Shown piece after piece: positions 1 to 47,963 of a stretch of DNA of 47,963 nucleotides. A program made the position numbers and the translations under genes. Within the stretch, counting starts at the first letter, position 1. The number at the start of each line of letters is the position of its first letter. The DNA is taken from positions 1 through 47,963 of the forward strand of contig JAUNAF010000006.1 in NCBI GenBank assembly GCA_030527715.1. Reading direction: 5' to 3'. A model generated the notes under the pieces. The model was given only the letters and a program-made list of their open reading frames with translations. It ran no database searches and was not told the DNA's origin. The DNA comes from Eubacteriales bacterium (GTDB lineage Bacteria; Bacillota; Clostridia; Lachnospirales; Lachnospiraceae).

Positions 1-1084
1 TCTCTTTCTCGCGGATCGAAGTCGGTTCCGTTTCACTCTCCTTCTCACTGATCGGAGTCGGGTCCGGTTCGCTCTCCTTTGCCTGCAGTATCCAGTGTAC
101 TTTTCCGATCAGCTGCTGATATTCATTGTCCATCTCCTCGGAAAGTTTCAGATCCACTCTGATCTCCTGTGTTTTTCCCGGAGCAATTGTGCCAAGTGAG
201 ATGTTCTGCTTCATCGTCTTTTCTGAGTCGCTGCCGGTCAGATTTCCGGAAGCCGATCCTTCATAGATCACCTTTCCTCCGGAAGTTACTGTGATCACTG
301 CATAGCTTTCCAGCAGCTTCTCTACGAGTTTCTTCTGATCCTCCGTCATCTTCTCCTGCTCTGCCGCCTCCGCACGCAGGGTAAAGTCTGCCTTGTCTCC
401 GGAAGTATTTTCCAATTGTATGATCTGCGTCCGCTCTGTTCCAGGCTGAAGATTTTTAAAGCCTGAAAACAAATCCATTCCTTTCGTATCTGAGCGAAAT
501 CCTTTGTCTTTTCCTTCAAATACGACTTTCACAGGCTCTGCCTTCTGCTGCTCTGGCTGAGTGATCTGCAGTTCCTTATACGTTGTTTTCCAGAGTGCGG
601 GTCCATCCCCCTCTGCCTGAACCGTCTCCGCAGATACCAGAAGTTGAAGTTCTTTTCCCTGATAACTCTCCCCTGCTTTCTCTGAGAGGGTCACGGAGTT
701 CAACAAAGGCTCTTTTGTAATTTCACCGCTCTTCAGGATCTCCTTATAATAGAAGTATCCGTCGTCGTGCAGCTCCCAGAGCCCTGTGTTCAGCTCCGGA
801 ATCAGGATCGATGAATCATAATCCAGCTTTACCCTGACCAGTGCATCCGCCGACCCGGTATTTCTGATATTGACTTTCTTATCTGTCCTTTCCCCCGGCA
901 TGACAAACGGCGGTCTTTTATACTCCTCCACGATTTCTGCATGCAGCGAGGACATCGTCACCACATTCGTCGTTTTTGTCTCAGCCGACCAGGCAAACAC
1001 GGAGATGGATGACATCGCCGTCATGACTGCCAGAAGCAGCAGTGTGCTCATTCCCCAGCGAATATAGCTCTTTACTTTTATCAT
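1..1084 (-). CDS. SipW/TasA-like exported protein, third of three (partial)
   Basis: Reading frame open from an ATG at 1084 to the window edge, so the C-terminus is missing (361 complete codons seen). The first 30 residues are a basic start, a hydrophobic core and an alanine-rich end (…SISVFAWSAET), followed by a THxx-free extracellular region rich in Glu, Lys, Thr and Ser. The layout (signal, short W/Y segment, then beta-rich domain with conserved 'LWELHDDGYFYYKE'-type segment) matches the two genes upstream and the camelysin/TasA-like proteins exported through SipW-type signal peptidases. The start overlaps the stop of the preceding gene by ATGA, with an AGGAGG ribosome site, so the genes are translationally coupled. 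The C-terminal visible end is a low-complexity linker with 12-residue repeats. Family assignment is by layout and paralogy, not by a diagnostic active site. Confidence 0.6.
   Translation of the reverse strand, partial: MIKVKSYIRWGMSTLLLLAVMTAMSSISVFAWSAETKTTNVVTMSSLHAEIVEEYKRPPFVMPGERTDKKVNIRNTGSADALVRVKLDYDSSILIPELNTGLWELHDDGYFYYKEILKSGEITKEPLLNSVTLSEKAGESYQGKELQLLVSAETVQAEGDGPALWKTTYKELQITQPEQQKAEPVKVVFEGKDKGFRSDTKGMDLFSGFKNLQPGTERTQIIQLENTSGDKADFTLRAEAAEQEKMTEDQKKLVEKLLESYAVITVTSGGKVIYEGSASGNLTGSDSEKTMKQNISLGTIAPGKTQEIRVDLKLSEEMDNEYQQLIGKVHWILQAKESEPDPTPISEKESETEPTSIREKE
5..76 (-). repeat. Two imperfect 36-bp tandem repeats inside the partial gene
   Basis: Bases 5-40 and 41-76 are imperfect copies of a 36-bp unit. 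In the coded protein they give two 12-residue repeats, ESEPDPTPISEK and ESETEPTSIREK, an acidic Pro/Ser/Thr linker typical of wall-spanning or stalk regions. The array may continue beyond the window. Confidence 0.75.
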
Positions 1085-1881
1085 TCCTGTGCATCCTCCT
1101 GCTCCTGTTTTCCTGCCTGAGCAGTCTGCGGATTTCCGTTCTGTGCGGCGGTTTTCTCTGCAGCCGCCGCAAATGCTTCTTTTCCCGATGCAAATCCCAC
1201 CGCCTGTACTCCGCTTGCGGAGATCTCAAGCGTAAAATCTCCCAGAAGCTCCAATTCCGCTGCCTCCCAGTCTGTCGGTACCACGATCGATGTGAACAGC
1301 ACTGCCTCCTCCCCCGGAGACATCCGTCCGTCACCTGCAGTTCCCAGATAGTCATAGACCACCTTTCCTGGCGCAGACTCCTCTGTATTCTCTGCAAACA
1401 GCGGATTGATATGATCGATCACGGCAAGCTCTGCCAGAGAATATCCCGGTGTCCTTCCCTCCACCAGCTTCTCGCCGACACCTTTCTGCGTGAACGTGCC
1501 TGTGTAAGTATTGTCATAATAGATCGTATTTCTGATCAGTGCGAGGCGGTCCTCATCCGTGATCTGTTCCCCGGACGCATCCAGGATCCTCATCTGCATT
1601 CGAAGATAACAGATACCTCCCAGTGACTCCTCTGTCTGATTACGAACCGTCGGATTCTTGTACACGGTATCGCCCGGAATCATTCCTTTTCCGTCCCCGT
1701 CTTCCGGATCCCACTCCGGCTCCTTAAGATCCAGCTGCAGACCTCCCACGGTAAGTACATTCACCACACTATCCTGCCAGGTAAAATATGCCTGTGTGCT
1801 TTCCGCGCTTCCCGCCGCCAGTGCCAGCATACAGACTCCGGCGAGTGTACCTTTGAAACAGTTCTTTCTTCTGTGTTCCAT
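1081..1881 (-). CDS. SipW/TasA-like exported protein, second of three
   Basis: 266-residue protein. The start at 1881 is chosen because AAGGAGGAG lies just upstream; a longer in-frame reading to 1929 would run into the previous gene and lacks such a site. After a basic start (MEHRRKNCFK) comes a hydrophobic segment ending '…STQAYFTWQDSVVN', which closely fits SipW-dependent signal peptides (AYF + acidic/aromatic stretch, then N-x-T-x-G and L-x-L-x-E). These signals are found in TasA, TapA and camelysin (CalY) proteins, which form extracellular fibres or are cell-surface metalloprotease-like. The mature part is acidic with a 'PGDTVYKNPTVRN' segment, as in the upstream gene ('PGDVITKRPVITN'), so the three genes are divergent paralogues. 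It is in an operon with the genes on both sides. No SipW gene is visible in the window. Confidence 0.7.
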   Translation of the reverse strand: MEHRRKNCFKGTLAGVCMLALAAGSAESTQAYFTWQDSVVNVLTVGGLQLDLKEPEWDPEDGDGKGMIPGDTVYKNPTVRNQTEESLGGICYLRMQMRILDASGEQITDEDRLALIRNTIYYDNTYTGTFTQKGVGEKLVEGRTPGYSLAELAVIDHINPLFAENTEESAPGKVVYDYLGTAGDGRMSPGEEAVLFTSIVVPTDWEAAELELLGDFTLEISASGVQAVGFASGKEAFAAAAEKTAAQNGNPQTAQAGKQEQEDAQE

Positions 1882-1897
1882 CCTGCTCCTCCTTCTT

Positions 1898-2413
1898 CTA
1901 CTGATAATTTTTCCAGGCATTCGCTTCATCAGTGCCTACGGCCTGTACCGCCTCTGCATAGACAGAGATCGTAAACGGAATCAGCTCTTCTTTTGAAATA
2001 TCTGAGCGCAGTTTTACAAAGGTAAAGACATCACCGGTGGAGGAATGCGCCGGAAGCACCTCCTTCCAGTAATAAAATCCATCCTCATGCAGCGCCCAAC
2101 CATTCCCGATCTGCAATGGTTCGCAGAGTTTCTCCGCTTCCTGACTCGAAAAATGAACCCTTACCCTCACATAGCAGTCCGTCTCTGAACGATTGGTGAT
2201 CACCGGCCGCTTGGTGATCACATCGCCCGGCTTCGGATCCGTCGGCGGATCAAACTCCTCCTCCACAGTGATCACCGTTTCCACGGGTCGAAATACATTC
2301 TCTGTCTCATCCTGTGCCTTCAGATAGGCTTCCACAGGACCTGCACCATAGCTGCCGATGGCGCAGAAGATCCCCGCCGCCAGCAGTATGGCCATTGCCT
2401 TCTGTTTTCTCAT
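1898..2413 (-). CDS. SipW/TasA-like exported protein, first of three
   Basis: 171-residue protein with a clear signal peptide (MRKQK, then a hydrophobic run to about residue 29, 'GPVEAYLKAQDETENVF'). The mature part has the 'PGDVITKRPVITNRSETDCYVRVRV' type beta strand arrangement also seen in the next two genes; this is the N-terminal part of the camelysin/TasA-like fold. It is the promoter-proximal gene of the three, 17 bp before the next start. A promoter lies at 2515-2543 and the leader is about 95 nt. The ribosome site (GGGGATGG, rather far from the ATG) is weaker than in the next two genes. Function, inferred: secreted surface or matrix protein; no enzymatic motif seen. Confidence 0.65.
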   Translation of the reverse strand: MRKQKAMAILLAAGIFCAIGSYGAGPVEAYLKAQDETENVFRPVETVITVEEEFDPPTDPKPGDVITKRPVITNRSETDCYVRVRVHFSSQEAEKLCEPLQIGNGWALHEDGFYYWKEVLPAHSSTGDVFTFVKLRSDISKEELIPFTISVYAEAVQAVGTDEANAWKNYQ

Positions 2414-2469
2414 AAACGCAGACCATCCCCTTTTCTTTGTTTGTTGATTGTTTTTTGGTTTGAATATCT

Positions 2470-2481
2470 GGCGGAACCGCC
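2470..2481. other. Perfect GC-rich palindrome in the leader of the surface-protein operon
   Basis: GGCGGAACCGCC, extended by further G/C on both sides, lies between the promoter at 2515-2543 and the first gene. It could be a protein operator or a tight RNA hairpin with a two-base loop; the second is sterically unfavourable, so an operator is somewhat more likely. Confidence 0.4.
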
Positions 2482-2514
2482 GGAAGTTTAGAATAGATAT
2501 TTGAATCTTGGATT

Positions 2515-2543
2515 ATTGTAACACAGTTTTATTTTTCGTTCAA
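2515..2543 (-). promoter_or_regulatory. Promoter of the TasA-like operon
   Basis: On the minus strand TTGAAC (2543-2538), a 17-bp spacer and TACAAT (2520-2515) form a good sigma-A type promoter about 100 bp ahead of the gene starting at 2413. Confidence 0.65.
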
Positions 2544-2611
2544 TAGTTATTTTGTGTTTTCACTTACTGTTTATGTTGCTTTTATTGTCATCTTCTTTTT
2601 TCTTCCTTATC

Positions 2612-2640
2612 TTGCTTTTATATCCTGCCTGTGCTATACT
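2612..2640 (+). promoter_or_regulatory. Promoter of queT
   Basis: TTGCTT (2612-2617), 17-bp spacer, TATACT (2635-2640). Expected transcription start is near 2647, which leaves a leader of about 90 nt that begins just before the first hairpin of the candidate riboswitch. Confidence 0.65.
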
Positions 2641-2646
2641 GCATTT

Positions 2647-2730
2647 CGCTCAATACCGGTAACTACGGTATTTGGCAGAACAATTCGTGAGTTCGAGACC
2701 TTCCTCACGCAAATCAAAACTAAGGAGACA
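2647..2730 (+). promoter_or_regulatory. Structured queT leader, candidate preQ1 riboswitch (class not assigned)
   Basis: Two hairpins fill the leader: AATACCG (2652-2658) with CGGTATT (2666-2672), loop GTAACTA; and CGTGAG (2686-2691) with CTCACG (2704-2709), 12-nt loop. The second is followed by an A-rich tail, CAAATCAAAACTAAGGAG, which contains the queT ribosome site (2722-2727). A short stem with a 12-nt loop and an AAAACTAAGG tail is the architecture of preQ1 class I aptamers, and QueT-family genes are often under preQ1 control, so a translational preQ1 switch is likely. The loop does not contain a clean UAG to pair with the CUA of the tail, so the class could be another preQ1 type or a variant. 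Confidence 0.5.
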
Positions 2731-2737
2731 AAATAAT

Positions 2738-3238
2738 ATGAAAGACAAAAAAGTACTGTTTCTCGTTCAGGCTGCAGCTATCGCAGCGATCTATGTGGTG
2801 CTGACCATTGTATTTGCACCGCTTTCCTTCGGAGAAGTGCAGGTGCGCTTTGCAGAGGCTCTTACGATCCTTCCGTTCTTTACACCGGCAGCGATCCCGG
2901 GTCTGTTTATCGGATGCATGCTCGGCAATTTCTTTGGAGGTGCAATTCCGGTGGATATTATTTTCGGAAGTCTCGCCACCCTGCTGGCTGCCTTCCTCAC
3001 CTATCAGCTGCGTTTCAACAAGTGGCTGGCCCCGCTTCCGCCGATCCTTGCAAACACTCTGGTCGTTCCGTTTGTTCTTTTCTACGGCTACGGTGTCAAC
3101 CTTCCGATCCCGTTTATGATGCTCACCGTCGGTATCGGTGAAGTACTCTCCTGCGGCGTACTCGGCATGATCGTCCTCCTTGCACTTGCAAGATATCAGG
3201 GTGTATTGTTTTCAAATCATCTGAACGAACAGGTATAA
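2738..3238 (+). CDS. queT: QueT-family queuosine-precursor ECF transporter S component
   Basis: 166-residue very hydrophobic protein with about five membrane segments and the family-typical run 'FGEVQVRFAEALTILPFFTPAAIPG' (residues about 30-54), 'GCMLGNFFGG' and 'PIPFMMLTVGIGE'. QueT proteins are substrate-binding S components of energy-coupling factor (ECF) transporters that take up a queuosine precursor such as preQ1 for tRNA modification; they need a separate EcfAA'T module, not present here. The start at 2738 has AAGGAG 10 nt upstream and excludes a longer reading that would run through the structured leader. It is a single-gene unit between the divergent surface-protein operon and a convergent reductase gene. 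Confidence 0.9.
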   Translation: MKDKKVLFLVQAAAIAAIYVVLTIVFAPLSFGEVQVRFAEALTILPFFTPAAIPGLFIGCMLGNFFGGAIPVDIIFGSLATLLAAFLTYQLRFNKWLAPLPPILANTLVVPFVLFYGYGVNLPIPFMMLTVGIGEVLSCGVLGMIVLLALARYQGVLFSNHLNEQV

Positions 3239-3260
3239 AGCCACTGTATCTGCCGGGAAA

Positions 3261-3525
3261 TTGCACCGAGATTTTCATTTTTTACTGTTTCCGGTGTATT
3301 TTCCGAACAGGTTACAATAAAATTTGCTTTTTTCTTTATTTCCGCTGTGTTTTTCTACATAAATCACCTGCGAGCTACATCGGAATTCACTTTTTCATTC
3401 ATTTCCGCTGTATTTCTCCATGGAAACTGCCTGTAGATTACAGCGGAATTTTCATTTTTTATAGTTTCCGGTGTAAACTACCTGTGGATTACACCGGGAT
3501 TTTCATTTTTCACTGTTTCCGGTGT
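3261..3525. repeat. Degenerate tandem array of hairpin-forming repeats
   Basis: At least five left arms (TTTCCGGTGTA / TTTCCGCTGTA) begin at 3288, 3339, 3402, 3465 and 3516, so unit length alternates 51, 63, 63, 51. The longer units contain an extra 12-bp segment like TTTCTCCATGGA. Right arms TACATCGGAA (3376-3385), TACAGCGGAA (3439-3448) and TTACACCGGGA (3489-3499) are complementary to the left arm of their own unit; an isolated right arm lies at 3261-3270. Units are joined by ATTTTCATTTTT-type linkers. No coding potential was seen. The array fills the 365-bp gap between queT and the convergent reductase gene. Confidence 0.75.
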
Positions 3526-3546
3526 TTGTTTGAAAAGCTCTGGATG

Positions 3547-3597
3547 AAAAAAAAGCCGCCGCTCCATAGATGCAAAAATCTCACATCTATTTGCGGC
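3547..3597 (-). terminator. Rho-independent terminator of the flavoprotein/aldo-keto reductase operon
   Basis: Two-part stem GCCGC (3555-3559)/GCGGC (3593-3597) and ATAGATG (3566-3572)/CATCTAT (3584-3590), followed on the minus strand by eight U (A run at 3547-3554). It sits directly after the stop at 3604. Confidence 0.8.
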
Positions 3598-3603
3598 AGC
3601 TCC

Positions 3604-4785
3604 TTATTTTTTCTTGATAGCTACTCTTCTTGCCACTTCAATTCCGATCTTGTACGGCAGTGGTCTCAACTGTCGGTCCGCTTCCTTCAGTTTCTCACGG
3701 ATCGGCAGGTGCTGCGGGCAGTGCTTCTCACATTTTCCGCAGCCCACACACTGTGAAGCAAATCCCGGTTCTGCTCTCAGTCCCATCACCTGTGCAAATC
3801 CACGTCGGGCAGAGCCCTTATTCTCCATGTACATCAGGTTATAGTAATAAAAGTTTCCCGGAATATCCACACCCTTCGGGCACGGCATACAGTACCGGCA
3901 GGCGGTACAGCTGACCTTCTCTTTCTCACGGAAAATGTTCTTCACCTGCTCGACAAGTGCAAGATCCTCCTCGGTGAAATCACCGACTTCTGCGCTGTCT
4001 GCAATGCGGGCGTTCTCCTCCACCATCTCCAGAGAATTCATTCCTGAAAGAATACAGGTCACTCCCGGCTGATCCCAGAGCCATCGTAGACCGAGCTCCG
4101 CCGGGCTGTAGCCTCTGCTGCTTTCACGAAGCAGGCGCTTTGCTTTCTCCGGAAGACTGACCAGTTTTCCTCCGCGCAGCGGTTCCATGATGATCACCGG
4201 AATTCCCTTTGCGTAAGCTGCCTCCAGTCCTCTTCGTCCTGCCTGGCTGTGTTCATCCAGATAATTGTACTGGATCTGACAGAAATCCCAGTCATAGGCA
4301 TCCAGAAGCTTCAGAAACATTTCGGTATCTCCGTGATAGGAAAAACCTGCGTGTCTGATGCTGCCTTCCCTTTTCTTTCCCTCGATCCAGTCCTCGATTC
4401 CGAGGGTCTGCAGATGCTCCCATTCCGCATAGTCTGTAAACATATGCATCAGATAATAATCGATATAATCTGTCTGCAGTCTGGACAGTTCCTCCCGGAA
4501 GGTCTTCTCGATCTGCGCTCTCGATTTCATAAGATACTGCGGCAGCTTTGTGGCAATGTTGACCTGCTCTCTGATCTGATTTTTCTTCAGGATTCTGCCC
4601 AGGCAGTCCTCACTGCCCGGGTAGATGTATGCGGTATCCAGGTAGTTGACTCCCAGTTCTATCGCACGAAGCAGCTCCTTCTCCGCTTTATCGAAATCAA
4701 TGGAGGTTCCCTTCTTCGTAAAGCGCATGCAGCCGTATCCCAGCTGGGAGATCTCTTCTCCCTGCTTATTTTTTCTATATCTCAT
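3604..4785 (-). CDS. Aldo/keto reductase with C-terminal 4Fe-4S domain
   Basis: 393 residues. Residues 1-280 are an aldo/keto reductase barrel with the catalytic tetrad Asp50, Tyr55, Lys80 and His114 ('LDTAYIYPG', 'ATKLP', 'LMHMF'). Residues 290-365 are a ferredoxin-like tail with Cys293, 296, 299, 302 and Cys346, 349, 352, 356 (C-x2-C-x2-C and C-x2-C-x2-C-x3-CP), enough for two iron-sulfur clusters. Such COG1453-type oxidoreductases are cytoplasmic and common in anaerobes; substrates are usually unknown. The ATG lies inside the end of the upstream flavoprotein gene (11-bp overlap), so both are translationally coupled, and they may act on the same compound class. A terminator follows. Confidence 0.88.
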   Translation of the reverse strand: MRYRKNKQGEEISQLGYGCMRFTKKGTSIDFDKAEKELLRAIELGVNYLDTAYIYPGSEDCLGRILKKNQIREQVNIATKLPQYLMKSRAQIEKTFREELSRLQTDYIDYYLMHMFTDYAEWEHLQTLGIEDWIEGKKREGSIRHAGFSYHGDTEMFLKLLDAYDWDFCQIQYNYLDEHSQAGRRGLEAAYAKGIPVIIMEPLRGGKLVSLPEKAKRLLRESSRGYSPAELGLRWLWDQPGVTCILSGMNSLEMVEENARIADSAEVGDFTEEDLALVEQVKNIFREKEKVSCTACRYCMPCPKGVDIPGNFYYYNLMYMENKGSARRGFAQVMGLRAEPGFASQCVGCGKCEKHCPQHLPIREKLKEADRQLRPLPYKIGIEVARRVAIKKK

Positions 4786-6745
4786 TTACAGCGTTCTTTC
4801 CTGCCATTCTTGCAAAGGTTGCACTTCTTCCGGCTGCTGCACCTGCAAGCAGGTTCGGATAGCTTCCATGGAAGTAGCTTCCGGAACAGTCACCGCAGAC
4901 ATACAGTCCCTCAATTGCAGTGCCGTCCTCACGGATCGCATGCATATTTTCATCAATGCGGATACCGTCCATCGTACAGATCAGATAACCGCCGGACTGG
5001 CGTACACCATAGAACGGTGCGGTATCCAGATGAGACAGACGATATGCTTCCTTACCGAAATCCTCATCCTCGCCGAGATCTGCAAGCTCATTATAACGCT
5101 CTACGGTTGCCTTGAAGTTCTCTGCCGGAAGACCAAGCTTCTCTGCCAGTTCTTCAATGGTGTCTGCAACTACGATAAAGCCTTCGTCGATCAGTCCCTG
5201 GTTCATCTCTGCTACGTATCCCATTGAGAATACCGGAGCTGTTCCGTTCTTATGCGGGAAGAGACGGCTGCATCCGTGAGTTTCAAACTTCTCACAGTAC
5301 TCCTGATAATTGCTGTCCCAAACCTGGCAGTAGGTGTGCTCCGGCTGAGATGCAGCTGCATGGAGTACATAGTCATACGGCATATATTCGTTCATAAAAC
5401 GCTGTCCGTTCAGGTTGACTTTCAGGAACGGCTGGCTTCCCATCCAGAAAAGTCTTCCGTCGCCGGTCTGACCGACTGCATCCGGACGGATCGCACCACG
5501 CTCAAAAATCATGGATGTATGGGTGGTGTCCATCGCTGCTCCTGCCCAGAGGCATGCACGGATTCCGTCACCCTTGCTTCCGGATTTAGAATAGTTGATG
5601 CAGGTCTGCTCTAAGGTCCACGGCTGCAGTGCCTTCATCATATCGTCGTTTGCGGAATAACCGCCGGTGCAGAGGATCACGCCCTTGGCTGCATTGAACT
5701 TAACATAGCTTCCGTCTGCACGGGTTGCGATCAGACCACTGACACGCTCGCCGTCCTTCACCAGCTTCACCATGGTGGTCTCGTACTGGATCTCCAGTCC
5801 CTTCTCCTGAGCATAAGCAAATACCTTATCCATGGTCAGCTGCTCATAGTACTCATCACCATACTGAATGGAATGTCCGACATCCAGTGTCTTGTAATTA
5901 TCTTCCGGCTTCGGATCATCTACTTCATGCATGAAATCCATGCCCTGTTCCTTCAGCACCTCGGTATACCAGTCCATGGTCTCACCGCTGTTCTCGACAA
6001 AAGCCTTTGCCAGACGGCGGTCACAGTATCCCTGAGACCAGTCAACCAGATACTTCATAACCTCTTTTGCATCCGGATTGTCATTATTTTCGATCTGCTG
6101 CTTGGAATTTACTGCTGCAAGGGTATCACGCATACCGGATGCCATATCGTGAGCAAACTTCTCGATCAGGATCGTCTTTGCTCCGCTCTCTGCTGCAGCT
6201 GCTGCGGCGAAGGTTCCTGCATGTCCTGCACCTACGACCAGTACATCACAGTCTACGGTCTCTGCGATCTCACTGTCTGCGATCTCCGGCTCTGCTCCAA
6301 GCCAGTCAACTGCTGCCTCTTCCTCAGCGCTCTCGCTCTGCAGAAGGCTTACATCAATGCCCTTAGCCTGTGCAATACAGGACTCACATGCCTTGCGTAC
6401 TGCCTCTGTCGTGCGTGTTGCACCGGTAACTCCGTCGATCTCCTGGCTCTGTACTGCCAGAATCTGCTCAGCCAGAGTATCTGCTGCCGCTTTTCCGATC
6501 TCAGCAGTCTCACCGTCTGCATTTACGGTGGCACTCAGAATACTGCTCTCATCTACCGTGATGCTAACAGTGACTTCACTCATCATTCCGGTAGCGCTTG
6601 CAGTGTAGGTACCCGGGGTAAATACACCCTCTTCAGCCTTCACCTTGTCAGCCCTGCCAAGGCCGGCAAAACCGCCTACGCCCATCAGACCCATCGCTGC
6701 TGCGCCCTTCAGAAATGAACGACGTGACATATCCTTGTTATTCAT
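4775..6745 (-). CDS. Tat-exported FMN/FAD flavoprotein reductase (fumarate-reductase/urocanate-reductase family)
   Basis: 656 residues. The start at 6745 follows AAAGGAGAA; the longer frame start at 6769 has no such site. Residues 7-14 are a twin-arginine signal (SRRSFLKG), with cleavage probably near residue 38 (KVKA-EEG). Residues 43-127 form an FMN-binding domain with the flavinylation motif DGVTGAT; Thr110 is the expected FMN-phosphate ester site made by ApbE. Residue 168 onward is a FAD domain with GAGHAG (172-177) and the C-terminal 'GLYVCGDCSG'. Family members are extracytoplasmic reductases for acids such as fumarate, urocanate, methacrylate or cinnamates in anaerobic respiration. The usual C-terminal 'GGVHGxNRLGG' of fumarate reductases is absent ('FHGSYPNLLAG'), so fumarate is not a safe guess. 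It is operonic with the aldo/keto reductase. Confidence 0.85.
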   Translation of the reverse strand: MNNKDMSRRSFLKGAAAMGLMGVGGFAGLGRADKVKAEEGVFTPGTYTASATGMMSEVTVSITVDESSILSATVNADGETAEIGKAAADTLAEQILAVQSQEIDGVTGATRTTEAVRKACESCIAQAKGIDVSLLQSESAEEEAAVDWLGAEPEIADSEIAETVDCDVLVVGAGHAGTFAAAAAAESGAKTILIEKFAHDMASGMRDTLAAVNSKQQIENNDNPDAKEVMKYLVDWSQGYCDRRLAKAFVENSGETMDWYTEVLKEQGMDFMHEVDDPKPEDNYKTLDVGHSIQYGDEYYEQLTMDKVFAYAQEKGLEIQYETTMVKLVKDGERVSGLIATRADGSYVKFNAAKGVILCTGGYSANDDMMKALQPWTLEQTCINYSKSGSKGDGIRACLWAGAAMDTTHTSMIFERGAIRPDAVGQTGDGRLFWMGSQPFLKVNLNGQRFMNEYMPYDYVLHAAASQPEHTYCQVWDSNYQEYCEKFETHGCSRLFPHKNGTAPVFSMGYVAEMNQGLIDEGFIVVADTIEELAEKLGLPAENFKATVERYNELADLGEDEDFGKEAYRLSHLDTAPFYGVRQSGGYLICTMDGIRIDENMHAIREDGTAIEGLYVCGDCSGSYFHGSYPNLLAGAAAGRSATFARMAGKNAVNEI

Positions 6746-6782
6746 AGTCTTCTCCTTTCGAACCTGCATGGATGCTGTGATT

Positions 6783-6811
6783 ATTATATAGTTCGTCTTA
6801 TTTTATCATAT
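6783..6811 (-). promoter_or_regulatory. Possible promoter of the flavoprotein operon
   Basis: A perfect TATAAT (minus strand, 6788-6783) stands about 38 bp before the start codon, but the -35 position holds only ATATGA. The 100-bp gap to the upstream gene has no hairpin terminator, so read-through from upstream is also possible. Confidence 0.35.
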
Positions 6812-6845
6812 ACCTCAGGTGAACAAAAGGCATATCCTGCTTCTT

Positions 6846-9401
6846 TTATGGTTCTTCAAAAAGCTTAATAAATCCGATAAACTCATTTCCGGCATTTTCA
6901 AACAGCTTCAGTGAATCCTCATCACTGAGCAGATAGGTCTCTGCCGCCGTCCGTTTGTTGCTGTCCTCGACATAGTTTCCTTCCTCATCGTAATAGGACG
7001 AAGTGTAGACATCCTCACCGGTCGCCTTCGGATTATAGAAGCTGACATTTCCCCACTGGTCATAGCCATTGAGCACTCGCCAGCCGTCTGCGGTATTTGC
7101 CAGCACCGGATTGCCCTCTCCGATAAAGTAGAGGATCTGATCCATCGTGCAGCCGCTCAGATCGAGCACCAGTCTGTCGGACAGTGCTGCTTCCAGCTTC
7201 TTCAGATCGGTCTCGCAGTTCAGAATCGTGGTCGCGATCTGGTTCAGCGGGATCGTACTCTCTGTAGGACGGTTTCCCCGCTCCCAGATATAGAGCTGCT
7301 CCTGATTTACTACGATACCAAAGAGACGGTCTGCCTCACGGATGGCTGTATTTGCATGCTGATAGATACCGTACAGCTTTCCTTTTGCATAGACATAATA
7401 GGTTTCTTCCTCATGATCCTTTGCATCGATCACCATTTCTGTTCTGGCAGTGCTCTCACTTCCGCCCTCAGTCACTACAAAACGGCTGCGCACCACCTGC
7501 AGTTTGTCCGGTATCTCCGCATTTCCAAGCAGCAGTACTACCTCTGTCTGCTTTCTGTCACTGGCCTGTGTGGTCAGGCTGATACCGGAATCTGTACCTG
7601 CATTGTCGATAATATGATCTTCCTTCGTTGCCACCCATTCATCCCCGGATCTTTTCACACGGGTCATGGTCAGCAGACGGTCTTCGATCTTGCCTCCGGT
7701 GATGTAGATACCGGTCTCACCGTAAGTCTTAATATTCTCTCCTGCCTCATTGACGATAAAGATCTGCTTCATCGGAAAGAGCTCATCGCCCTCATGCTCA
7801 GTGTAGATATCACTGACATTGGCGATTCCGTAAATCAGGGAATCTCTCATAAATCCAAGCAGTCTCAGACGCTCACTCTCACCGCAGACCAGCTTTGCGG
7901 TCTTCTGCGTATCCAGATTCAGGATATCGATCGTTTTTGAGTTGTAAGCCTCATTTTCCTCCAGCCATGCAAAGTATTTGCCGGTCGTTGAGCCGACGCA
8001 GCAGTTGAGATTTCGATCCTCCAGGATCTTCTTGCTGGAGAAGCTGTTCAGATCTGCATCATATACATCGCCGTCCAGCAGGAAATAGAAATGACGCTCA
8101 TCCTCAGAAACATACGTGAGGGTGTCGACATCTGCCTTCAGCAGATCATAGGAGCGCTGTGTGTTGATAAAAATGCGCTCTGTGATTCCGCTGCTTGACG
8201 CATCATAGTAGTACAGTGCCAGTCCGGATTCGCCTTCGTGCTCTCCTCGGTTCATATATCCTGCTACAACAAAATACATGTTTCCATCAGTATCCAGACT
8301 GATGATCTTCACCTGATGCTGTCCGTAAATATCACGGTAGTCGCTTCCGTTTTTCTGACGGAAGGTGAAGATCTGTGCGATCTTTCCTTTTCTGACATCA
8401 TAGGTCCAGAGGTCGCCGCCCTGCACAAAAGCGAAATACTGATTATTCTCATCACTGGCAAAGGAGATGTTTTTCTCAGTGATTCCCAGACGGATGCCGC
8501 CCTCTGTGAGCACATCGTTCTCCGGGTTGAACACCTCATTGGTGCTGCGCTCAAAATCCAGCAGCATGACTGTCTCATTGGAGTAGCGCAGACGGAAATA
8601 CTCTGTCACGGTATAGAGCTCTGTCTTCTCTGACTCACTCTGTGCGCTGATCGTATACTCCTGCACAACAGTTGCGGTCGTCTCATTGAGCTCCTTGATC
8701 GCCGGAATCGCCTTGTAATAGATCTTCGGATTCAGATCTCCCCAGACGATATCATCGGTCGTTGCGGAGATATCCATAAAGGAAAGATTGCCTTCTCCGG
8801 TCGTCTCCTGCGGCTCCAGATAGAGTGCCAGTGTGTCGGCATTTTCCTTGCTGAGTGATTTATTGGAAAATGCATTTACAAAATCAAGATATTCCTTGGT
8901 GTGCAGACTGTCCTGCTGCACCACTCTGGTGTAATAGTAGATATCGCGATCCTCTGTGTGCAGCTGGATCTTCAGCACATACTCACGGTTCATTCTCAGC
9001 TGATTCTGCAGTACAAATGACGCATTGATCGACTCCTCATGACGGCTCAGGTTGGTCACCTTCGTATTTTCCAGAGAAGTCTTTCCGTCAGCTGTAATGA
9101 CCTCAAAATATACATCCTTTATCTTCTCACCGTAGGTCTGTATCTCGATCGCCACATCACGATCTGTTGAGATCGGTGTCAGGGTATCTCTTACCTGCGT
9201 CACAGACATCGGCTGTACATATCCGTGCAGCGGATTCATCTCCACATCCTTATAAACCATGTAGATCAGCGGCAGATTTGAGGAATCCATATCCCTCGAT
9301 TTGATAACTGTCACATCATGGTTGATGAGGTAGGCAAAGACGGATACCGCACCCGAGAAAATCAGGGCAAGCACCACAAGTCTTGTCAAAAATCTCTTCA
9401 T
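6846..9401 (-). CDS. Large exported or membrane-anchored protein, function unknown
   Basis: 851 residues beginning with a basic end and a single hydrophobic segment (about residues 5-27), then an entirely hydrophilic region, so it is probably anchored with its bulk outside the cell. No lipobox cysteine. The mature part has many short strands with repeated Tyr/Asp-rich turns ('YFAFVQGGDLWTYDVRKGK', 'GNMYFVVAGYMN', 'HFYFLLDGDVYDADL', 'KYFAWLEENEAYN'), which suggests a beta-propeller-like middle (about residues 300-560). I recognise no enzyme motif. The start follows GGAGG, 11 bp after the stop of the methyltransferase gene, so it is the distal gene of that operon. It could be a cell-envelope sensor or scaffold; this is a guess from topology only. 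Confidence 0.6.
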   Translation of the reverse strand: MKRFLTRLVVLALIFSGAVSVFAYLINHDVTVIKSRDMDSSNLPLIYMVYKDVEMNPLHGYVQPMSVTQVRDTLTPISTDRDVAIEIQTYGEKIKDVYFEVITADGKTSLENTKVTNLSRHEESINASFVLQNQLRMNREYVLKIQLHTEDRDIYYYTRVVQQDSLHTKEYLDFVNAFSNKSLSKENADTLALYLEPQETTGEGNLSFMDISATTDDIVWGDLNPKIYYKAIPAIKELNETTATVVQEYTISAQSESEKTELYTVTEYFRLRYSNETVMLLDFERSTNEVFNPENDVLTEGGIRLGITEKNISFASDENNQYFAFVQGGDLWTYDVRKGKIAQIFTFRQKNGSDYRDIYGQHQVKIISLDTDGNMYFVVAGYMNRGEHEGESGLALYYYDASSSGITERIFINTQRSYDLLKADVDTLTYVSEDERHFYFLLDGDVYDADLNSFSSKKILEDRNLNCCVGSTTGKYFAWLEENEAYNSKTIDILNLDTQKTAKLVCGESERLRLLGFMRDSLIYGIANVSDIYTEHEGDELFPMKQIFIVNEAGENIKTYGETGIYITGGKIEDRLLTMTRVKRSGDEWVATKEDHIIDNAGTDSGISLTTQASDRKQTEVVLLLGNAEIPDKLQVVRSRFVVTEGGSESTARTEMVIDAKDHEEETYYVYAKGKLYGIYQHANTAIREADRLFGIVVNQEQLYIWERGNRPTESTIPLNQIATTILNCETDLKKLEAALSDRLVLDLSGCTMDQILYFIGEGNPVLANTADGWRVLNGYDQWGNVSFYNPKATGEDVYTSSYYDEEGNYVEDSNKRTAAETYLLSDEDSLKLFENAGNEFIGFIKLFEEP

Positions 9402-9412
9402 CTTATCCTCCG

Positions 9413-10609
9413 TTACTCACGTTCTGAGACCGCAGTTTTCTCTGCCTCTTTGCGATCCTGCAGAAGCTTCTCCAGCAGCGGACTTGCACTCCAGGCATCC
9501 ATGCAGTCACGAAGCTCCTTCTGCTGTTTCTGTGATGTCTTTGCCGACGGCTTTTTCACTGCCCGGATCAGAATATTTTTCGGCGTATGCTCCAGGTCAA
9601 TAAACTCCAGAAGCTGTGTGCGGTATCCCTGTTCCTCCAGCAGATCTGCACGGAAGGCATCCGTAAGAAGTGCCGCCATGCGCTCTTTGATGAGACCGTA
9701 CTTCAGCAGTGGCTGCATCAGCCCGCTGCTGATCTGTCCGTTGAGTTCATGCTGACAGCAGGGTACCGAAAGGATCACCCTGGCACCCCAGAGTACTGCC
9801 TTCTGCAGTGCATAATCCGTTGCAGTGTCACAGGCATGCAGGGTGACCACCATATCCACTTCATTTACACCCTCATAGGATGCAATATCGCCGTTTAAAA
9901 ACTCCAGCTTATCGTAGTGATATTTCTTCGCCAGCGCACTGCAGTGCTCAATGACATCTTCCTTCAGGTCAAGTCCGATGATCCGGATGTCAAATCCCTT
10001 TACTTCTTTTAAATAGTAATACATCGCAAAGGTCAGATAAGATTTTCCGCAGCCAAAATCGATCAGTGTCAGTTCGCGGCCGCGCGGAAGTTCCGGAAGA
10101 ATATCCTCGATAAACTCCAGAAAGCGGTTGATCTGACGGAACTTATCGTATCTGGAATTGACGATCTTTCCATCCTTTGTCATGACGCCGAGATCCACCA
10201 GGAAGGGTACCGGCTCATCCACCGGAAGAAGGTATTTTTTTCTCCGGTTATGCTCCCTCACTGCCGGCTCACGCTTTGTCATCAGCTTTGTCTTTCGCAC
10301 TGCGGGTATCCCTTTGCGATTGACCAGGACCTGAACATTTGCCTCTGTAGTCTCAGCGTTGAGCTGCTTGTACTCTCCAAAGCTCTGCTCACACAGTTCT
10401 CTGAGCAGCTCTTCCCTCTCATAATTTTTATGAAATTCGCGCTTTCCGTCAGAGTATGTTCTCTGAAAGAGCAGCTCTCCTTTGATCTTTACCGGACGGA
10501 TTTTCAGTTTATCGATCTCTACCTGAGCATTTCTTTTTCCACTGAGTGTCGCACGAAGCAGACGCTCATCAAAGATATCACTCAGTACTTCATATAATTT
10601 ACTGTTCAT
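9413..10609 (-). CDS. Class I SAM-dependent methyltransferase (Methyltransf_32/METTL25-like)
   Basis: 398 residues from the ATG at 10609, which follows an AGGAG and overlaps the upstream gene by 11 bp; a longer frame start at 10669 is buried in that gene. The N-terminal 175 residues are charged and unassigned. Motif I is 'TLIDFGCGKSYLTF' (Asp184-Phe-Gly-Cys-Gly), motif II 'IIGLDLK', then 'VVTLHACDTATDYAL' and 'SVPCCQHELN'. The CGKSYLTFA, HACDTATD and PCCxH combination is that of a methyltransferase family including RRNAD1/METTL25-like proteins and bacterial homologues, whose substrates are poorly known; RNA is plausible given the tRNA-thiolation-like partner gene just upstream. It is cytoplasmic. 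Confidence 0.8.
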   Translation of the reverse strand: MNSKLYEVLSDIFDERLLRATLSGKRNAQVEIDKLKIRPVKIKGELLFQRTYSDGKREFHKNYEREELLRELCEQSFGEYKQLNAETTEANVQVLVNRKGIPAVRKTKLMTKREPAVREHNRRKKYLLPVDEPVPFLVDLGVMTKDGKIVNSRYDKFRQINRFLEFIEDILPELPRGRELTLIDFGCGKSYLTFAMYYYLKEVKGFDIRIIGLDLKEDVIEHCSALAKKYHYDKLEFLNGDIASYEGVNEVDMVVTLHACDTATDYALQKAVLWGARVILSVPCCQHELNGQISSGLMQPLLKYGLIKERMAALLTDAFRADLLEEQGYRTQLLEFIDLEHTPKNILIRAVKKPSAKTSQKQQKELRDCMDAWSASPLLEKLLQDRKEAEKTAVSERE

Positions 10610-11792
10610 CTGCTCCTGCTTTCTGTGTCTCTGCAAATTCAGTCTCCGCTGCACGGTCATAGGTCTCAAGGAAATGATGCTTTACACCGTCTTTCTTGTA
10701 GGCAACGACTGTGCTCAGATTTACATTCTCCACACTTCGGAAAATGTTGCTCTCGACAAACGGATTTGTCTTTTTCATCTCACGGATCAGCTGCTTGACA
10801 TCCATGCGCTTGGAGGCGTTCGCGCCGTCCGGGTTGCAGGTGGAGCAGGTATCCGTGAATTTGCAGGCACACTGAATAAATCCAAGACCGTTATAGTCTC
10901 TCCATGCCTTGATACGGTCCTCTCGCACCAGATACAGCGGGCGGATCAGCTCCATTCCCTCAAAATTTGTGCTGTGCAGCTTCGGCATCATCGTCTGTAC
11001 CTGACCTCCGTACAGCATGCCCATCAGAATGGTCTCGATCACATCATCGTAATGATGGCCGAGCGCGATCTTATTGCAGCCAAGCTCCTTCGCCTTGCTG
11101 TACAGATAGCCTCTGCGCATTCTGGCACAGAGATAGCACGGAGATTTTTCCACCTGAAATACCGATTCAAAAATATCGGATTCGAATACGGTGATCGGAA
11201 TATGAAGGTTCTTCGCATTCTGGCGGATGATCTCCATATTTCCCTCACTGTAGCCAGGATTCATCACCAGAAAGACAAGATCAAAGGAGACCTTATTATG
11301 GCGCTTCAGCTCCTGGAAAAGCTTTGCCATCAGCATGGAATCCTTTCCTCCGCTGATGCAGACAGCGATTCGGTCTCCTTCATTCACCAGCTCATATTCG
11401 CGCACAGCCTTGGTGAAATTGCACCAGATATCCTTGCGGAATTTCTTGCGCAGACTCTGCTCTACATCTTTATAATAGTCTTCGTTCATCTGTCTCTCTC
11501 CGGCGGAGGAGATCAGCCATCCGAGATAGCCGCCTTTCAGACTCTGCGCTTCGATTCCGCGCTCCTGCAGTCTCTGCACTGCGCCGAGACTCTGCTCTCC
11601 CTTCTGACAGTAAACGACTAGTTTTTTCCCCTTCCATTCGGGATGCTCTGCAAAAAGCTCCCACTCCGGCATCGGTGCCGCTCCGGGAATATGGCCGTAG
11701 CTGAATGCTGTCTCTCCGCGGATATCAGCCAGCACATAGCTGTCCGGCTCAAGACGCGCAAGTTCTGATACAGTCAGTTCAAAATTTTCCAT
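10599..11792 (-). CDS. Rhodanese - TtcA-type ATP pyrophosphatase fusion (tRNA thiolation)
   Basis: 397 residues. Residues 1-100 are a rhodanese domain with the active loop 'YCQKGEQS' (Cys62). Residues 138-390 are a TtcA/TtuA-like PP-loop domain: SGGKDS at 147-152, CxxC at Cys219/Cys222, 'GHHYDDVIET' at 245-254, and a cluster Cys308, 310, 316, 319. TtcA uses ATP and a 4Fe-4S cluster to make 2-thiocytidine in tRNA, with sulfur from a donor; the fused rhodanese would hand over persulfide sulfur directly. The C-terminal four-cysteine group could bind a second metal. It is followed by a coupled methyltransferase. The gene has its own promoter at 11845-11873 and a GAGGT ribosome site. Confidence 0.85.
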   Translation of the reverse strand: MENFELTVSELARLEPDSYVLADIRGETAFSYGHIPGAAPMPEWELFAEHPEWKGKKLVVYCQKGEQSLGAVQRLQERGIEAQSLKGGYLGWLISSAGERQMNEDYYKDVEQSLRKKFRKDIWCNFTKAVREYELVNEGDRIAVCISGGKDSMLMAKLFQELKRHNKVSFDLVFLVMNPGYSEGNMEIIRQNAKNLHIPITVFESDIFESVFQVEKSPCYLCARMRRGYLYSKAKELGCNKIALGHHYDDVIETILMGMLYGGQVQTMMPKLHSTNFEGMELIRPLYLVREDRIKAWRDYNGLGFIQCACKFTDTCSTCNPDGANASKRMDVKQLIREMKKTNPFVESNIFRSVENVNLSTVVAYKKDGVKHHFLETYDRAAETEFAETQKAGADEQ

Positions 11793-11815
11793 TCATATTT
11801 TACCTCAATAAAAAA

Positions 11816-11840
11816 TTCAGCCGAAACCAGTCCGGCTGAA
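11816..11840 (-). terminator. Terminator-like hairpin between the second flavoprotein and the rhodanese-TtcA gene
   Basis: TTCAGCCG (11816-11823) pairs with CGGCTGAA (11833-11840); on the minus strand it is followed by six U. It can end the flavoprotein transcript. A promoter lies between the stop codon and this hairpin, so the hairpin is also at or near the 5' end of the next mRNA. Confidence 0.75.
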
Positions 11841-11844
11841 TTTT

Positions 11845-11873
11845 ACTATAAGATTTCTATTTCATTTTGTCAA
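11845..11873 (-). promoter_or_regulatory. Promoter of the rhodanese-TtcA operon
   Basis: TTGACA (11873-11868), 17-bp spacer, TATAGT (11850-11845). The predicted start falls at the upstream edge of the terminator-like hairpin. Confidence 0.7.
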
Positions 11874-11885
11874 GCTGACCGCCTG

Positions 11886-13949
11886 TCACTCTTTCGCTAC
11901 TGCATGCTTTGCTGCCAGCATTCCAAAGGTGTAGCATCTTCCGAGAGAAAGACCTGTCTGATGGAACGGATAATCTGCTCCGCCGTAGAACGGACCGCCC
12001 AGATTTCCGACACAGTACAGACCATCGATCGCCTCACCTGCTGCGTTGAGGGCCTGGCCATTCTCATTGGTCATGATACCGGAATCGATGGAGCTTACAC
12101 GGATGTGCTTACGAATACCCCAGAACGGTGCGGTCTTGATCGGATGCATGAATTTTGCAGGCTTACCGAAATCTGCATCTGCTCCGCTCTCGCACAGCTC
12201 ATTGTAACGGTCAACGGTTGCCTTGAGTGTCTCAAACGGTACATCCAGCTGCTCTGCAAGCTCTTCCAGAGTATCTGCACAGTGTGCGTCGATCAGATGT
12301 GTGAAGACACCGGTCGGATTCTCAACTGCACCCGGGATATACTTCTGCATATTCTCTGCAGAGGTCATACGGCTGACGAACTCTTCTGCCGGCCAGTTCT
12401 CATAATCACTGTCATAGATCTGGCAGTACCAGCCCTTGGAACCTTCCGGATGGTTGGCATCCACATTAGCACCATTGTAAGACGGCTGATATTTGATAAC
12501 GTTGCCCATGTATACAAATCCGGTATACTCATTGGTGAAACGCTCTCCGTTCATATTTACATACAGGAACGGCTCCTCATACATCTGACCGGAATCGAAA
12601 TCGTGCATCATCTTCGTGTGTCCCAGCGGCTCCATCTTCGCACCGGCTGCAAGTGCCATTACATGACCATCACCGGTCTTATGGTACTGCTTCTTATCAA
12701 AATCAGCGGTATCCGGGCACCAGCGTGCAACCATTGCCTCGTTGTTCATATAGTCACCGGTCGCAAGGATAACACCCTTCTTCGCATTGAACTGGATATA
12801 TTTTCCGTCTGCATCCTTACCGATCACACCGGTCACCTTGTCGCCGTCCTTCACGAGCTTCACACCCGGTGTATTATAGAAGACTTCCAGATTCGGATTA
12901 GCTGCAGCCACATTATCGAGTACCTTCTGCAGTACATTTCCGACATTCTGCGGTTTCGGACCGATCCACGGTGCCATGAAATAGCAGTGGTCATCGCCGT
13001 AATCGTAAGTATCCTGACGATCAGACCATACGCCGGTCAGATCCTGGCTGGTGCTCAGATATGCAAACAGGCCGTTTCCGTCATTGAGCAGCTCTGCACA
13101 GTTTGCATTGTCATCGATCTTGGTTCCGTCGCCATACTCTGTCTCTGTGGTCAGTCCTGCACGGTTCCAGTACCAGAGCAGCGCTTCCTCAGAATTCATT
13201 GCATAGGCGCGAAGCAGACGCTCATCTGCTCTCCAGTTATCCAGACTGTTGGTGTGATGTACCCACTTCTGAATACCTGCCTCTGTAGATTTGGATTTGA
13301 TGATCGCAGATGCACAGTTACCCTGAGAAACAACACTTGCCTCTCTCTGCAGTAATGCAACACTTGCACCTGCCTCTGCTGCGAAGCCTGCTGCCGGCAC
13401 ACCGCCTGCACCTGCTCCGACAACTACAACATCATACTCTTTTACTTCGTCCGGTGTGATCTCGCCGAGTTCCGCAAGAGAACCTGCAACTTCCGCTGCC
13501 GTCAGTTCTTCCGGAATCAGAGACTCATCGATTGCTGCTGCCTCATCGCCTGCTGCGATCTCTACTGCCTCACCCTTTGCCTGAGCGATGCAGGCTTCTG
13601 CTGCCTTTTTCACAGCTGTGGAGGTCGTGGTCGCTCCGGAAACTGCATCGATATCTGCACTCTGTGCATCCAGGATCGCCTGTCTTAACGCATCACCGTG
13701 TAATCCGCCGATCTCCGGAGTTTCCTCAGAAACATCCACAACGACATCTGTGATACTCTCAGCATCAAAGGTCATCTCAACTGTAACCGTACCGATACCG
13801 GTAGCAGTTGCCTTATAGGTACCAGGTGTATAAGTTCCGCCCTCCTCTGCGAAGGCAATCGGGCTGTTGAAAATACCTGCTGCAGCAACACCGAGCACGC
13901 CTGCTGCAGAGCCCTTCAGGAAATCACGACGAGATAAATTCTTTTTCAT
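11886..13949 (-). CDS. Second Tat-exported FMN/FAD flavoprotein reductase
   Basis: 687 residues. Twin-arginine signal SRRDFLKG at residues 6-13 with a likely AFA-EEG cleavage near residue 34. FMN-binding domain about 40-126 with the flavinylation motif DAVSGAT (Thr107). FAD domain from about residue 172 with GAGAGG (178-183), and a C-terminal 'GLYCVGNLGGPFYGG' then 'GLSLGRCYTFG'. Same architecture as the protein at 4775-6745, but the catalytic part is clearly different, so the two are expected to reduce different acceptors. Family knowledge: these enzymes are membrane- or surface-exposed terminal reductases that receive electrons through flavin carriers. The gene is monocistronic: promoter at 14027-14055, AAGGAGAT ribosome site, hairpin after the stop. 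Two palindromes just upstream of the -35 box suggest a dedicated regulator. Confidence 0.85.
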   Translation of the reverse strand: MKKNLSRRDFLKGSAAGVLGVAAAGIFNSPIAFAEEGGTYTPGTYKATATGIGTVTVEMTFDAESITDVVVDVSEETPEIGGLHGDALRQAILDAQSADIDAVSGATTTSTAVKKAAEACIAQAKGEAVEIAAGDEAAAIDESLIPEELTAAEVAGSLAELGEITPDEVKEYDVVVVGAGAGGVPAAGFAAEAGASVALLQREASVVSQGNCASAIIKSKSTEAGIQKWVHHTNSLDNWRADERLLRAYAMNSEEALLWYWNRAGLTTETEYGDGTKIDDNANCAELLNDGNGLFAYLSTSQDLTGVWSDRQDTYDYGDDHCYFMAPWIGPKPQNVGNVLQKVLDNVAAANPNLEVFYNTPGVKLVKDGDKVTGVIGKDADGKYIQFNAKKGVILATGDYMNNEAMVARWCPDTADFDKKQYHKTGDGHVMALAAGAKMEPLGHTKMMHDFDSGQMYEEPFLYVNMNGERFTNEYTGFVYMGNVIKYQPSYNGANVDANHPEGSKGWYCQIYDSDYENWPAEEFVSRMTSAENMQKYIPGAVENPTGVFTHLIDAHCADTLEELAEQLDVPFETLKATVDRYNELCESGADADFGKPAKFMHPIKTAPFWGIRKHIRVSSIDSGIMTNENGQALNAAGEAIDGLYCVGNLGGPFYGGADYPFHQTGLSLGRCYTFGMLAAKHAVAKE

Positions 13950-14026
13950 ATCAATCTCCTTCTTGAAACAATGATGAACTGGTAACCTTCCGGGAATTTC
14001 AGATCAAGCCCCGGCACTCTAATGCT

Positions 14027-14055
14027 ATATTACCAATATATTTTTATCATTTCAA
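14027..14055 (-). promoter_or_regulatory. Promoter of the second flavoprotein gene
   Basis: TTGAAA (14055-14050), 17-bp spacer, TAATAT (14032-14027), about 75 bp before the ATG. Confidence 0.65.
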
Positions 14056-14060
14056 GATAA

Positions 14061-14097
14061 AGTATTATTTTATACTACATAAATTAGTTATTACTAA
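14061..14097. promoter_or_regulatory. Paired palindromes upstream of the -35 box, candidate activator/repressor sites
   Basis: AGTATTATTTTATACT (14061-14076; arms AGTAT/ATACT) and TTAGTTATTACTAA (14084-14097; arms TTAGT/ACTAA) lie immediately upstream of the promoter at 14027-14055. The spacing between the centres is about 22 bp, i.e. two helical turns, as for two dimers or one tetramer on the same face. The regulator is not identifiable here. Confidence 0.45.
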
Positions 14098-14185
14098 CCG
14101 TTTTTATAGTCATAACACACAATTTTTCTAAATAACCTCCGCCGCAATTACACTGTCTGTTGAAATCCTTTTCAATGCAGGCTCA

Positions 14186-15577
14186 TTACTGCTGTTTTTT
14201 CAGATATTCTGAGATCTTCTCATATTCCGGAAGTGCGACCCCATAGCTCTTTCCCAGACGGACCACGGAATGGATCAGACCATCTATCTCAGAATCTCTT
14301 CCTGCTGCAACATCTCTCTGCAGTGATGTCGTCATTTCCGGATGAAGGTCATCCAGGATCTTCAGATTGCGCTCTGCAATGTCTTCATCAAACGTGATCC
14401 CCATAGCCTTTGCCAGAAGATCGATCTCCTTCACCAGACGGACGAAGCAGTCTCTGATCTCTCCCGGCTTCTGGATCTCTCCTGCCGGCACATCATAGTA
14501 GAGTCCGCAGGCTCCCTGCGGTGATACATAGGAAAACTTCAGCAGTGCATCCTTTCGGATATCCTTCGAGAGAATACCGAGTACCTGACTCTCCTGCAGA
14601 TCCTTTTCGATCCGCTCCAGTGTCAGATTCCAGTCTGATGCCTCCCGCACGCCGAATACCACGCGCAGAATATCCCCTTTCATCCAGATGCATCCCGGCT
14701 CTCTGATCTCAGATGCTACATACATGCAGCCATCCGTTACCAGAAGCTCCGGCAGTTCCTTCTGCATCTCGCCTCCGGTTCCGTAAATATTCAGAATCGG
14801 GATCACGATCGTATGCTTTCCGGCCACCCGGCGGATAAATGGAAGTACTGATTCCACAGAATATCCTTTGACACATACAAAGATCACATCCGGTGTATCC
14901 TCATAGTGCTCCATATCTGAGACAGCGATCGGAGCAATGGTAAACTCTTCCCCCGGTTTGATCACACGGAGCCCCTGATCCTGCATCGCTTCAAGATGCT
15001 TTCCTCGCGCGATCAGTGTCACATCTTTTCCGGCTCTGGCAAGATAGGCACCGAGCGCCCCTCCGGTGCCGCCCGCACCGATCACGAGATATTTCAGATC
15101 CGGATGATAGATCTCCTCTCCGTCGAGTATCGCTGTCAGCAGGCGGTCTCCTCCGTCATAGACCAGTTTCAGGGAGAAAAACGGATACTCCTGTGCCATC
15201 AGCTGAAGAAAGATCTTATCTCCCTCCCAGAGATTCAGGTGTTCGATCTCGGATTTTTTTACCCATTCCAGTTCTCCCTCATTGCAGGGGATCGGCTCTC
15301 CCTCAAATCCGTCAGCCGTGTAGAGATGCATATATTCGGTCACACCACCTCCGGATACAAAGGTCACGATTCCGCGGAAACGGTAGGAGGTCAGTGTATA
15401 TCCGGTCTCCTCCCATACCTCGCGCAGCAGGCATTCCTCAGGACTCTCATCCTGTTCAAAATGTCCGCCGACACCGATCCATTTATCCTTATTCACATCA
15501 TTCTTTTTCACAGTGCGATGCAGCATCAGATAGCTGTCATCCTTTTCAATGTAGCAGAGCGTACTTAAGCTGGTCAT
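14186..15577 (-). CDS. Nudix hydrolase - ketopantoate reductase (ApbA/PanE) fusion
   Basis: 463 residues. Residues 1-150 are a MutT-type Nudix domain with the full box G38…E44…R52-E53-x2-E56-E57-x-G59. Residues 162-463 are a 2-dehydropantoate 2-reductase-like domain that begins with the NADP-binding Rossmann motif 'VIGAGGTGGALGAYLA' (165-180) and continues with 'CVKGYSVESVLP' as in PanE. PanE makes pantoate for coenzyme A with NADPH, but many paralogues act on other 2-oxo acids. The Nudix half would hydrolyse a nucleoside diphosphate derivative such as an oxidised dNTP, NADH or CoA. A joint role in NADPH/CoA housekeeping is only a guess. AAGGAAGGA ribosome site; no neighbour in the same operon. 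Confidence 0.82.
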   Translation of the reverse strand: MTSLSTLCYIEKDDSYLMLHRTVKKNDVNKDKWIGVGGHFEQDESPEECLLREVWEETGYTLTSYRFRGIVTFVSGGGVTEYMHLYTADGFEGEPIPCNEGELEWVKKSEIEHLNLWEGDKIFLQLMAQEYPFFSLKLVYDGGDRLLTAILDGEEIYHPDLKYLVIGAGGTGGALGAYLARAGKDVTLIARGKHLEAMQDQGLRVIKPGEEFTIAPIAVSDMEHYEDTPDVIFVCVKGYSVESVLPFIRRVAGKHTIVIPILNIYGTGGEMQKELPELLVTDGCMYVASEIREPGCIWMKGDILRVVFGVREASDWNLTLERIEKDLQESQVLGILSKDIRKDALLKFSYVSPQGACGLYYDVPAGEIQKPGEIRDCFVRLVKEIDLLAKAMGITFDEDIAERNLKILDDLHPEMTTSLQRDVAAGRDSEIDGLIHSVVRLGKSYGVALPEYEKISEYLKKQQ

Positions 15578-15945
15578 AATTCCTTCCTTCCGTTACATAA
15601 TATTAAGAAGCTGCTCCGTCCTGTTTCGTGGAGACAGCCTTCCCGCTGCAGAAATCATATCATATTTTTGAAGATTTGCGCCATTTTCTCCATGGATCTT
15701 TTCAGCATTTCATAGTTCCTACCCGTTTTCTTTCTATGGATTTCATTTCTTTTTCACTTTTTCTTAATTTGAAAAACACAGAATGAACACAAACTCCCTG
15801 TATACTTTCAGACATATTAGCAAAGAGCTAATATATTTCATAACTCGGCTTCACAGCGAAGGCTGTGAGGCACTCCCTCAAAATATTTTTTCTCTTTCCT
15901 CGAAAAAGGACTGTACCGAAAGTACAGTCCTTTTTCACGTTCTTC
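15578..15945. other. 368-bp intergenic region with two hairpins
   Basis: No gene seen. It holds the leader of the Nudix fusion gene, ATATTAGC/GCTAATAT (15814-15821/15827-15834, loop AAAGA), TCACAGC/GCTGTGA (15851-15857/15862-15868, loop GAAG), and the terminator of the PfkB gene at 15903-15935. The two hairpins are close together and lack a U tract on either side that would make them ordinary terminators. Confidence 0.5.
15903..15935 (-). terminator. Terminator of the PfkB kinase gene
   Basis: AAAAAGGACTGTAC (15903-15916) pairs perfectly with GTACAGTCCTTTTT (15922-15935), loop CGAAA; U tract on both strands. It follows the stop at 15946. Confidence 0.85.
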
Positions 15946-17067
15946 TTATTCACCGACTTTCTTCCAGCCAAGTCGGATCCTTTCTTTCAGTTCCTCCAGC
16001 GGCTTCAGACCGGAGAGTGAATCATACTCTGTCACACAGCAGGCTCCGGTACCGGCTGCCAGCTGCACACAGGTCTCCGGAGTCTCTCCATTGAGCATCG
16101 ATGTGAGAAATGCGGCAATGCTGGTATCTCCCGCTCCGGTCGCTGAGCGCAGGCGGTCCGGAACAAAGCTCTTCTCAAAGCCTTCTTTACTGCCCCATGC
16201 TGCTGTATCCAGCTCCAGCCTCTCGCTGATCGTGTCCAGAACCTCCTTTTCTGCCGTGCGATAGTACATTCCCGGTGCACCGCATTTGATCAGCAGCACC
16301 TTGACTCCGAGTCTCATGCATTCATCTGCCAGCGGACGAATATCCTTCTCTACATCCAGTACAGAAGTGATGTCCGCATTTCCCGCTCTTTCCTTCCATT
16401 CGGCAAGACGTTCCGGATCCAGCATATAGCAGAGTTCTTCCACACTCGGAACAAAAAAGTCGGTCAGCGGGAGTGTTCTCTCAAGGATCTTTCTCCAGTC
16501 TGCCTTTCCTGCTTCCGAAGTCTCATCCACTGCCGCGAGATCCAGTGAGACTGCTGCACCTGCTTCCATGACTCTGGTAAGAAGACGGATCAGCTCCTCA
16601 CCGTCATTCAAATACATTCTCTTTAACAGAGGCGGATATCCGAAATGGAACAGCGCTGCCTCCTTCAGTCCCTCCTCCGGGACATCCTCTGCACAGAACG
16701 TCTCATTTGCACCCGGATAATGAAGGAACATGCGGTCCAGTCCCGGAATCGCAAGCACGATCGTATAGGAAGTATCTACCTGCTCATCGATCAGCAGTCC
16801 CTGCTGTGCACCGTACTTTGCAAAAATATCATAGACGATCGTTCCAAATGCGTCTTTTCCGATCTTGCCCATCAGATAGGCATCCGCTCCAAGCACTTTC
16901 ATTGCCAGTCCTGTATTCGGCACTGCTCCTCCGGTCGCAATTTTGGCATTTCCGACATTTACCAGCTGACCAGGGGTCAGAAATTCTTCCACTCTCTCTA
17001 CCTTAGACTGCGTGATCGCAGGTGTGATATCTACGCAGGTGTGTCCTGCCACAATTACCTTTTTCAT
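15946..17067 (-). CDS. PfkB-family carbohydrate/nucleoside kinase
   Basis: 373 residues from the ATG at 17067 (GGAGG nine nt upstream). The N-terminal 'VIVAGHTCVDITPAI', the 'GKIGKDAFG' segment and the C-terminal catalytic signature 'SATGAGDTSIAAFLTSML' with the base Asp are those of the ribokinase/PfkB superfamily. At about 370 residues it is longer than ribokinase (about 310), with extra residues between about 200 and 290. It phosphorylates a sugar or nucleoside hydroxyl with ATP; the substrate cannot be read from the sequence. It is monocistronic, with its own promoter (17118-17146) and terminator, and stands apart from the main sugar locus. Confidence 0.8.
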   Translation of the reverse strand: MKKVIVAGHTCVDITPAITQSKVERVEEFLTPGQLVNVGNAKIATGGAVPNTGLAMKVLGADAYLMGKIGKDAFGTIVYDIFAKYGAQQGLLIDEQVDTSYTIVLAIPGLDRMFLHYPGANETFCAEDVPEEGLKEAALFHFGYPPLLKRMYLNDGEELIRLLTRVMEAGAAVSLDLAAVDETSEAGKADWRKILERTLPLTDFFVPSVEELCYMLDPERLAEWKERAGNADITSVLDVEKDIRPLADECMRLGVKVLLIKCGAPGMYYRTAEKEVLDTISERLELDTAAWGSKEGFEKSFVPDRLRSATGAGDTSIAAFLTSMLNGETPETCVQLAAGTGACCVTEYDSLSGLKPLEELKERIRLGWKKVGE

Positions 17068-17117
17068 GAATAATGTCCTCCGTAACGTATGCACATTGTC
17101 TGTGCAGATATAATATG

Positions 17118-17146
17118 ATTATACGTTTTTCTTCCGATTACGACAA
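17118..17146 (-). promoter_or_regulatory. Promoter of the PfkB kinase gene
   Basis: TTGTCG (17146-17141), 17-bp spacer, TATAAT (17123-17118). Confidence 0.7.
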
Positions 17147-17152
17147 GCAAAA

Positions 17153-17171
17153 GAATGTCCACCGGACATTC
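17153..17171. other. Perfect inverted repeat just upstream of the PfkB -35 box
   Basis: GAATGTCC (17153-17160) and GGACATTC (17164-17171) around ACC. It may be a second, weak terminator for cstA (UUUU follows on the minus strand) or an operator for the kinase promoter six bases downstream. Confidence 0.5.
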
Positions 17172-17190
17172 TCTTTGCATACCTGGCAGC

Positions 17191-17231
17191 AAAAATGCCC
17201 GGAAAGGAAGCTTTCACTTCTTTTCCGGGCA
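17191..17231 (-). terminator. Terminator of cstA
   Basis: GCCCGGAAA (17197-17205) with TTTCCGGGC (17222-17230), extended by GAAG/CTTC, loop CTTTCA; five U follow on the minus strand (17195-17191). Confidence 0.85.
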
Positions 17232-17264
17232 ATGCATCGCCAAGTACAAATATTCAGTTATTCA

Positions 17265-18971
17265 TTAGGCTCTCTTTGCCTGCTTCTTGAAGGTCTGAAT
17301 GCCCTCAACAACCAGTACTACAGCAAGAACTGCCATAGCTGCTGCAAAGATCAGCTGGAACCAGTCGCCCCATGCTGCAGCGCCGCCGCCTACCATCACG
17401 ATCTTGTTCTTGATGGTGATGATCAGGCTGCACAGTGTTGCAACCAGCATGAAGGTCATCGGGATGTAGAACATCTTGTTGTTCTTGCCGACCTGACCAA
17501 GCCAAGCTGCTACTGCAAGCAGTGCGATACCTGCGAGGAGCTGGTTTGCTGCACCGAAGAGTCCCCAGATCTGGCTCAGGCTCAGACCACCGAGGATACA
17601 TCCAACGATTACCATGAAGCTGGTACCAACCAGCGGATGTGCAAGGAACTTGCGAGCTCCGGTTGCATCCTTGTAAGTTGCCTCATCCTCACGCAGGAAC
17701 AGCTCTGAGAACATGAAACGGCTCAGACGTGTACCTGTATCCAGAGAGGTCAGTGCAAATACGGATACTGCCAGTGTCAGCAGTGCGTAGATGGTATTGT
17801 AAATACCGGACTCCTCGCCGCCGAACATCAGAGCGATACCACCTGCAAATGCTGCAGACGGAGAACCAAACTCACCAGCGGTGTATTTCTCAAATACCAT
17901 ACCTACTGCGATCAGGGAAACGATACCCAGTGCAGACTCGATCAGCATGGAACCGTAACCGATGACCTTTGCATCCTTCTCAGTAGCAAGCTGCTTAGAA
18001 GAAGTACCTGTAGAGATCAGGCTGTGGAAACCAGAGCATGCACCACATGCTACAGTGATGAACAGAGTCGGGAACAGCGGGCCTCTTGCAGTGTTCCATC
18101 CGGTGAATGCCGGGATGGTGAACTGAACGTTTCCGCGGAAAGCGGAAGAAACGATACCCAGTACTGCCAGGATCATCATGCCGTAAAGCAGGAAGCTGGA
18201 CAGATAGTCACGCGGCTGAAGCATGATCCATACCGGAAGCAGGGATGCGATGGTGATATAAACACCGATCAGCACGATCCAGCCTAAACGTCCGATAGCG
18301 ATACCGAAGTTCAGTCCGATGATAACGCTTACGATGATACCGCAGATACCGATGATGGTAGCCGGGAGAGTCTTAAGACCAAAACGGTTAGTCAGAATAC
18401 CGTAGATGATCGCCATTACGATGAAGAGAACGGATACCATAGCGGTGGTCTGATTACCGGTAGGATTCTTAACGATTCCTAAAGTTACCTCTGCGTCAGC
18501 AGCGGTGAAGAAAGTACCTGCTACGACGTTTACGAAAGATGCGATTACGAGGATCAGCACAAGCAGTGCGAAAATCGTAAAGAGCTTCTGAGCTCTGCGG
18601 CCCATAGAGGATTTGATGATCTCACCTACGGACTTACCTTCGTTACGGATAGATGCGAACAGAGAACCGAAGTCCTGAAGTCCACCGAAGAAAATACCTC
18701 CGATGATGCACCATAAAAATACCGGAACCCATCCGAATACAGATGCCTGGATCGGTCCGTTGATCGGGCCAGCACCTGCGATAGAGGAAAAGTGATGTCC
18801 CATCAGTACCGGTGCCGGAGCAGCAACGTAGTCTACGCCATCTTCCATCTCTACTGCCGGGGTTTTTCTTGTAGGATCAATACCCCACTGTTTTGCAAGC
18901 CAAGAGCCATATCCGACATAGCCGATTACCAGCAAAACAATTGCAGCAAGAATAATGAGTAATGCTGTCAT
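17265..18971 (-). CDS. cstA: CstA-family peptide/pyruvate transporter
   Basis: 568-residue polytopic membrane protein with many transmembrane segments. The family signature HHFSSIAGAGPI is at residues 59-70, followed by 'PVFLWCIIGGIFFGGLQDF' and 'ISTGTSSKQLATEKDA'. CstA proteins were first linked to peptide use during carbon starvation; the BtsT paralogue is a proton-coupled pyruvate transporter. The protein is shorter than E. coli CstA (about 700) as usual in Firmicutes. It is the distal gene of a three-gene unit whose first two members are unknown small proteins; the gap to the previous stop is 26 bp. Confidence 0.92.
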   Translation of the reverse strand: MTALLIILAAIVLLVIGYVGYGSWLAKQWGIDPTRKTPAVEMEDGVDYVAAPAPVLMGHHFSSIAGAGPINGPIQASVFGWVPVFLWCIIGGIFFGGLQDFGSLFASIRNEGKSVGEIIKSSMGRRAQKLFTIFALLVLILVIASFVNVVAGTFFTAADAEVTLGIVKNPTGNQTTAMVSVLFIVMAIIYGILTNRFGLKTLPATIIGICGIIVSVIIGLNFGIAIGRLGWIVLIGVYITIASLLPVWIMLQPRDYLSSFLLYGMMILAVLGIVSSAFRGNVQFTIPAFTGWNTARGPLFPTLFITVACGACSGFHSLISTGTSSKQLATEKDAKVIGYGSMLIESALGIVSLIAVGMVFEKYTAGEFGSPSAAFAGGIALMFGGEESGIYNTIYALLTLAVSVFALTSLDTGTRLSRFMFSELFLREDEATYKDATGARKFLAHPLVGTSFMVIVGCILGGLSLSQIWGLFGAANQLLAGIALLAVAAWLGQVGKNNKMFYIPMTFMLVATLCSLIITIKNKIVMVGGGAAAWGDWFQLIFAAAMAVLAVVLVVEGIQTFKKQAKRA

Positions 18972-18997
18972 TGTGTTTCTCCTTCCTTGTTAGAAAT

Positions 18998-19489
18998 TCA
19001 TTTTATGTTACAAACAAGTTTTTGCAGGTCGCGTCCCTGGCGATTACAGACCGCCTTCCCTGTAGATAACTCGATTGCAGCCAGTCGATAGTGACTCCAT
19101 CCATGGAGTCCGAAGCGATAGCTCTTGTAGCGCTTCATTTTCGGAATAAGCTTTTTGACCGCTTCATCGATCACATCCGCCACGATCACCAGAGTGATAT
19201 CTGTATTTTTGTGACTTCCGTGCGGTTTGACTCTTGCGATTCCCTTACTCCATGCAGCAGTGTCCAGCTTCTTGAATGTTTCTTCATCCAGATGCTCTGC
19301 CTCTGCAAAGTATACATGCTCTTTGCTGTCTGCCTCGCTGATGCGGGCACTCTTTACGAGGAAATACTGTTCATCATGCAGACTGAAATCAGCCTGTGCG
19401 GAAAACGGCGGTTCTGCCTGATCGCTGTTGACATTGTAGTAGACCCGGTAGGATCTCAACAGCTGCTCTAATGCCGTTGCTGTATTCAT
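18998..19489 (-). CDS. Conserved-looking soluble protein of unknown function, upstream of cstA
   Basis: 163 residues from the ATG at 19489 (AAAGGA at correct distance; a longer frame to 19564 would overlap the previous gene). No signal or membrane segment. Sequence is rich in Tyr, His, Lys and Asp with an opening 'ALEQLLRSYRVYYNV', a middle 'HVYFAEAEHLDEETFKKLD' and an end 'STGKAVCNRQGRDLQKLVC'. No known motif recognised. The tight position before cstA suggests a co-regulated, possibly accessory or stress-related role. Confidence 0.6.
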   Translation of the reverse strand: MNTATALEQLLRSYRVYYNVNSDQAEPPFSAQADFSLHDEQYFLVKSARISEADSKEHVYFAEAEHLDEETFKKLDTAAWSKGIARVKPHGSHKNTDITLVIVADVIDEAVKKLIPKMKRYKSYRFGLHGWSHYRLAAIELSTGKAVCNRQGRDLQKLVCNIK

Positions 19490-19526
19490 ATGTTCATCCT
19501 TTCTGTAAAAAACTTCGATTGGCGAA

Positions 19527-19895
19527 TTACTCTGTCTCTGTCTTCGGTGCCTGAAACTCGGCATGCGGCATTTTCTTTTTCAACTCGTCAATTGCAGTTC
19601 TTGCCGCACGCTCTCCAGGAAGAGGAAGCTGGGCAATCTCACCTGCCTCTGTCTCCACGACCAGATTTTCCATATGCATGTCCCCTCCGCCGCAGCAGAG
19701 TTTCATCGGCACAAGCACGACCCGGCGGAAGCAGCGGCGGATCTCACTGTATGCGACACAGTATACCTTTCGAAATTTTTTATAAAACAGATGACTCTCT
19801 CCAATAGAAATGGAACCGATGGACCTGGCCGCGGAGTATTCCGCAGTCAGATCCATCGGATAGAGCTCTGCATTTTCCAATGCATAGAACTTCAT
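19527..19895 (-). CDS. Small soluble protein of unknown function, first gene of the cstA operon
   Basis: 122 residues with AAAGGAAT before the ATG. Opens 'MKFYALENAELYPMDL' and contains a basic/Cys-rich centre 'SEIRRCFRRVVLVPMKLCCGGGD'. The paired Cys-Cys-Gly-Gly-Gly is unusual but not a recognised metal site. Followed after 37 bp by the next unknown gene. No function can be assigned. Confidence 0.55.
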   Translation of the reverse strand: MKFYALENAELYPMDLTAEYSAARSIGSISIGESHLFYKKFRKVYCVAYSEIRRCFRRVVLVPMKLCCGGGDMHMENLVVETEAGEIAQLPLPGERAARTAIDELKKKMPHAEFQAPKTETE

Positions 19896-19943
19896 ATTTA
19901 TTCCTTTTTCTTTAATAATTATACTATTCTTAAATTTTTCTAA

Positions 19944-19972
19944 ACAATAGCATATTCTTGTGAAAAATGCAA
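19944..19972 (-). promoter_or_regulatory. Promoter of the two unknown genes and cstA
   Basis: TTGCAT (19972-19967), 17-bp spacer, TATTGT (19949-19944). A second possible -10, TATAAT, lies further downstream with an 18-bp spaced TTGTTT, so two overlapping promoters are possible. Confidence 0.5.
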
Positions 19973-19979
19973 GTCTTAC

Positions 19980-20642
19980 CTACGCTTCTTTTAATTTTTC
20001 CTGAATAAGTTTTACCGCAGAGCTGGTTCCGACGCGTGCACAGCCTGCATTGATGAATGCCTCAAGATCTTCCACGCTGCGGACTCCGCCTGCTGCCTTC
20101 ATCTTTACGTCCGGTCCGATATGCTGTTTGAACAGCAGAATGTCCTCCATGGTTGCTCCGCCGGTTCCGAAGCCGGTGGAAGTCTTGATGAAATCAGCCT
20201 TTGCATTTGTCACTGCCTTGCAAAGAGCGATTTTCTCCTCCTCTGTCAGATAGCAGGTCTCGATGATGACTTTCAGGATCTTGTCGCCGGTCTCCTTTTT
20301 CAGAGCAGCGATCTCTTTCTCTACCGCATCAAAGTCACCATTCTTTACATCAGCAATGTTGACGACCATATCGATCTCATTTGCACCGTCAGCCAGTGCC
20401 TGCTTTACCTCTGCGATCTTCGCAGCAGTCACACTGTAACCCAGCGGGAAGCCTACTACCGTACAGATGTTGATCTTCTCACCATAGGTGTCGTGTACGC
20501 GCTTGATGTAAGTCGGCGGAATGCAGACAGAAGCAGTCTGAAATTCCACAGCCTCGTCACAGAGTTTTTTGATATCCTCCCATACTGCATAAGCCTTCAG
20601 CTGTGTGTGGTCTACATAATGAAGCATTTCTCTCGGATCCAT
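19980..20642 (-). CDS. deoC: Deoxyribose-phosphate aldolase
   Basis: 220 residues, full length. It cleaves 2-deoxyribose 5-phosphate to glyceraldehyde 3-phosphate and acetaldehyde. The N-terminal 'HYVDHTQLK' is the family start; Asp91 ('NEIDMVVN'), the Schiff-base Lys153 ('DFIKTSTGF') and Lys182 ('VKMKAAGG') are all present. Last gene of the rbsK-pdp-deoC run, 55 bp after pdp. It completes the breakdown of the deoxyribose part of nucleosides that pdp and deoB release. Confidence 0.96.
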   Translation of the reverse strand: MDPREMLHYVDHTQLKAYAVWEDIKKLCDEAVEFQTASVCIPPTYIKRVHDTYGEKINICTVVGFPLGYSVTAAKIAEVKQALADGANEIDMVVNIADVKNGDFDAVEKEIAALKKETGDKILKVIIETCYLTEEEKIALCKAVTNAKADFIKTSTGFGTGGATMEDILLFKQHIGPDVKMKAAGGVRSVEDLEAFINAGCARVGTSSAVKLIQEKLKEA

Positions 20643-20697
20643 AACACATTCATCCTCTCTTTCTCTTTTTATAATTACTTTTATATTTCATACCTGA

Positions 20698-22026
20698 TCA
20701 GTCGATATAATAGTCTACCTTACCTGCCTCGACTCTGGCAAGTACTTCTTTTCGTGCCTTCGGCTGCTCTGCGCCGATCTCGATTGCTCCGAGGAAGCGC
20801 TTTGCCGCAGGCTCCAGAAGCTCCTCCTTTGAGGAATACAGTCTTGCGAGAACCTCTCCCTTCTGCACGGTATCTCCTGTCTTTTTTGAGAGCACGATAC
20901 CTGCAGTCAGATCCAGACTGCTCTCCTTCTTCTCCCGCCCGGCACCGAGCATGGAGGAAGCGGTGCCGCATTCCTGTGCATTCATATGCATAAGGAAACC
21001 GCTTCTGTCTGCAGTCACCTCCATCACGAAAGGTGCCTTTGCAAATTTGGAAGTATCCTTCAGATATTCCGCATCTCCGCCCTGTGCTCTGGTCATTTCC
21101 AACAGCTTTTCGAAAGCGGAACCGTCTGTGATCACTTCCTGTGCACGCACTCTGCACTCCTCCAAGCTTCCAATGCCGGCAAGATACATCATATCTGAGG
21201 CAAGTGCCAGGCAGACTTCTTTCAGGTCCGCCGGACCGCCGCCCTTCAGCACCTCCACAGCTTCGATCACTTCAAGGTTGTTTCCGATCGCGTATCCAAG
21301 CGGCTGATCCATATCTGTGATCAGTGCAGCTGTCCGCTTTCCGGCGCGCTCTCCGATGGAGGTCATCTCCTTCGCCAGAGCGACAGCATCCTCCAGTTTC
21401 TTCATGAATGCACCGCTTCCGCAGGTGACATCCAGCAGGATCACATCGTTCCCTGCTGCCAGCTTTTTGCCCATGATGGATACAGCGATCAGCGGGATGC
21501 TGTCGATCGTACCCGTCACATCACGGAGTGCATACATCAGCTTATCGGCAGGAGTCAGATTTTTCGACTGCCCGATCACACAGAGTCCGGTGCGATTGAC
21601 TGTCTCAAAAAACTCTTCCTCATCCATATCGGTCTGAAATCCCGGGATACTCTCGAGCTTATCTACGGTACCTCCGGTATGTCCCAGTCCTCTTCCGGAC
21701 ATTTTTGCCACCTTCAGTCCGCAGGCAGCCACGATCGGCACGATCACCAGTGTGGTCTTGTCACCGACACCGCCGGTAGAATGTTTATCCACCTTTACTC
21801 CTTTGATCGGCGAAAGATCCACCGTATCACCGGAATGCTCTACCGCATCCGTCATCACGGATGTCTCCTGCTCCGTCATTCCCTGAAAATAGATGGCCAT
21901 CAGCATGGCTGACATCTGATAATCCGGAATCGAACCGTCTGTGAATCCGCGGATCATCCAGCGGATCTCCTCATCGTTCAGGGCGAGACCACTGCGTTTT
22001 TTAATGATCAGATCTACCATACGCAT
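20698..22026 (-). CDS. pdp: Pyrimidine-nucleoside phosphorylase
   Basis: 442 residues. It converts uridine, thymidine or deoxyuridine plus phosphate to base and (deoxy)ribose 1-phosphate. The ATG at 22026 follows GGAGGTGG; an upstream in-frame ATG lacks a site. The signature 'SGRGLGHTGGTVDKLE' (about 105-120) and 'KHSTGGVGDKTTL' are those of thymidine/pyrimidine phosphorylases. The C-terminal biotinyl-like domain with 'SLDLTAGIVLSKKTGD' is complete. It is 26 bp after rbsK. Homologues of about 435 residues in Bacillus are dual-specificity Pdp rather than DeoA. Confidence 0.93.
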   Translation of the reverse strand: MRMVDLIIKKRSGLALNDEEIRWMIRGFTDGSIPDYQMSAMLMAIYFQGMTEQETSVMTDAVEHSGDTVDLSPIKGVKVDKHSTGGVGDKTTLVIVPIVAACGLKVAKMSGRGLGHTGGTVDKLESIPGFQTDMDEEEFFETVNRTGLCVIGQSKNLTPADKLMYALRDVTGTIDSIPLIAVSIMGKKLAAGNDVILLDVTCGSGAFMKKLEDAVALAKEMTSIGERAGKRTAALITDMDQPLGYAIGNNLEVIEAVEVLKGGGPADLKEVCLALASDMMYLAGIGSLEECRVRAQEVITDGSAFEKLLEMTRAQGGDAEYLKDTSKFAKAPFVMEVTADRSGFLMHMNAQECGTASSMLGAGREKKESSLDLTAGIVLSKKTGDTVQKGEVLARLYSSKEELLEPAAKRFLGAIEIGAEQPKARKEVLARVEAGKVDYYID

Positions 22027-22052
22027 AGCGTCCACCTCCATTCACGAGTACA

Positions 22053-22988
22053 TCATTCTTTGATGCCTCGGCTATGCAGAAATTCTTCGACCTCCTCACG
22101 GGTCGGCATGGATGGTGTGGTGCCGAGCTTCTGAACAGACAATGCAGCGGTCGCATTTGCAAATACTGCCGCATCCCATACATTTCTGCCCTCCGATAGA
22201 GCTGTAAGGAAGCCTCCGTTAAAAGCATCTCCGGCTCCGGTGGTATCCAGGGCATTCACCTTAAATGCCGGCACCAGCTTTCTCTCCTCACCATCTGAAA
22301 TAAATACTCCCTGTGATCCCATGGTGATCAGGACCACTTTCACACCCTTCTGATGGAAGACCTCTGCCGCTCTGCAGGCTCCGTCAAAGTCCTTTACTTC
22401 GACTCCGGTCATCTCAAAGGCTTCCACCTCATTCGGAGTGACCATATATGCTCCAGCCAGGAATTCATCGGTGACTTCAGAGTACGGTGCTGTATTTACG
22501 ATCACCTTCGCACCGCACTGATTTGCAGCCTTCATGACTCTCTCGTTCGCATCCTGGTTTACCTCCAGCTGCAAAAGTACATAGGCTGCACCATTGATCA
22601 GCTCTGCTGCACGCTCCGTGTCTTCCTCTGAAAAAGTCGCACATGCACCCGGCACGATCACGATCTCATTCTCACTGCTGTTTTCATCCACCAGAATCAA
22701 TGCGATTCCGGTCTCTGTATCCTCCGCAAAAAAGATACCATCCTTCGGCATCTTCAGTTCATCCATCACATTCAGTGCCACATCCGCAAAGGAATCTCTT
22801 CCCATCTTTGTGATAACGGTGATCTCGGCACCTGTTTTATGCGCTGCCACTGCCTGATTAAATCCTTTTCCGCCTGCTCCCATTTTAAAGAAGGAACCCT
22901 TCACGGTTTCTCCCGGAACCGGAAGGTGGGGAGTACGTCCCATAAGATCCACAACATAGCTTCCGAATACAACCACTTTCTGTTTCAT
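22053..22988 (-). CDS. rbsK: Ribokinase
   Basis: 311 residues, the usual length. The ATG at 22988 has AGGAGGGG; a longer frame to 23042 would start in a repeat element. N-terminal 'GSYVVDLMGRTPHLPVPGETV', the 'GGKGFNQAVAA' loop and the C-terminal 'LDTTGAGDAFNGGF' with the catalytic Asp mark a ribokinase-type PfkB enzyme, acting on ribose or deoxyribose with ATP. It heads the rbsK-pdp-deoC run. No promoter was found between the aldolase terminator (23070-23095) and this gene; only a dispersed repeat (23007-23063) and the ribosome site lie there, so expression probably relies on read-through. Confidence 0.85.
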   Translation of the reverse strand: MKQKVVVFGSYVVDLMGRTPHLPVPGETVKGSFFKMGAGGKGFNQAVAAHKTGAEITVITKMGRDSFADVALNVMDELKMPKDGIFFAEDTETGIALILVDENSSENEIVIVPGACATFSEEDTERAAELINGAAYVLLQLEVNQDANERVMKAANQCGAKVIVNTAPYSEVTDEFLAGAYMVTPNEVEAFEMTGVEVKDFDGACRAAEVFHQKGVKVVLITMGSQGVFISDGEERKLVPAFKVNALDTTGAGDAFNGGFLTALSEGRNVWDAAVFANATAALSVQKLGTTPSMPTREEVEEFLHSRGIKE

Positions 22989-23006
22989 TACTACCCCTCC
23001 TGTTGA

Positions 23007-23063
23007 GTTGTCGCGTTGCTCCTCGAATGCTTGTGCAGGCACAGCATTCTCATCGCTGCTCGC
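23007..23063 (+). repeat. Dispersed 57-bp quasi-palindromic repeat, copy 1
   Basis: Same element as at 34187-34243 (minus) and 47857-47906 (plus, 5' end shortened). The core dyad is GAATGC (23025-23030) / GCATTC (23044-23049) with inner TGTGC/GCACA. It lies between the aldolase terminator and rbsK. See finding. Confidence 0.85.
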
Positions 23064-23069
23064 TAAAAA

Positions 23070-23095
23070 AGCTGCTGCACTTTTGTGCAGCAGCT
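23070..23095 (-). terminator. Terminator of the class II aldolase gene
   Basis: GCTGCTGCAC (23071-23080) and GTGCAGCAGC (23085-23094), loop TTTT, extended by one A-T pair; U tract on the minus strand (A run ending at 23070). Confidence 0.85.
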
Positions 23096-23108
23096 CTCAT
23101 GGTATACA

Positions 23109-23957
23109 TTAGAATTTGGAAAGCTCCAGCTTCTTTACCAGGTAATCCATCAGAATGCCCTGAGCATACTTCGGATAATCGAAGAGTGCTGCACCGTCCG
23201 GATGCTCCTCAGTATACTTTCTCATGGTCTCATGATACAGATGGAAGAACTCTGTTCCTACGTTAAATTTGTTGATTCCGTTTACGAATGCCATATCCAG
23301 CTGATCATTCGGGATACCGCTTCCACCGTGAAGTACCAGCGGAGTATCGATCGCTGCGTTGATCTCGCTCAGACGCTGAATATCCAGCTTCGGAGTCTCT
23401 TTGTATACGCCGTGAGCGCTTCCGATCGCTACTGCAAGTGCATCAGCGCCGCTCTCCTCGATGTATTTCTTAGCAACTTCCGGTTTTGTATACAGATCCA
23501 GGTTCGCCTGATCAGACTTGTTAGCTGCAACACCAACATGTCCAAGCTCGCCCTCTACAGCTACGCCGAAAGCATGAGCGATCTTAACAACAAGCTTTGT
23601 ATTCTCGATGTTCTCCTCCAGCGGAAGCATGGAGCCGTCGTACATTACACAGGAGAATCCTGCCTTGATCGCACGGATGATATAGGATACGTCCTGGCAG
23701 TGATCCAGATGCAGACCAACCGGAACAGATACCTCTTCAGCTACACTCTTTACTGCAGCAGCGAAGGTCTCCGGATTGCAGGTGTTGTTGAGCTCTGCAT
23801 GCTCCGGATAGAGCATAACCAGCACCGGCTTATTTACCTTCTCAGCAGCGTGGATAACCGAGTAGATCATATTGTAATCGATACAGTTAAATGCGATTAC
23901 AGAGGTGTTGGCATCGCTAGCCATTTTCAGGATGTCTTTTACTGGTACAAGTGACAT
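23109..23957 (-). CDS. Class II fructose/tagatose-bisphosphate-type aldolase
   Basis: 282 residues. It splits a ketose 1-phosphate or bisphosphate to dihydroxyacetone phosphate and an aldehyde using a divalent metal. Metal ligands and catalytic residues are in place: Asp85-His86 ('LDHCQD'), Glu137 ('GELGHVG'), His182 ('GSAHG') and His210 ('LHGGSG'). Family members include FbaA, GatY/KbaY and several sugar-specific aldolases; the sequence alone does not decide. Position: 69 bp after dhaL in the same direction, so it is probably the third step of the DhaK/DhaL operon. A strong terminator follows. Confidence 0.88.
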   Translation of the reverse strand: MSLVPVKDILKMASDANTSVIAFNCIDYNMIYSVIHAAEKVNKPVLVMLYPEHAELNNTCNPETFAAAVKSVAEEVSVPVGLHLDHCQDVSYIIRAIKAGFSCVMYDGSMLPLEENIENTKLVVKIAHAFGVAVEGELGHVGVAANKSDQANLDLYTKPEVAKKYIEESGADALAVAIGSAHGVYKETPKLDIQRLSEINAAIDTPLVLHGGSGIPNDQLDMAFVNGINKFNVGTEFFHLYHETMRKYTEEHPDGAALFDYPKYAQGILMDYLVKKLELSKF

Positions 23958-24026
23958 AATAAAATACCTTCCTTCCTTAGAAATAAAATAGATTCTTATT
24001 ATATGTTTTCTGCCCGGTGCATCCCC

Positions 24027-24668
24027 TTATGCATCAACAGTAAAACTCTCAGCAAATGCTTCAAACATGATCGTTACTGACACCGCACCGCTGTCCGGAT
24101 GTCCGATCGTCTTCTCGCGGAAGTTCTTGGATCTTCCCATGCGAGATATCATATTTTTCGTCTTTTCCGCCCCTGCCTTCGCAGCGTCGGATGCCGCCTT
24201 AAGAGCTGCGGTAAATTCCTCTTTTGCGGCTGCGGAAGCAAGCAGTGCCTCATCGGCTTCGACCAGTGCATCATACATGGTCTTGTCTCCCCGCTTCACT
24301 CTACCCCTTTTTTCAATTGCTTTTGTACCACAATCAATATAGGCTGAAAAGTCTTCCAGTGTCAACTCCCTTTTTCCGTTTATTTCATTTAATCCGCCGA
24401 TAAACAGTGTTCCGAAAATAACTCCGGAGGTTCCGCCCATCACACGGATCAGTGTCATGCCGGATTCATGCAGCAGATCATACGGAAATTCAAAGTTTTT
24501 TTCCAGAAGCATCTTTTTCAATGCACTGAAACCTATGCGCATTCCGATGCCGTGATCACCGTCTCCGATCACTGTATCCAGCTCTGTCAGCATCGGCTCC
24601 GCCTGAATGATCGCATCGCAGACAGAGACAAGTGCGTTCTGCAGTTTGGCAGTTGTCATTTTTTCCAT
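24027..24668 (-). CDS. dhaL: DhaL-type ATP-binding subunit of a dihydroxyacetone-kinase-like enzyme
   Basis: 213 residues, the normal DhaL length, all-alpha. Metal/ATP residues Asp31, Asp36 and Asp38 are in 'LDTVIGDGDHG'; 'GGTSGVIFG' and 'RGDKTMYDAL' further along are typical, and 'GHPDSGA' takes the place of GHVDPGA. In PTS-dependent enzymes DhaL holds bound ADP and receives phosphate from DhaM; ATP-dependent kinases have the same domain fused. No DhaM gene is in the window, so an ATP-dependent three-part enzyme with the two DhaK-like proteins upstream is the simpler reading. GGGGGAG ribosome site, 11 bp after the previous stop. Confidence 0.85.
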   Translation of the reverse strand: MEKMTTAKLQNALVSVCDAIIQAEPMLTELDTVIGDGDHGIGMRIGFSALKKMLLEKNFEFPYDLLHESGMTLIRVMGGTSGVIFGTLFIGGLNEINGKRELTLEDFSAYIDCGTKAIEKRGRVKRGDKTMYDALVEADEALLASAAAKEEFTAALKAASDAAKAGAEKTKNMISRMGRSKNFREKTIGHPDSGAVSVTIMFEAFAESFTVDA

Positions 24669-24679
24669 AGTTTCTCCCC

Positions 24680-25648
24680 CTAGAGCACAAATGACTCCGC
24701 ATAAGTTCTCTTCGCAAGATATTTTTCCAGTTCCTCATCTGCACAGAACATCGTAACTGAAAATCCATAGGAAATATCCATCCGGATATAGTGTCCTGCA
24801 CTGACCCGCTGCAGCGGCTTTCTGGTCTCTGCATAGTTATGGAAATATTTTACAAAGGAAAACAGATCCTCATAGCCTGTCCGGAAGGTTCTGCTCACCA
24901 CCAGATACAGTTTTTCTCCAGGAAGCGGCTGCAGATCCTGGTAAAGATAATCGTACACATACTTTGCAGATTCCTCCAGGGAAAGACAGTTCTCGTGGAT
25001 GATCCTCGGATTTTCACCGGAGATCCCTTCTCCCAGCATGGTCTGTTTCTTTTCAAAATCATAGGTCACATTTAAGCTGCTGATCCTTCGATTTGCCCTG
25101 GTCAGAAGCTCATAGATCTCATCGAGACTTTTCCCTTCCACGGCAGCCTCTGAAGCGATCTTTGTCGTGAGCAGTACGCCTCCGATCAGCCCGGTACGCT
25201 CCTCTCTCTGTGCATCCGGATCCACGGAAAGGCAGTCATCCCTCACCTGAAACAGCTTTCCCCGGTAGCCCTCGAGCTCCAGAAGCTCCAGCGCAAGATC
25301 ATTGTTCAGCTGATCACCCATAAAATTATTATAGATCAGAAGATATCCCTCTTTGCTGTCGATATATTTCGCAGCCTCGTAAATATCATAGGCACTCGGC
25401 GCTGCAAAAGGACCTCCGTTGATCCCGACATCACAGAAATGATCCGCCGTGACAAATCCCGTTGCAAACGGCGCGCCAAAACCGCCCGCGCTTGCTATGA
25501 TATTCACGCGGTCCGATTCGATCGGCCGTCTCAGAAGCGCTCTTCCGCTGTAAGAATCTGCTATCGTCTGCACCATCTCAGGATAAACGATCGCCAGTCC
25601 CTGCGCGCTGTCCCTTGTCGCATATTCCGGATCTACCAGACATTTCAT
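24680..25648 (-). CDS. Divergent DhaK-like kinase subunit A, active-site His replaced
   Basis: 322 residues of the Dak1/DhaK family. 'IIASAGGFGAPFATGF' stands at the classic GGGSGHEP loop (Ala59 in place of His56 of E. coli), 'APSAYDIYEAA' and 'YNNFMGDQLNNDLA' match the substrate domain with the catalytic Asp kept (Asp112), and 'LGEGISGENP' stands where DhaK has GIHGEPG, so the His that binds dihydroxyacetone covalently is Ser210. Both substrate-side histidines are therefore missing. It is the second of two tandem DhaK paralogues, 24 bp after the first and 11 bp before dhaL. It may bind a different keto or aldo substrate, or be a regulatory partner of the other copy, as DhaQ is for DhaS in Lactococcus. 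Confidence 0.82.
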   Translation of the reverse strand: MKCLVDPEYATRDSAQGLAIVYPEMVQTIADSYSGRALLRRPIESDRVNIIASAGGFGAPFATGFVTADHFCDVGINGGPFAAPSAYDIYEAAKYIDSKEGYLLIYNNFMGDQLNNDLALELLELEGYRGKLFQVRDDCLSVDPDAQREERTGLIGGVLLTTKIASEAAVEGKSLDEIYELLTRANRRISSLNVTYDFEKKQTMLGEGISGENPRIIHENCLSLEESAKYVYDYLYQDLQPLPGEKLYLVVSRTFRTGYEDLFSFVKYFHNYAETRKPLQRVSAGHYIRMDISYGFSVTMFCADEELEKYLAKRTYAESFVL

Positions 25649-25672
25649 CGTTTCGTCACCCCATTTCCATTA

Positions 25673-26629
25673 TTACAGCACTATCCTTTTTCCGTCCCAG
25701 TACGGCGCTGTTATCTTATCAATACACATCACACTGACAAAAAATCCATGACTGTCCAGAAGATAGGTGAGATAGCCGGCATCTGCCTGAGTGATCGGAT
25801 GTCTGTCCGCCGCATATCGGCAGAGCTCCGAGGCAAACAGAATGCCTTCCTCACATCTTGTCTGATCCAGTCTGCTCACAAGCAGAACCAGCTCTTCCTC
25901 CGGCTGCGGCTGCAGATCCTGAACCAGCAGATCATAGACGGAAGCCGCTATACTCTTTCTGTCAAACTGCTCCGTGCAGGTGATTGCCGGGGGTTCTCCC
26001 GAAAAGCCGCTTCCCAGATAATATTCTTCTTTCGAGAAATCCAGTGTCACGGTGACAGAACTGATCCTTTCATTGGCATGTGCCACGATCCTGTATGTTT
26101 CATCCAGCGACAGTCCCTTTTCTGCGCAGGCGGCACCGATCTTGATCAGGTACAGAAGTCCGATCAGACCAGTACGTTCTGATCGTGGTGCGTCTTTTGG
26201 TACAGACAGGCAGTCGTCCGTGCATGGACACAGCCTGCTCTCTATCTGCTCCAGTTCCAGAAGTTCTGCCGCCAGGTCGTTATTCAGATAATCTCCCATA
26301 AAATTATTGTAGAGCAGAAGATAGCCTTTTTGGCTTCCGATATGCCTTGCCGTCTCGTAAATATCGTAGGCGCTTGGTGCAGATCGGATGTTTCCGTTCA
26401 CTGAGGCATCTGCCATTCCTTTCGAAACGTAACCAGTCGAAAGCGGATGACAACCGCCTCCGTTGCTGACGATCAGATTCACACGGTCTGTATCCATCCC
26501 CTTTTTCAGAAGTACACCGCCGCTGGACGCCCCGTCCATCATTTCGTATTTTCCCGGATAAAGCTCCGACAGGCTCCTGATAAACTCAGATACCATCGTA
26601 TCTGTATTTCCTAAATAATGATCCATCAT
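25673..26629 (-). CDS. Divergent DhaK-like kinase subunit B, first gene of the operon
   Basis: 318 residues from the Met at 26629 (a second Met at 26626 has a better spaced GGTG). A longer frame from 26677 is rejected because its first codons coincide with the -10 box of a near-consensus promoter. The N-terminus then aligns well with E. coli DhaK and with the downstream paralogue. 'SNGGGCHPLSTGYVSKGM' keeps a His (His61) near the classic position, Asp113 in 'NNFMGDYLNNDLA' is kept, but 'LGSGFSGEPP' again has Ser210 for the covalent His. The two paralogues share 'PSAYDIYE', 'LNNDLA.ELLELE' and 'ERTGLIG', so they come from duplication. Function, inferred: substrate-binding part of a heteromeric kinase. 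Confidence 0.8.
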   Translation of the reverse strand: MMDHYLGNTDTMVSEFIRSLSELYPGKYEMMDGASSGGVLLKKGMDTDRVNLIVSNGGGCHPLSTGYVSKGMADASVNGNIRSAPSAYDIYETARHIGSQKGYLLLYNNFMGDYLNNDLAAELLELEQIESRLCPCTDDCLSVPKDAPRSERTGLIGLLYLIKIGAACAEKGLSLDETYRIVAHANERISSVTVTLDFSKEEYYLGSGFSGEPPAITCTEQFDRKSIAASVYDLLVQDLQPQPEEELVLLVSRLDQTRCEEGILFASELCRYAADRHPITQADAGYLTYLLDSHGFFVSVMCIDKITAPYWDGKRIVL

Positions 26630-26667
26630 TTTCACCAATATCGTTTTGTTATCCAGCTTCTGATTCG

Positions 26668-26696
26668 AATATATCATCGTGCTCTTTCAAAGTCAA
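26668..26696 (-). promoter_or_regulatory. Promoter of the dhaK-dhaK-dhaL-aldolase operon
   Basis: TTGACT (26696-26691), 17-bp spacer, TATATT (26673-26668). Predicted start near 26661, about 32 nt before the chosen first codon. The spacer contains CTTTCAAAG, related to the operator. Confidence 0.65.
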
Positions 26697-26698
26697 TA

Positions 26699-26714
26699 CG
26701 AAATTATTTGAAAG
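26699..26714. promoter_or_regulatory. Candidate DeoR-family operator, site 1
   Basis: CGAAATTATTTGAAAG, 14 of 16 bases identical to the site at 26932-26947. It ends two bases from the -35 box of the minus-strand promoter. GlpR/DeoR-type operators commonly contain TTCG/CGAA repeats. Confidence 0.6.
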
Positions 26715-26845
26715 TTTAAGCCATACGCAATACGATTTTTGTATTTCATTTCGTTTTTTGTGCGTATTGACGGCGTATTTTTCCATCATTTTTTATCATT
26801 TATATATTTTATATATTATTTTTTCTTTTTATGCACTTTTAGCTA

Positions 26846-26874
26846 TTGACAATACACAAAACTGGTAGTACATT
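26846..26874 (+). promoter_or_regulatory. Promoter of the DeoR-ABC importer-PfkB operon
   Basis: TTGACA (26846-26851), 17-bp spacer, TACATT (26869-26874). The leader to the regulator gene is about 100 nt and holds operator site 2. Confidence 0.65.
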
Positions 26875-26931
26875 GAATGCATCAGGATTGGAAAAAACGC
26901 TTGAAAGCAAAGAGTACAGGCGTTCTCATTT

Positions 26932-26947
26932 CGAAATAATTCGAAAG
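26932..26947. promoter_or_regulatory. Candidate DeoR-family operator, site 2
   Basis: CGAAATAATTCGAAAG in the leader of the regulator gene, downstream of the plus-strand promoter. With the neighbouring bases it contains TTCGAA twice, ten bases apart. Binding here would block elongation; together with site 1 it could form a loop across about 230 bp. Confidence 0.6.
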
Positions 26948-26979
26948 ACTTTCCAGCGAAATGTACAGCGGAGGTTAAG

Positions 26980-27756
26980 ATGTATTCCGAAGAACGCCAG
27001 GATAAGATCGAGCAGTATATATTAAAGAATGATTCCGCCAGCGTTCAGGAGCTGAGCAGTCTCTTCTCCGTTTCGGAGGTTACCATCCGCAAGGATCTGG
27101 AGGAACTGCAGAAGGGGAACCGTATCATACGCACACACGGCGGAGCAATGATCAAGTATTCCAATTCCGCACAGTTTTATTTTCAGGATCTGAAAGTAAA
27201 GTGTCCTTTTGAAAAGAAAATCATCGCCAGAAAGGCGATGGAATATATCTGTGACGGTGATGTCATCCTCCTGGACGGCTCCACCACCACAAACGAACTT
27301 GCCATTGCGATCGCTGCCAGTTCTCTCAAAGATCTCACGATCGTCACGACATCCCTGTCGGTTGCAATGCTCTTCAGCGACAAAGAACATTTTCCGATCT
27401 ATCTGATCGGCGGTTCGCTGAACAAGAAAATGAATACCTTATGCGGGGCTTACGCTGAACAGCAGATCGCCAGCTATTCCGTCGACAAAGCTTTTATCGG
27501 CATCAACGGTGTCGATCCCTATTTTGGCTTTTCCGCTTCGGAGCTTTCCGAAGTTGCCATGAAAAATGCGATCTTCCGTTCCTGTTCGCAGTGTTTTATC
27601 ATGGCGGATCATACCAAATTCGATAAGCGGTATTTTCTCAAGGTATTTGATCTGTCCGACAAGATCTGCCGTCTGATCACTGACGACCGACCGGATCTGA
27701 TCTCCTACGAGGAATATGAAAGCAGGATCCCGCTGGTACGCGTAAAAACACACTAG
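26980..27756 (+). CDS. DeoR/GlpR-family transcriptional regulator
   Basis: 258 residues, normal length. The helix-turn-helix is residues 20-56: 'SVQELSSLFSVSEVTIRKDL' then 'RTHGGAM', the family signature. The effector domain has 'ILLDGSTTTNELA' and 'ADHTKFDKR', which bind a phosphorylated sugar in characterised members. These proteins usually repress a divergent or downstream catabolic operon and are released by a sugar phosphate. Position between two divergent sugar operons, with a repeated CGAAATWATTYGAAAG element on both sides of the promoter region, supports that role. Start at 26980 has GGAGG. Confidence 0.92.
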   Translation: MYSEERQDKIEQYILKNDSASVQELSSLFSVSEVTIRKDLEELQKGNRIIRTHGGAMIKYSNSAQFYFQDLKVKCPFEKKIIARKAMEYICDGDVILLDGSTTTNELAIAIAASSLKDLTIVTTSLSVAMLFSDKEHFPIYLIGGSLNKKMNTLCGAYAEQQIASYSVDKAFIGINGVDPYFGFSASELSEVAMKNAIFRSCSQCFIMADHTKFDKRYFLKVFDLSDKICRLITDDRPDLISYEEYESRIPLVRVKTH

Positions 27757-27833
27757 ACTTCTCAATTACGATATTGAAGCAATGAGGGAACATTGCTTTA
27801 GTAATAAAAAACATTTTTTAAGGAGGGTTCATT

Positions 27834-28811
27834 ATGAAACTTAGAAAACTTGCAACATCTGCTATCGTCAGCGCATTGACCGTTGTTTCTCTCTCTGCAG
27901 TCGCTTTTGCAGGAAACAGCAAACCTCTTGAGATCGAAGGCGATTTTTCCGGTATGAACTGGGGCTTCATCGTAGGATCTTACGAGCACGTTTTCTACCA
28001 GAAGGTTGACGAAGGAATCCGTCTTGGCTGTACAGAGATCGGCTTAACAGAAGATCAGTTCAATATCACTGACTGTAACCTCGAAGCTGATAAAGCGATC
28101 AATGCGATCCAGAACTTCACAGCTAACAAGGTAAATGCTATCGCCCTTGCCTGCAACGACGCAGCAGGATGTGTTCCTGGCATTAATGAGGCAGCTGCAA
28201 ACGGAGTGGCAATGTTCAACTTCGACTCTAAGGCAGATGATCTTACAAACGTTATCTCTTTCGTTGGTACCGACAACTTCCAGGGTGGTGTTCTCGGCGG
28301 CGAAGAGCTGATCCGTCTTTCCAAAGAAGGCGATACCGTAGCAATCATCGGTAATCCGGAGTCTGTATCCACACTCGATCGTGAGAACGGTGCTCTGCAG
28401 GCACTCGAAGGATCCGGACGTACCGTCCTTTCCGGATACAACTATGAAGGTGATGCAAACCGTGCACAGGAGATCATGGAGACCATCCTCGTTGCAAATC
28501 CTGATTGTGCAGCAGTCTTCTGCGCAGGCGATCCGGCAGCAACCGGTGCTATGGCAGCCATCAAGGCAGCTGGTTCCAACTGTCTCGTAGTTGGTTTCGA
28601 TGGAAATCCGGAAGCATTAGAGGCAATGCTCGACGCTGAAAACGGCAAGACCTGGGTTTCTGAGATCGCTCAGGATCCGATCGGTATCGGCAGAGGCATC
28701 GTAGAGCAGATGGCTAAGTACTTCACCACCGGCGAAGTTGATGATCAGGTTATCATGATCGATCCGTACATCATCACCGCTGAGAACGCAGCTGACGAGT
28801 TAGCCGGCTGA
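27834..28811 (+). CDS. Sugar ABC importer substrate-binding protein (RbsB-like)
   Basis: 325 residues. Type I periplasmic-binding-protein fold: 'WGFIVGSYEHVFYQKVDEG', 'NLEADKAINAIQNF', 'AIALACNDAAGC', 'FVGTDNFQGGVLGGEELI' and 'LVVGFDGNPEAL' follow the order in ribose/galactose binding proteins. The N-terminus is a signal peptide ending AFA-GNS at residue 26; there is no Cys, so it is not a lipoprotein, which is unusual for a Gram-positive importer. AAGGAGGG ribosome site. A hairpin with a U tract follows the gene (28865-28894), as often seen to give the binding protein in excess over the ABC subunits. The ligand is probably a pentose or similar small sugar. Confidence 0.88.
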   Translation: MKLRKLATSAIVSALTVVSLSAVAFAGNSKPLEIEGDFSGMNWGFIVGSYEHVFYQKVDEGIRLGCTEIGLTEDQFNITDCNLEADKAINAIQNFTANKVNAIALACNDAAGCVPGINEAAANGVAMFNFDSKADDLTNVISFVGTDNFQGGVLGGEELIRLSKEGDTVAIIGNPESVSTLDRENGALQALEGSGRTVLSGYNYEGDANRAQEIMETILVANPDCAAVFCAGDPAATGAMAAIKAAGSNCLVVGFDGNPEALEAMLDAENGKTWVSEIAQDPIGIGRGIVEQMAKYFTTGEVDDQVIMIDPYIITAENAADELAG

Positions 28812-28864
28812 TCACTGTAGAGTAAAACGCAATAGTTTTATCGACTGCTTATAAGTAAAAACCT

Positions 28865-28894
28865 AAAGCACCGGGCAGTTCTGTCCGGTGCTTT
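28865..28894 (+). terminator. Partial terminator after the binding-protein gene
   Basis: AAAGCACCGG (28865-28874) and CCGGTGCTTT (28885-28894) followed by UU. It lies inside the operon and would allow some read-through to the ATPase and permease genes. Confidence 0.75.
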
Positions 28895-28921
28895 TTAACA
28901 AACGTGAAAGGAATGTTGTTT

Positions 28922-30415
28922 ATGGATGCTTGCTTACAGGTAAAAAACATTTCCAAAACTTTCCCCGGTGTAAAAGCCTTATCTGATGTCAGCATTGACT
29001 TTTTCCCCGGAGAAGCTCATGCTCTCGTCGGCGAAAATGGTGCCGGCAAATCCACATTGATAAAAATCATAGCTTCTGTATACACAGCCACCGAAGGAAA
29101 AGTCTATTTAGATGGAAAAGAATGTGCGTTCAGATCCCCCCGTGAAGCGATCGATGCCGGTATTTCCGTTATCCAGCAGGAACTCAGTATCGCTCCGGAT
29201 CTTACCGTAGCGCAGAACATCTTTCTCGGATGCGAGCCGCGCAAAGGGATCTGCCTTGATTATAAACGTATGGAACAGGATGCTCAGAAAGTACTCGACG
29301 ACATGGAGCTGAATATTGATGTCAAAGCTTACTGTCGTGATCTGACTGCTGCCGAACAGCAGATGGTCGAGATCGCCAAGGTCGTTTCCAAAAATTCCAA
29401 AGTAGTCATTCTGGATGAGCCGACCTCCTCTTTATCTGAAAAGGAGATCGAATCTCTTTTCGTTCAGGTGCGTCGTATGAAGGCAAACGGCGTTGCCGTG
29501 ATCTACGTTACCCACCGTATGAAGGAGCTGTTTGAGATCTGTGATCGTGTCACCATCTTCCGAGATGGCTGCAAGATGAAGGAAATGATGATCGCGGACA
29601 CTGATGAAAAAGAGATCGTGGCCAACATGATCGGTCGTTCCAACCTTACCGATTACTACAACCGCCATGAGCACCCGATCGGAGAAGAAGTCTTCCGCGT
29701 GGAAAACTTTTCCAAGGGATCTGTTTTCAAAAATATTAATTTCCACCTTAACAAAGGAGAGATCCTCGGCTTTTACGGACTGGTCGGCGCAGGCCGAACC
29801 GAGACCATGGAAGCGATCTTCGGAGCAGCCTCCCATGATTCCGGAAAAATGTATCTGCACGGTGAGGAGATTGTCTTCCACAAACCTTCCGATGCGATCC
29901 GCAAAAAGATCGGTTTTGTAACTGAGGACCGAAGAAGAACCGGTCTCCTTCTCGAAAAACCCATCTATGAAAATGTCGGTCTTCCAAGCCTCCCCGCACA
30001 CGGAAAACGAGGTCTGGTGAATACGCAGTGGGAGAAGGAAGTCTCTAAGGAATACAAAGAGAAGCTCGCCATCAAGGCACCTGACATCTCCACGATCACT
30101 GCCAATCTCTCCGGCGGAAATCAGCAGAAGGTAATTCTCGCAAAGTGGCTGGCGGCAAATTCAGAAATTATGATTCTCGATGAGCCGACGCGAGGAATTG
30201 ATGTAAATGCCAAATCCGAGTTCTATGCTCTGATGTACCAGTTTGTGGAAAACGGCGGATCGATCATCATGATCTCTTCCGAGATGCCTGAGATCATCGG
30301 TATTTCCGATCGTGTGTATGTCATGCGTGAGGGTGAGATCAGCGGAGAGCTCTTCTCAAACGAACTGTCTGAGCAGGCTCTGATCTTCTCTGCAAGTATT
30401 ACTTCGGATTCATAG
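28922..30415 (+). CDS. Sugar ABC importer ATPase with two ABC domains (RbsA-like)
   Basis: 497 residues, normal for RbsA/MglA. The start at 28922 has AAAGGA nine bases upstream; an earlier GTG in frame has none. First domain: Walker A 'GENGAGKST', 'LTAAEQQMVEIAK' signature and Walker B 'VVILDEPTSSL'. Second domain: 'GLVGAGRTETME' (degenerate Walker A, typical), 'LSGGNQQKVILAKWL' and 'IMILDEPTRGID'. It powers import together with the permease that follows; one protein serves as both ATPase halves. Confidence 0.95.
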   Translation: MDACLQVKNISKTFPGVKALSDVSIDFFPGEAHALVGENGAGKSTLIKIIASVYTATEGKVYLDGKECAFRSPREAIDAGISVIQQELSIAPDLTVAQNIFLGCEPRKGICLDYKRMEQDAQKVLDDMELNIDVKAYCRDLTAAEQQMVEIAKVVSKNSKVVILDEPTSSLSEKEIESLFVQVRRMKANGVAVIYVTHRMKELFEICDRVTIFRDGCKMKEMMIADTDEKEIVANMIGRSNLTDYYNRHEHPIGEEVFRVENFSKGSVFKNINFHLNKGEILGFYGLVGAGRTETMEAIFGAASHDSGKMYLHGEEIVFHKPSDAIRKKIGFVTEDRRRTGLLLEKPIYENVGLPSLPAHGKRGLVNTQWEKEVSKEYKEKLAIKAPDISTITANLSGGNQQKVILAKWLAANSEIMILDEPTRGIDVNAKSEFYALMYQFVENGGSIIMISSEMPEIIGISDRVYVMREGEISGELFSNELSEQALIFSASITSDS

Positions 30416-30443
30416 ATTATTTTTCGATAAAGGGGATCAACAT

Positions 30444-31436
30444 ATGAAAAACTTTGATATCAAAAAAGCGATTTCGAACAATGTCATCGTGGTATTTCTG
30501 ATTCTGCTCTGCCTGTTTTTCGGAGTCATGAATCACAACTTTTTCTCCAGCATTAATATCATGAACCTGCTGTCGCAGATGTGTGTAAATGCTCTGCTTG
30601 CATCCGGCCTTTCCTTTGCGATCATCCTCGGAGGTATCGATATTTCCGTAGGTTCCCAGATGGCTGTTACCGGTGTAGTCGCAGCGCTGATCGCTTCCAA
30701 GATCGGCAGCATGAACACCATCACTGCTCTCCTGGTTCTGATCCTCACCGCTATCGTGATCGGATGCATCACCGGCGGTATCATCGGCTCTCTGATCGCC
30801 TACGGCGGACTGATCCCGATGATCTGTACTCTGGCTTTTCTGACCATGCTCCGCGGTCTTGCCTACATCATCAGCGGCGGCGGTCCGATCTATGGACTGG
30901 ATTCCAACTTCGGCTGCCTCGGTGCAAGACGACTGATCGTGACAGAGAGCTTCCCGAACGGCATGATCCCGACCAGTGTTATCTTCACAGTGATCATCGT
31001 CTGCCTCATGCATTTCCTGCTTTCAAAAACGATCTACGGACGTCATGTCTTCGCTGTAGGTTCTAACAAGAATGTCGCTCACCTTGCAGGTATCGACGTC
31101 AAGAAAGTGACCCTGATCGGACACATCCTCTGTGCAGTCACCGCTTCCATGGCAGGTGTGGTAACCGCCTCCAAGCTTCAGAACGGACAGCCGAATATCG
31201 GTGAAGGATATGAGATGTTTGCGATCGCATCCTGCGTACTCGGCGGTACTTCCCTGATCGGCGGCCGCGGCTCTGTTGCCCGCGCAATGTTCGGTGTAGC
31301 TGTTATCGCAGTTATCAACAACGGTATGAATCTTCTGAACATTTCTGCTTACTGGCAGAAAGTCGTTATCGGCGGCATCATCATCATCGCTGTACTCGCC
31401 GATACTCTGCAGCAGAAACGTGCATCAAAGAACTGA
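30444..31436 (+). CDS. Sugar ABC importer permease (RbsC-like)
   Basis: 330 residues with about eight to ten transmembrane segments. 'GGIDISVGSQMAVTG' and 'HVFAVGSNKNVAHLAGIDVKK' are standard features of RbsC/MglC permeases. It forms the homodimeric channel for the importer. AAAGGGG ribosome site, 28 bp after the ATPase gene. Confidence 0.93.
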   Translation: MKNFDIKKAISNNVIVVFLILLCLFFGVMNHNFFSSINIMNLLSQMCVNALLASGLSFAIILGGIDISVGSQMAVTGVVAALIASKIGSMNTITALLVLILTAIVIGCITGGIIGSLIAYGGLIPMICTLAFLTMLRGLAYIISGGGPIYGLDSNFGCLGARRLIVTESFPNGMIPTSVIFTVIIVCLMHFLLSKTIYGRHVFAVGSNKNVAHLAGIDVKKVTLIGHILCAVTASMAGVVTASKLQNGQPNIGEGYEMFAIASCVLGGTSLIGGRGSVARAMFGVAVIAVINNGMNLLNISAYWQKVVIGGIIIIAVLADTLQQKRASKN

Positions 31437-31466
31437 TCGACAGAGTTTTTTTGACGGAGGTTTTTT

Positions 31467-32411
31467 ATGGCTGAGATCATTACTATGGGGGAACTGCTGG
31501 TTGAGATCATGAGACCGGCAGCGGATATTCCTTTATATGACAGTGATTATTTTCGGGGACCGTTTCCAAGCGGCGCCCCGGGGATCTTTATCAGTACAGT
31601 TGCAAGACTCGGACATTCCGCAGCCATCATCAGCGGAGTCGGCAAAGATGATTTCGGTGAAAACATTCTGAGACGCCTCAGAAAGGACGGCGTGGATCTT
31701 CGCCGCGTCCTTGTTTCCGACCAGGGCAATACCGGTGTTGCCTTCGTCACCTATTTTGCTGACGGAGAGCGCAAATTTCTCTTCTACATGGACAATTCTC
31801 CGTGTGTTATGGCAAAGGCTCCGGAGCTTACCGAAGATCTTGCAGAAGCGAAATATATGCATGTGATGGGCTGTTCTCTGATGTCCTCAGTTCCATTTGC
31901 AGAAGAGATCATAAAAACCATCGATCTGCTGCGCGGACAGGGTACAAAGATCAGTTTCGATCCGAATGTTCGACTGGAAATGATGCGTGATCCTGTTGTC
32001 CTGACTATGCTTCAGGATGTCTTCCGCAAATCCAGCATTCTGATGCCTGGTCTTGGCGAGCTCAAGATGCTCACCGGTCAGGAGGATCCTGAGGAAGCGG
32101 TAAAGAAAGCCTTTGAGAGCGAATGTCTTGAAGTTCTTGTGTTAAAGAACGGATCCAAAGGTTCAAGGATCTATACACGAAACGGTCTGGAACTGGAGAT
32201 GGGCATCTATCAGGTGGAACAGCTGGATGCCACCGGAGCAGGCGACAGCTATGACGCAGCCTTTCTCTGCGGTCTTGCCGAAGGCAGATCTCTGGAAGAG
32301 GCCGCAAAAATGGGTGCCGCTGCCGGTGCATTGAATGCAGCCGCCTTCGGCCCGATGGAAGGAGATATCTCTCCGGAAACCGTTTATGAAATGATACAAA
32401 AACATGCCTGA
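31467..32411 (+). CDS. PfkB-family sugar kinase (KdgK/fructokinase-like)
   Basis: 314 residues, complete. N-terminal 'ITMGELLVEIMRP', 'GPFPSGAPGIFISTVARLG' and 'GKDDFGENILRRLRKDGVD' are as in 2-keto-3-deoxygluconokinase and fructokinase-like PfkB enzymes; C-terminal 'QLDATGAGDSYDAAFLCGL' holds the anion hole and the catalytic Asp. It phosphorylates the imported sugar, probably the first intracellular step, with the DhaK/DhaL kinase acting at another position or on a later product. Last gene of the plus-strand operon; a strong terminator follows. Confidence 0.88.
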   Translation: MAEIITMGELLVEIMRPAADIPLYDSDYFRGPFPSGAPGIFISTVARLGHSAAIISGVGKDDFGENILRRLRKDGVDLRRVLVSDQGNTGVAFVTYFADGERKFLFYMDNSPCVMAKAPELTEDLAEAKYMHVMGCSLMSSVPFAEEIIKTIDLLRGQGTKISFDPNVRLEMMRDPVVLTMLQDVFRKSSILMPGLGELKMLTGQEDPEEAVKKAFESECLEVLVLKNGSKGSRIYTRNGLELEMGIYQVEQLDATGAGDSYDAAFLCGLAEGRSLEEAAKMGAAAGALNAAAFGPMEGDISPETVYEMIQKHA

Positions 32412-32450
32412 AACGCCCTCCTCACAAATAACAGGCATGTAAACGCAAAA

Positions 32451-32474
32451 GGAGCTGTCCGAAAGGACAGCTCC
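32451..32474. terminator. Bidirectional terminator
   Basis: GGAGCTGTCC (32451-32460) and GGACAGCTCC (32465-32474), loop GAAA, with an A run before and a TTTT after; serves the PfkB gene (plus) and cdd (minus). Confidence 0.88.
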
Positions 32475-32485
32475 TCTTTTGCTGT

Positions 32486-32899
32486 TTACAGATTTTCCGC
32501 GCCAAAACCGTATGGCAGCAGTTCCTTCAGCTTCAGTATCTTGTACTCTGTCTCTGATTTTGCAAGGATCACCTCGAACGTTTCCGGATCACAGAACTCC
32601 TGCAGTACCTGGCGGCAGACTCCGCAGGGCGGACAGTAATCCACTTCGCCTTCTCCTTCAGCTTCTCTTCCTCCGACCACTGCAATCGTCTGTAAGGCGC
32701 GTTCTCCCTCTGACACTGCCTTGAATACCGCTGTGCGCTCTGCACAGTTGGTCGGTGTGTAAGCTGCATTCTCAATATTGCATCCGGTATAGATGCGGCC
32801 TTCCTTTGTCAGAAGTGCTGCACCAACCGCAAAGTGTGAGTACGGCACATATGCCTTCTCCCTGGCCTCAAATGCCGTACGGATCAATTTCTGAATCAT
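32486..32899 (-). CDS. cdd: Cytidine deaminase
   Basis: 137 residues, the homotetrameric small type. Converts cytidine and deoxycytidine to uridine and deoxyuridine, which feed pdp. Zinc ligands Cys52, Cys89 and Cys92 and the proton shuttle Glu54 ('NCAERTA', 'CPPCGVC') are all present, as is 'YSHFAVGAALL'. Follows deoB by 27 bp. Confidence 0.96.
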   Translation of the reverse strand: MIQKLIRTAFEAREKAYVPYSHFAVGAALLTKEGRIYTGCNIENAAYTPTNCAERTAVFKAVSEGERALQTIAVVGGREAEGEGEVDYCPPCGVCRQVLQEFCDPETFEVILAKSETEYKILKLKELLPYGFGAENL

Positions 32900-32926
32900 G
32901 GTAAACTCTGACCTTTCCGATAGCTC

Positions 32927-34099
32927 TTATCTGCAGATATTTTTCCAGAAGCTCTCGCCCTGAACGCTTCCCTTTGCACCAAGCATCTCCAGCACTGTGG
33001 AACCGATATTTGAGAAGGTATTTCCCGTTCCGAGATTTACATTCTCATTTACCGGTTTGCCGCAGATCAGCACCGGAATGCCCTCTCTGCTGTGGTCTGT
33101 GCCGCGGAATCCCGGATCACAACCATGGTCGGCGGTAATGATCAGCACATCATCTTCGCGCATATTTGCGAGGAAGGTGCCAAGCTGCTCATCAAATACG
33201 GTGGCTGCTTTTGCATATCCGTCGATATCATTTCTGTGACCGTAGAGCATATCAAAATCCACCAGGTTTACAAAGCACAGTCCGTGGAAATCCTCTTTCT
33301 GGAACTCCAGTGTCTTGTTCATACCGTCCACATTATTCTCAATGGAAACCGTCTTCTGCACATTCTTTCCGGCAAAGATATCATAGATCTTGCCGACACC
33401 GAGCGTATCATATCCCTCTCTCACCAGGACATCCATCATGGTATCCTTCGGCGGGATCAGCGAGAAGTCATGGCGGTGTGCCGTTCTCTGGTACTGTCCT
33501 GAAGTTCCGATAAACGGACGGGCAATAATACGTCCGACACCGTGCTCACCCTGCATGATGGCTCTGGACTTGCGGCAGATCTCGTAGAGTTCCTCCAGCG
33601 GAACTACATCCTCATGGGCAGCGATCTGCAATACACTGTCAGCTGAGGTGTATACGATCAGATCTCCGGTTTTTACATGCTCGTCACCGAAGTCACGGAT
33701 GACATCTGTTCCGGAATACGGACGGTTGCACAGAATCCCCCTTCCGGTGGCTCTGGAGATCTCATCCAGCACCTCCTGCGGAAATCCGTTCGGATAGGTC
33801 GGCATCGGCTTTTCTGAGATGATTCCCGCGATCTCCCAGTGACCGATCGTTGTATCCTTACCTCTGGAAGCCTCAAACAGCCTCAGATAGCTTCCGCAGA
33901 CTTCCGGCTGATTCTCGATCGGATCCACACCGTCAATGCAGAACAGGCCAAGCTTCTTCATGTTCGGCGTATGATATTCAGGTGATCTGCGGATCGTACC
34001 GAGGGTGTTGGAACCCTCATCTCCAAAATCCGCAGCATCCGGAGCATGTCCGATTCCAAAACTGTCCAGCACAATTACAAATACACGATTTACACTCAT
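32927..34099 (-). CDS. deoB: Phosphopentomutase
   Basis: 390 residues. Interconverts (deoxy)ribose 1-phosphate and 5-phosphate and so links nucleoside phosphorylase to deoC and the pentose phosphate pathway. The ATG at 34099 has AGAGGA at good distance; an earlier frame start at 34120 is less well placed. N-terminal 'VFVIVLDSFGIGHAPDA' carries the first metal Asp; 'DHGCDPGFRGTDHSREGIP' the later ligands; 'FEASRGKDTTIGHWE' has the phosphorylated Thr region. Operon with cdd; the cytidylate-kinase-like gene is upstream beyond a repeat element. Confidence 0.96.
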   Translation of the reverse strand: MSVNRVFVIVLDSFGIGHAPDAADFGDEGSNTLGTIRRSPEYHTPNMKKLGLFCIDGVDPIENQPEVCGSYLRLFEASRGKDTTIGHWEIAGIISEKPMPTYPNGFPQEVLDEISRATGRGILCNRPYSGTDVIRDFGDEHVKTGDLIVYTSADSVLQIAAHEDVVPLEELYEICRKSRAIMQGEHGVGRIIARPFIGTSGQYQRTAHRHDFSLIPPKDTMMDVLVREGYDTLGVGKIYDIFAGKNVQKTVSIENNVDGMNKTLEFQKEDFHGLCFVNLVDFDMLYGHRNDIDGYAKAATVFDEQLGTFLANMREDDVLIITADHGCDPGFRGTDHSREGIPVLICGKPVNENVNLGTGNTFSNIGSTVLEMLGAKGSVQGESFWKNICR

Positions 34100-34186
34100 T
34101 CCTTCTTCCTCTTCTTTCAAACTTTCTGTGGTTCAGGCAGAAACGGCACACTGCCTGCGCAATGTGCCGAAAACTGTTATATTTGC

Positions 34187-34243
34187 GCGTGCAGCGATGA
34201 GAATGCTGTACCTGCACTGGCATTCGAGGAGCACCGCGACAAC
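34187..34243 (-). repeat. Dispersed 57-bp quasi-palindromic repeat, copy 2
   Basis: Reverse-complement copy of the element at 23007-23063, with about 50 of 57 bases the same. It lies in the gap between the cytidylate-kinase-like gene and deoB. In this copy the inner stem TGTGC/GCACA is partly lost while the outer GAATGC/GCATTC is kept. Confidence 0.85.
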
Positions 34244-34276
34244 CTGAGAAACCCGCAAAGCATGTTTCTCAGAGTA

Positions 34277-34903
34277 TTATTCTCCGAAACGCACCTTGAG
34301 GTATGCCTCGATCGCAGATACACAGCCCTCAAATCCGAGTTTGCTGCTGTCCAGACACAGATCAAAGTTTCTGGCATCGTTCCACTCACGTCCAGTATAG
34401 TAGCGATAGAAATCACCGCGGAACTTATCCGTCTTTGCGACAAATTTTTCCAGATCCACACCGCTCATCGGATTGCGAAGTCTCGCCTGCTCCAGGCAGT
34501 AATCCTTCGGCGCATGAATGAATACGCTGACTGTCTCCGGTCTGTCTGCCAGAACAAAGTCTGCACAGCGTCCGATAAACACGGACGACCCCGGCTGATC
34601 AGCAAGATCACGGATAATTTTTGCCTGATAGTTGAACAGGTTCTGCGGTGAGGTAAATTCACTGCTGCTCGGCGGAAGCAGTTCCCCTCTGTAGATTTTC
34701 TTTGAGATACCGAAAAGCGTACCGTTTACCAGCTTCTCATCTGCCTGTGCAAACAGTGCTTCACTGATGCCGCTTTCATCCGAAGCACGGCGGATGATAT
34801 CTCTTCCGTAACACGGAATCCCCTGTTTCTCCGCAAACATTCCGGCGATCGTCTTTCCGCCGCTTCCGTACTGTCTGGAGATCGTAACGATATACTTGCT
34901 CAT
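34277..34903 (-). CDS. Cytidylate-kinase-like protein
   Basis: 208 residues. The ATG at 34903 follows GAGGAGGAG. The N-terminal P-loop 'TISRQYGSGGKTIAG' and the 'RCADFVLADRPETVSVFIHA' segment match the cytidylate-kinase-like family, which differs from the essential Cmk and is often found as extra copies in gut Firmicutes. It is probably a nucleotide or other phosphotransferase; the substrate is not proven. Located upstream of deoB and cdd, so a pyrimidine salvage link is reasonable. Confidence 0.8.
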   Translation of the reverse strand: MSKYIVTISRQYGSGGKTIAGMFAEKQGIPCYGRDIIRRASDESGISEALFAQADEKLVNGTLFGISKKIYRGELLPPSSSEFTSPQNLFNYQAKIIRDLADQPGSSVFIGRCADFVLADRPETVSVFIHAPKDYCLEQARLRNPMSGVDLEKFVAKTDKFRGDFYRYYTGREWNDARNFDLCLDSSKLGFEGCVSAIEAYLKVRFGE

Positions 34904-34959
34904 ATAACTCCTCCTCATCCGTCTGCAGGGTCTTCCCCTGCCTTTATACTAGAGTATTC

Positions 34960-35002
34960 AAGAAAAGATTTTTATGGATTATATCCACAAAAATCTTTTC
35001 TT
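34960..35002. other. Long AT-rich hairpin
   Basis: AAGAAAAGATTTTTATGGAT (34960-34979) pairs with 34983-35002 with a single A-C mismatch, loop TAT. It lies between livF (minus, ends 35068) and the cytidylate-kinase-like gene, so it may act as terminator of the liv operon although there is no separate U tract; the stem itself supplies U-rich arms on both strands. Confidence 0.5.
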
Positions 35003-35067
35003 CTCTTACTGCTAATATACTATTTTCACAAAGAAAGGTCAATAGTTATCCACGATTCGAAGGCTGT

Positions 35068-35778
35068 TTATTCACCAAGATAAGCCGCACGGATCGAATC
35101 GTCATTCATCAGATCTGCAGCAGCACCTGTGCGGACGATCTTGCCGGTCTCCAGTACATATGCACGGTCAGCAATAGAAAGAGCCTTCTTCGCATTCTGC
35201 TCAACCAGAAGCACCGTAGTTCCGCTCGCGCTTACGCTCTGGATAATATCAAAGATCTCATTTACAAAAATCGGAGAGAGTCCCATGGACGGCTCATCCA
35301 TCACAATGATCTTCGGTTTGGACATCAGTGCACGTCCCATCGCAAGCATCTGCTGCTCACCGCCGGACAGCGTACCTGCCAGCTGATTTTTACGTTCTTC
35401 CAGTCTCGGGAATCTGCTGTAGACCATCTGCAGGCTTTCCTCGATCTCATTCTTGTCGCTTCTGGAAAAGGCACCCATCTTCAGATTCTGATAAACTGAC
35501 ATGGAAGCAAAGACTCTTCGGCCTTCCGGAATATGTGCCATTCCCATAGATACGATCTTATGTGCCGGAATCTTTGTGATATCCTTTCCTTCAAAAACGA
35601 CGCTTCCCTTTTTCGGGGAAAGCAGTCCGGTGATGGTATGCAGGATCGTTGTCTTTCCCGCACCGTTTGCACCGATCAGCGCAATTACCTCGCCCTGATT
35701 TACTTCGAAGGAAACTCCCTTGATCGCCTGAATCATACCATAGTATACTTCCAGGTCCTTAATCTCAAGCATTGCCAT
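35068..35778 (-). CDS. livF: Branched-chain amino acid ABC transporter ATPase LivF
   Basis: 236 residues. Walker A 'GANGAGKTT', signature 'LSGGEQQMLAMGRAL', Walker B 'IIVMDEPSMGL', plus the LivF-type C-terminal 'VEQNAKKALSIADRAYVLETGK'. It pairs with LivG to drive import by the LivHM channel. Last gene of the liv operon, 14 bp after livG. Confidence 0.95.
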   Translation of the reverse strand: MAMLEIKDLEVYYGMIQAIKGVSFEVNQGEVIALIGANGAGKTTILHTITGLLSPKKGSVVFEGKDITKIPAHKIVSMGMAHIPEGRRVFASMSVYQNLKMGAFSRSDKNEIEESLQMVYSRFPRLEERKNQLAGTLSGGEQQMLAMGRALMSKPKIIVMDEPSMGLSPIFVNEIFDIIQSVSASGTTVLLVEQNAKKALSIADRAYVLETGKIVRTGAAADLMNDDSIRAAYLGE

Positions 35779-35792
35779 CTGTCATTTCCTCC

Positions 35793-36554
35793 CTATTCTC
35801 CAAGGTATGCAGTGATTACCTGCGGATTCTTCAGTACTTCGGCTGTCTCACCCTGACAGAGCACCTCACCGAAGTTCAGCACGGTCAGCTTCTCGCAGAT
35901 ACCGGAAACCAGCTTCATATCATGCTCGATCAGAAGGATCGTCATATCAAAGTGATCACGCACAAAATGAATCGTATCCATCAGTTCCACAGTCTCATTC
36001 GGGTTCATTCCGGCTGCCGGCTCATCCAGGAGCAGAAGCTTCGGATTGGTTGCCATCGCTCTGGCGATTTCCAGCTTTCTCTGTTTACCGTAAGGAAGAT
36101 TTTTTGCAAGAGCATCCGCTTCCTTATCCAGATCAAATACCTTCAGCAGCTCCATCGCACGCTCATTCATCTCTTTTTCCGTCTTGCGGTAAGCCGGTGT
36201 GCGGAAGATTCCTGCAAGGGTAGAATATTTGTAATTATTGTGCAGACCAACCTTAACATTGTCCAGAACCGTCATCTGCGTGAAAAGACGGATATTCTGG
36301 AAGGTACGTGCAATACCGGTCTTATTGATCTCGATCGTAGACTTTCCGGTGATATCCTCTCCATCCAGCAGAATGAATCCCTCACTCGGCTTGTAGACAC
36401 CGGTCAGCAGATTGAAGACCGTGGTCTTACCTGCTCCGTTCGGTCCGATCAGACCATAGAGCTCTCCCTTTTCGATTTTCATGTTGAACTCATTTACCGC
36501 ACGCAGTCCGCCGAAGGAGATACCCAGATTTCTTGTTTCCAGCATTGGTGCCAT
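35793..36554 (-). CDS. livG: Branched-chain amino acid ABC transporter ATPase LivG
   Basis: 253 residues. The ATG at 36554 has AAGGAGGGG; the longer frame to 36596 lies within livM. Walker A 'GPNGAGKTT', the LivG-specific signature 'LPYGKQRKLEIARAM' and Walker B 'LLLLDEPAAGM' are present, with the family end 'EHDMKLVSGICEKLTVLNFG'. Start and livM stop are one base apart. Confidence 0.95.
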   Translation of the reverse strand: MAPMLETRNLGISFGGLRAVNEFNMKIEKGELYGLIGPNGAGKTTVFNLLTGVYKPSEGFILLDGEDITGKSTIEINKTGIARTFQNIRLFTQMTVLDNVKVGLHNNYKYSTLAGIFRTPAYRKTEKEMNERAMELLKVFDLDKEADALAKNLPYGKQRKLEIARAMATNPKLLLLDEPAAGMNPNETVELMDTIHFVRDHFDMTILLIEHDMKLVSGICEKLTVLNFGEVLCQGETAEVLKNPQVITAYLGE

Positions 36555-36555
36555 C

Positions 36556-37614
36556 TTATTTCCCCTCCTTCGCAGATTTATTAAAGATACGTCCAAGATA
36601 ACGCTCTCTCCACTCCAGAGCCTTCGGAGCCCAGTTGAAGAGCATCATGACGATCAGGATGATCGCATAGATCAGCATACGCAGATCTGCCAGACCTCTC
36701 AGAAGCTCCGGGAGCACGGTCAGCAGAACTGCCGCGATGATGGAACCTCTCATATTTCCGATTCCACCGAGTACTACAAATACCAGTACCAGGATGGATG
36801 TATTAAAGTTGAACTTTGACGCCTGCAGTGTTGCAAGGTTATGTGAGTACAGAGCTCCTGCAGCTCCTGCAAGTGCTGCTGAGATCGTGAACGCCATCAG
36901 CTTATATTTGGTAATGCTGATGCCGACCGTACTTGCTGCGATTCGGTTGTCGCGGATCGCCTGGATCGCACGTCCGTCTCTGGAATCGATCAGATTCAGC
37001 ACGATGAACAATGTGATCAGAATCAGGATCACTCCGATCAGGAAGCTGGAATCCTTCGTCACTCCGGTGATACCCTGCGGACCATTCAGAAGCACCTGTC
37101 CGTCCGGCTCCATACCGAGGGAAAACTGATCCTTCATTGTAAAATGGAAGCCATGGCTGTCCTTGCCGATATAGAAGGCATTGACCACGTTTTTGATGAT
37201 CTCACCGAAAGCCAGGGTTACGATCGCAAGGTAATCTCCCTTCAGTCGCAGAACCGGAATACCGATCAGCAGTCCGAACAGAGCTGCCATCGCTGCGCCG
37301 ATCAGGATCGCCAGCGTAAAGCGGATCGGAGTAGCAGTGATCGCATCTGAGGTACACTTTGTAAACAGTGCACTGGCAAACGCGCCGACGCACATAAATC
37401 CTGCATGACCCAGACTCAGCTCGCCTGAGATACCTACCACAAGGTTCAGAGACAGTGCAAGGATCACATAGACACAGATCGGAACAAGCAGTCCCTTGAA
37501 CAGACTGGAGATATGTCCCGTGCTCACCATTGCCTGTACGATCACAAATGCTGCGATAACAATAAGGTAGGTGATCAGATTTGATTTTGTTTTTTTTGTC
37601 ATCTTATTCATCAT
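36556..37614 (-). CDS. livM: Branched-chain amino acid ABC transporter permease LivM
   Basis: 352 residues, about nine to ten membrane segments; 'SLGHAGFMCVGAFASALF' and 'AIRDNRIAASTVGISITKYKL' are the LivM signature parts (EAA-like loop). The first two codons are both ATG; the second (37611) is better spaced from GGTG. It begins six bases from the livH stop. Confidence 0.93.
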   Translation of the reverse strand: MMNKMTKKTKSNLITYLIVIAAFVIVQAMVSTGHISSLFKGLLVPICVYVILALSLNLVVGISGELSLGHAGFMCVGAFASALFTKCTSDAITATPIRFTLAILIGAAMAALFGLLIGIPVLRLKGDYLAIVTLAFGEIIKNVVNAFYIGKDSHGFHFTMKDQFSLGMEPDGQVLLNGPQGITGVTKDSSFLIGVILILITLFIVLNLIDSRDGRAIQAIRDNRIAASTVGISITKYKLMAFTISAALAGAAGALYSHNLATLQASKFNFNTSILVLVFVVLGGIGNMRGSIIAAVLLTVLPELLRGLADLRMLIYAIILIVMMLFNWAPKALEWRERYLGRIFNKSAKEGK

Positions 37615-37619
37615 ATCAC

Positions 37620-38504
37620 CTACACTTTCTCCTGAATCTGTTTGCCAAGCAGTCCTGTCGGCTTCACCAGAAGCACAATGATCAGCACTGCAAATACGAT
37701 TGCATCTGCCAGCTGTGAGGAAATATATGCCTTACCCAGGATCTCGATCACTCCGAGAAGAATACCTCCGATCATAGCTCCCGGGATAGATCCGATGCCT
37801 CCGAATACCGCTGCCACGAATGCTTTGATACCCGGCATGGAACCGGTGTACGGTGTCAGGGACGGATAGGAGGAACAGAGCAGTACGCCTGCGACTGCTG
37901 CAAGTCCGGAACCGATCGCGAAGGTCAGTGCGATCGTTCCGTTTACGTTGATACCCATCAGCTGAGCAGCGCCCTTATCCTCTGCCACTGCCAGCATAGC
38001 CTGTCCTGCCTTTGTCTTGTTGATAAACAGAGTCAGCACGATCATGATGATCACGCTGCACAGAATCGTTGCGATCGCCTCACCGGTGATCGTCAGTGCG
38101 CCGTCAGCCAGCTTCAGATCCGGGATCGGAACGACCGTCTGGAAGCTCTTCGGATTAGAGCCGAAGATCAGAAGCACGATATTCTGAAGCAGGTAGCTCA
38201 CACCGATCGCAGTGATCAGTACCGCAAGCGGAGAAGCCGCATTTCTCAGCGGCCGGTAAGCAACTGATTCGATCACAATTCCAAGCACTGTACATACCAC
38301 AATGGCAGCGAGCACCGCAACAAACGGGTTCGCATTCAAATTCAGAACCAGCATAAGGCATGCATAGCCGCCTACCATGATGACATCACCATGTGCAAAA
38401 TTCAGCATTTTGGCAATTCCGTATACCATTGTATAGCCTAACGCAATTATGGCATATACACTGCCAAGGCTGATACCGTTAATCAGATAAGATAAAAAGC
38501 TCAT
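37620..38504 (-). CDS. livH: Branched-chain amino acid ABC transporter permease LivH
   Basis: 294 residues, about eight membrane segments. 'GSVYAIIALGYTMVYGIAKMLNFAHGD' is cut here to its key part 'GYTMVYGIAKMLNFAHG', and 'VAEDKGAAQLMGINV' is the cytoplasmic loop that contacts the ATPase. It is preceded by a hairpin that separates it from livK. Confidence 0.93.
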   Translation of the reverse strand: MSFLSYLINGISLGSVYAIIALGYTMVYGIAKMLNFAHGDVIMVGGYACLMLVLNLNANPFVAVLAAIVVCTVLGIVIESVAYRPLRNAASPLAVLITAIGVSYLLQNIVLLIFGSNPKSFQTVVPIPDLKLADGALTITGEAIATILCSVIIMIVLTLFINKTKAGQAMLAVAEDKGAAQLMGINVNGTIALTFAIGSGLAAVAGVLLCSSYPSLTPYTGSMPGIKAFVAAVFGGIGSIPGAMIGGILLGVIEILGKAYISSQLADAIVFAVLIIVLLVKPTGLLGKQIQEKV

Positions 38505-38530
38505 AGTCTACCTCATTTTCTCTTGCAAAA

Positions 38531-38561
38531 ACAGGGGGGATGCCCATGCACTCCCCCCTGT
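38531..38561 (-). terminator. Partial terminator between livK and livH
   Basis: ACAGGGGGGA (38531-38540) pairs with TCCCCCCTGT (38552-38561); U run on the minus strand. It lies within the liv operon after the binding-protein gene and probably reduces expression of the downstream genes. Confidence 0.75.
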
Positions 38562-38587
38562 CAGGCTCTTAAAGAGCGATAAGTCTG

Positions 38588-39736
38588 TTACATTCCCTTG
38601 TAAGCGCCATTCTCAATAACGACAGCCTTCGGATCCTTGGACGGCTCACCGCTTGCATCCCAGGTCATGCCTGTACCGGTCACACCGTCGATAGAAATCT
38701 CAGTCATAGCAACCTTCAGAAGATCACAAACTTCGCTTGCATCCATATCTGCTGTAATGCCAGCCTTCTCGATAGCTGCTGCGATCGCATAAACACCATC
38801 GTAAGCATCAGCTGCGAACTGGTTCGGCACTTCATTGTGGAGCTCCTGATATTTTGCTACAAAGTTCTTTGTACGCTCATCCTCAGCATCTGCAGAGAAC
38901 GGAGTAAGAAGCATAACACCCTCTGTAAGGCTGGTGTCAAATCCTTCTACAGTAAGGATACCGTCCATACCGTCTACACCAAACCACTTCGGAGCGAAGC
39001 CCATAGCATCTGCCTGTGTGAACACAAGTGCGATCTCGTTATAGTAGAACGGAAGGAATACCAGCTCTGCGCCGGACTCTTTAGCCTTCTGCAGCTGTAC
39101 AGAGAAATCAGTCTTGCTGTCTGCGGTAAATGCCTCAGCACAAACGATCTCGAACGGCTGGTTTGCAGCCTCTGCCTGGAAGGTAGCATATACACCTGAA
39201 GAGTATACATCAGAGCTGTCATAGATTACAGCGATCTTCTCTGCGAGACCATTCTCACCGATGTATTTTGCAGATGCAGTACCCTGATCCGGATCAGAGA
39301 AGCATACACGGAAAGCGTTGTCGCCTGCAGTGATACAGTCAACTGCAGATCCGGACGGAGTCAGAAGGAACATGTTGTCGTTCACTGCCTCAGCCTCTAC
39401 AGCGATACACGGACCGGATGTAACGGTTCCGAGGAATGCCTGCATACCCCAGTCTTTTAATGTGTTGTAAGCATTGACAGCCTTCTCTGCGTCATGCTCG
39501 TCATCCTGCGGATTGAACTCAAGCATAACACCGTTTGCACCGCCTGCTTCGTTGATCTCATCTACAGCGATCTGTGCAGCGTTCATAACTGCGTTTCCGT
39601 AAGTTGCTGCCGGACCGGTCATCGGGCCGCTGGAACCGATCTTAAAGGTATCCTCTGCTGCTGCGCCGACAGAAAGTGCTCCTGCTGTAAGTGCAGCTGC
39701 TGTCATAATACCGAGTACTTTACCGAATTTTTTCAT
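38588..39736 (-). CDS. livK: Branched-chain amino acid-type ABC binding protein LivK
   Basis: 382 residues. After a signal peptide (cleavage near residue 27, GAAAEDT) come 'FKIGSSGPMTGPAATYGNAVMN' and 'AVDEINEAGGANGVMLE', the standard LivK/LivJ start, and 'NQFAADAYDGVYAIAAAIEKAG' near the end. There is no lipobox Cys, so it would be secreted rather than lipid-anchored in a monoderm. Ligand is likely a branched-chain amino acid or related compound, as judged from the operon; other small ligands are possible. Strong AAGGAGGAG site and a good promoter. Confidence 0.9.
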   Translation of the reverse strand: MKKFGKVLGIMTAAALTAGALSVGAAAEDTFKIGSSGPMTGPAATYGNAVMNAAQIAVDEINEAGGANGVMLEFNPQDDEHDAEKAVNAYNTLKDWGMQAFLGTVTSGPCIAVEAEAVNDNMFLLTPSGSAVDCITAGDNAFRVCFSDPDQGTASAKYIGENGLAEKIAVIYDSSDVYSSGVYATFQAEAANQPFEIVCAEAFTADSKTDFSVQLQKAKESGAELVFLPFYYNEIALVFTQADAMGFAPKWFGVDGMDGILTVEGFDTSLTEGVMLLTPFSADAEDERTKNFVAKYQELHNEVPNQFAADAYDGVYAIAAAIEKAGITADMDASEVCDLLKVAMTEISIDGVTGTGMTWDASGEPSKDPKAVVIENGAYKGM

Positions 39737-39770
39737 TTTTGCTCCTCCTTATTCTCAAAATATTTCTTCT

Positions 39771-39800
39771 ATTCTATCCCATGACACTTTAAATTGTCAA
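39771..39800 (-). promoter_or_regulatory. Promoter of the liv operon
   Basis: TTGACA (39800-39795), 18-bp spacer, TAGAAT (39776-39771), right after the proS stop codon. Confidence 0.7.
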
Positions 39801-39806
39801 TGAGAA

Positions 39807-41246
39807 TTAGTACGCTTTACCCCAGTAAACTAATTTTTTCGCCGGCTTTCCGCAGTAAATGCAGGTATCAGCGATCGTTTCCTGTTCGAACGGCATACAT
39901 CTGGAGGTCACTCCTGCTTCTTCCTTCAGTGCATCCTCGCACTCCTGGCATCCGCACCACATTGCCTTGATGAATCCCGGCTTCTCTGCTGCGATCTTCT
40001 TGAATCCTTCCAGCTCTGTTGCCTCGTAGGTGTGTGCCTCGCGGTGTGCGCGTGCGCGCTCAAGCATATCGTTCTGGATACACTCAAGTACCTCTGCAAC
40101 CTTGTTCGGAAGCTCATCGATCTGTACGGTGATCTTTTCTCTGGTATCACGACGCACGATCACAGCGTTACCTGCCTCAATATCCTTCGGTCCAAGCTCG
40201 ATACGAACCGGAATACCTCTCATCTCCTGCTCGGAGAACTTCCATCCCGGGCTCTTGTCTGCATCATCCAGACGGGCACGAAGACCGGACTGTACCAGAG
40301 CTGCTCTGATCTCCTCAGCCTTTGCAAGAACGCCCTCCTGCTGCTGACGGATCGGAATCACCATTACCTGTGTCGGTGCAATGCGCGGCGGCAGAACCAG
40401 TCCGCTGTTGTCACCGTGTACCATGATGATCGCACCGATCATACGGGTGGTCATACCCCAGGAAGTCTGGTGTACATATTTTAAAGTATTGTCCTTTGCT
40501 GCATACTGAATGCCGAATGCCTTTGCAAAGCCGTCGCCGAAGTTATGGCTGGTACCGGACTGAAGTGCCTTACCGTCATGCATCAGAGACTCGATCGTGT
40601 AGGTAGCCTCAGCACCTGCAAATTTCTCCTTGTCTGTCTTTCTTCCCTTGATCACCGGAATTGCCAGAACCTGCTCGCAGAAATCTGCGTATACATTCAG
40701 CATCTGGATCGTGCGCTCCTCTGCCTCCTCAGCAGTTGCATGAGCGGTATGTCCCTCCTGCCACAGGAACTCTCTGGAGCGCAGGAACGGTCTGGTCGTT
40801 TTCTCCCATCTTACTACAGAGCACCACTGATTATATACCTTCGGAAGATCACGGTAGGACTGAATATCATTTGCATAGAAGTCACAGAACAGTGTCTCAG
40901 AAGTCGGACGTACACACATGCGCTCCTGCAGCGGCTCAAGTCCGCCGTGAGTCACCCATGCAACCTCCGGTGCAAATCCTTCTACGTGATCCTTCTCCTT
41001 CTGCAGAAGACTCTCCGGAATGAACATCGGAAGATATACATTCTCAACACCGGTCTCCTTAAATCTGCGGTCCAGCTCATGCTGAATATTCTCCCAGATC
41101 GCATAGCCTGCCGGCTTGATGACCATGCAGCCCTTAACGCTGGTGTAATCGATCAGCTCAGCCTTCTTTACTACGTCTGTATACCACTGCGCGAAATCTT
41201 CCTCCATAGAGGTGATCGCTTCTACTAATTTCTTATCCTTTGCCAT
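39807..41246 (-). CDS. proS: Prolyl-tRNA synthetase, eukaryote/archaea-like short type
   Basis: 479 residues. It charges tRNA-Pro. Class II motifs are seen in '[12 protein letters not shown]', '[29 protein letters not shown]' (core shown as '[11 protein letters not shown]') and '[13 protein letters not shown]'. The C-terminal zinc-like domain ends in '[18 protein letters not shown]', as in the archaeal/eukaryotic-like (ProS type 3) group. The editing insertion of the usual bacterial enzyme, about 180 residues long, is absent. Homologous forms occur in many clostridia. No T-box was found in the short leader; it has a strong promoter at 41296-41324. Confidence 0.95.
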
Positions 41247-41295
41247 GATTCTCTCACTTTCTTATAATCTGATAAGGTCTGATTACCTGCCAACT

Positions 41296-41324
41296 ATGAT
41301 ACGAATTTTGACGCATTTTGTCAA
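41296..41324 (-). promoter_or_regulatory. Promoter of proS
   Basis: TTGACA (41324-41319), 17-bp spacer, TATCAT (41301-41296), leader about 45 nt. Confidence 0.7.
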
Positions 41325-41352
41325 GAAAATCGCACCTTCCGCATATTTTTCG

Positions 41353-41381
41353 TTGTTTTTCCGTCTCCCCTGTACTATAAT
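41353..41381 (+). promoter_or_regulatory. Promoter of the DUF402 gene
   Basis: TTGTTT (41353-41358), 17-bp spacer, TATAAT (41376-41381). Confidence 0.65.
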
Positions 41382-41424
41382 TGTGAAAAACCAAAAACGG
41401 CTGTTTTTTCAAAGGAGGTAGTCC

Positions 41425-41901
41425 ATGAAAATTCCTGTTCTTTACCGCAGACGCCTGATTCCGGATGAGTGTGTTCTCCTCGATAAAGATGAGATTCTTT
41501 ACCGAGATGAGCATCTGCTGATCACACGCTGGAAAACGATCCGTCCGAAAAAAGAATTCAGCAGCGGGATCTCTGCCTTCTTCTGGGATAAGGGCCTTAA
41601 GGTCAGCCGTTTTTTTGACGCAGAACACCACCATGTCTGCTGGTACTGCGATATCATCACACACGAATACGATGCTGCGACCGACACCTATACGATGATC
41701 GATCTGCTCGCCGATGTCCTGCTCTACCCGGACGGTTCCGTCAGGGTGGTGGATCTCGATGAGCTTGCGGATGCGACAGAACAGGGACTGATCTCACAGG
41801 AACTCCTGCTGCTCTCTCTCCGCCGTCTGAATGACCTGCTCGCTCTGATCTATGACGGCCGCTTTCATGAACTTCAAAAATACATTGAGGATGCGGAATG
41901 A
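41425..41901 (+). CDS. DUF402 domain protein (possible nucleoside-phosphate hydrolase)
   Basis: 158 residues. The fold is suggested by the 'FWDKGLKVSRFFD' and 'WYCDIITHEYD' strands, the acidic cluster 'DLLADVLLYPDGSVRVVDLDELADATEQG' (key residues Asp of 'DLLADV', 'DG' and 'DLDEL') and the C-terminal helix. DUF402 proteins include nucleoside tri/diphosphate phosphatases such as Ntdp and FomD; here only the family is claimed. Strong AAAGGAGG site; transcribed divergently from proS. A hairpin overlaps its stop codon. Confidence 0.78.
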   Translation: MKIPVLYRRRLIPDECVLLDKDEILYRDEHLLITRWKTIRPKKEFSSGISAFFWDKGLKVSRFFDAEHHHVCWYCDIITHEYDAATDTYTMIDLLADVLLYPDGSVRVVDLDELADATEQGLISQELLLLSLRRLNDLLALIYDGRFHELQKYIEDAE

Positions 41902-41912
41902 TCCGCATCCTC
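41887..41912. terminator. Terminator overlapping the DUF402 stop codon
   Basis: GAGGATGCGGA (41887-41897) pairs perfectly with TCCGCATCCTC (41902-41912), loop ATGA, which contains the stop codon; six U follow on the plus strand. Confidence 0.88.
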
Positions 41913-41917
41913 ATTTT

Positions 41918-42400
41918 TTACAATACGATCTTTACTTCCCGTCCGCTCGACTGATATCTGCGAAATACGACTCCGGCTGATCTCATCATCCGCTTGGAGG
42001 CGATCACTGCCGGGGTTTCTGCATACTTGTCATCCCCGTAAACCACCTCACGAATACCTGCCTGTATGATCGCCTTCGCGCACTCATTGCACGGAAACAG
42101 CGATACATAGAGGATCGCATCATCCAGACTTCCTCCGCGATAATTGAGGATCGCATTCAGTTCACTGTGCGTAACATATAAATATTTGTTGTCTGTTCCT
42201 TCGTCTCTTCCCCACGGATACTCATCATCCGAGCAGCCGATCGGGAAGCCGTTGTATCCCATGGAGAGGATTTTGTTGTCTCTGCTGACGATACATGCAC
42301 CGACCTGGGAGTTCGGATCTTTGGATCGCATCGCTGTCAGCTGTGCCACCCCCATAAAATACTCATCCCAGGAGATATAATCATTTCTTTTTTTCTGCAT
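41918..42400 (-). CDS. comEB: Deoxycytidylate deaminase (ComEB)
   Basis: 160 residues. Converts dCMP to dUMP for dTTP synthesis. Zinc site: His78, Glu80 ('HSELNAI'), Cys104 and Cys107 ('PCNECAKAI'). 'WDEYFMGVAQLTAMRSKDP' and 'SQVGACIV' are typical of the family. AAAGGAG site; last gene of the tsaC-ywlE-rpiB-comEB run. Confidence 0.94.
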   Translation of the reverse strand: MQKKRNDYISWDEYFMGVAQLTAMRSKDPNSQVGACIVSRDNKILSMGYNGFPIGCSDDEYPWGRDEGTDNKYLYVTHSELNAILNYRGGSLDDAILYVSLFPCNECAKAIIQAGIREVVYGDDKYAETPAVIASKRMMRSAGVVFRRYQSSGREVKIVL

Positions 42401-42448
42401 ATCCTTCTCCTTTCCATTTTCAGACGATGTCAGTCGGGAATCTCTGCC

Positions 42449-42880
42449 TTACTGCTGCTCGATCAGGGCAATTCTGTTTTTGTGACGCTCTGCATTAGAG
42501 AATGGTGTGTCTAAGAAAGTATCTACGATCTTTAATGCAAGACCCGGTCCGACTACTCTTCCGCCAAGTGCCAGAATATTTGCATCATTGTGCTGTCTGG
42601 TTGCCTCTGCAGTGAAACAGTCTGTGCAGAGCGCTGCACGGATCCCGGGAACCTTATTTGCAGCAATGGAGATGCCGATGCCGGTGCCGCAGATCAGAAT
42701 TCCTCTGTCACAGCTTCCGCTCTTGATCGCACTCGTAACTTTACGTGCATAGATCGGATAATCCACAGCCTCCTCACTGTCGCATCCAAAATCCTGATAC
42801 TCCAGTCCTCTGTCCTGAAGATGCTTTAAAATCTCCTGCTTTAATACGTACCCACCATGGTCACATGCAATAGCTATCAT
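42449..42880 (-). CDS. rpiB: Ribose-5-phosphate isomerase B
   Basis: 143 residues from 42880, where the ATG overlaps the previous stop by ATGA and GGGAGGAG is placed correctly; a longer frame to 42943 lies within that gene. Active residues Asp8-His9 ('ACDHGG') and Cys65 ('CGTGIGISIAANK') are those of RpiB. It interconverts ribose and ribulose 5-phosphate; in this window it may link the nucleoside/pentose genes to the pentose phosphate pathway. Confidence 0.95.
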   Translation of the reverse strand: MIAIACDHGGYVLKQEILKHLQDRGLEYQDFGCDSEEAVDYPIYARKVTSAIKSGSCDRGILICGTGIGISIAANKVPGIRAALCTDCFTAEATRQHNDANILALGGRVVGPGLALKIVDTFLDTPFSNAERHKNRIALIEQQ

Positions 42881-43335
42881 TGGTTCTCCTCCCTCAGTAC
42901 CTTTGCTATCTCTTGTATAATTGCTTCTAATATATGAAAACACTTCCCGTATTCCGGCAAGTCCTTTCCGATAGGATCGTAGATATCACCGCTTCTTCCG
43001 ATATATTCCAGAAGTGTATAAAGATTTTTTGCCTGGGCAGGATAATCTTTGAGAAGTTTTTCCTTCTGCGCTTCCTCCATCGTAAGGATCAGTGTGCGGT
43101 CATCAAAATCATCTACAGTAAACGGTACTGCCATGTGCTCCTGAAGTTCCTGACCGTTCATACGCAGTACATCGGCAGCCTTCGGATTCACCGGTTCCGG
43201 AAAAAGAACGATCATCCCCTTGGAATCGATCAGAATATCTTCCAGAAGAACCAGCCGCTGCATGATTGCCTCTGCCATCGGTCCGCGGCAGGTATCGCTG
43301 TGACTCACAAATAATACTTTATCATATTTCTTCAT
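42877..43335 (-). CDS. YwlE-like low-molecular-weight phosphatase with Ser in place of the catalytic Cys
   Basis: 152 residues. The P-loop that should read V-C-x5-R ('FVCTGNTCRSPMA' in YwlE) is 'FVSHSDTCRGPMA', so the nucleophile is Ser11; the second Cys16, Arg17 and Thr15, which in YwlE selects phosphoarginine, are kept. The general-acid Asp-Pro is present as Asp120-Pro121 ('DIYDPIG'). The rest, including the C-terminal helix, looks intact. Position between tsaC and rpiB is that of ywlE in B. subtilis. It is therefore likely catalytically weak or a phospho-protein/substrate-binding pseudoenzyme; the codon AGT is clearly Ser in the sequence. Confidence 0.82.
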   Translation of the reverse strand: MKKYDKVLFVSHSDTCRGPMAEAIMQRLVLLEDILIDSKGMIVLFPEPVNPKAADVLRMNGQELQEHMAVPFTVDDFDDRTLILTMEEAQKEKLLKDYPAQAKNLYTLLEYIGRSGDIYDPIGKDLPEYGKCFHILEAIIQEIAKVLREENQ

Positions 43336-43344
43336 AGTATCTAC

Positions 43345-44391
43345 CTACACCTGCAGAACCTGATGTCCTGCTGCCTTCATGAGGCGGTTCATGATCGCCA
43401 TGCCGAGATCCGGCGTGTCAAAGGATTCTGAATAGATCCTGCTGACATTCTGCTCATCGAACTCCCGCAGTACCGCATAAAGATGTGCGGTAATACTCAC
43501 CTCATCTGTGCGGCTGCCCATGGACTGCACGATTCCCTGTGGATAACAGCTCATCGTCTCGTCTGATGCGATCACTCCGGGACAGCCTCCGTTATTCAGT
43601 TCCTCCTGCACCAGCTCGTTGATCTTTGCTGTCACAGCCTCCTGTGAACCTTCAACGATCGTCATATCTGCCTTTGGTGCATAATGCTTATATCTCATTC
43701 CTGGCGCCTTCGGACGCTCCTTTGAGTTTGCATCCATCAGTGTCGGGTCGACCGCCACCTCACCGATGACCTCCTCGAGCATCTTCTGATTGATATACCC
43801 CGGTCTTAAAATCATCGGTATCTCACCGGTCAGATCTACGATCGTGGACTCCACTCCGATACCGCAGGATCCGCCGTCCAGTATCATCTCAATTCTTCCA
43901 TCCATATCCTCCAGCACATGTGCCGCAGTCGTTGGGCTCGGTCTTCCGGAAAGATTGGCGCTCGGTGCTGCGATATAGCCTCCTCCGCAGCGAATCAGTT
44001 CCAGTGCGATCTCATTTTCCGGCATTCTCACTGCAACCGTATCCAGACCTCCTGTCGTGCCTTTCGGCACCTCAGCTGTCTTTTGAAAAATCATCGTGAG
44101 CGGTCCCGGCCAGAACTTCTCTGCTAGCTTTTTTGCCTTCGGTGAAACCACTGCTGCGATCCGGTCTAAAGACTCCATCGAAGCAATATGAACGATCAGC
44201 GGATTGTCTGACGGTCTGCCTTTTGCCTGATAGATCTTTGCTGACGCCTCTTCGTTTAAAGCGTCCGCTCCAAGACCATAGACAGTCTCTGTGGGAAATG
44301 CCACCAGTCCTCCGGCAAGTATGATCTCTCCGGCCTGTTTCATCCCCTCTTTTTCAATCCTGTCTTTCATATCTAATACAATTGTCTTCAT
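43345..44391 (-). CDS. tsaC: Threonylcarbamoyl-AMP synthase (Sua5/YwlC type)
   Basis: 348 residues from the ATG at 44391 with AAAGGA upstream. First step of tRNA t6A synthesis: threonine, bicarbonate and ATP to threonylcarbamoyl-AMP. 'AGGLVAFPTETVYGLGADA' and 'KGRPSDNPLIVHI' form the nucleotide site; residues from about 230 are the Sua5 C-terminal domain ('PGMRYKHYAP' linker), so it is the long Sua5 form. It starts the run with the ywlE-like gene, rpiB and comEB, the same order as ywlC-ywlE-ywlF in B. subtilis. Confidence 0.94.
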   Translation of the reverse strand: MKTIVLDMKDRIEKEGMKQAGEIILAGGLVAFPTETVYGLGADALNEEASAKIYQAKGRPSDNPLIVHIASMESLDRIAAVVSPKAKKLAEKFWPGPLTMIFQKTAEVPKGTTGGLDTVAVRMPENEIALELIRCGGGYIAAPSANLSGRPSPTTAAHVLEDMDGRIEMILDGGSCGIGVESTIVDLTGEIPMILRPGYINQKMLEEVIGEVAVDPTLMDANSKERPKAPGMRYKHYAPKADMTIVEGSQEAVTAKINELVQEELNNGGCPGVIASDETMSCYPQGIVQSMGSRTDEVSITAHLYAVLREFDEQNVSRIYSESFDTPDLGMAIMNRLMKAAGHQVLQV

Positions 44392-44454
44392 TGCAATCTC
44401 TGTCCTTTCCACCTGTTCATCATACCACAAGATACTGTTTCTGACAATAGAACG

Positions 44455-44488
44455 AGCCCCCGGAAAAGCTGATGCTTTTTCGGGGGCT
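44455..44488 (-). terminator. Hairpin after the GH18 gene
   Basis: AGCCCCCG (44455-44462) pairs with CGGGGGCT (44481-44488), with an inner AAAAGC/GCTTTT stem and a loop TGAT. The U tract is poor, so termination may be partial. Confidence 0.6.
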
Positions 44489-44504
44489 GAAGGTAATTCT
44501 CTTG

Positions 44505-46202
44505 TCAGCTTAAATATTCTTTGATAGTTTTCCAGATCGAATTTTTCTCGAAGCCAAGCTTCCAGGCAGCTCCTCCTGCCAGCTGATATTCCTTTACCAG
44601 AGACAGTTTTCTGGAAAGCGATTCCTCATCCTCCATCCAGATCTGATAGAGCGTACCGTCATCTCCGCTGAACTCTGCATAATTCTGTGCAGTCGTCTCA
44701 TCCCAGGAGGCCTTGACATCATTGTTCTCAAGCACCTGCTTTGCCGCAGACATCCCCATAGCCTCACTCGTTACAGAAGCGGTTCCATCCTCCTGTATCT
44801 TTGTGGACCACAGTCTGGTATAGAACGGCACTCCGCTGATGACCCTGGCAGCCGGCACATCCTGAAGTGTATTCTCGATACCCTGCTTTTCAAAGGAGAT
44901 ACTTGCCACAGATCCCGCTGTCTCTGAACCTGAGTAGTGTTCATCATATCCCATAACGATCACATAGTCACTGACAATGCCGAGTTCCTTACGATTATAG
45001 TGTGCCGTAAACGGCATCGGCACCGGAACATCCACGGAAAGCACCAGCTTGTTCTTGTGACATTTTACGGACATCTCACGCATGAACTGCACATAGCCCT
45101 CTGCTGCATCCTCGCTGATGCTCTCAAAGTCAATGTTGATACCGTCCAGACCGTTCTCCCTGGCGGAGGCGATCAGCTGATCCTCCACATTCCATCGGGA
45201 GTCCGTGTGATTCATCACTTCGGCAAAGCTGACCTCTGTGTTGAAATTGTCCACAAGGCCCCACACCTCCATGCCGGAGCTGTGCGCCACATTCACATAA
45301 TCCGAAAGTGCCAGGGAGCTGATGGTTCCCTTGTTATCCACGATCGAATACCAGGTCGGAGAGATGACATTCACTCCGTCCACATTCGCAATATCGGAAT
45401 TGATATTGTAATTGGACTCCATGCTGGTCGTCTGATGCCATACCAGACTGATCGTATCCTCTCTGTGGATTCCCTCATATACCGGTTCCTCAAAGTCTCT
45501 GCTGCGCGTCTCTGTACGTATATCTTTGAGTGCATTGCTGCGGATATAGCCTCTGTAGCCATCCGTAGTCATGACTTCCATCCAATCGTCCAGATCCTCA
45601 AGCACTGTCACAACTTCGTTTTTGGAAACCTCTCGCAGGATCGGACTTTTGATTCCGCCAAGCTGACGCACCTTCGCTTTTTTACGAACAGTGGCACAGC
45701 TGACCTCTCCCCAGGTTTTCGCAACTACGATACGCTCCGGATCATGGTACATCTCATAGTCGAGATTTGTGTACTTCTGAACGAAATCCAGTGCCACCCA
45801 GAGTTTCTCTCCCTCTGTCTTGACGATCTGATAGTTCAGCGACTGTTTTTTTCCTGACGCTGTATATTCCATACTTCCGGCAGGAATCTGAATAATATCA
45901 TCCGGCGTAGTGTAAAGCATCAGTTCTGCATCCGCATCCCAGTAGAAACGTGCATTTAACAGATCCTTCACTGCCGCATATTCTACATAGACCACCTCGT
46001 CCTCGATTTTTCCACGATAAGTGGTCACCTCTGTATCGACGATCAGAGCTGCCTGTTCTTCGCTGATTCCAAAATATTCCTCCCCGCTCATCACCTCCGA
46101 TGTCGGTGTATACTTTCTTACCAGAAATGTCAGTACGTAGACCAGGCCTACTACGAGCACTAAAAGGACGACAGCCGCAAGCGGCGTTGTCTTTTTTTTC
46201 AT
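44505..46202 (-). CDS. Membrane-anchored GH18 cell-wall hydrolase with SH3 domain
   Basis: 565 residues. Residues 8-28 are a membrane anchor; the rest is outside. Residues about 40-160 resemble a copper-amine-oxidase-N-like or stalk domain; about 165-227 a bacterial SH3 domain ('ATVRKKAKVRQLG', 'YIRSNALKDI'); 240-565 a family 18 glycosyl hydrolase barrel with the catalytic 'DGINIDFE' at 353-360 (acid Glu360, Asp358, with Asn356 instead of Asp as in YaaH/SleL-like enzymes). Such proteins cleave N-acetylglucosaminyl bonds in peptidoglycan or spore cortex. Single gene; the start has GGAGG. Confidence 0.88.
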   Translation of the reverse strand: MKKKTTPLAAVVLLVLVVGLVYVLTFLVRKYTPTSEVMSGEEYFGISEEQAALIVDTEVTTYRGKIEDEVVYVEYAAVKDLLNARFYWDADAELMLYTTPDDIIQIPAGSMEYTASGKKQSLNYQIVKTEGEKLWVALDFVQKYTNLDYEMYHDPERIVVAKTWGEVSCATVRKKAKVRQLGGIKSPILREVSKNEVVTVLEDLDDWMEVMTTDGYRGYIRSNALKDIRTETRSRDFEEPVYEGIHREDTISLVWHQTTSMESNYNINSDIANVDGVNVISPTWYSIVDNKGTISSLALSDYVNVAHSSGMEVWGLVDNFNTEVSFAEVMNHTDSRWNVEDQLIASARENGLDGINIDFESISEDAAEGYVQFMREMSVKCHKNKLVLSVDVPVPMPFTAHYNRKELGIVSDYVIVMGYDEHYSGSETAGSVASISFEKQGIENTLQDVPAARVISGVPFYTRLWSTKIQEDGTASVTSEAMGMSAAKQVLENNDVKASWDETTAQNYAEFSGDDGTLYQIWMEDEESLSRKLSLVKEYQLAGGAAWKLGFEKNSIWKTIKEYLS

Positions 46203-46341
46203 GTCTCACTACCTCCAGCTTTCACTTAATAATATAAGAAAGTATAGCACAGTTTTTTTTCTTCACCTAATAGATTTCAATAAATTCAGAAAAAAATAAT
46301 ATTGCATAAGCATACGCCATTTGGGGGATTACGTCATCGAG

Positions 46342-46617
46342 TTATTTTTTTCTGATTCTGTCAAAACCTATACTGCAGATACGGTTTGCAGGGTCTGCCT
46401 GGTAGTCCCGCATATAATTGTTTTCTTCATGGACCATACGGGCAATTTTTTCTGAAGAGCTTGGTTTTCCGTTCAGCCAGAGAGAAATGCCTGCCTCCTG
46501 ATAATAGGAAAGCTCTTTATAAAGATCTGTATTTCTGACTTCCTCTCTGCTGTAACTGTTTCGTCTTTGTTTTTCTCTTTTTTCTACACTTACCACTCGC
46601 TTTCTTCCTTTTTGCAT
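46342..46617 (-). CDS. Small basic protein of unknown function
   Basis: 91 residues from the ATG at 46617, which follows AAGGAAAG; a longer frame to 46674 has no such site. No signal or membrane segment. The N-terminus is strongly basic ('MQKGRKRVVSVEKREKQRR') and the rest is polar, with 'YYQEAGISLWLNGKPSSSEK' and 'MVHEENNYMRDYQ'. It may bind nucleic acid, but no known motif was recognised. Its leader begins at a strong promoter about 220 bp upstream. Confidence 0.55.
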   Translation of the reverse strand: MQKGRKRVVSVEKREKQRRNSYSREEVRNTDLYKELSYYQEAGISLWLNGKPSSSEKIARMVHEENNYMRDYQADPANRICSIGFDRIRKK

Positions 46618-46842
46618 GAGACTTTCCTTGTCGGTGCATGTGATATATTTTCCCACACGAAAAAGAAGGTCCATCCAAAAACCTTTTTCAGAGAGGATCT
46701 GTTTACAATTGTTGATTAATGATACGATTATGAGAGCGTGTGAAGACCATCACACGTAAGAAAATAATGCAGAAGAACCTGCGAAATTATAATAATATCC
46801 TCCTTTCATATTTTTTGATACTATTATCCTCTCTTAGAGTTT

Positions 46843-46871
46843 ATTATATACAATATGAGTTTGCATTGCAA
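46843..46871 (-). promoter_or_regulatory. Promoter of the small basic protein gene
   Basis: TTGCAA (46871-46866), 17-bp spacer, TATAAT (46848-46843). Leader to the ATG at 46617 is about 220 nt. Confidence 0.65.
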
Positions 46872-46894
46872 GGATTATTTCTCCGAGTTTTTCC

Positions 46895-46923
46895 TTTACA
46901 TCCAGACGGATAATCGTTATTAT
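46895..46923 (+). promoter_or_regulatory. Promoter of mecA
   Basis: TTTACA (46895-46900), 17-bp spacer, TATTAT (46918-46923). Confidence 0.55.
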
Positions 46924-47085
46924 AAGAGGTAATTCCAGCTTTGCTTTAACTAAACGTATATGTTCTGCTGGCGCAAAGCACCACTAAATATGAACGTCCA
47001 ATGTCTGAGCATCTGTTCAAGCAAACTCGACATCTGCTCAACCGCTGTCCGGGACTTTCACAGTAAAAAAGGATGTGTTTTTAAT

Positions 47086-47838
47086 ATGAAGATAGAAAAA
47101 ATCAATGATCATCAGATTCGCTGCACTCTCACCCGTGAGGATCTGCGCAGCCGTGAGCTCAAGCTCAGTGAACTTGCCTACGGTTCTGAAAAAGCGAAAT
47201 CCCTCTTCCGCGAAATGATGCAGAAGGCGGCTCTTGAGGTAGGCTTTGAGGCGAATGACATTCCTCTGATGATCGAGGCGATCCCGCTCTCCGCAGAATC
47301 CCTCGTTCTGATCATTACCAAGGTAGAAGATCCTGAGGAACTCGACACTCGATTTGCAAAATTTGCTCCATCCGAACATTCCACAGAGGACTCTCCTCTG
47401 CTCTCTTCTCTGAAGATGGACGGTGCAGATGATATCTTAAGTCTTTTCCAGAAGATCCGTGACGCTCAGAAAGGTGCTGCCGCAGATGCGGAAACTGAGA
47501 TTTCTGCGGAATCTGATAAAACCGACTCCGATGCTCCGGCACCGGATGTTGCAAGGATCTACGCCTTTGACACTCTGGACGAAGTGATCCATGCTGCCAG
47601 GATTCTGTCCGGTGCATATCACGGAGACAATACTTTATACAAGCTGACAGAGGATTCCTCATTCCGGCTTCTTCTGCATGCATCCGATCACACTCCGGAG
47701 GAGTTCAACCGTATCTGCAACATGCTGTCTGAGTACGGCAGTGTCTGCAAATATTCCGCCGGGATCGCTGCCGGTCTTTCCGAGCACGCTCAGCTCATGA
47801 TCGTATCCGATGCAGTGCAGCGTCTTGCTTCACTCTGA
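47086..47838 (+). CDS. mecA: Adaptor protein MecA
   Basis: 250 residues from the ATG at 47086; an earlier frame start at 46960 gives an unrelated N-terminus and is rejected. 'MKIEKINDHQIRCTLTRED' and 'LFREMMQKAALEVGFE' are the N-terminal substrate-binding domain; the C-terminal part ('RIYAFDTLDEVIHAARIL', 'YKLTEDSSFRLLLHA') is the ClpC-binding domain. An acidic linker of about 50 residues joins them. MecA delivers proteins such as ComK to ClpCP. The terminator is not fully seen before the window end. Confidence 0.92.
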   Translation: MKIEKINDHQIRCTLTREDLRSRELKLSELAYGSEKAKSLFREMMQKAALEVGFEANDIPLMIEAIPLSAESLVLIITKVEDPEELDTRFAKFAPSEHSTEDSPLLSSLKMDGADDILSLFQKIRDAQKGAAADAETEISAESDKTDSDAPAPDVARIYAFDTLDEVIHAARILSGAYHGDNTLYKLTEDSSFRLLLHASDHTPEEFNRICNMLSEYGSVCKYSAGIAAGLSEHAQLMIVSDAVQRLASL

Positions 47839-47856
47839 TCATACATTTGTTTAGAA

Positions 47857-47906
47857 CGGTGCTCCTCGAATGCTTGTGCAAGCACAGCATTCTCACCGCT
47901 GCACGC
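47857..47906 (+). repeat. Dispersed quasi-palindromic repeat, copy 3
   Basis: About 50 bp matching the element at 23007-23063, directly after the mecA stop; the 5' eight bases differ. Core GAATGC/GCATTC and TGTGC/GCACA arms are both intact. Confidence 0.85.
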
Positions 47907-47910
47907 ACAA

Positions 47911-47963
47911 AAAAGGGGCTGTGAAATAAACACCCCATGAGAAAAGGCCATCTGGTCTCGCAT
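47911..47963. other. Window edge after mecA, unassigned
   Basis: Contains a GGGG…CCCC pairing around TGTGAAATAAACA that may be the mecA terminator. Nothing further can be assigned before the window ends. Confidence 0.3.

Follow-up and report, generated by a model that had tools for sequence, protein, structure and literature searches.

A rare clade of DhaK-family proteins with serine at the covalent histidine position, linked to DhaL, a class II aldolase and a sugar transporter

The locus

The window (the whole stretch of DNA that was analyzed, 47,963 nucleotides from a member of the Lachnospiraceae, contig JAUNAF010000006.1) encodes two adjacent Dak1 proteins on the minus strand, which we will call DhaK_A and DhaK_B. 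DhaK_A (24680–25648) is an open reading frame of 322 amino acids and matches PF02733 with 125.9 bits; DhaK_B (25673–26629, or 26677) matches it with 151.3 bits (cutoff 31.4), and alignment supports both assignments. DhaK_B has 334 amino acids if it begins at 26677 and 318 if it begins at an in-frame ATG at 26629. We favor 26629, because the shorter protein is nearer in length to its ortholog at another locus (L032; 322 amino acids) and because this start agrees with the original prediction, which was made from the sequence alone.

The same-strand run continues with DhaL, the nucleotide-binding subunit (24027–24668, minus strand; PF02734, 165.4 bits; TIGR02365, 161.4 bits, above the cutoff of 138.3), and a class II aldolase whose subfamily is specific to the cassette (23109–23957, minus strand; PF01116), in which the HLDH, ELG, AHG and HGGSG motifs are kept and one loop is altered. 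Next come a ribokinase-like PfkB protein (22053–23042, minus strand; TIGR02152, 309.7 bits, above the cutoff of 299.65), a pyrimidine-nucleoside phosphorylase (20698–22041, minus strand; NF004747, 578.7 bits, above the cutoff of 559), and a deoxyribose-phosphate aldolase-like protein (19980–20642, minus strand; PF01791). We considered that the deo genes might be part of the pathway, but rejected this: among 19 loci with similar DhaKs, they are near the cassette only in the window and in L032.

On the plus strand, and divergent from the DhaK genes, are a DeoR-family regulator (26980–27756; PF00455 and PF08220) and the genes of a ribose/allose-type ABC transporter. These encode the sugar-binding protein (27834–28811; PF13407), the ATPase (28904–30415; the best model is AraG-like, with 557 bits, below its cutoff of 689), and the permease (30444–31436; named from gene order and its translation, and 89% identical to its counterpart in L032). 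The best solved relatives of the sugar-binding protein are ribose-, allose- and general sugar-binding proteins, with no clear ligand. The plus strand also encodes a PfkB kinase that resembles tagatose kinase (31467–32411; NF049991, 263.6 bits, below the cutoff of 420).

Active-site residues of DhaK_A and DhaK_B

The textbook hallmark of dihydroxyacetone kinases is that a histidine captures the substrate covalently. In E. coli DhaK, as reportedly found by Shi and colleagues in 2011, His218 forms the hemiaminal, His56 helps to form it, and Asp109 is the base. According to PMC6429413, the Citrobacter and human enzymes bind the triose covalently, at His220/His221, and a hemiaminal is common to both groups of kinases; in passages of PMC4661931 we found nothing on the covalent histidine. 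We found nothing on a DhaK without this histidine in the open-access literature that we searched.

The original prediction held that both copies lack the covalent histidine, and that an alignment with histidine at that position would count against it. When aligned by MAFFT with DhaK of E. coli K-12 (from NC_000913.3), both proteins have serine in the column of His218, and a profile search of DhaK chains in the PDB also places serine opposite the histidine of the Lactococcus and E. coli proteins. Since the two methods agree, we rejected an alignment artifact. The serine stands in a G-x-G-x-S-x-E frame and is, as predicted, residue 210 of DhaK_A (codon at 25019–25021, minus strand, as computed from the alignment numbering and the start of the open reading frame) and of the 318-residue reading of DhaK_B (codon TCG at 26000–26002, minus strand, from the alignment). 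We will use the E. coli numbering and refer to it as Ser218.

Most of the other predicted features held up as well. DhaK_A has no histidine at the His56 site (Gly/Ala is found there), the equivalent of Asp109 is kept in both proteins, and DhaL has its three metal-binding aspartates, in an Asp...GDGDHG motif. The histidine that was noticed near this site in DhaK_B is present, but it lies at E. coli column 57, with cysteine at 56. Because it is one column off, and because both of the DhaK_B orthologs that we saw (L032 and L033) have tyrosine instead, this histidine is unlikely to be catalytic.

Neither protein reaches the cutoff of the DhaK equivalog TIGR02363 (108.9 bits for DhaK_A and 112.0 for DhaK_B; cutoff 406.25), although this cutoff is also missed by the two DhaKs with the covalent histidine (His-type) in the same genome (349.6 and 340.2 bits). 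The DhaQ model TIGR02362 (cutoff 413.25) is missed as well, with 68.7 bits for DhaK_A and 83.9 for DhaK_B.

A separate clade of Ser-type proteins

Ser-type proteins form a separate, rare clade of DhaK among the genomes sampled. We defined the clade as the two proteins from the window and 19 matches to a profile (A1) with scores of at least 281 bits. The profile was built from 15 sequences of the clade, which score high by construction; four divergent members outside the building set score 281, 295, 345, and 354 bits, and the best matches from outside the clade score 203 and 206 bits. Serine is more than a chance feature of the clade, as it is found in 21/21 sequences that reach 281 bits, but these sequences are related, with some nearly identical (99% between those from L034 and L035), and thus do not represent 21 separate events.

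The main alignment had 76 rows, with 20 Ser218, 55 His218, and 1 Asn218; one more Ser row was added later. The groups were labelled by residue 218, while the spacing, the tree and the profile scores are independent of this label. The His-type rows comprise E. coli DhaK, those matches of our sequence searches that returned loci, and two sequences found beside clade cassettes, one of them a duplicate; other matches were left unaligned. Before counting, we removed L003, L004, L025, and L030 (repeats of genes counted elsewhere), L024 and L031 (a split gene), and one duplicate row.

Besides Ser218 and Asp109, all 21 members have Glu220, Asn104, Ala80, Tyr84, Asn113, and Asp114. Column 104 shows Lys/Gly in other DhaKs, and the motif NNFMGDxLNND is near-invariant in the clade. 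Residue 56 is never histidine (Asn in 7, Asp in 5, Gly in 4, Cys in 3, and Arg in 2). A 13-residue segment before position 218 is missing in 21/21 members and kept in 56/56 other DhaKs, so that columns 183 and 218 are 22 residues apart in every Ser row versus 35 in the 55 His rows and the Asn row.

In a maximum-likelihood tree with 19 Ser rows, a single branch (support 100/99) separates all of these rows from the others, which answers whether they form their own clade, as the original prediction had asked. A reduced tree with 20 Ser rows, E. coli DhaK and every third His row gave 100/100 for the same branch. (L035 was left out of the trees and the Asn row, L019, out of the reduced one; the midpoint root is for drawing only.) Long branches were flagged in both trees, including those of L019 and L018, which meet the Ser clade.

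The Asn row is a DhaK from the window's family (L019, 1339–2376, plus strand) with asparagine at both E. coli positions 56 and 218 and with the canonical 35-residue spacing. Its gene order is DeoR-DhaK-DhaL-PfkB, where the PfkB label comes from the sequence (32 bits against RbsK). It is possibly a separate loss of the covalent histidine.

A scan of genome contigs with DhaK_B returned 14 loci, and profile A1 added three further genomes among 299 of the same family, as well as a second copy in the genome with L033. Counting the window's genome each time, the clade is present in 5/299 genomes of the family (E ≤ 1e-70), 2/392 of the order, and 1/398 of the phylum (E cutoff 1e-65 for both), and only the window's own genome had clade-level scores in the sample of the class (1/391); these samples overlap, and only part of the first-look candidates was scored in larger genomes. 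Several named relatives came from ruminant gut samples and four are in Synergistota; the cassette is common to Bacillota and Synergistota. A plasmid search with DhaK_A returned 239 records, all below 60% identity (at most 29.2% among the 15 matches listed).

DhaK_A and DhaK_B are sister subclades within the clade (support 99/96 and 99/98), and the pair arose by duplication inside it, in the window's lineage. DhaK_B is found in 3 genomes (the window's, G004, and G1394), each of which also has DhaK_A and one DhaL of a Ser-type cassette; the contigs that carry A and B are not the same in G1394. One genome, G635 (89% complete), has A without B.

Gene neighborhoods

We compared the 19 loci with Ser-type DhaKs, many of which are on short contigs from metagenome-assembled genomes. 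DhaL follows the Ser-type DhaK in 17 of them, either directly or past one DeoR gene (L036, L040, and L042). It does not follow in L033 and L043, and the L043 contig ends inside DhaK. At least two of the three genes of a ribose-type ABC transporter are present in 17/19 loci; they are missing from L092 (a 4.3-kb contig) and L093, both of which have A, DhaL, and the aldolase. The class II aldolase is present in 16/19 loci. It is missing from L043, from L033, where B stands beside the transporter without DhaL or aldolase, and from L088, where DhaL is succeeded at the contig's end, in the aldolase's place, by the first part of a His-type DhaK. A PfkB protein similar to tagatose kinase is found in 9/19 loci; the five of these that we scanned score 249–267 bits versus a cutoff of 420. 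KbaY/KbaZ-like aldolase genes are near the cassette in four loci (L036, L037, L040, and L042), and KbaY alone in L087. Near the L087 cassette, in genome G454 (15122–17912, minus strand), we also noticed one DUF4432 protein and one RbsD/FucU protein, together with a protein of 435 residues for which Pfam gave no match at E ≤ 0.001.

Sequence motifs of the partners are conserved. D..IGDGDHG is kept in 15/15 aligned cassette DhaLs, and HLDH, ELG, AHG, HGGSG, and NVGTE are kept in 12/12 aligned cassette aldolases. One aldolase loop reads YPEH, DPRH, or YPPD in the cassettes, versus TPGT in E. coli GatY/KbaY and FSNGG in FbaA. Solved relatives of the cassette aldolase include E. coli YdjI (6ofu), a ketose-1-phosphate aldolase; this makes a ketose 1-phosphate a plausible substrate for the cassette enzyme.

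A single Ser-type DhaK with a single DhaL is the arrangement in 14/19 loci. In 12 of these 14 there is no further DhaK, and in the other two (L045 and L088) a His-type one is nearby; a His-type DhaK-DhaL pair is near the cassette in L045 and also in L032. At the level of genomes, the Ser-type DhaK is the only Dak1 protein that we found in 8 of 17 clade genomes, not counting the window's (G1395, G1396, G1397, G1399, G1400, G1401, G1403, and G1404; searches with the clade profile at E ≤ 1e-20 and with Pfam Dak1 at E ≤ 0.001 agreed). Genome G1394 has two Dak1 proteins, both Ser-type, and the remaining 8 also have His-type or unclassified ones. In 7 of the 8 genomes with a sole Dak1, there is no stand-alone DhaL other than that of the cassette, and further Dak2 matches lie in frames of 427–574 residues; the eighth, G1404, has no stand-alone DhaL and its contig ends inside DhaK. 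In these genomes the Ser-type protein cannot merely assist a His-type DhaK. Instead it must act with DhaL on its own, to the extent that this can be judged from metagenome-assembled genomes whose completeness is not given.

The window's genome has two His-type DhaKs besides A and B. One DhaK-DhaL pair is flanked by fucose-isomerase-like and D-lyxose-isomerase genes (L049, 5678–9668, minus strand), which suggests that sugar pathways are served by His-type copies as well. The other pair (L048, 4241–12042, plus strand) is followed by genes for TRAP-transporter-like proteins (labelled from their translations), a phosphoglycerate-dehydrogenase-like protein, and a DapA-like protein.

We found no match to DhaM (TIGR02364) in the window's genome, while E. 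coli, L. lactis, and H. volcanii controls were positive; as this genome is 91.5% complete, the absence is not proven. The phosphoryl donor is probably ATP, given that DhaM was not found.

Comparison of the window with L032 shows 68% identity for DhaK_A, 60% for DhaK_B, and 71% for DhaL, versus 86–91% for the transporter proteins, 87% for the aldolase, and 85% for a His-type DhaK of both genomes. The kinase subunits are matched in divergence by DeoR (66%), RbsK (73%), and PyNP (74%). The faster divergence of A, B, and DhaL could reflect relaxed constraint or adaptation.

Comparison with known systems

Like the PTS-dependent DhaKs of E. coli and L. lactis, the Ser-type proteins belong to the Dak1 family, have Asp109 and a GxGx[H/S]xE frame, and are encoded next to a separate DhaL gene. 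They differ in having serine for His218, no His56, asparagine for Lys104, and the 13-residue deletion, and unlike in DhaKLM systems there is no match to DhaM in the window's genome. The presence of a second DhaK paralog beside DhaK in the window recalls DhaQ (TIGR02362), a coactivator from L. lactis, but both proteins score far below the DhaQ cutoff and 12 of the 14 single-copy clade loci show no further DhaK. The erythrulose kinases LerK and DerK, like other DhaK-family sugar kinases, also come from sugar pathways with transporters; they are described as fused and His-type, which would set the clade apart from them. The ATP-dependent kinases of Citrobacter and human (DAK and TKFC) share with the Ser-type system the K and L parts and its probable use of ATP. 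But in these enzymes K and L are one chain and triose is held on His220/His221 (PMC6429413), while here there are two genes and a serine.

Proposed role of the Ser-type proteins

The best explanation for these observations as a whole is probably that Ser-type DhaK and DhaL form a kinase whose substrate, a ketose or a ketose phosphate, is bound non-covalently and made ready for the aldolase. The ABC transporter would feed a sugar catabolic pathway encoded at the locus. DhaL, as the nucleotide subunit, and Ser218-type DhaK, as the substrate subunit, would then make up the kinase, which is probably ATP-dependent. The covalent-capture step would have been lost along with His218 and His56, with Asp109 retained for phosphoryl transfer. 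Given this pattern of residues, the substrate is most likely a larger ketose or ketose phosphate that is held non-covalently, possibly in ring form; it is from the gene neighbors that we infer this class of substrate. The loss of 13 residues and the presence of Asn104 suggest that the substrate pocket has been reshaped. The neighboring class II aldolase would then cleave the product, a ketose 1-phosphate or a bisphosphate. Duplication of the DhaK gene in the window's lineage would have given A and B, with a single cassette DhaL for both.

The original prediction had offered two readings: a kinase for another substrate, or a two-subunit enzyme with an active subunit and a helper. A kinase for another substrate is supported, indirectly, by the separate clade, by the joint loss of His218 and His56 with Asp109 kept, and by the usual linkage to a sugar transporter, DhaL, and the aldolase. 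A helper is not needed to explain the missing histidine, because a single Ser-type DhaK accompanies one DhaL in 14/19 loci and is the sole Dak1 protein in 8/17 genomes.

A helper might still have evolved in the window's lineage, where one copy (more likely B) would be a non-catalytic, DhaQ-like partner or sensor of A, and A with DhaL would be the only kinase. All three genomes with B also have A and one DhaL of a Ser-type cassette, while A occurs without B in G635; B has cysteine at column 56, where single-copy relatives have Asn, Asp, or Arg; and in L033, B is next to a transporter without DhaL. However, B keeps Asp109, Asn104, Glu220, and the Ser218 frame, just as A and the single-copy proteins do. 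A also departs at column 56 (Gly), the end branches are alike (0.26 for A and 0.30 for B), and the absence of B from G635 is unsure in a genome that is 89% complete. So we consider a helper role for B to be unlikely, though it would be compatible with the kinase explanation as applied to the clade's other members. It is also possible that A and B form a heteromer, or that they are two substrate subunits with one DhaL in common.

We also considered that these might be ordinary dihydroxyacetone or triose kinases that tolerate loss of the covalent bond. They are Dak1 proteins with Asp109, the neighboring class II aldolase yields trioses, and the H56N mutant of E. coli DhaK is said to bind dihydroxyacetone non-covalently. 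But this seems quite improbable given that both histidines are lost, Lys/Gly104 is replaced by Asn, and the 13-residue deletion is fixed across the whole clade. Furthermore, the window's genome already has two His-type DhaKs, and the closest relatives of the linked sugar-binding protein are of the ribose and allose type. If Ser218 were instead a nucleophile that held the ketose as a hemiketal, in place of the histidine's hemiaminal, this would explain why serine is found in 21/21 members, which a merely vacated site would not require. Yet the His56 partner is lost and serine hydroxyls form hemiketals poorly without activation, so we think this very unlikely. Finally, the divergence between the window and L032, which is faster than for the transporter and the aldolase, might hint that A and B are decaying, non-functional paralogs. 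This is hard to credit, as their reading frames are open, NNFMGDxLNND is near-invariant in the clade, and the cassette is common to Bacillota and Synergistota.

Returning to the kinase with non-covalent binding, we lean somewhat towards regarding it as a new subfamily: DhaK-DhaL kinases that would form no hemiaminal, that would act on a larger and possibly cyclic sugar (a ketose or its phosphate), and that would supply the kinase step in a cassette for ketose catabolism in gut and rumen Bacillota and Synergistota. DhaK_A and DhaK_B are best filed as Dak1 proteins and as a variant of the DhaK-DhaL kinase, and not as proven dihydroxyacetone kinases.

Significance

The observation is more general than two genes in one window: a whole subfamily of DhaK lacks the covalent histidine. 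If our proposal is correct, then automatic naming of such genes as dihydroxyacetone kinase is misleading, and the clade, which has lost the capture machinery while keeping the partner subunit and the aspartate, would serve as a natural experiment on the purpose of the covalent bond. The proposal would also supply the kinase for an unassigned sugar pathway of gut and rumen bacteria.
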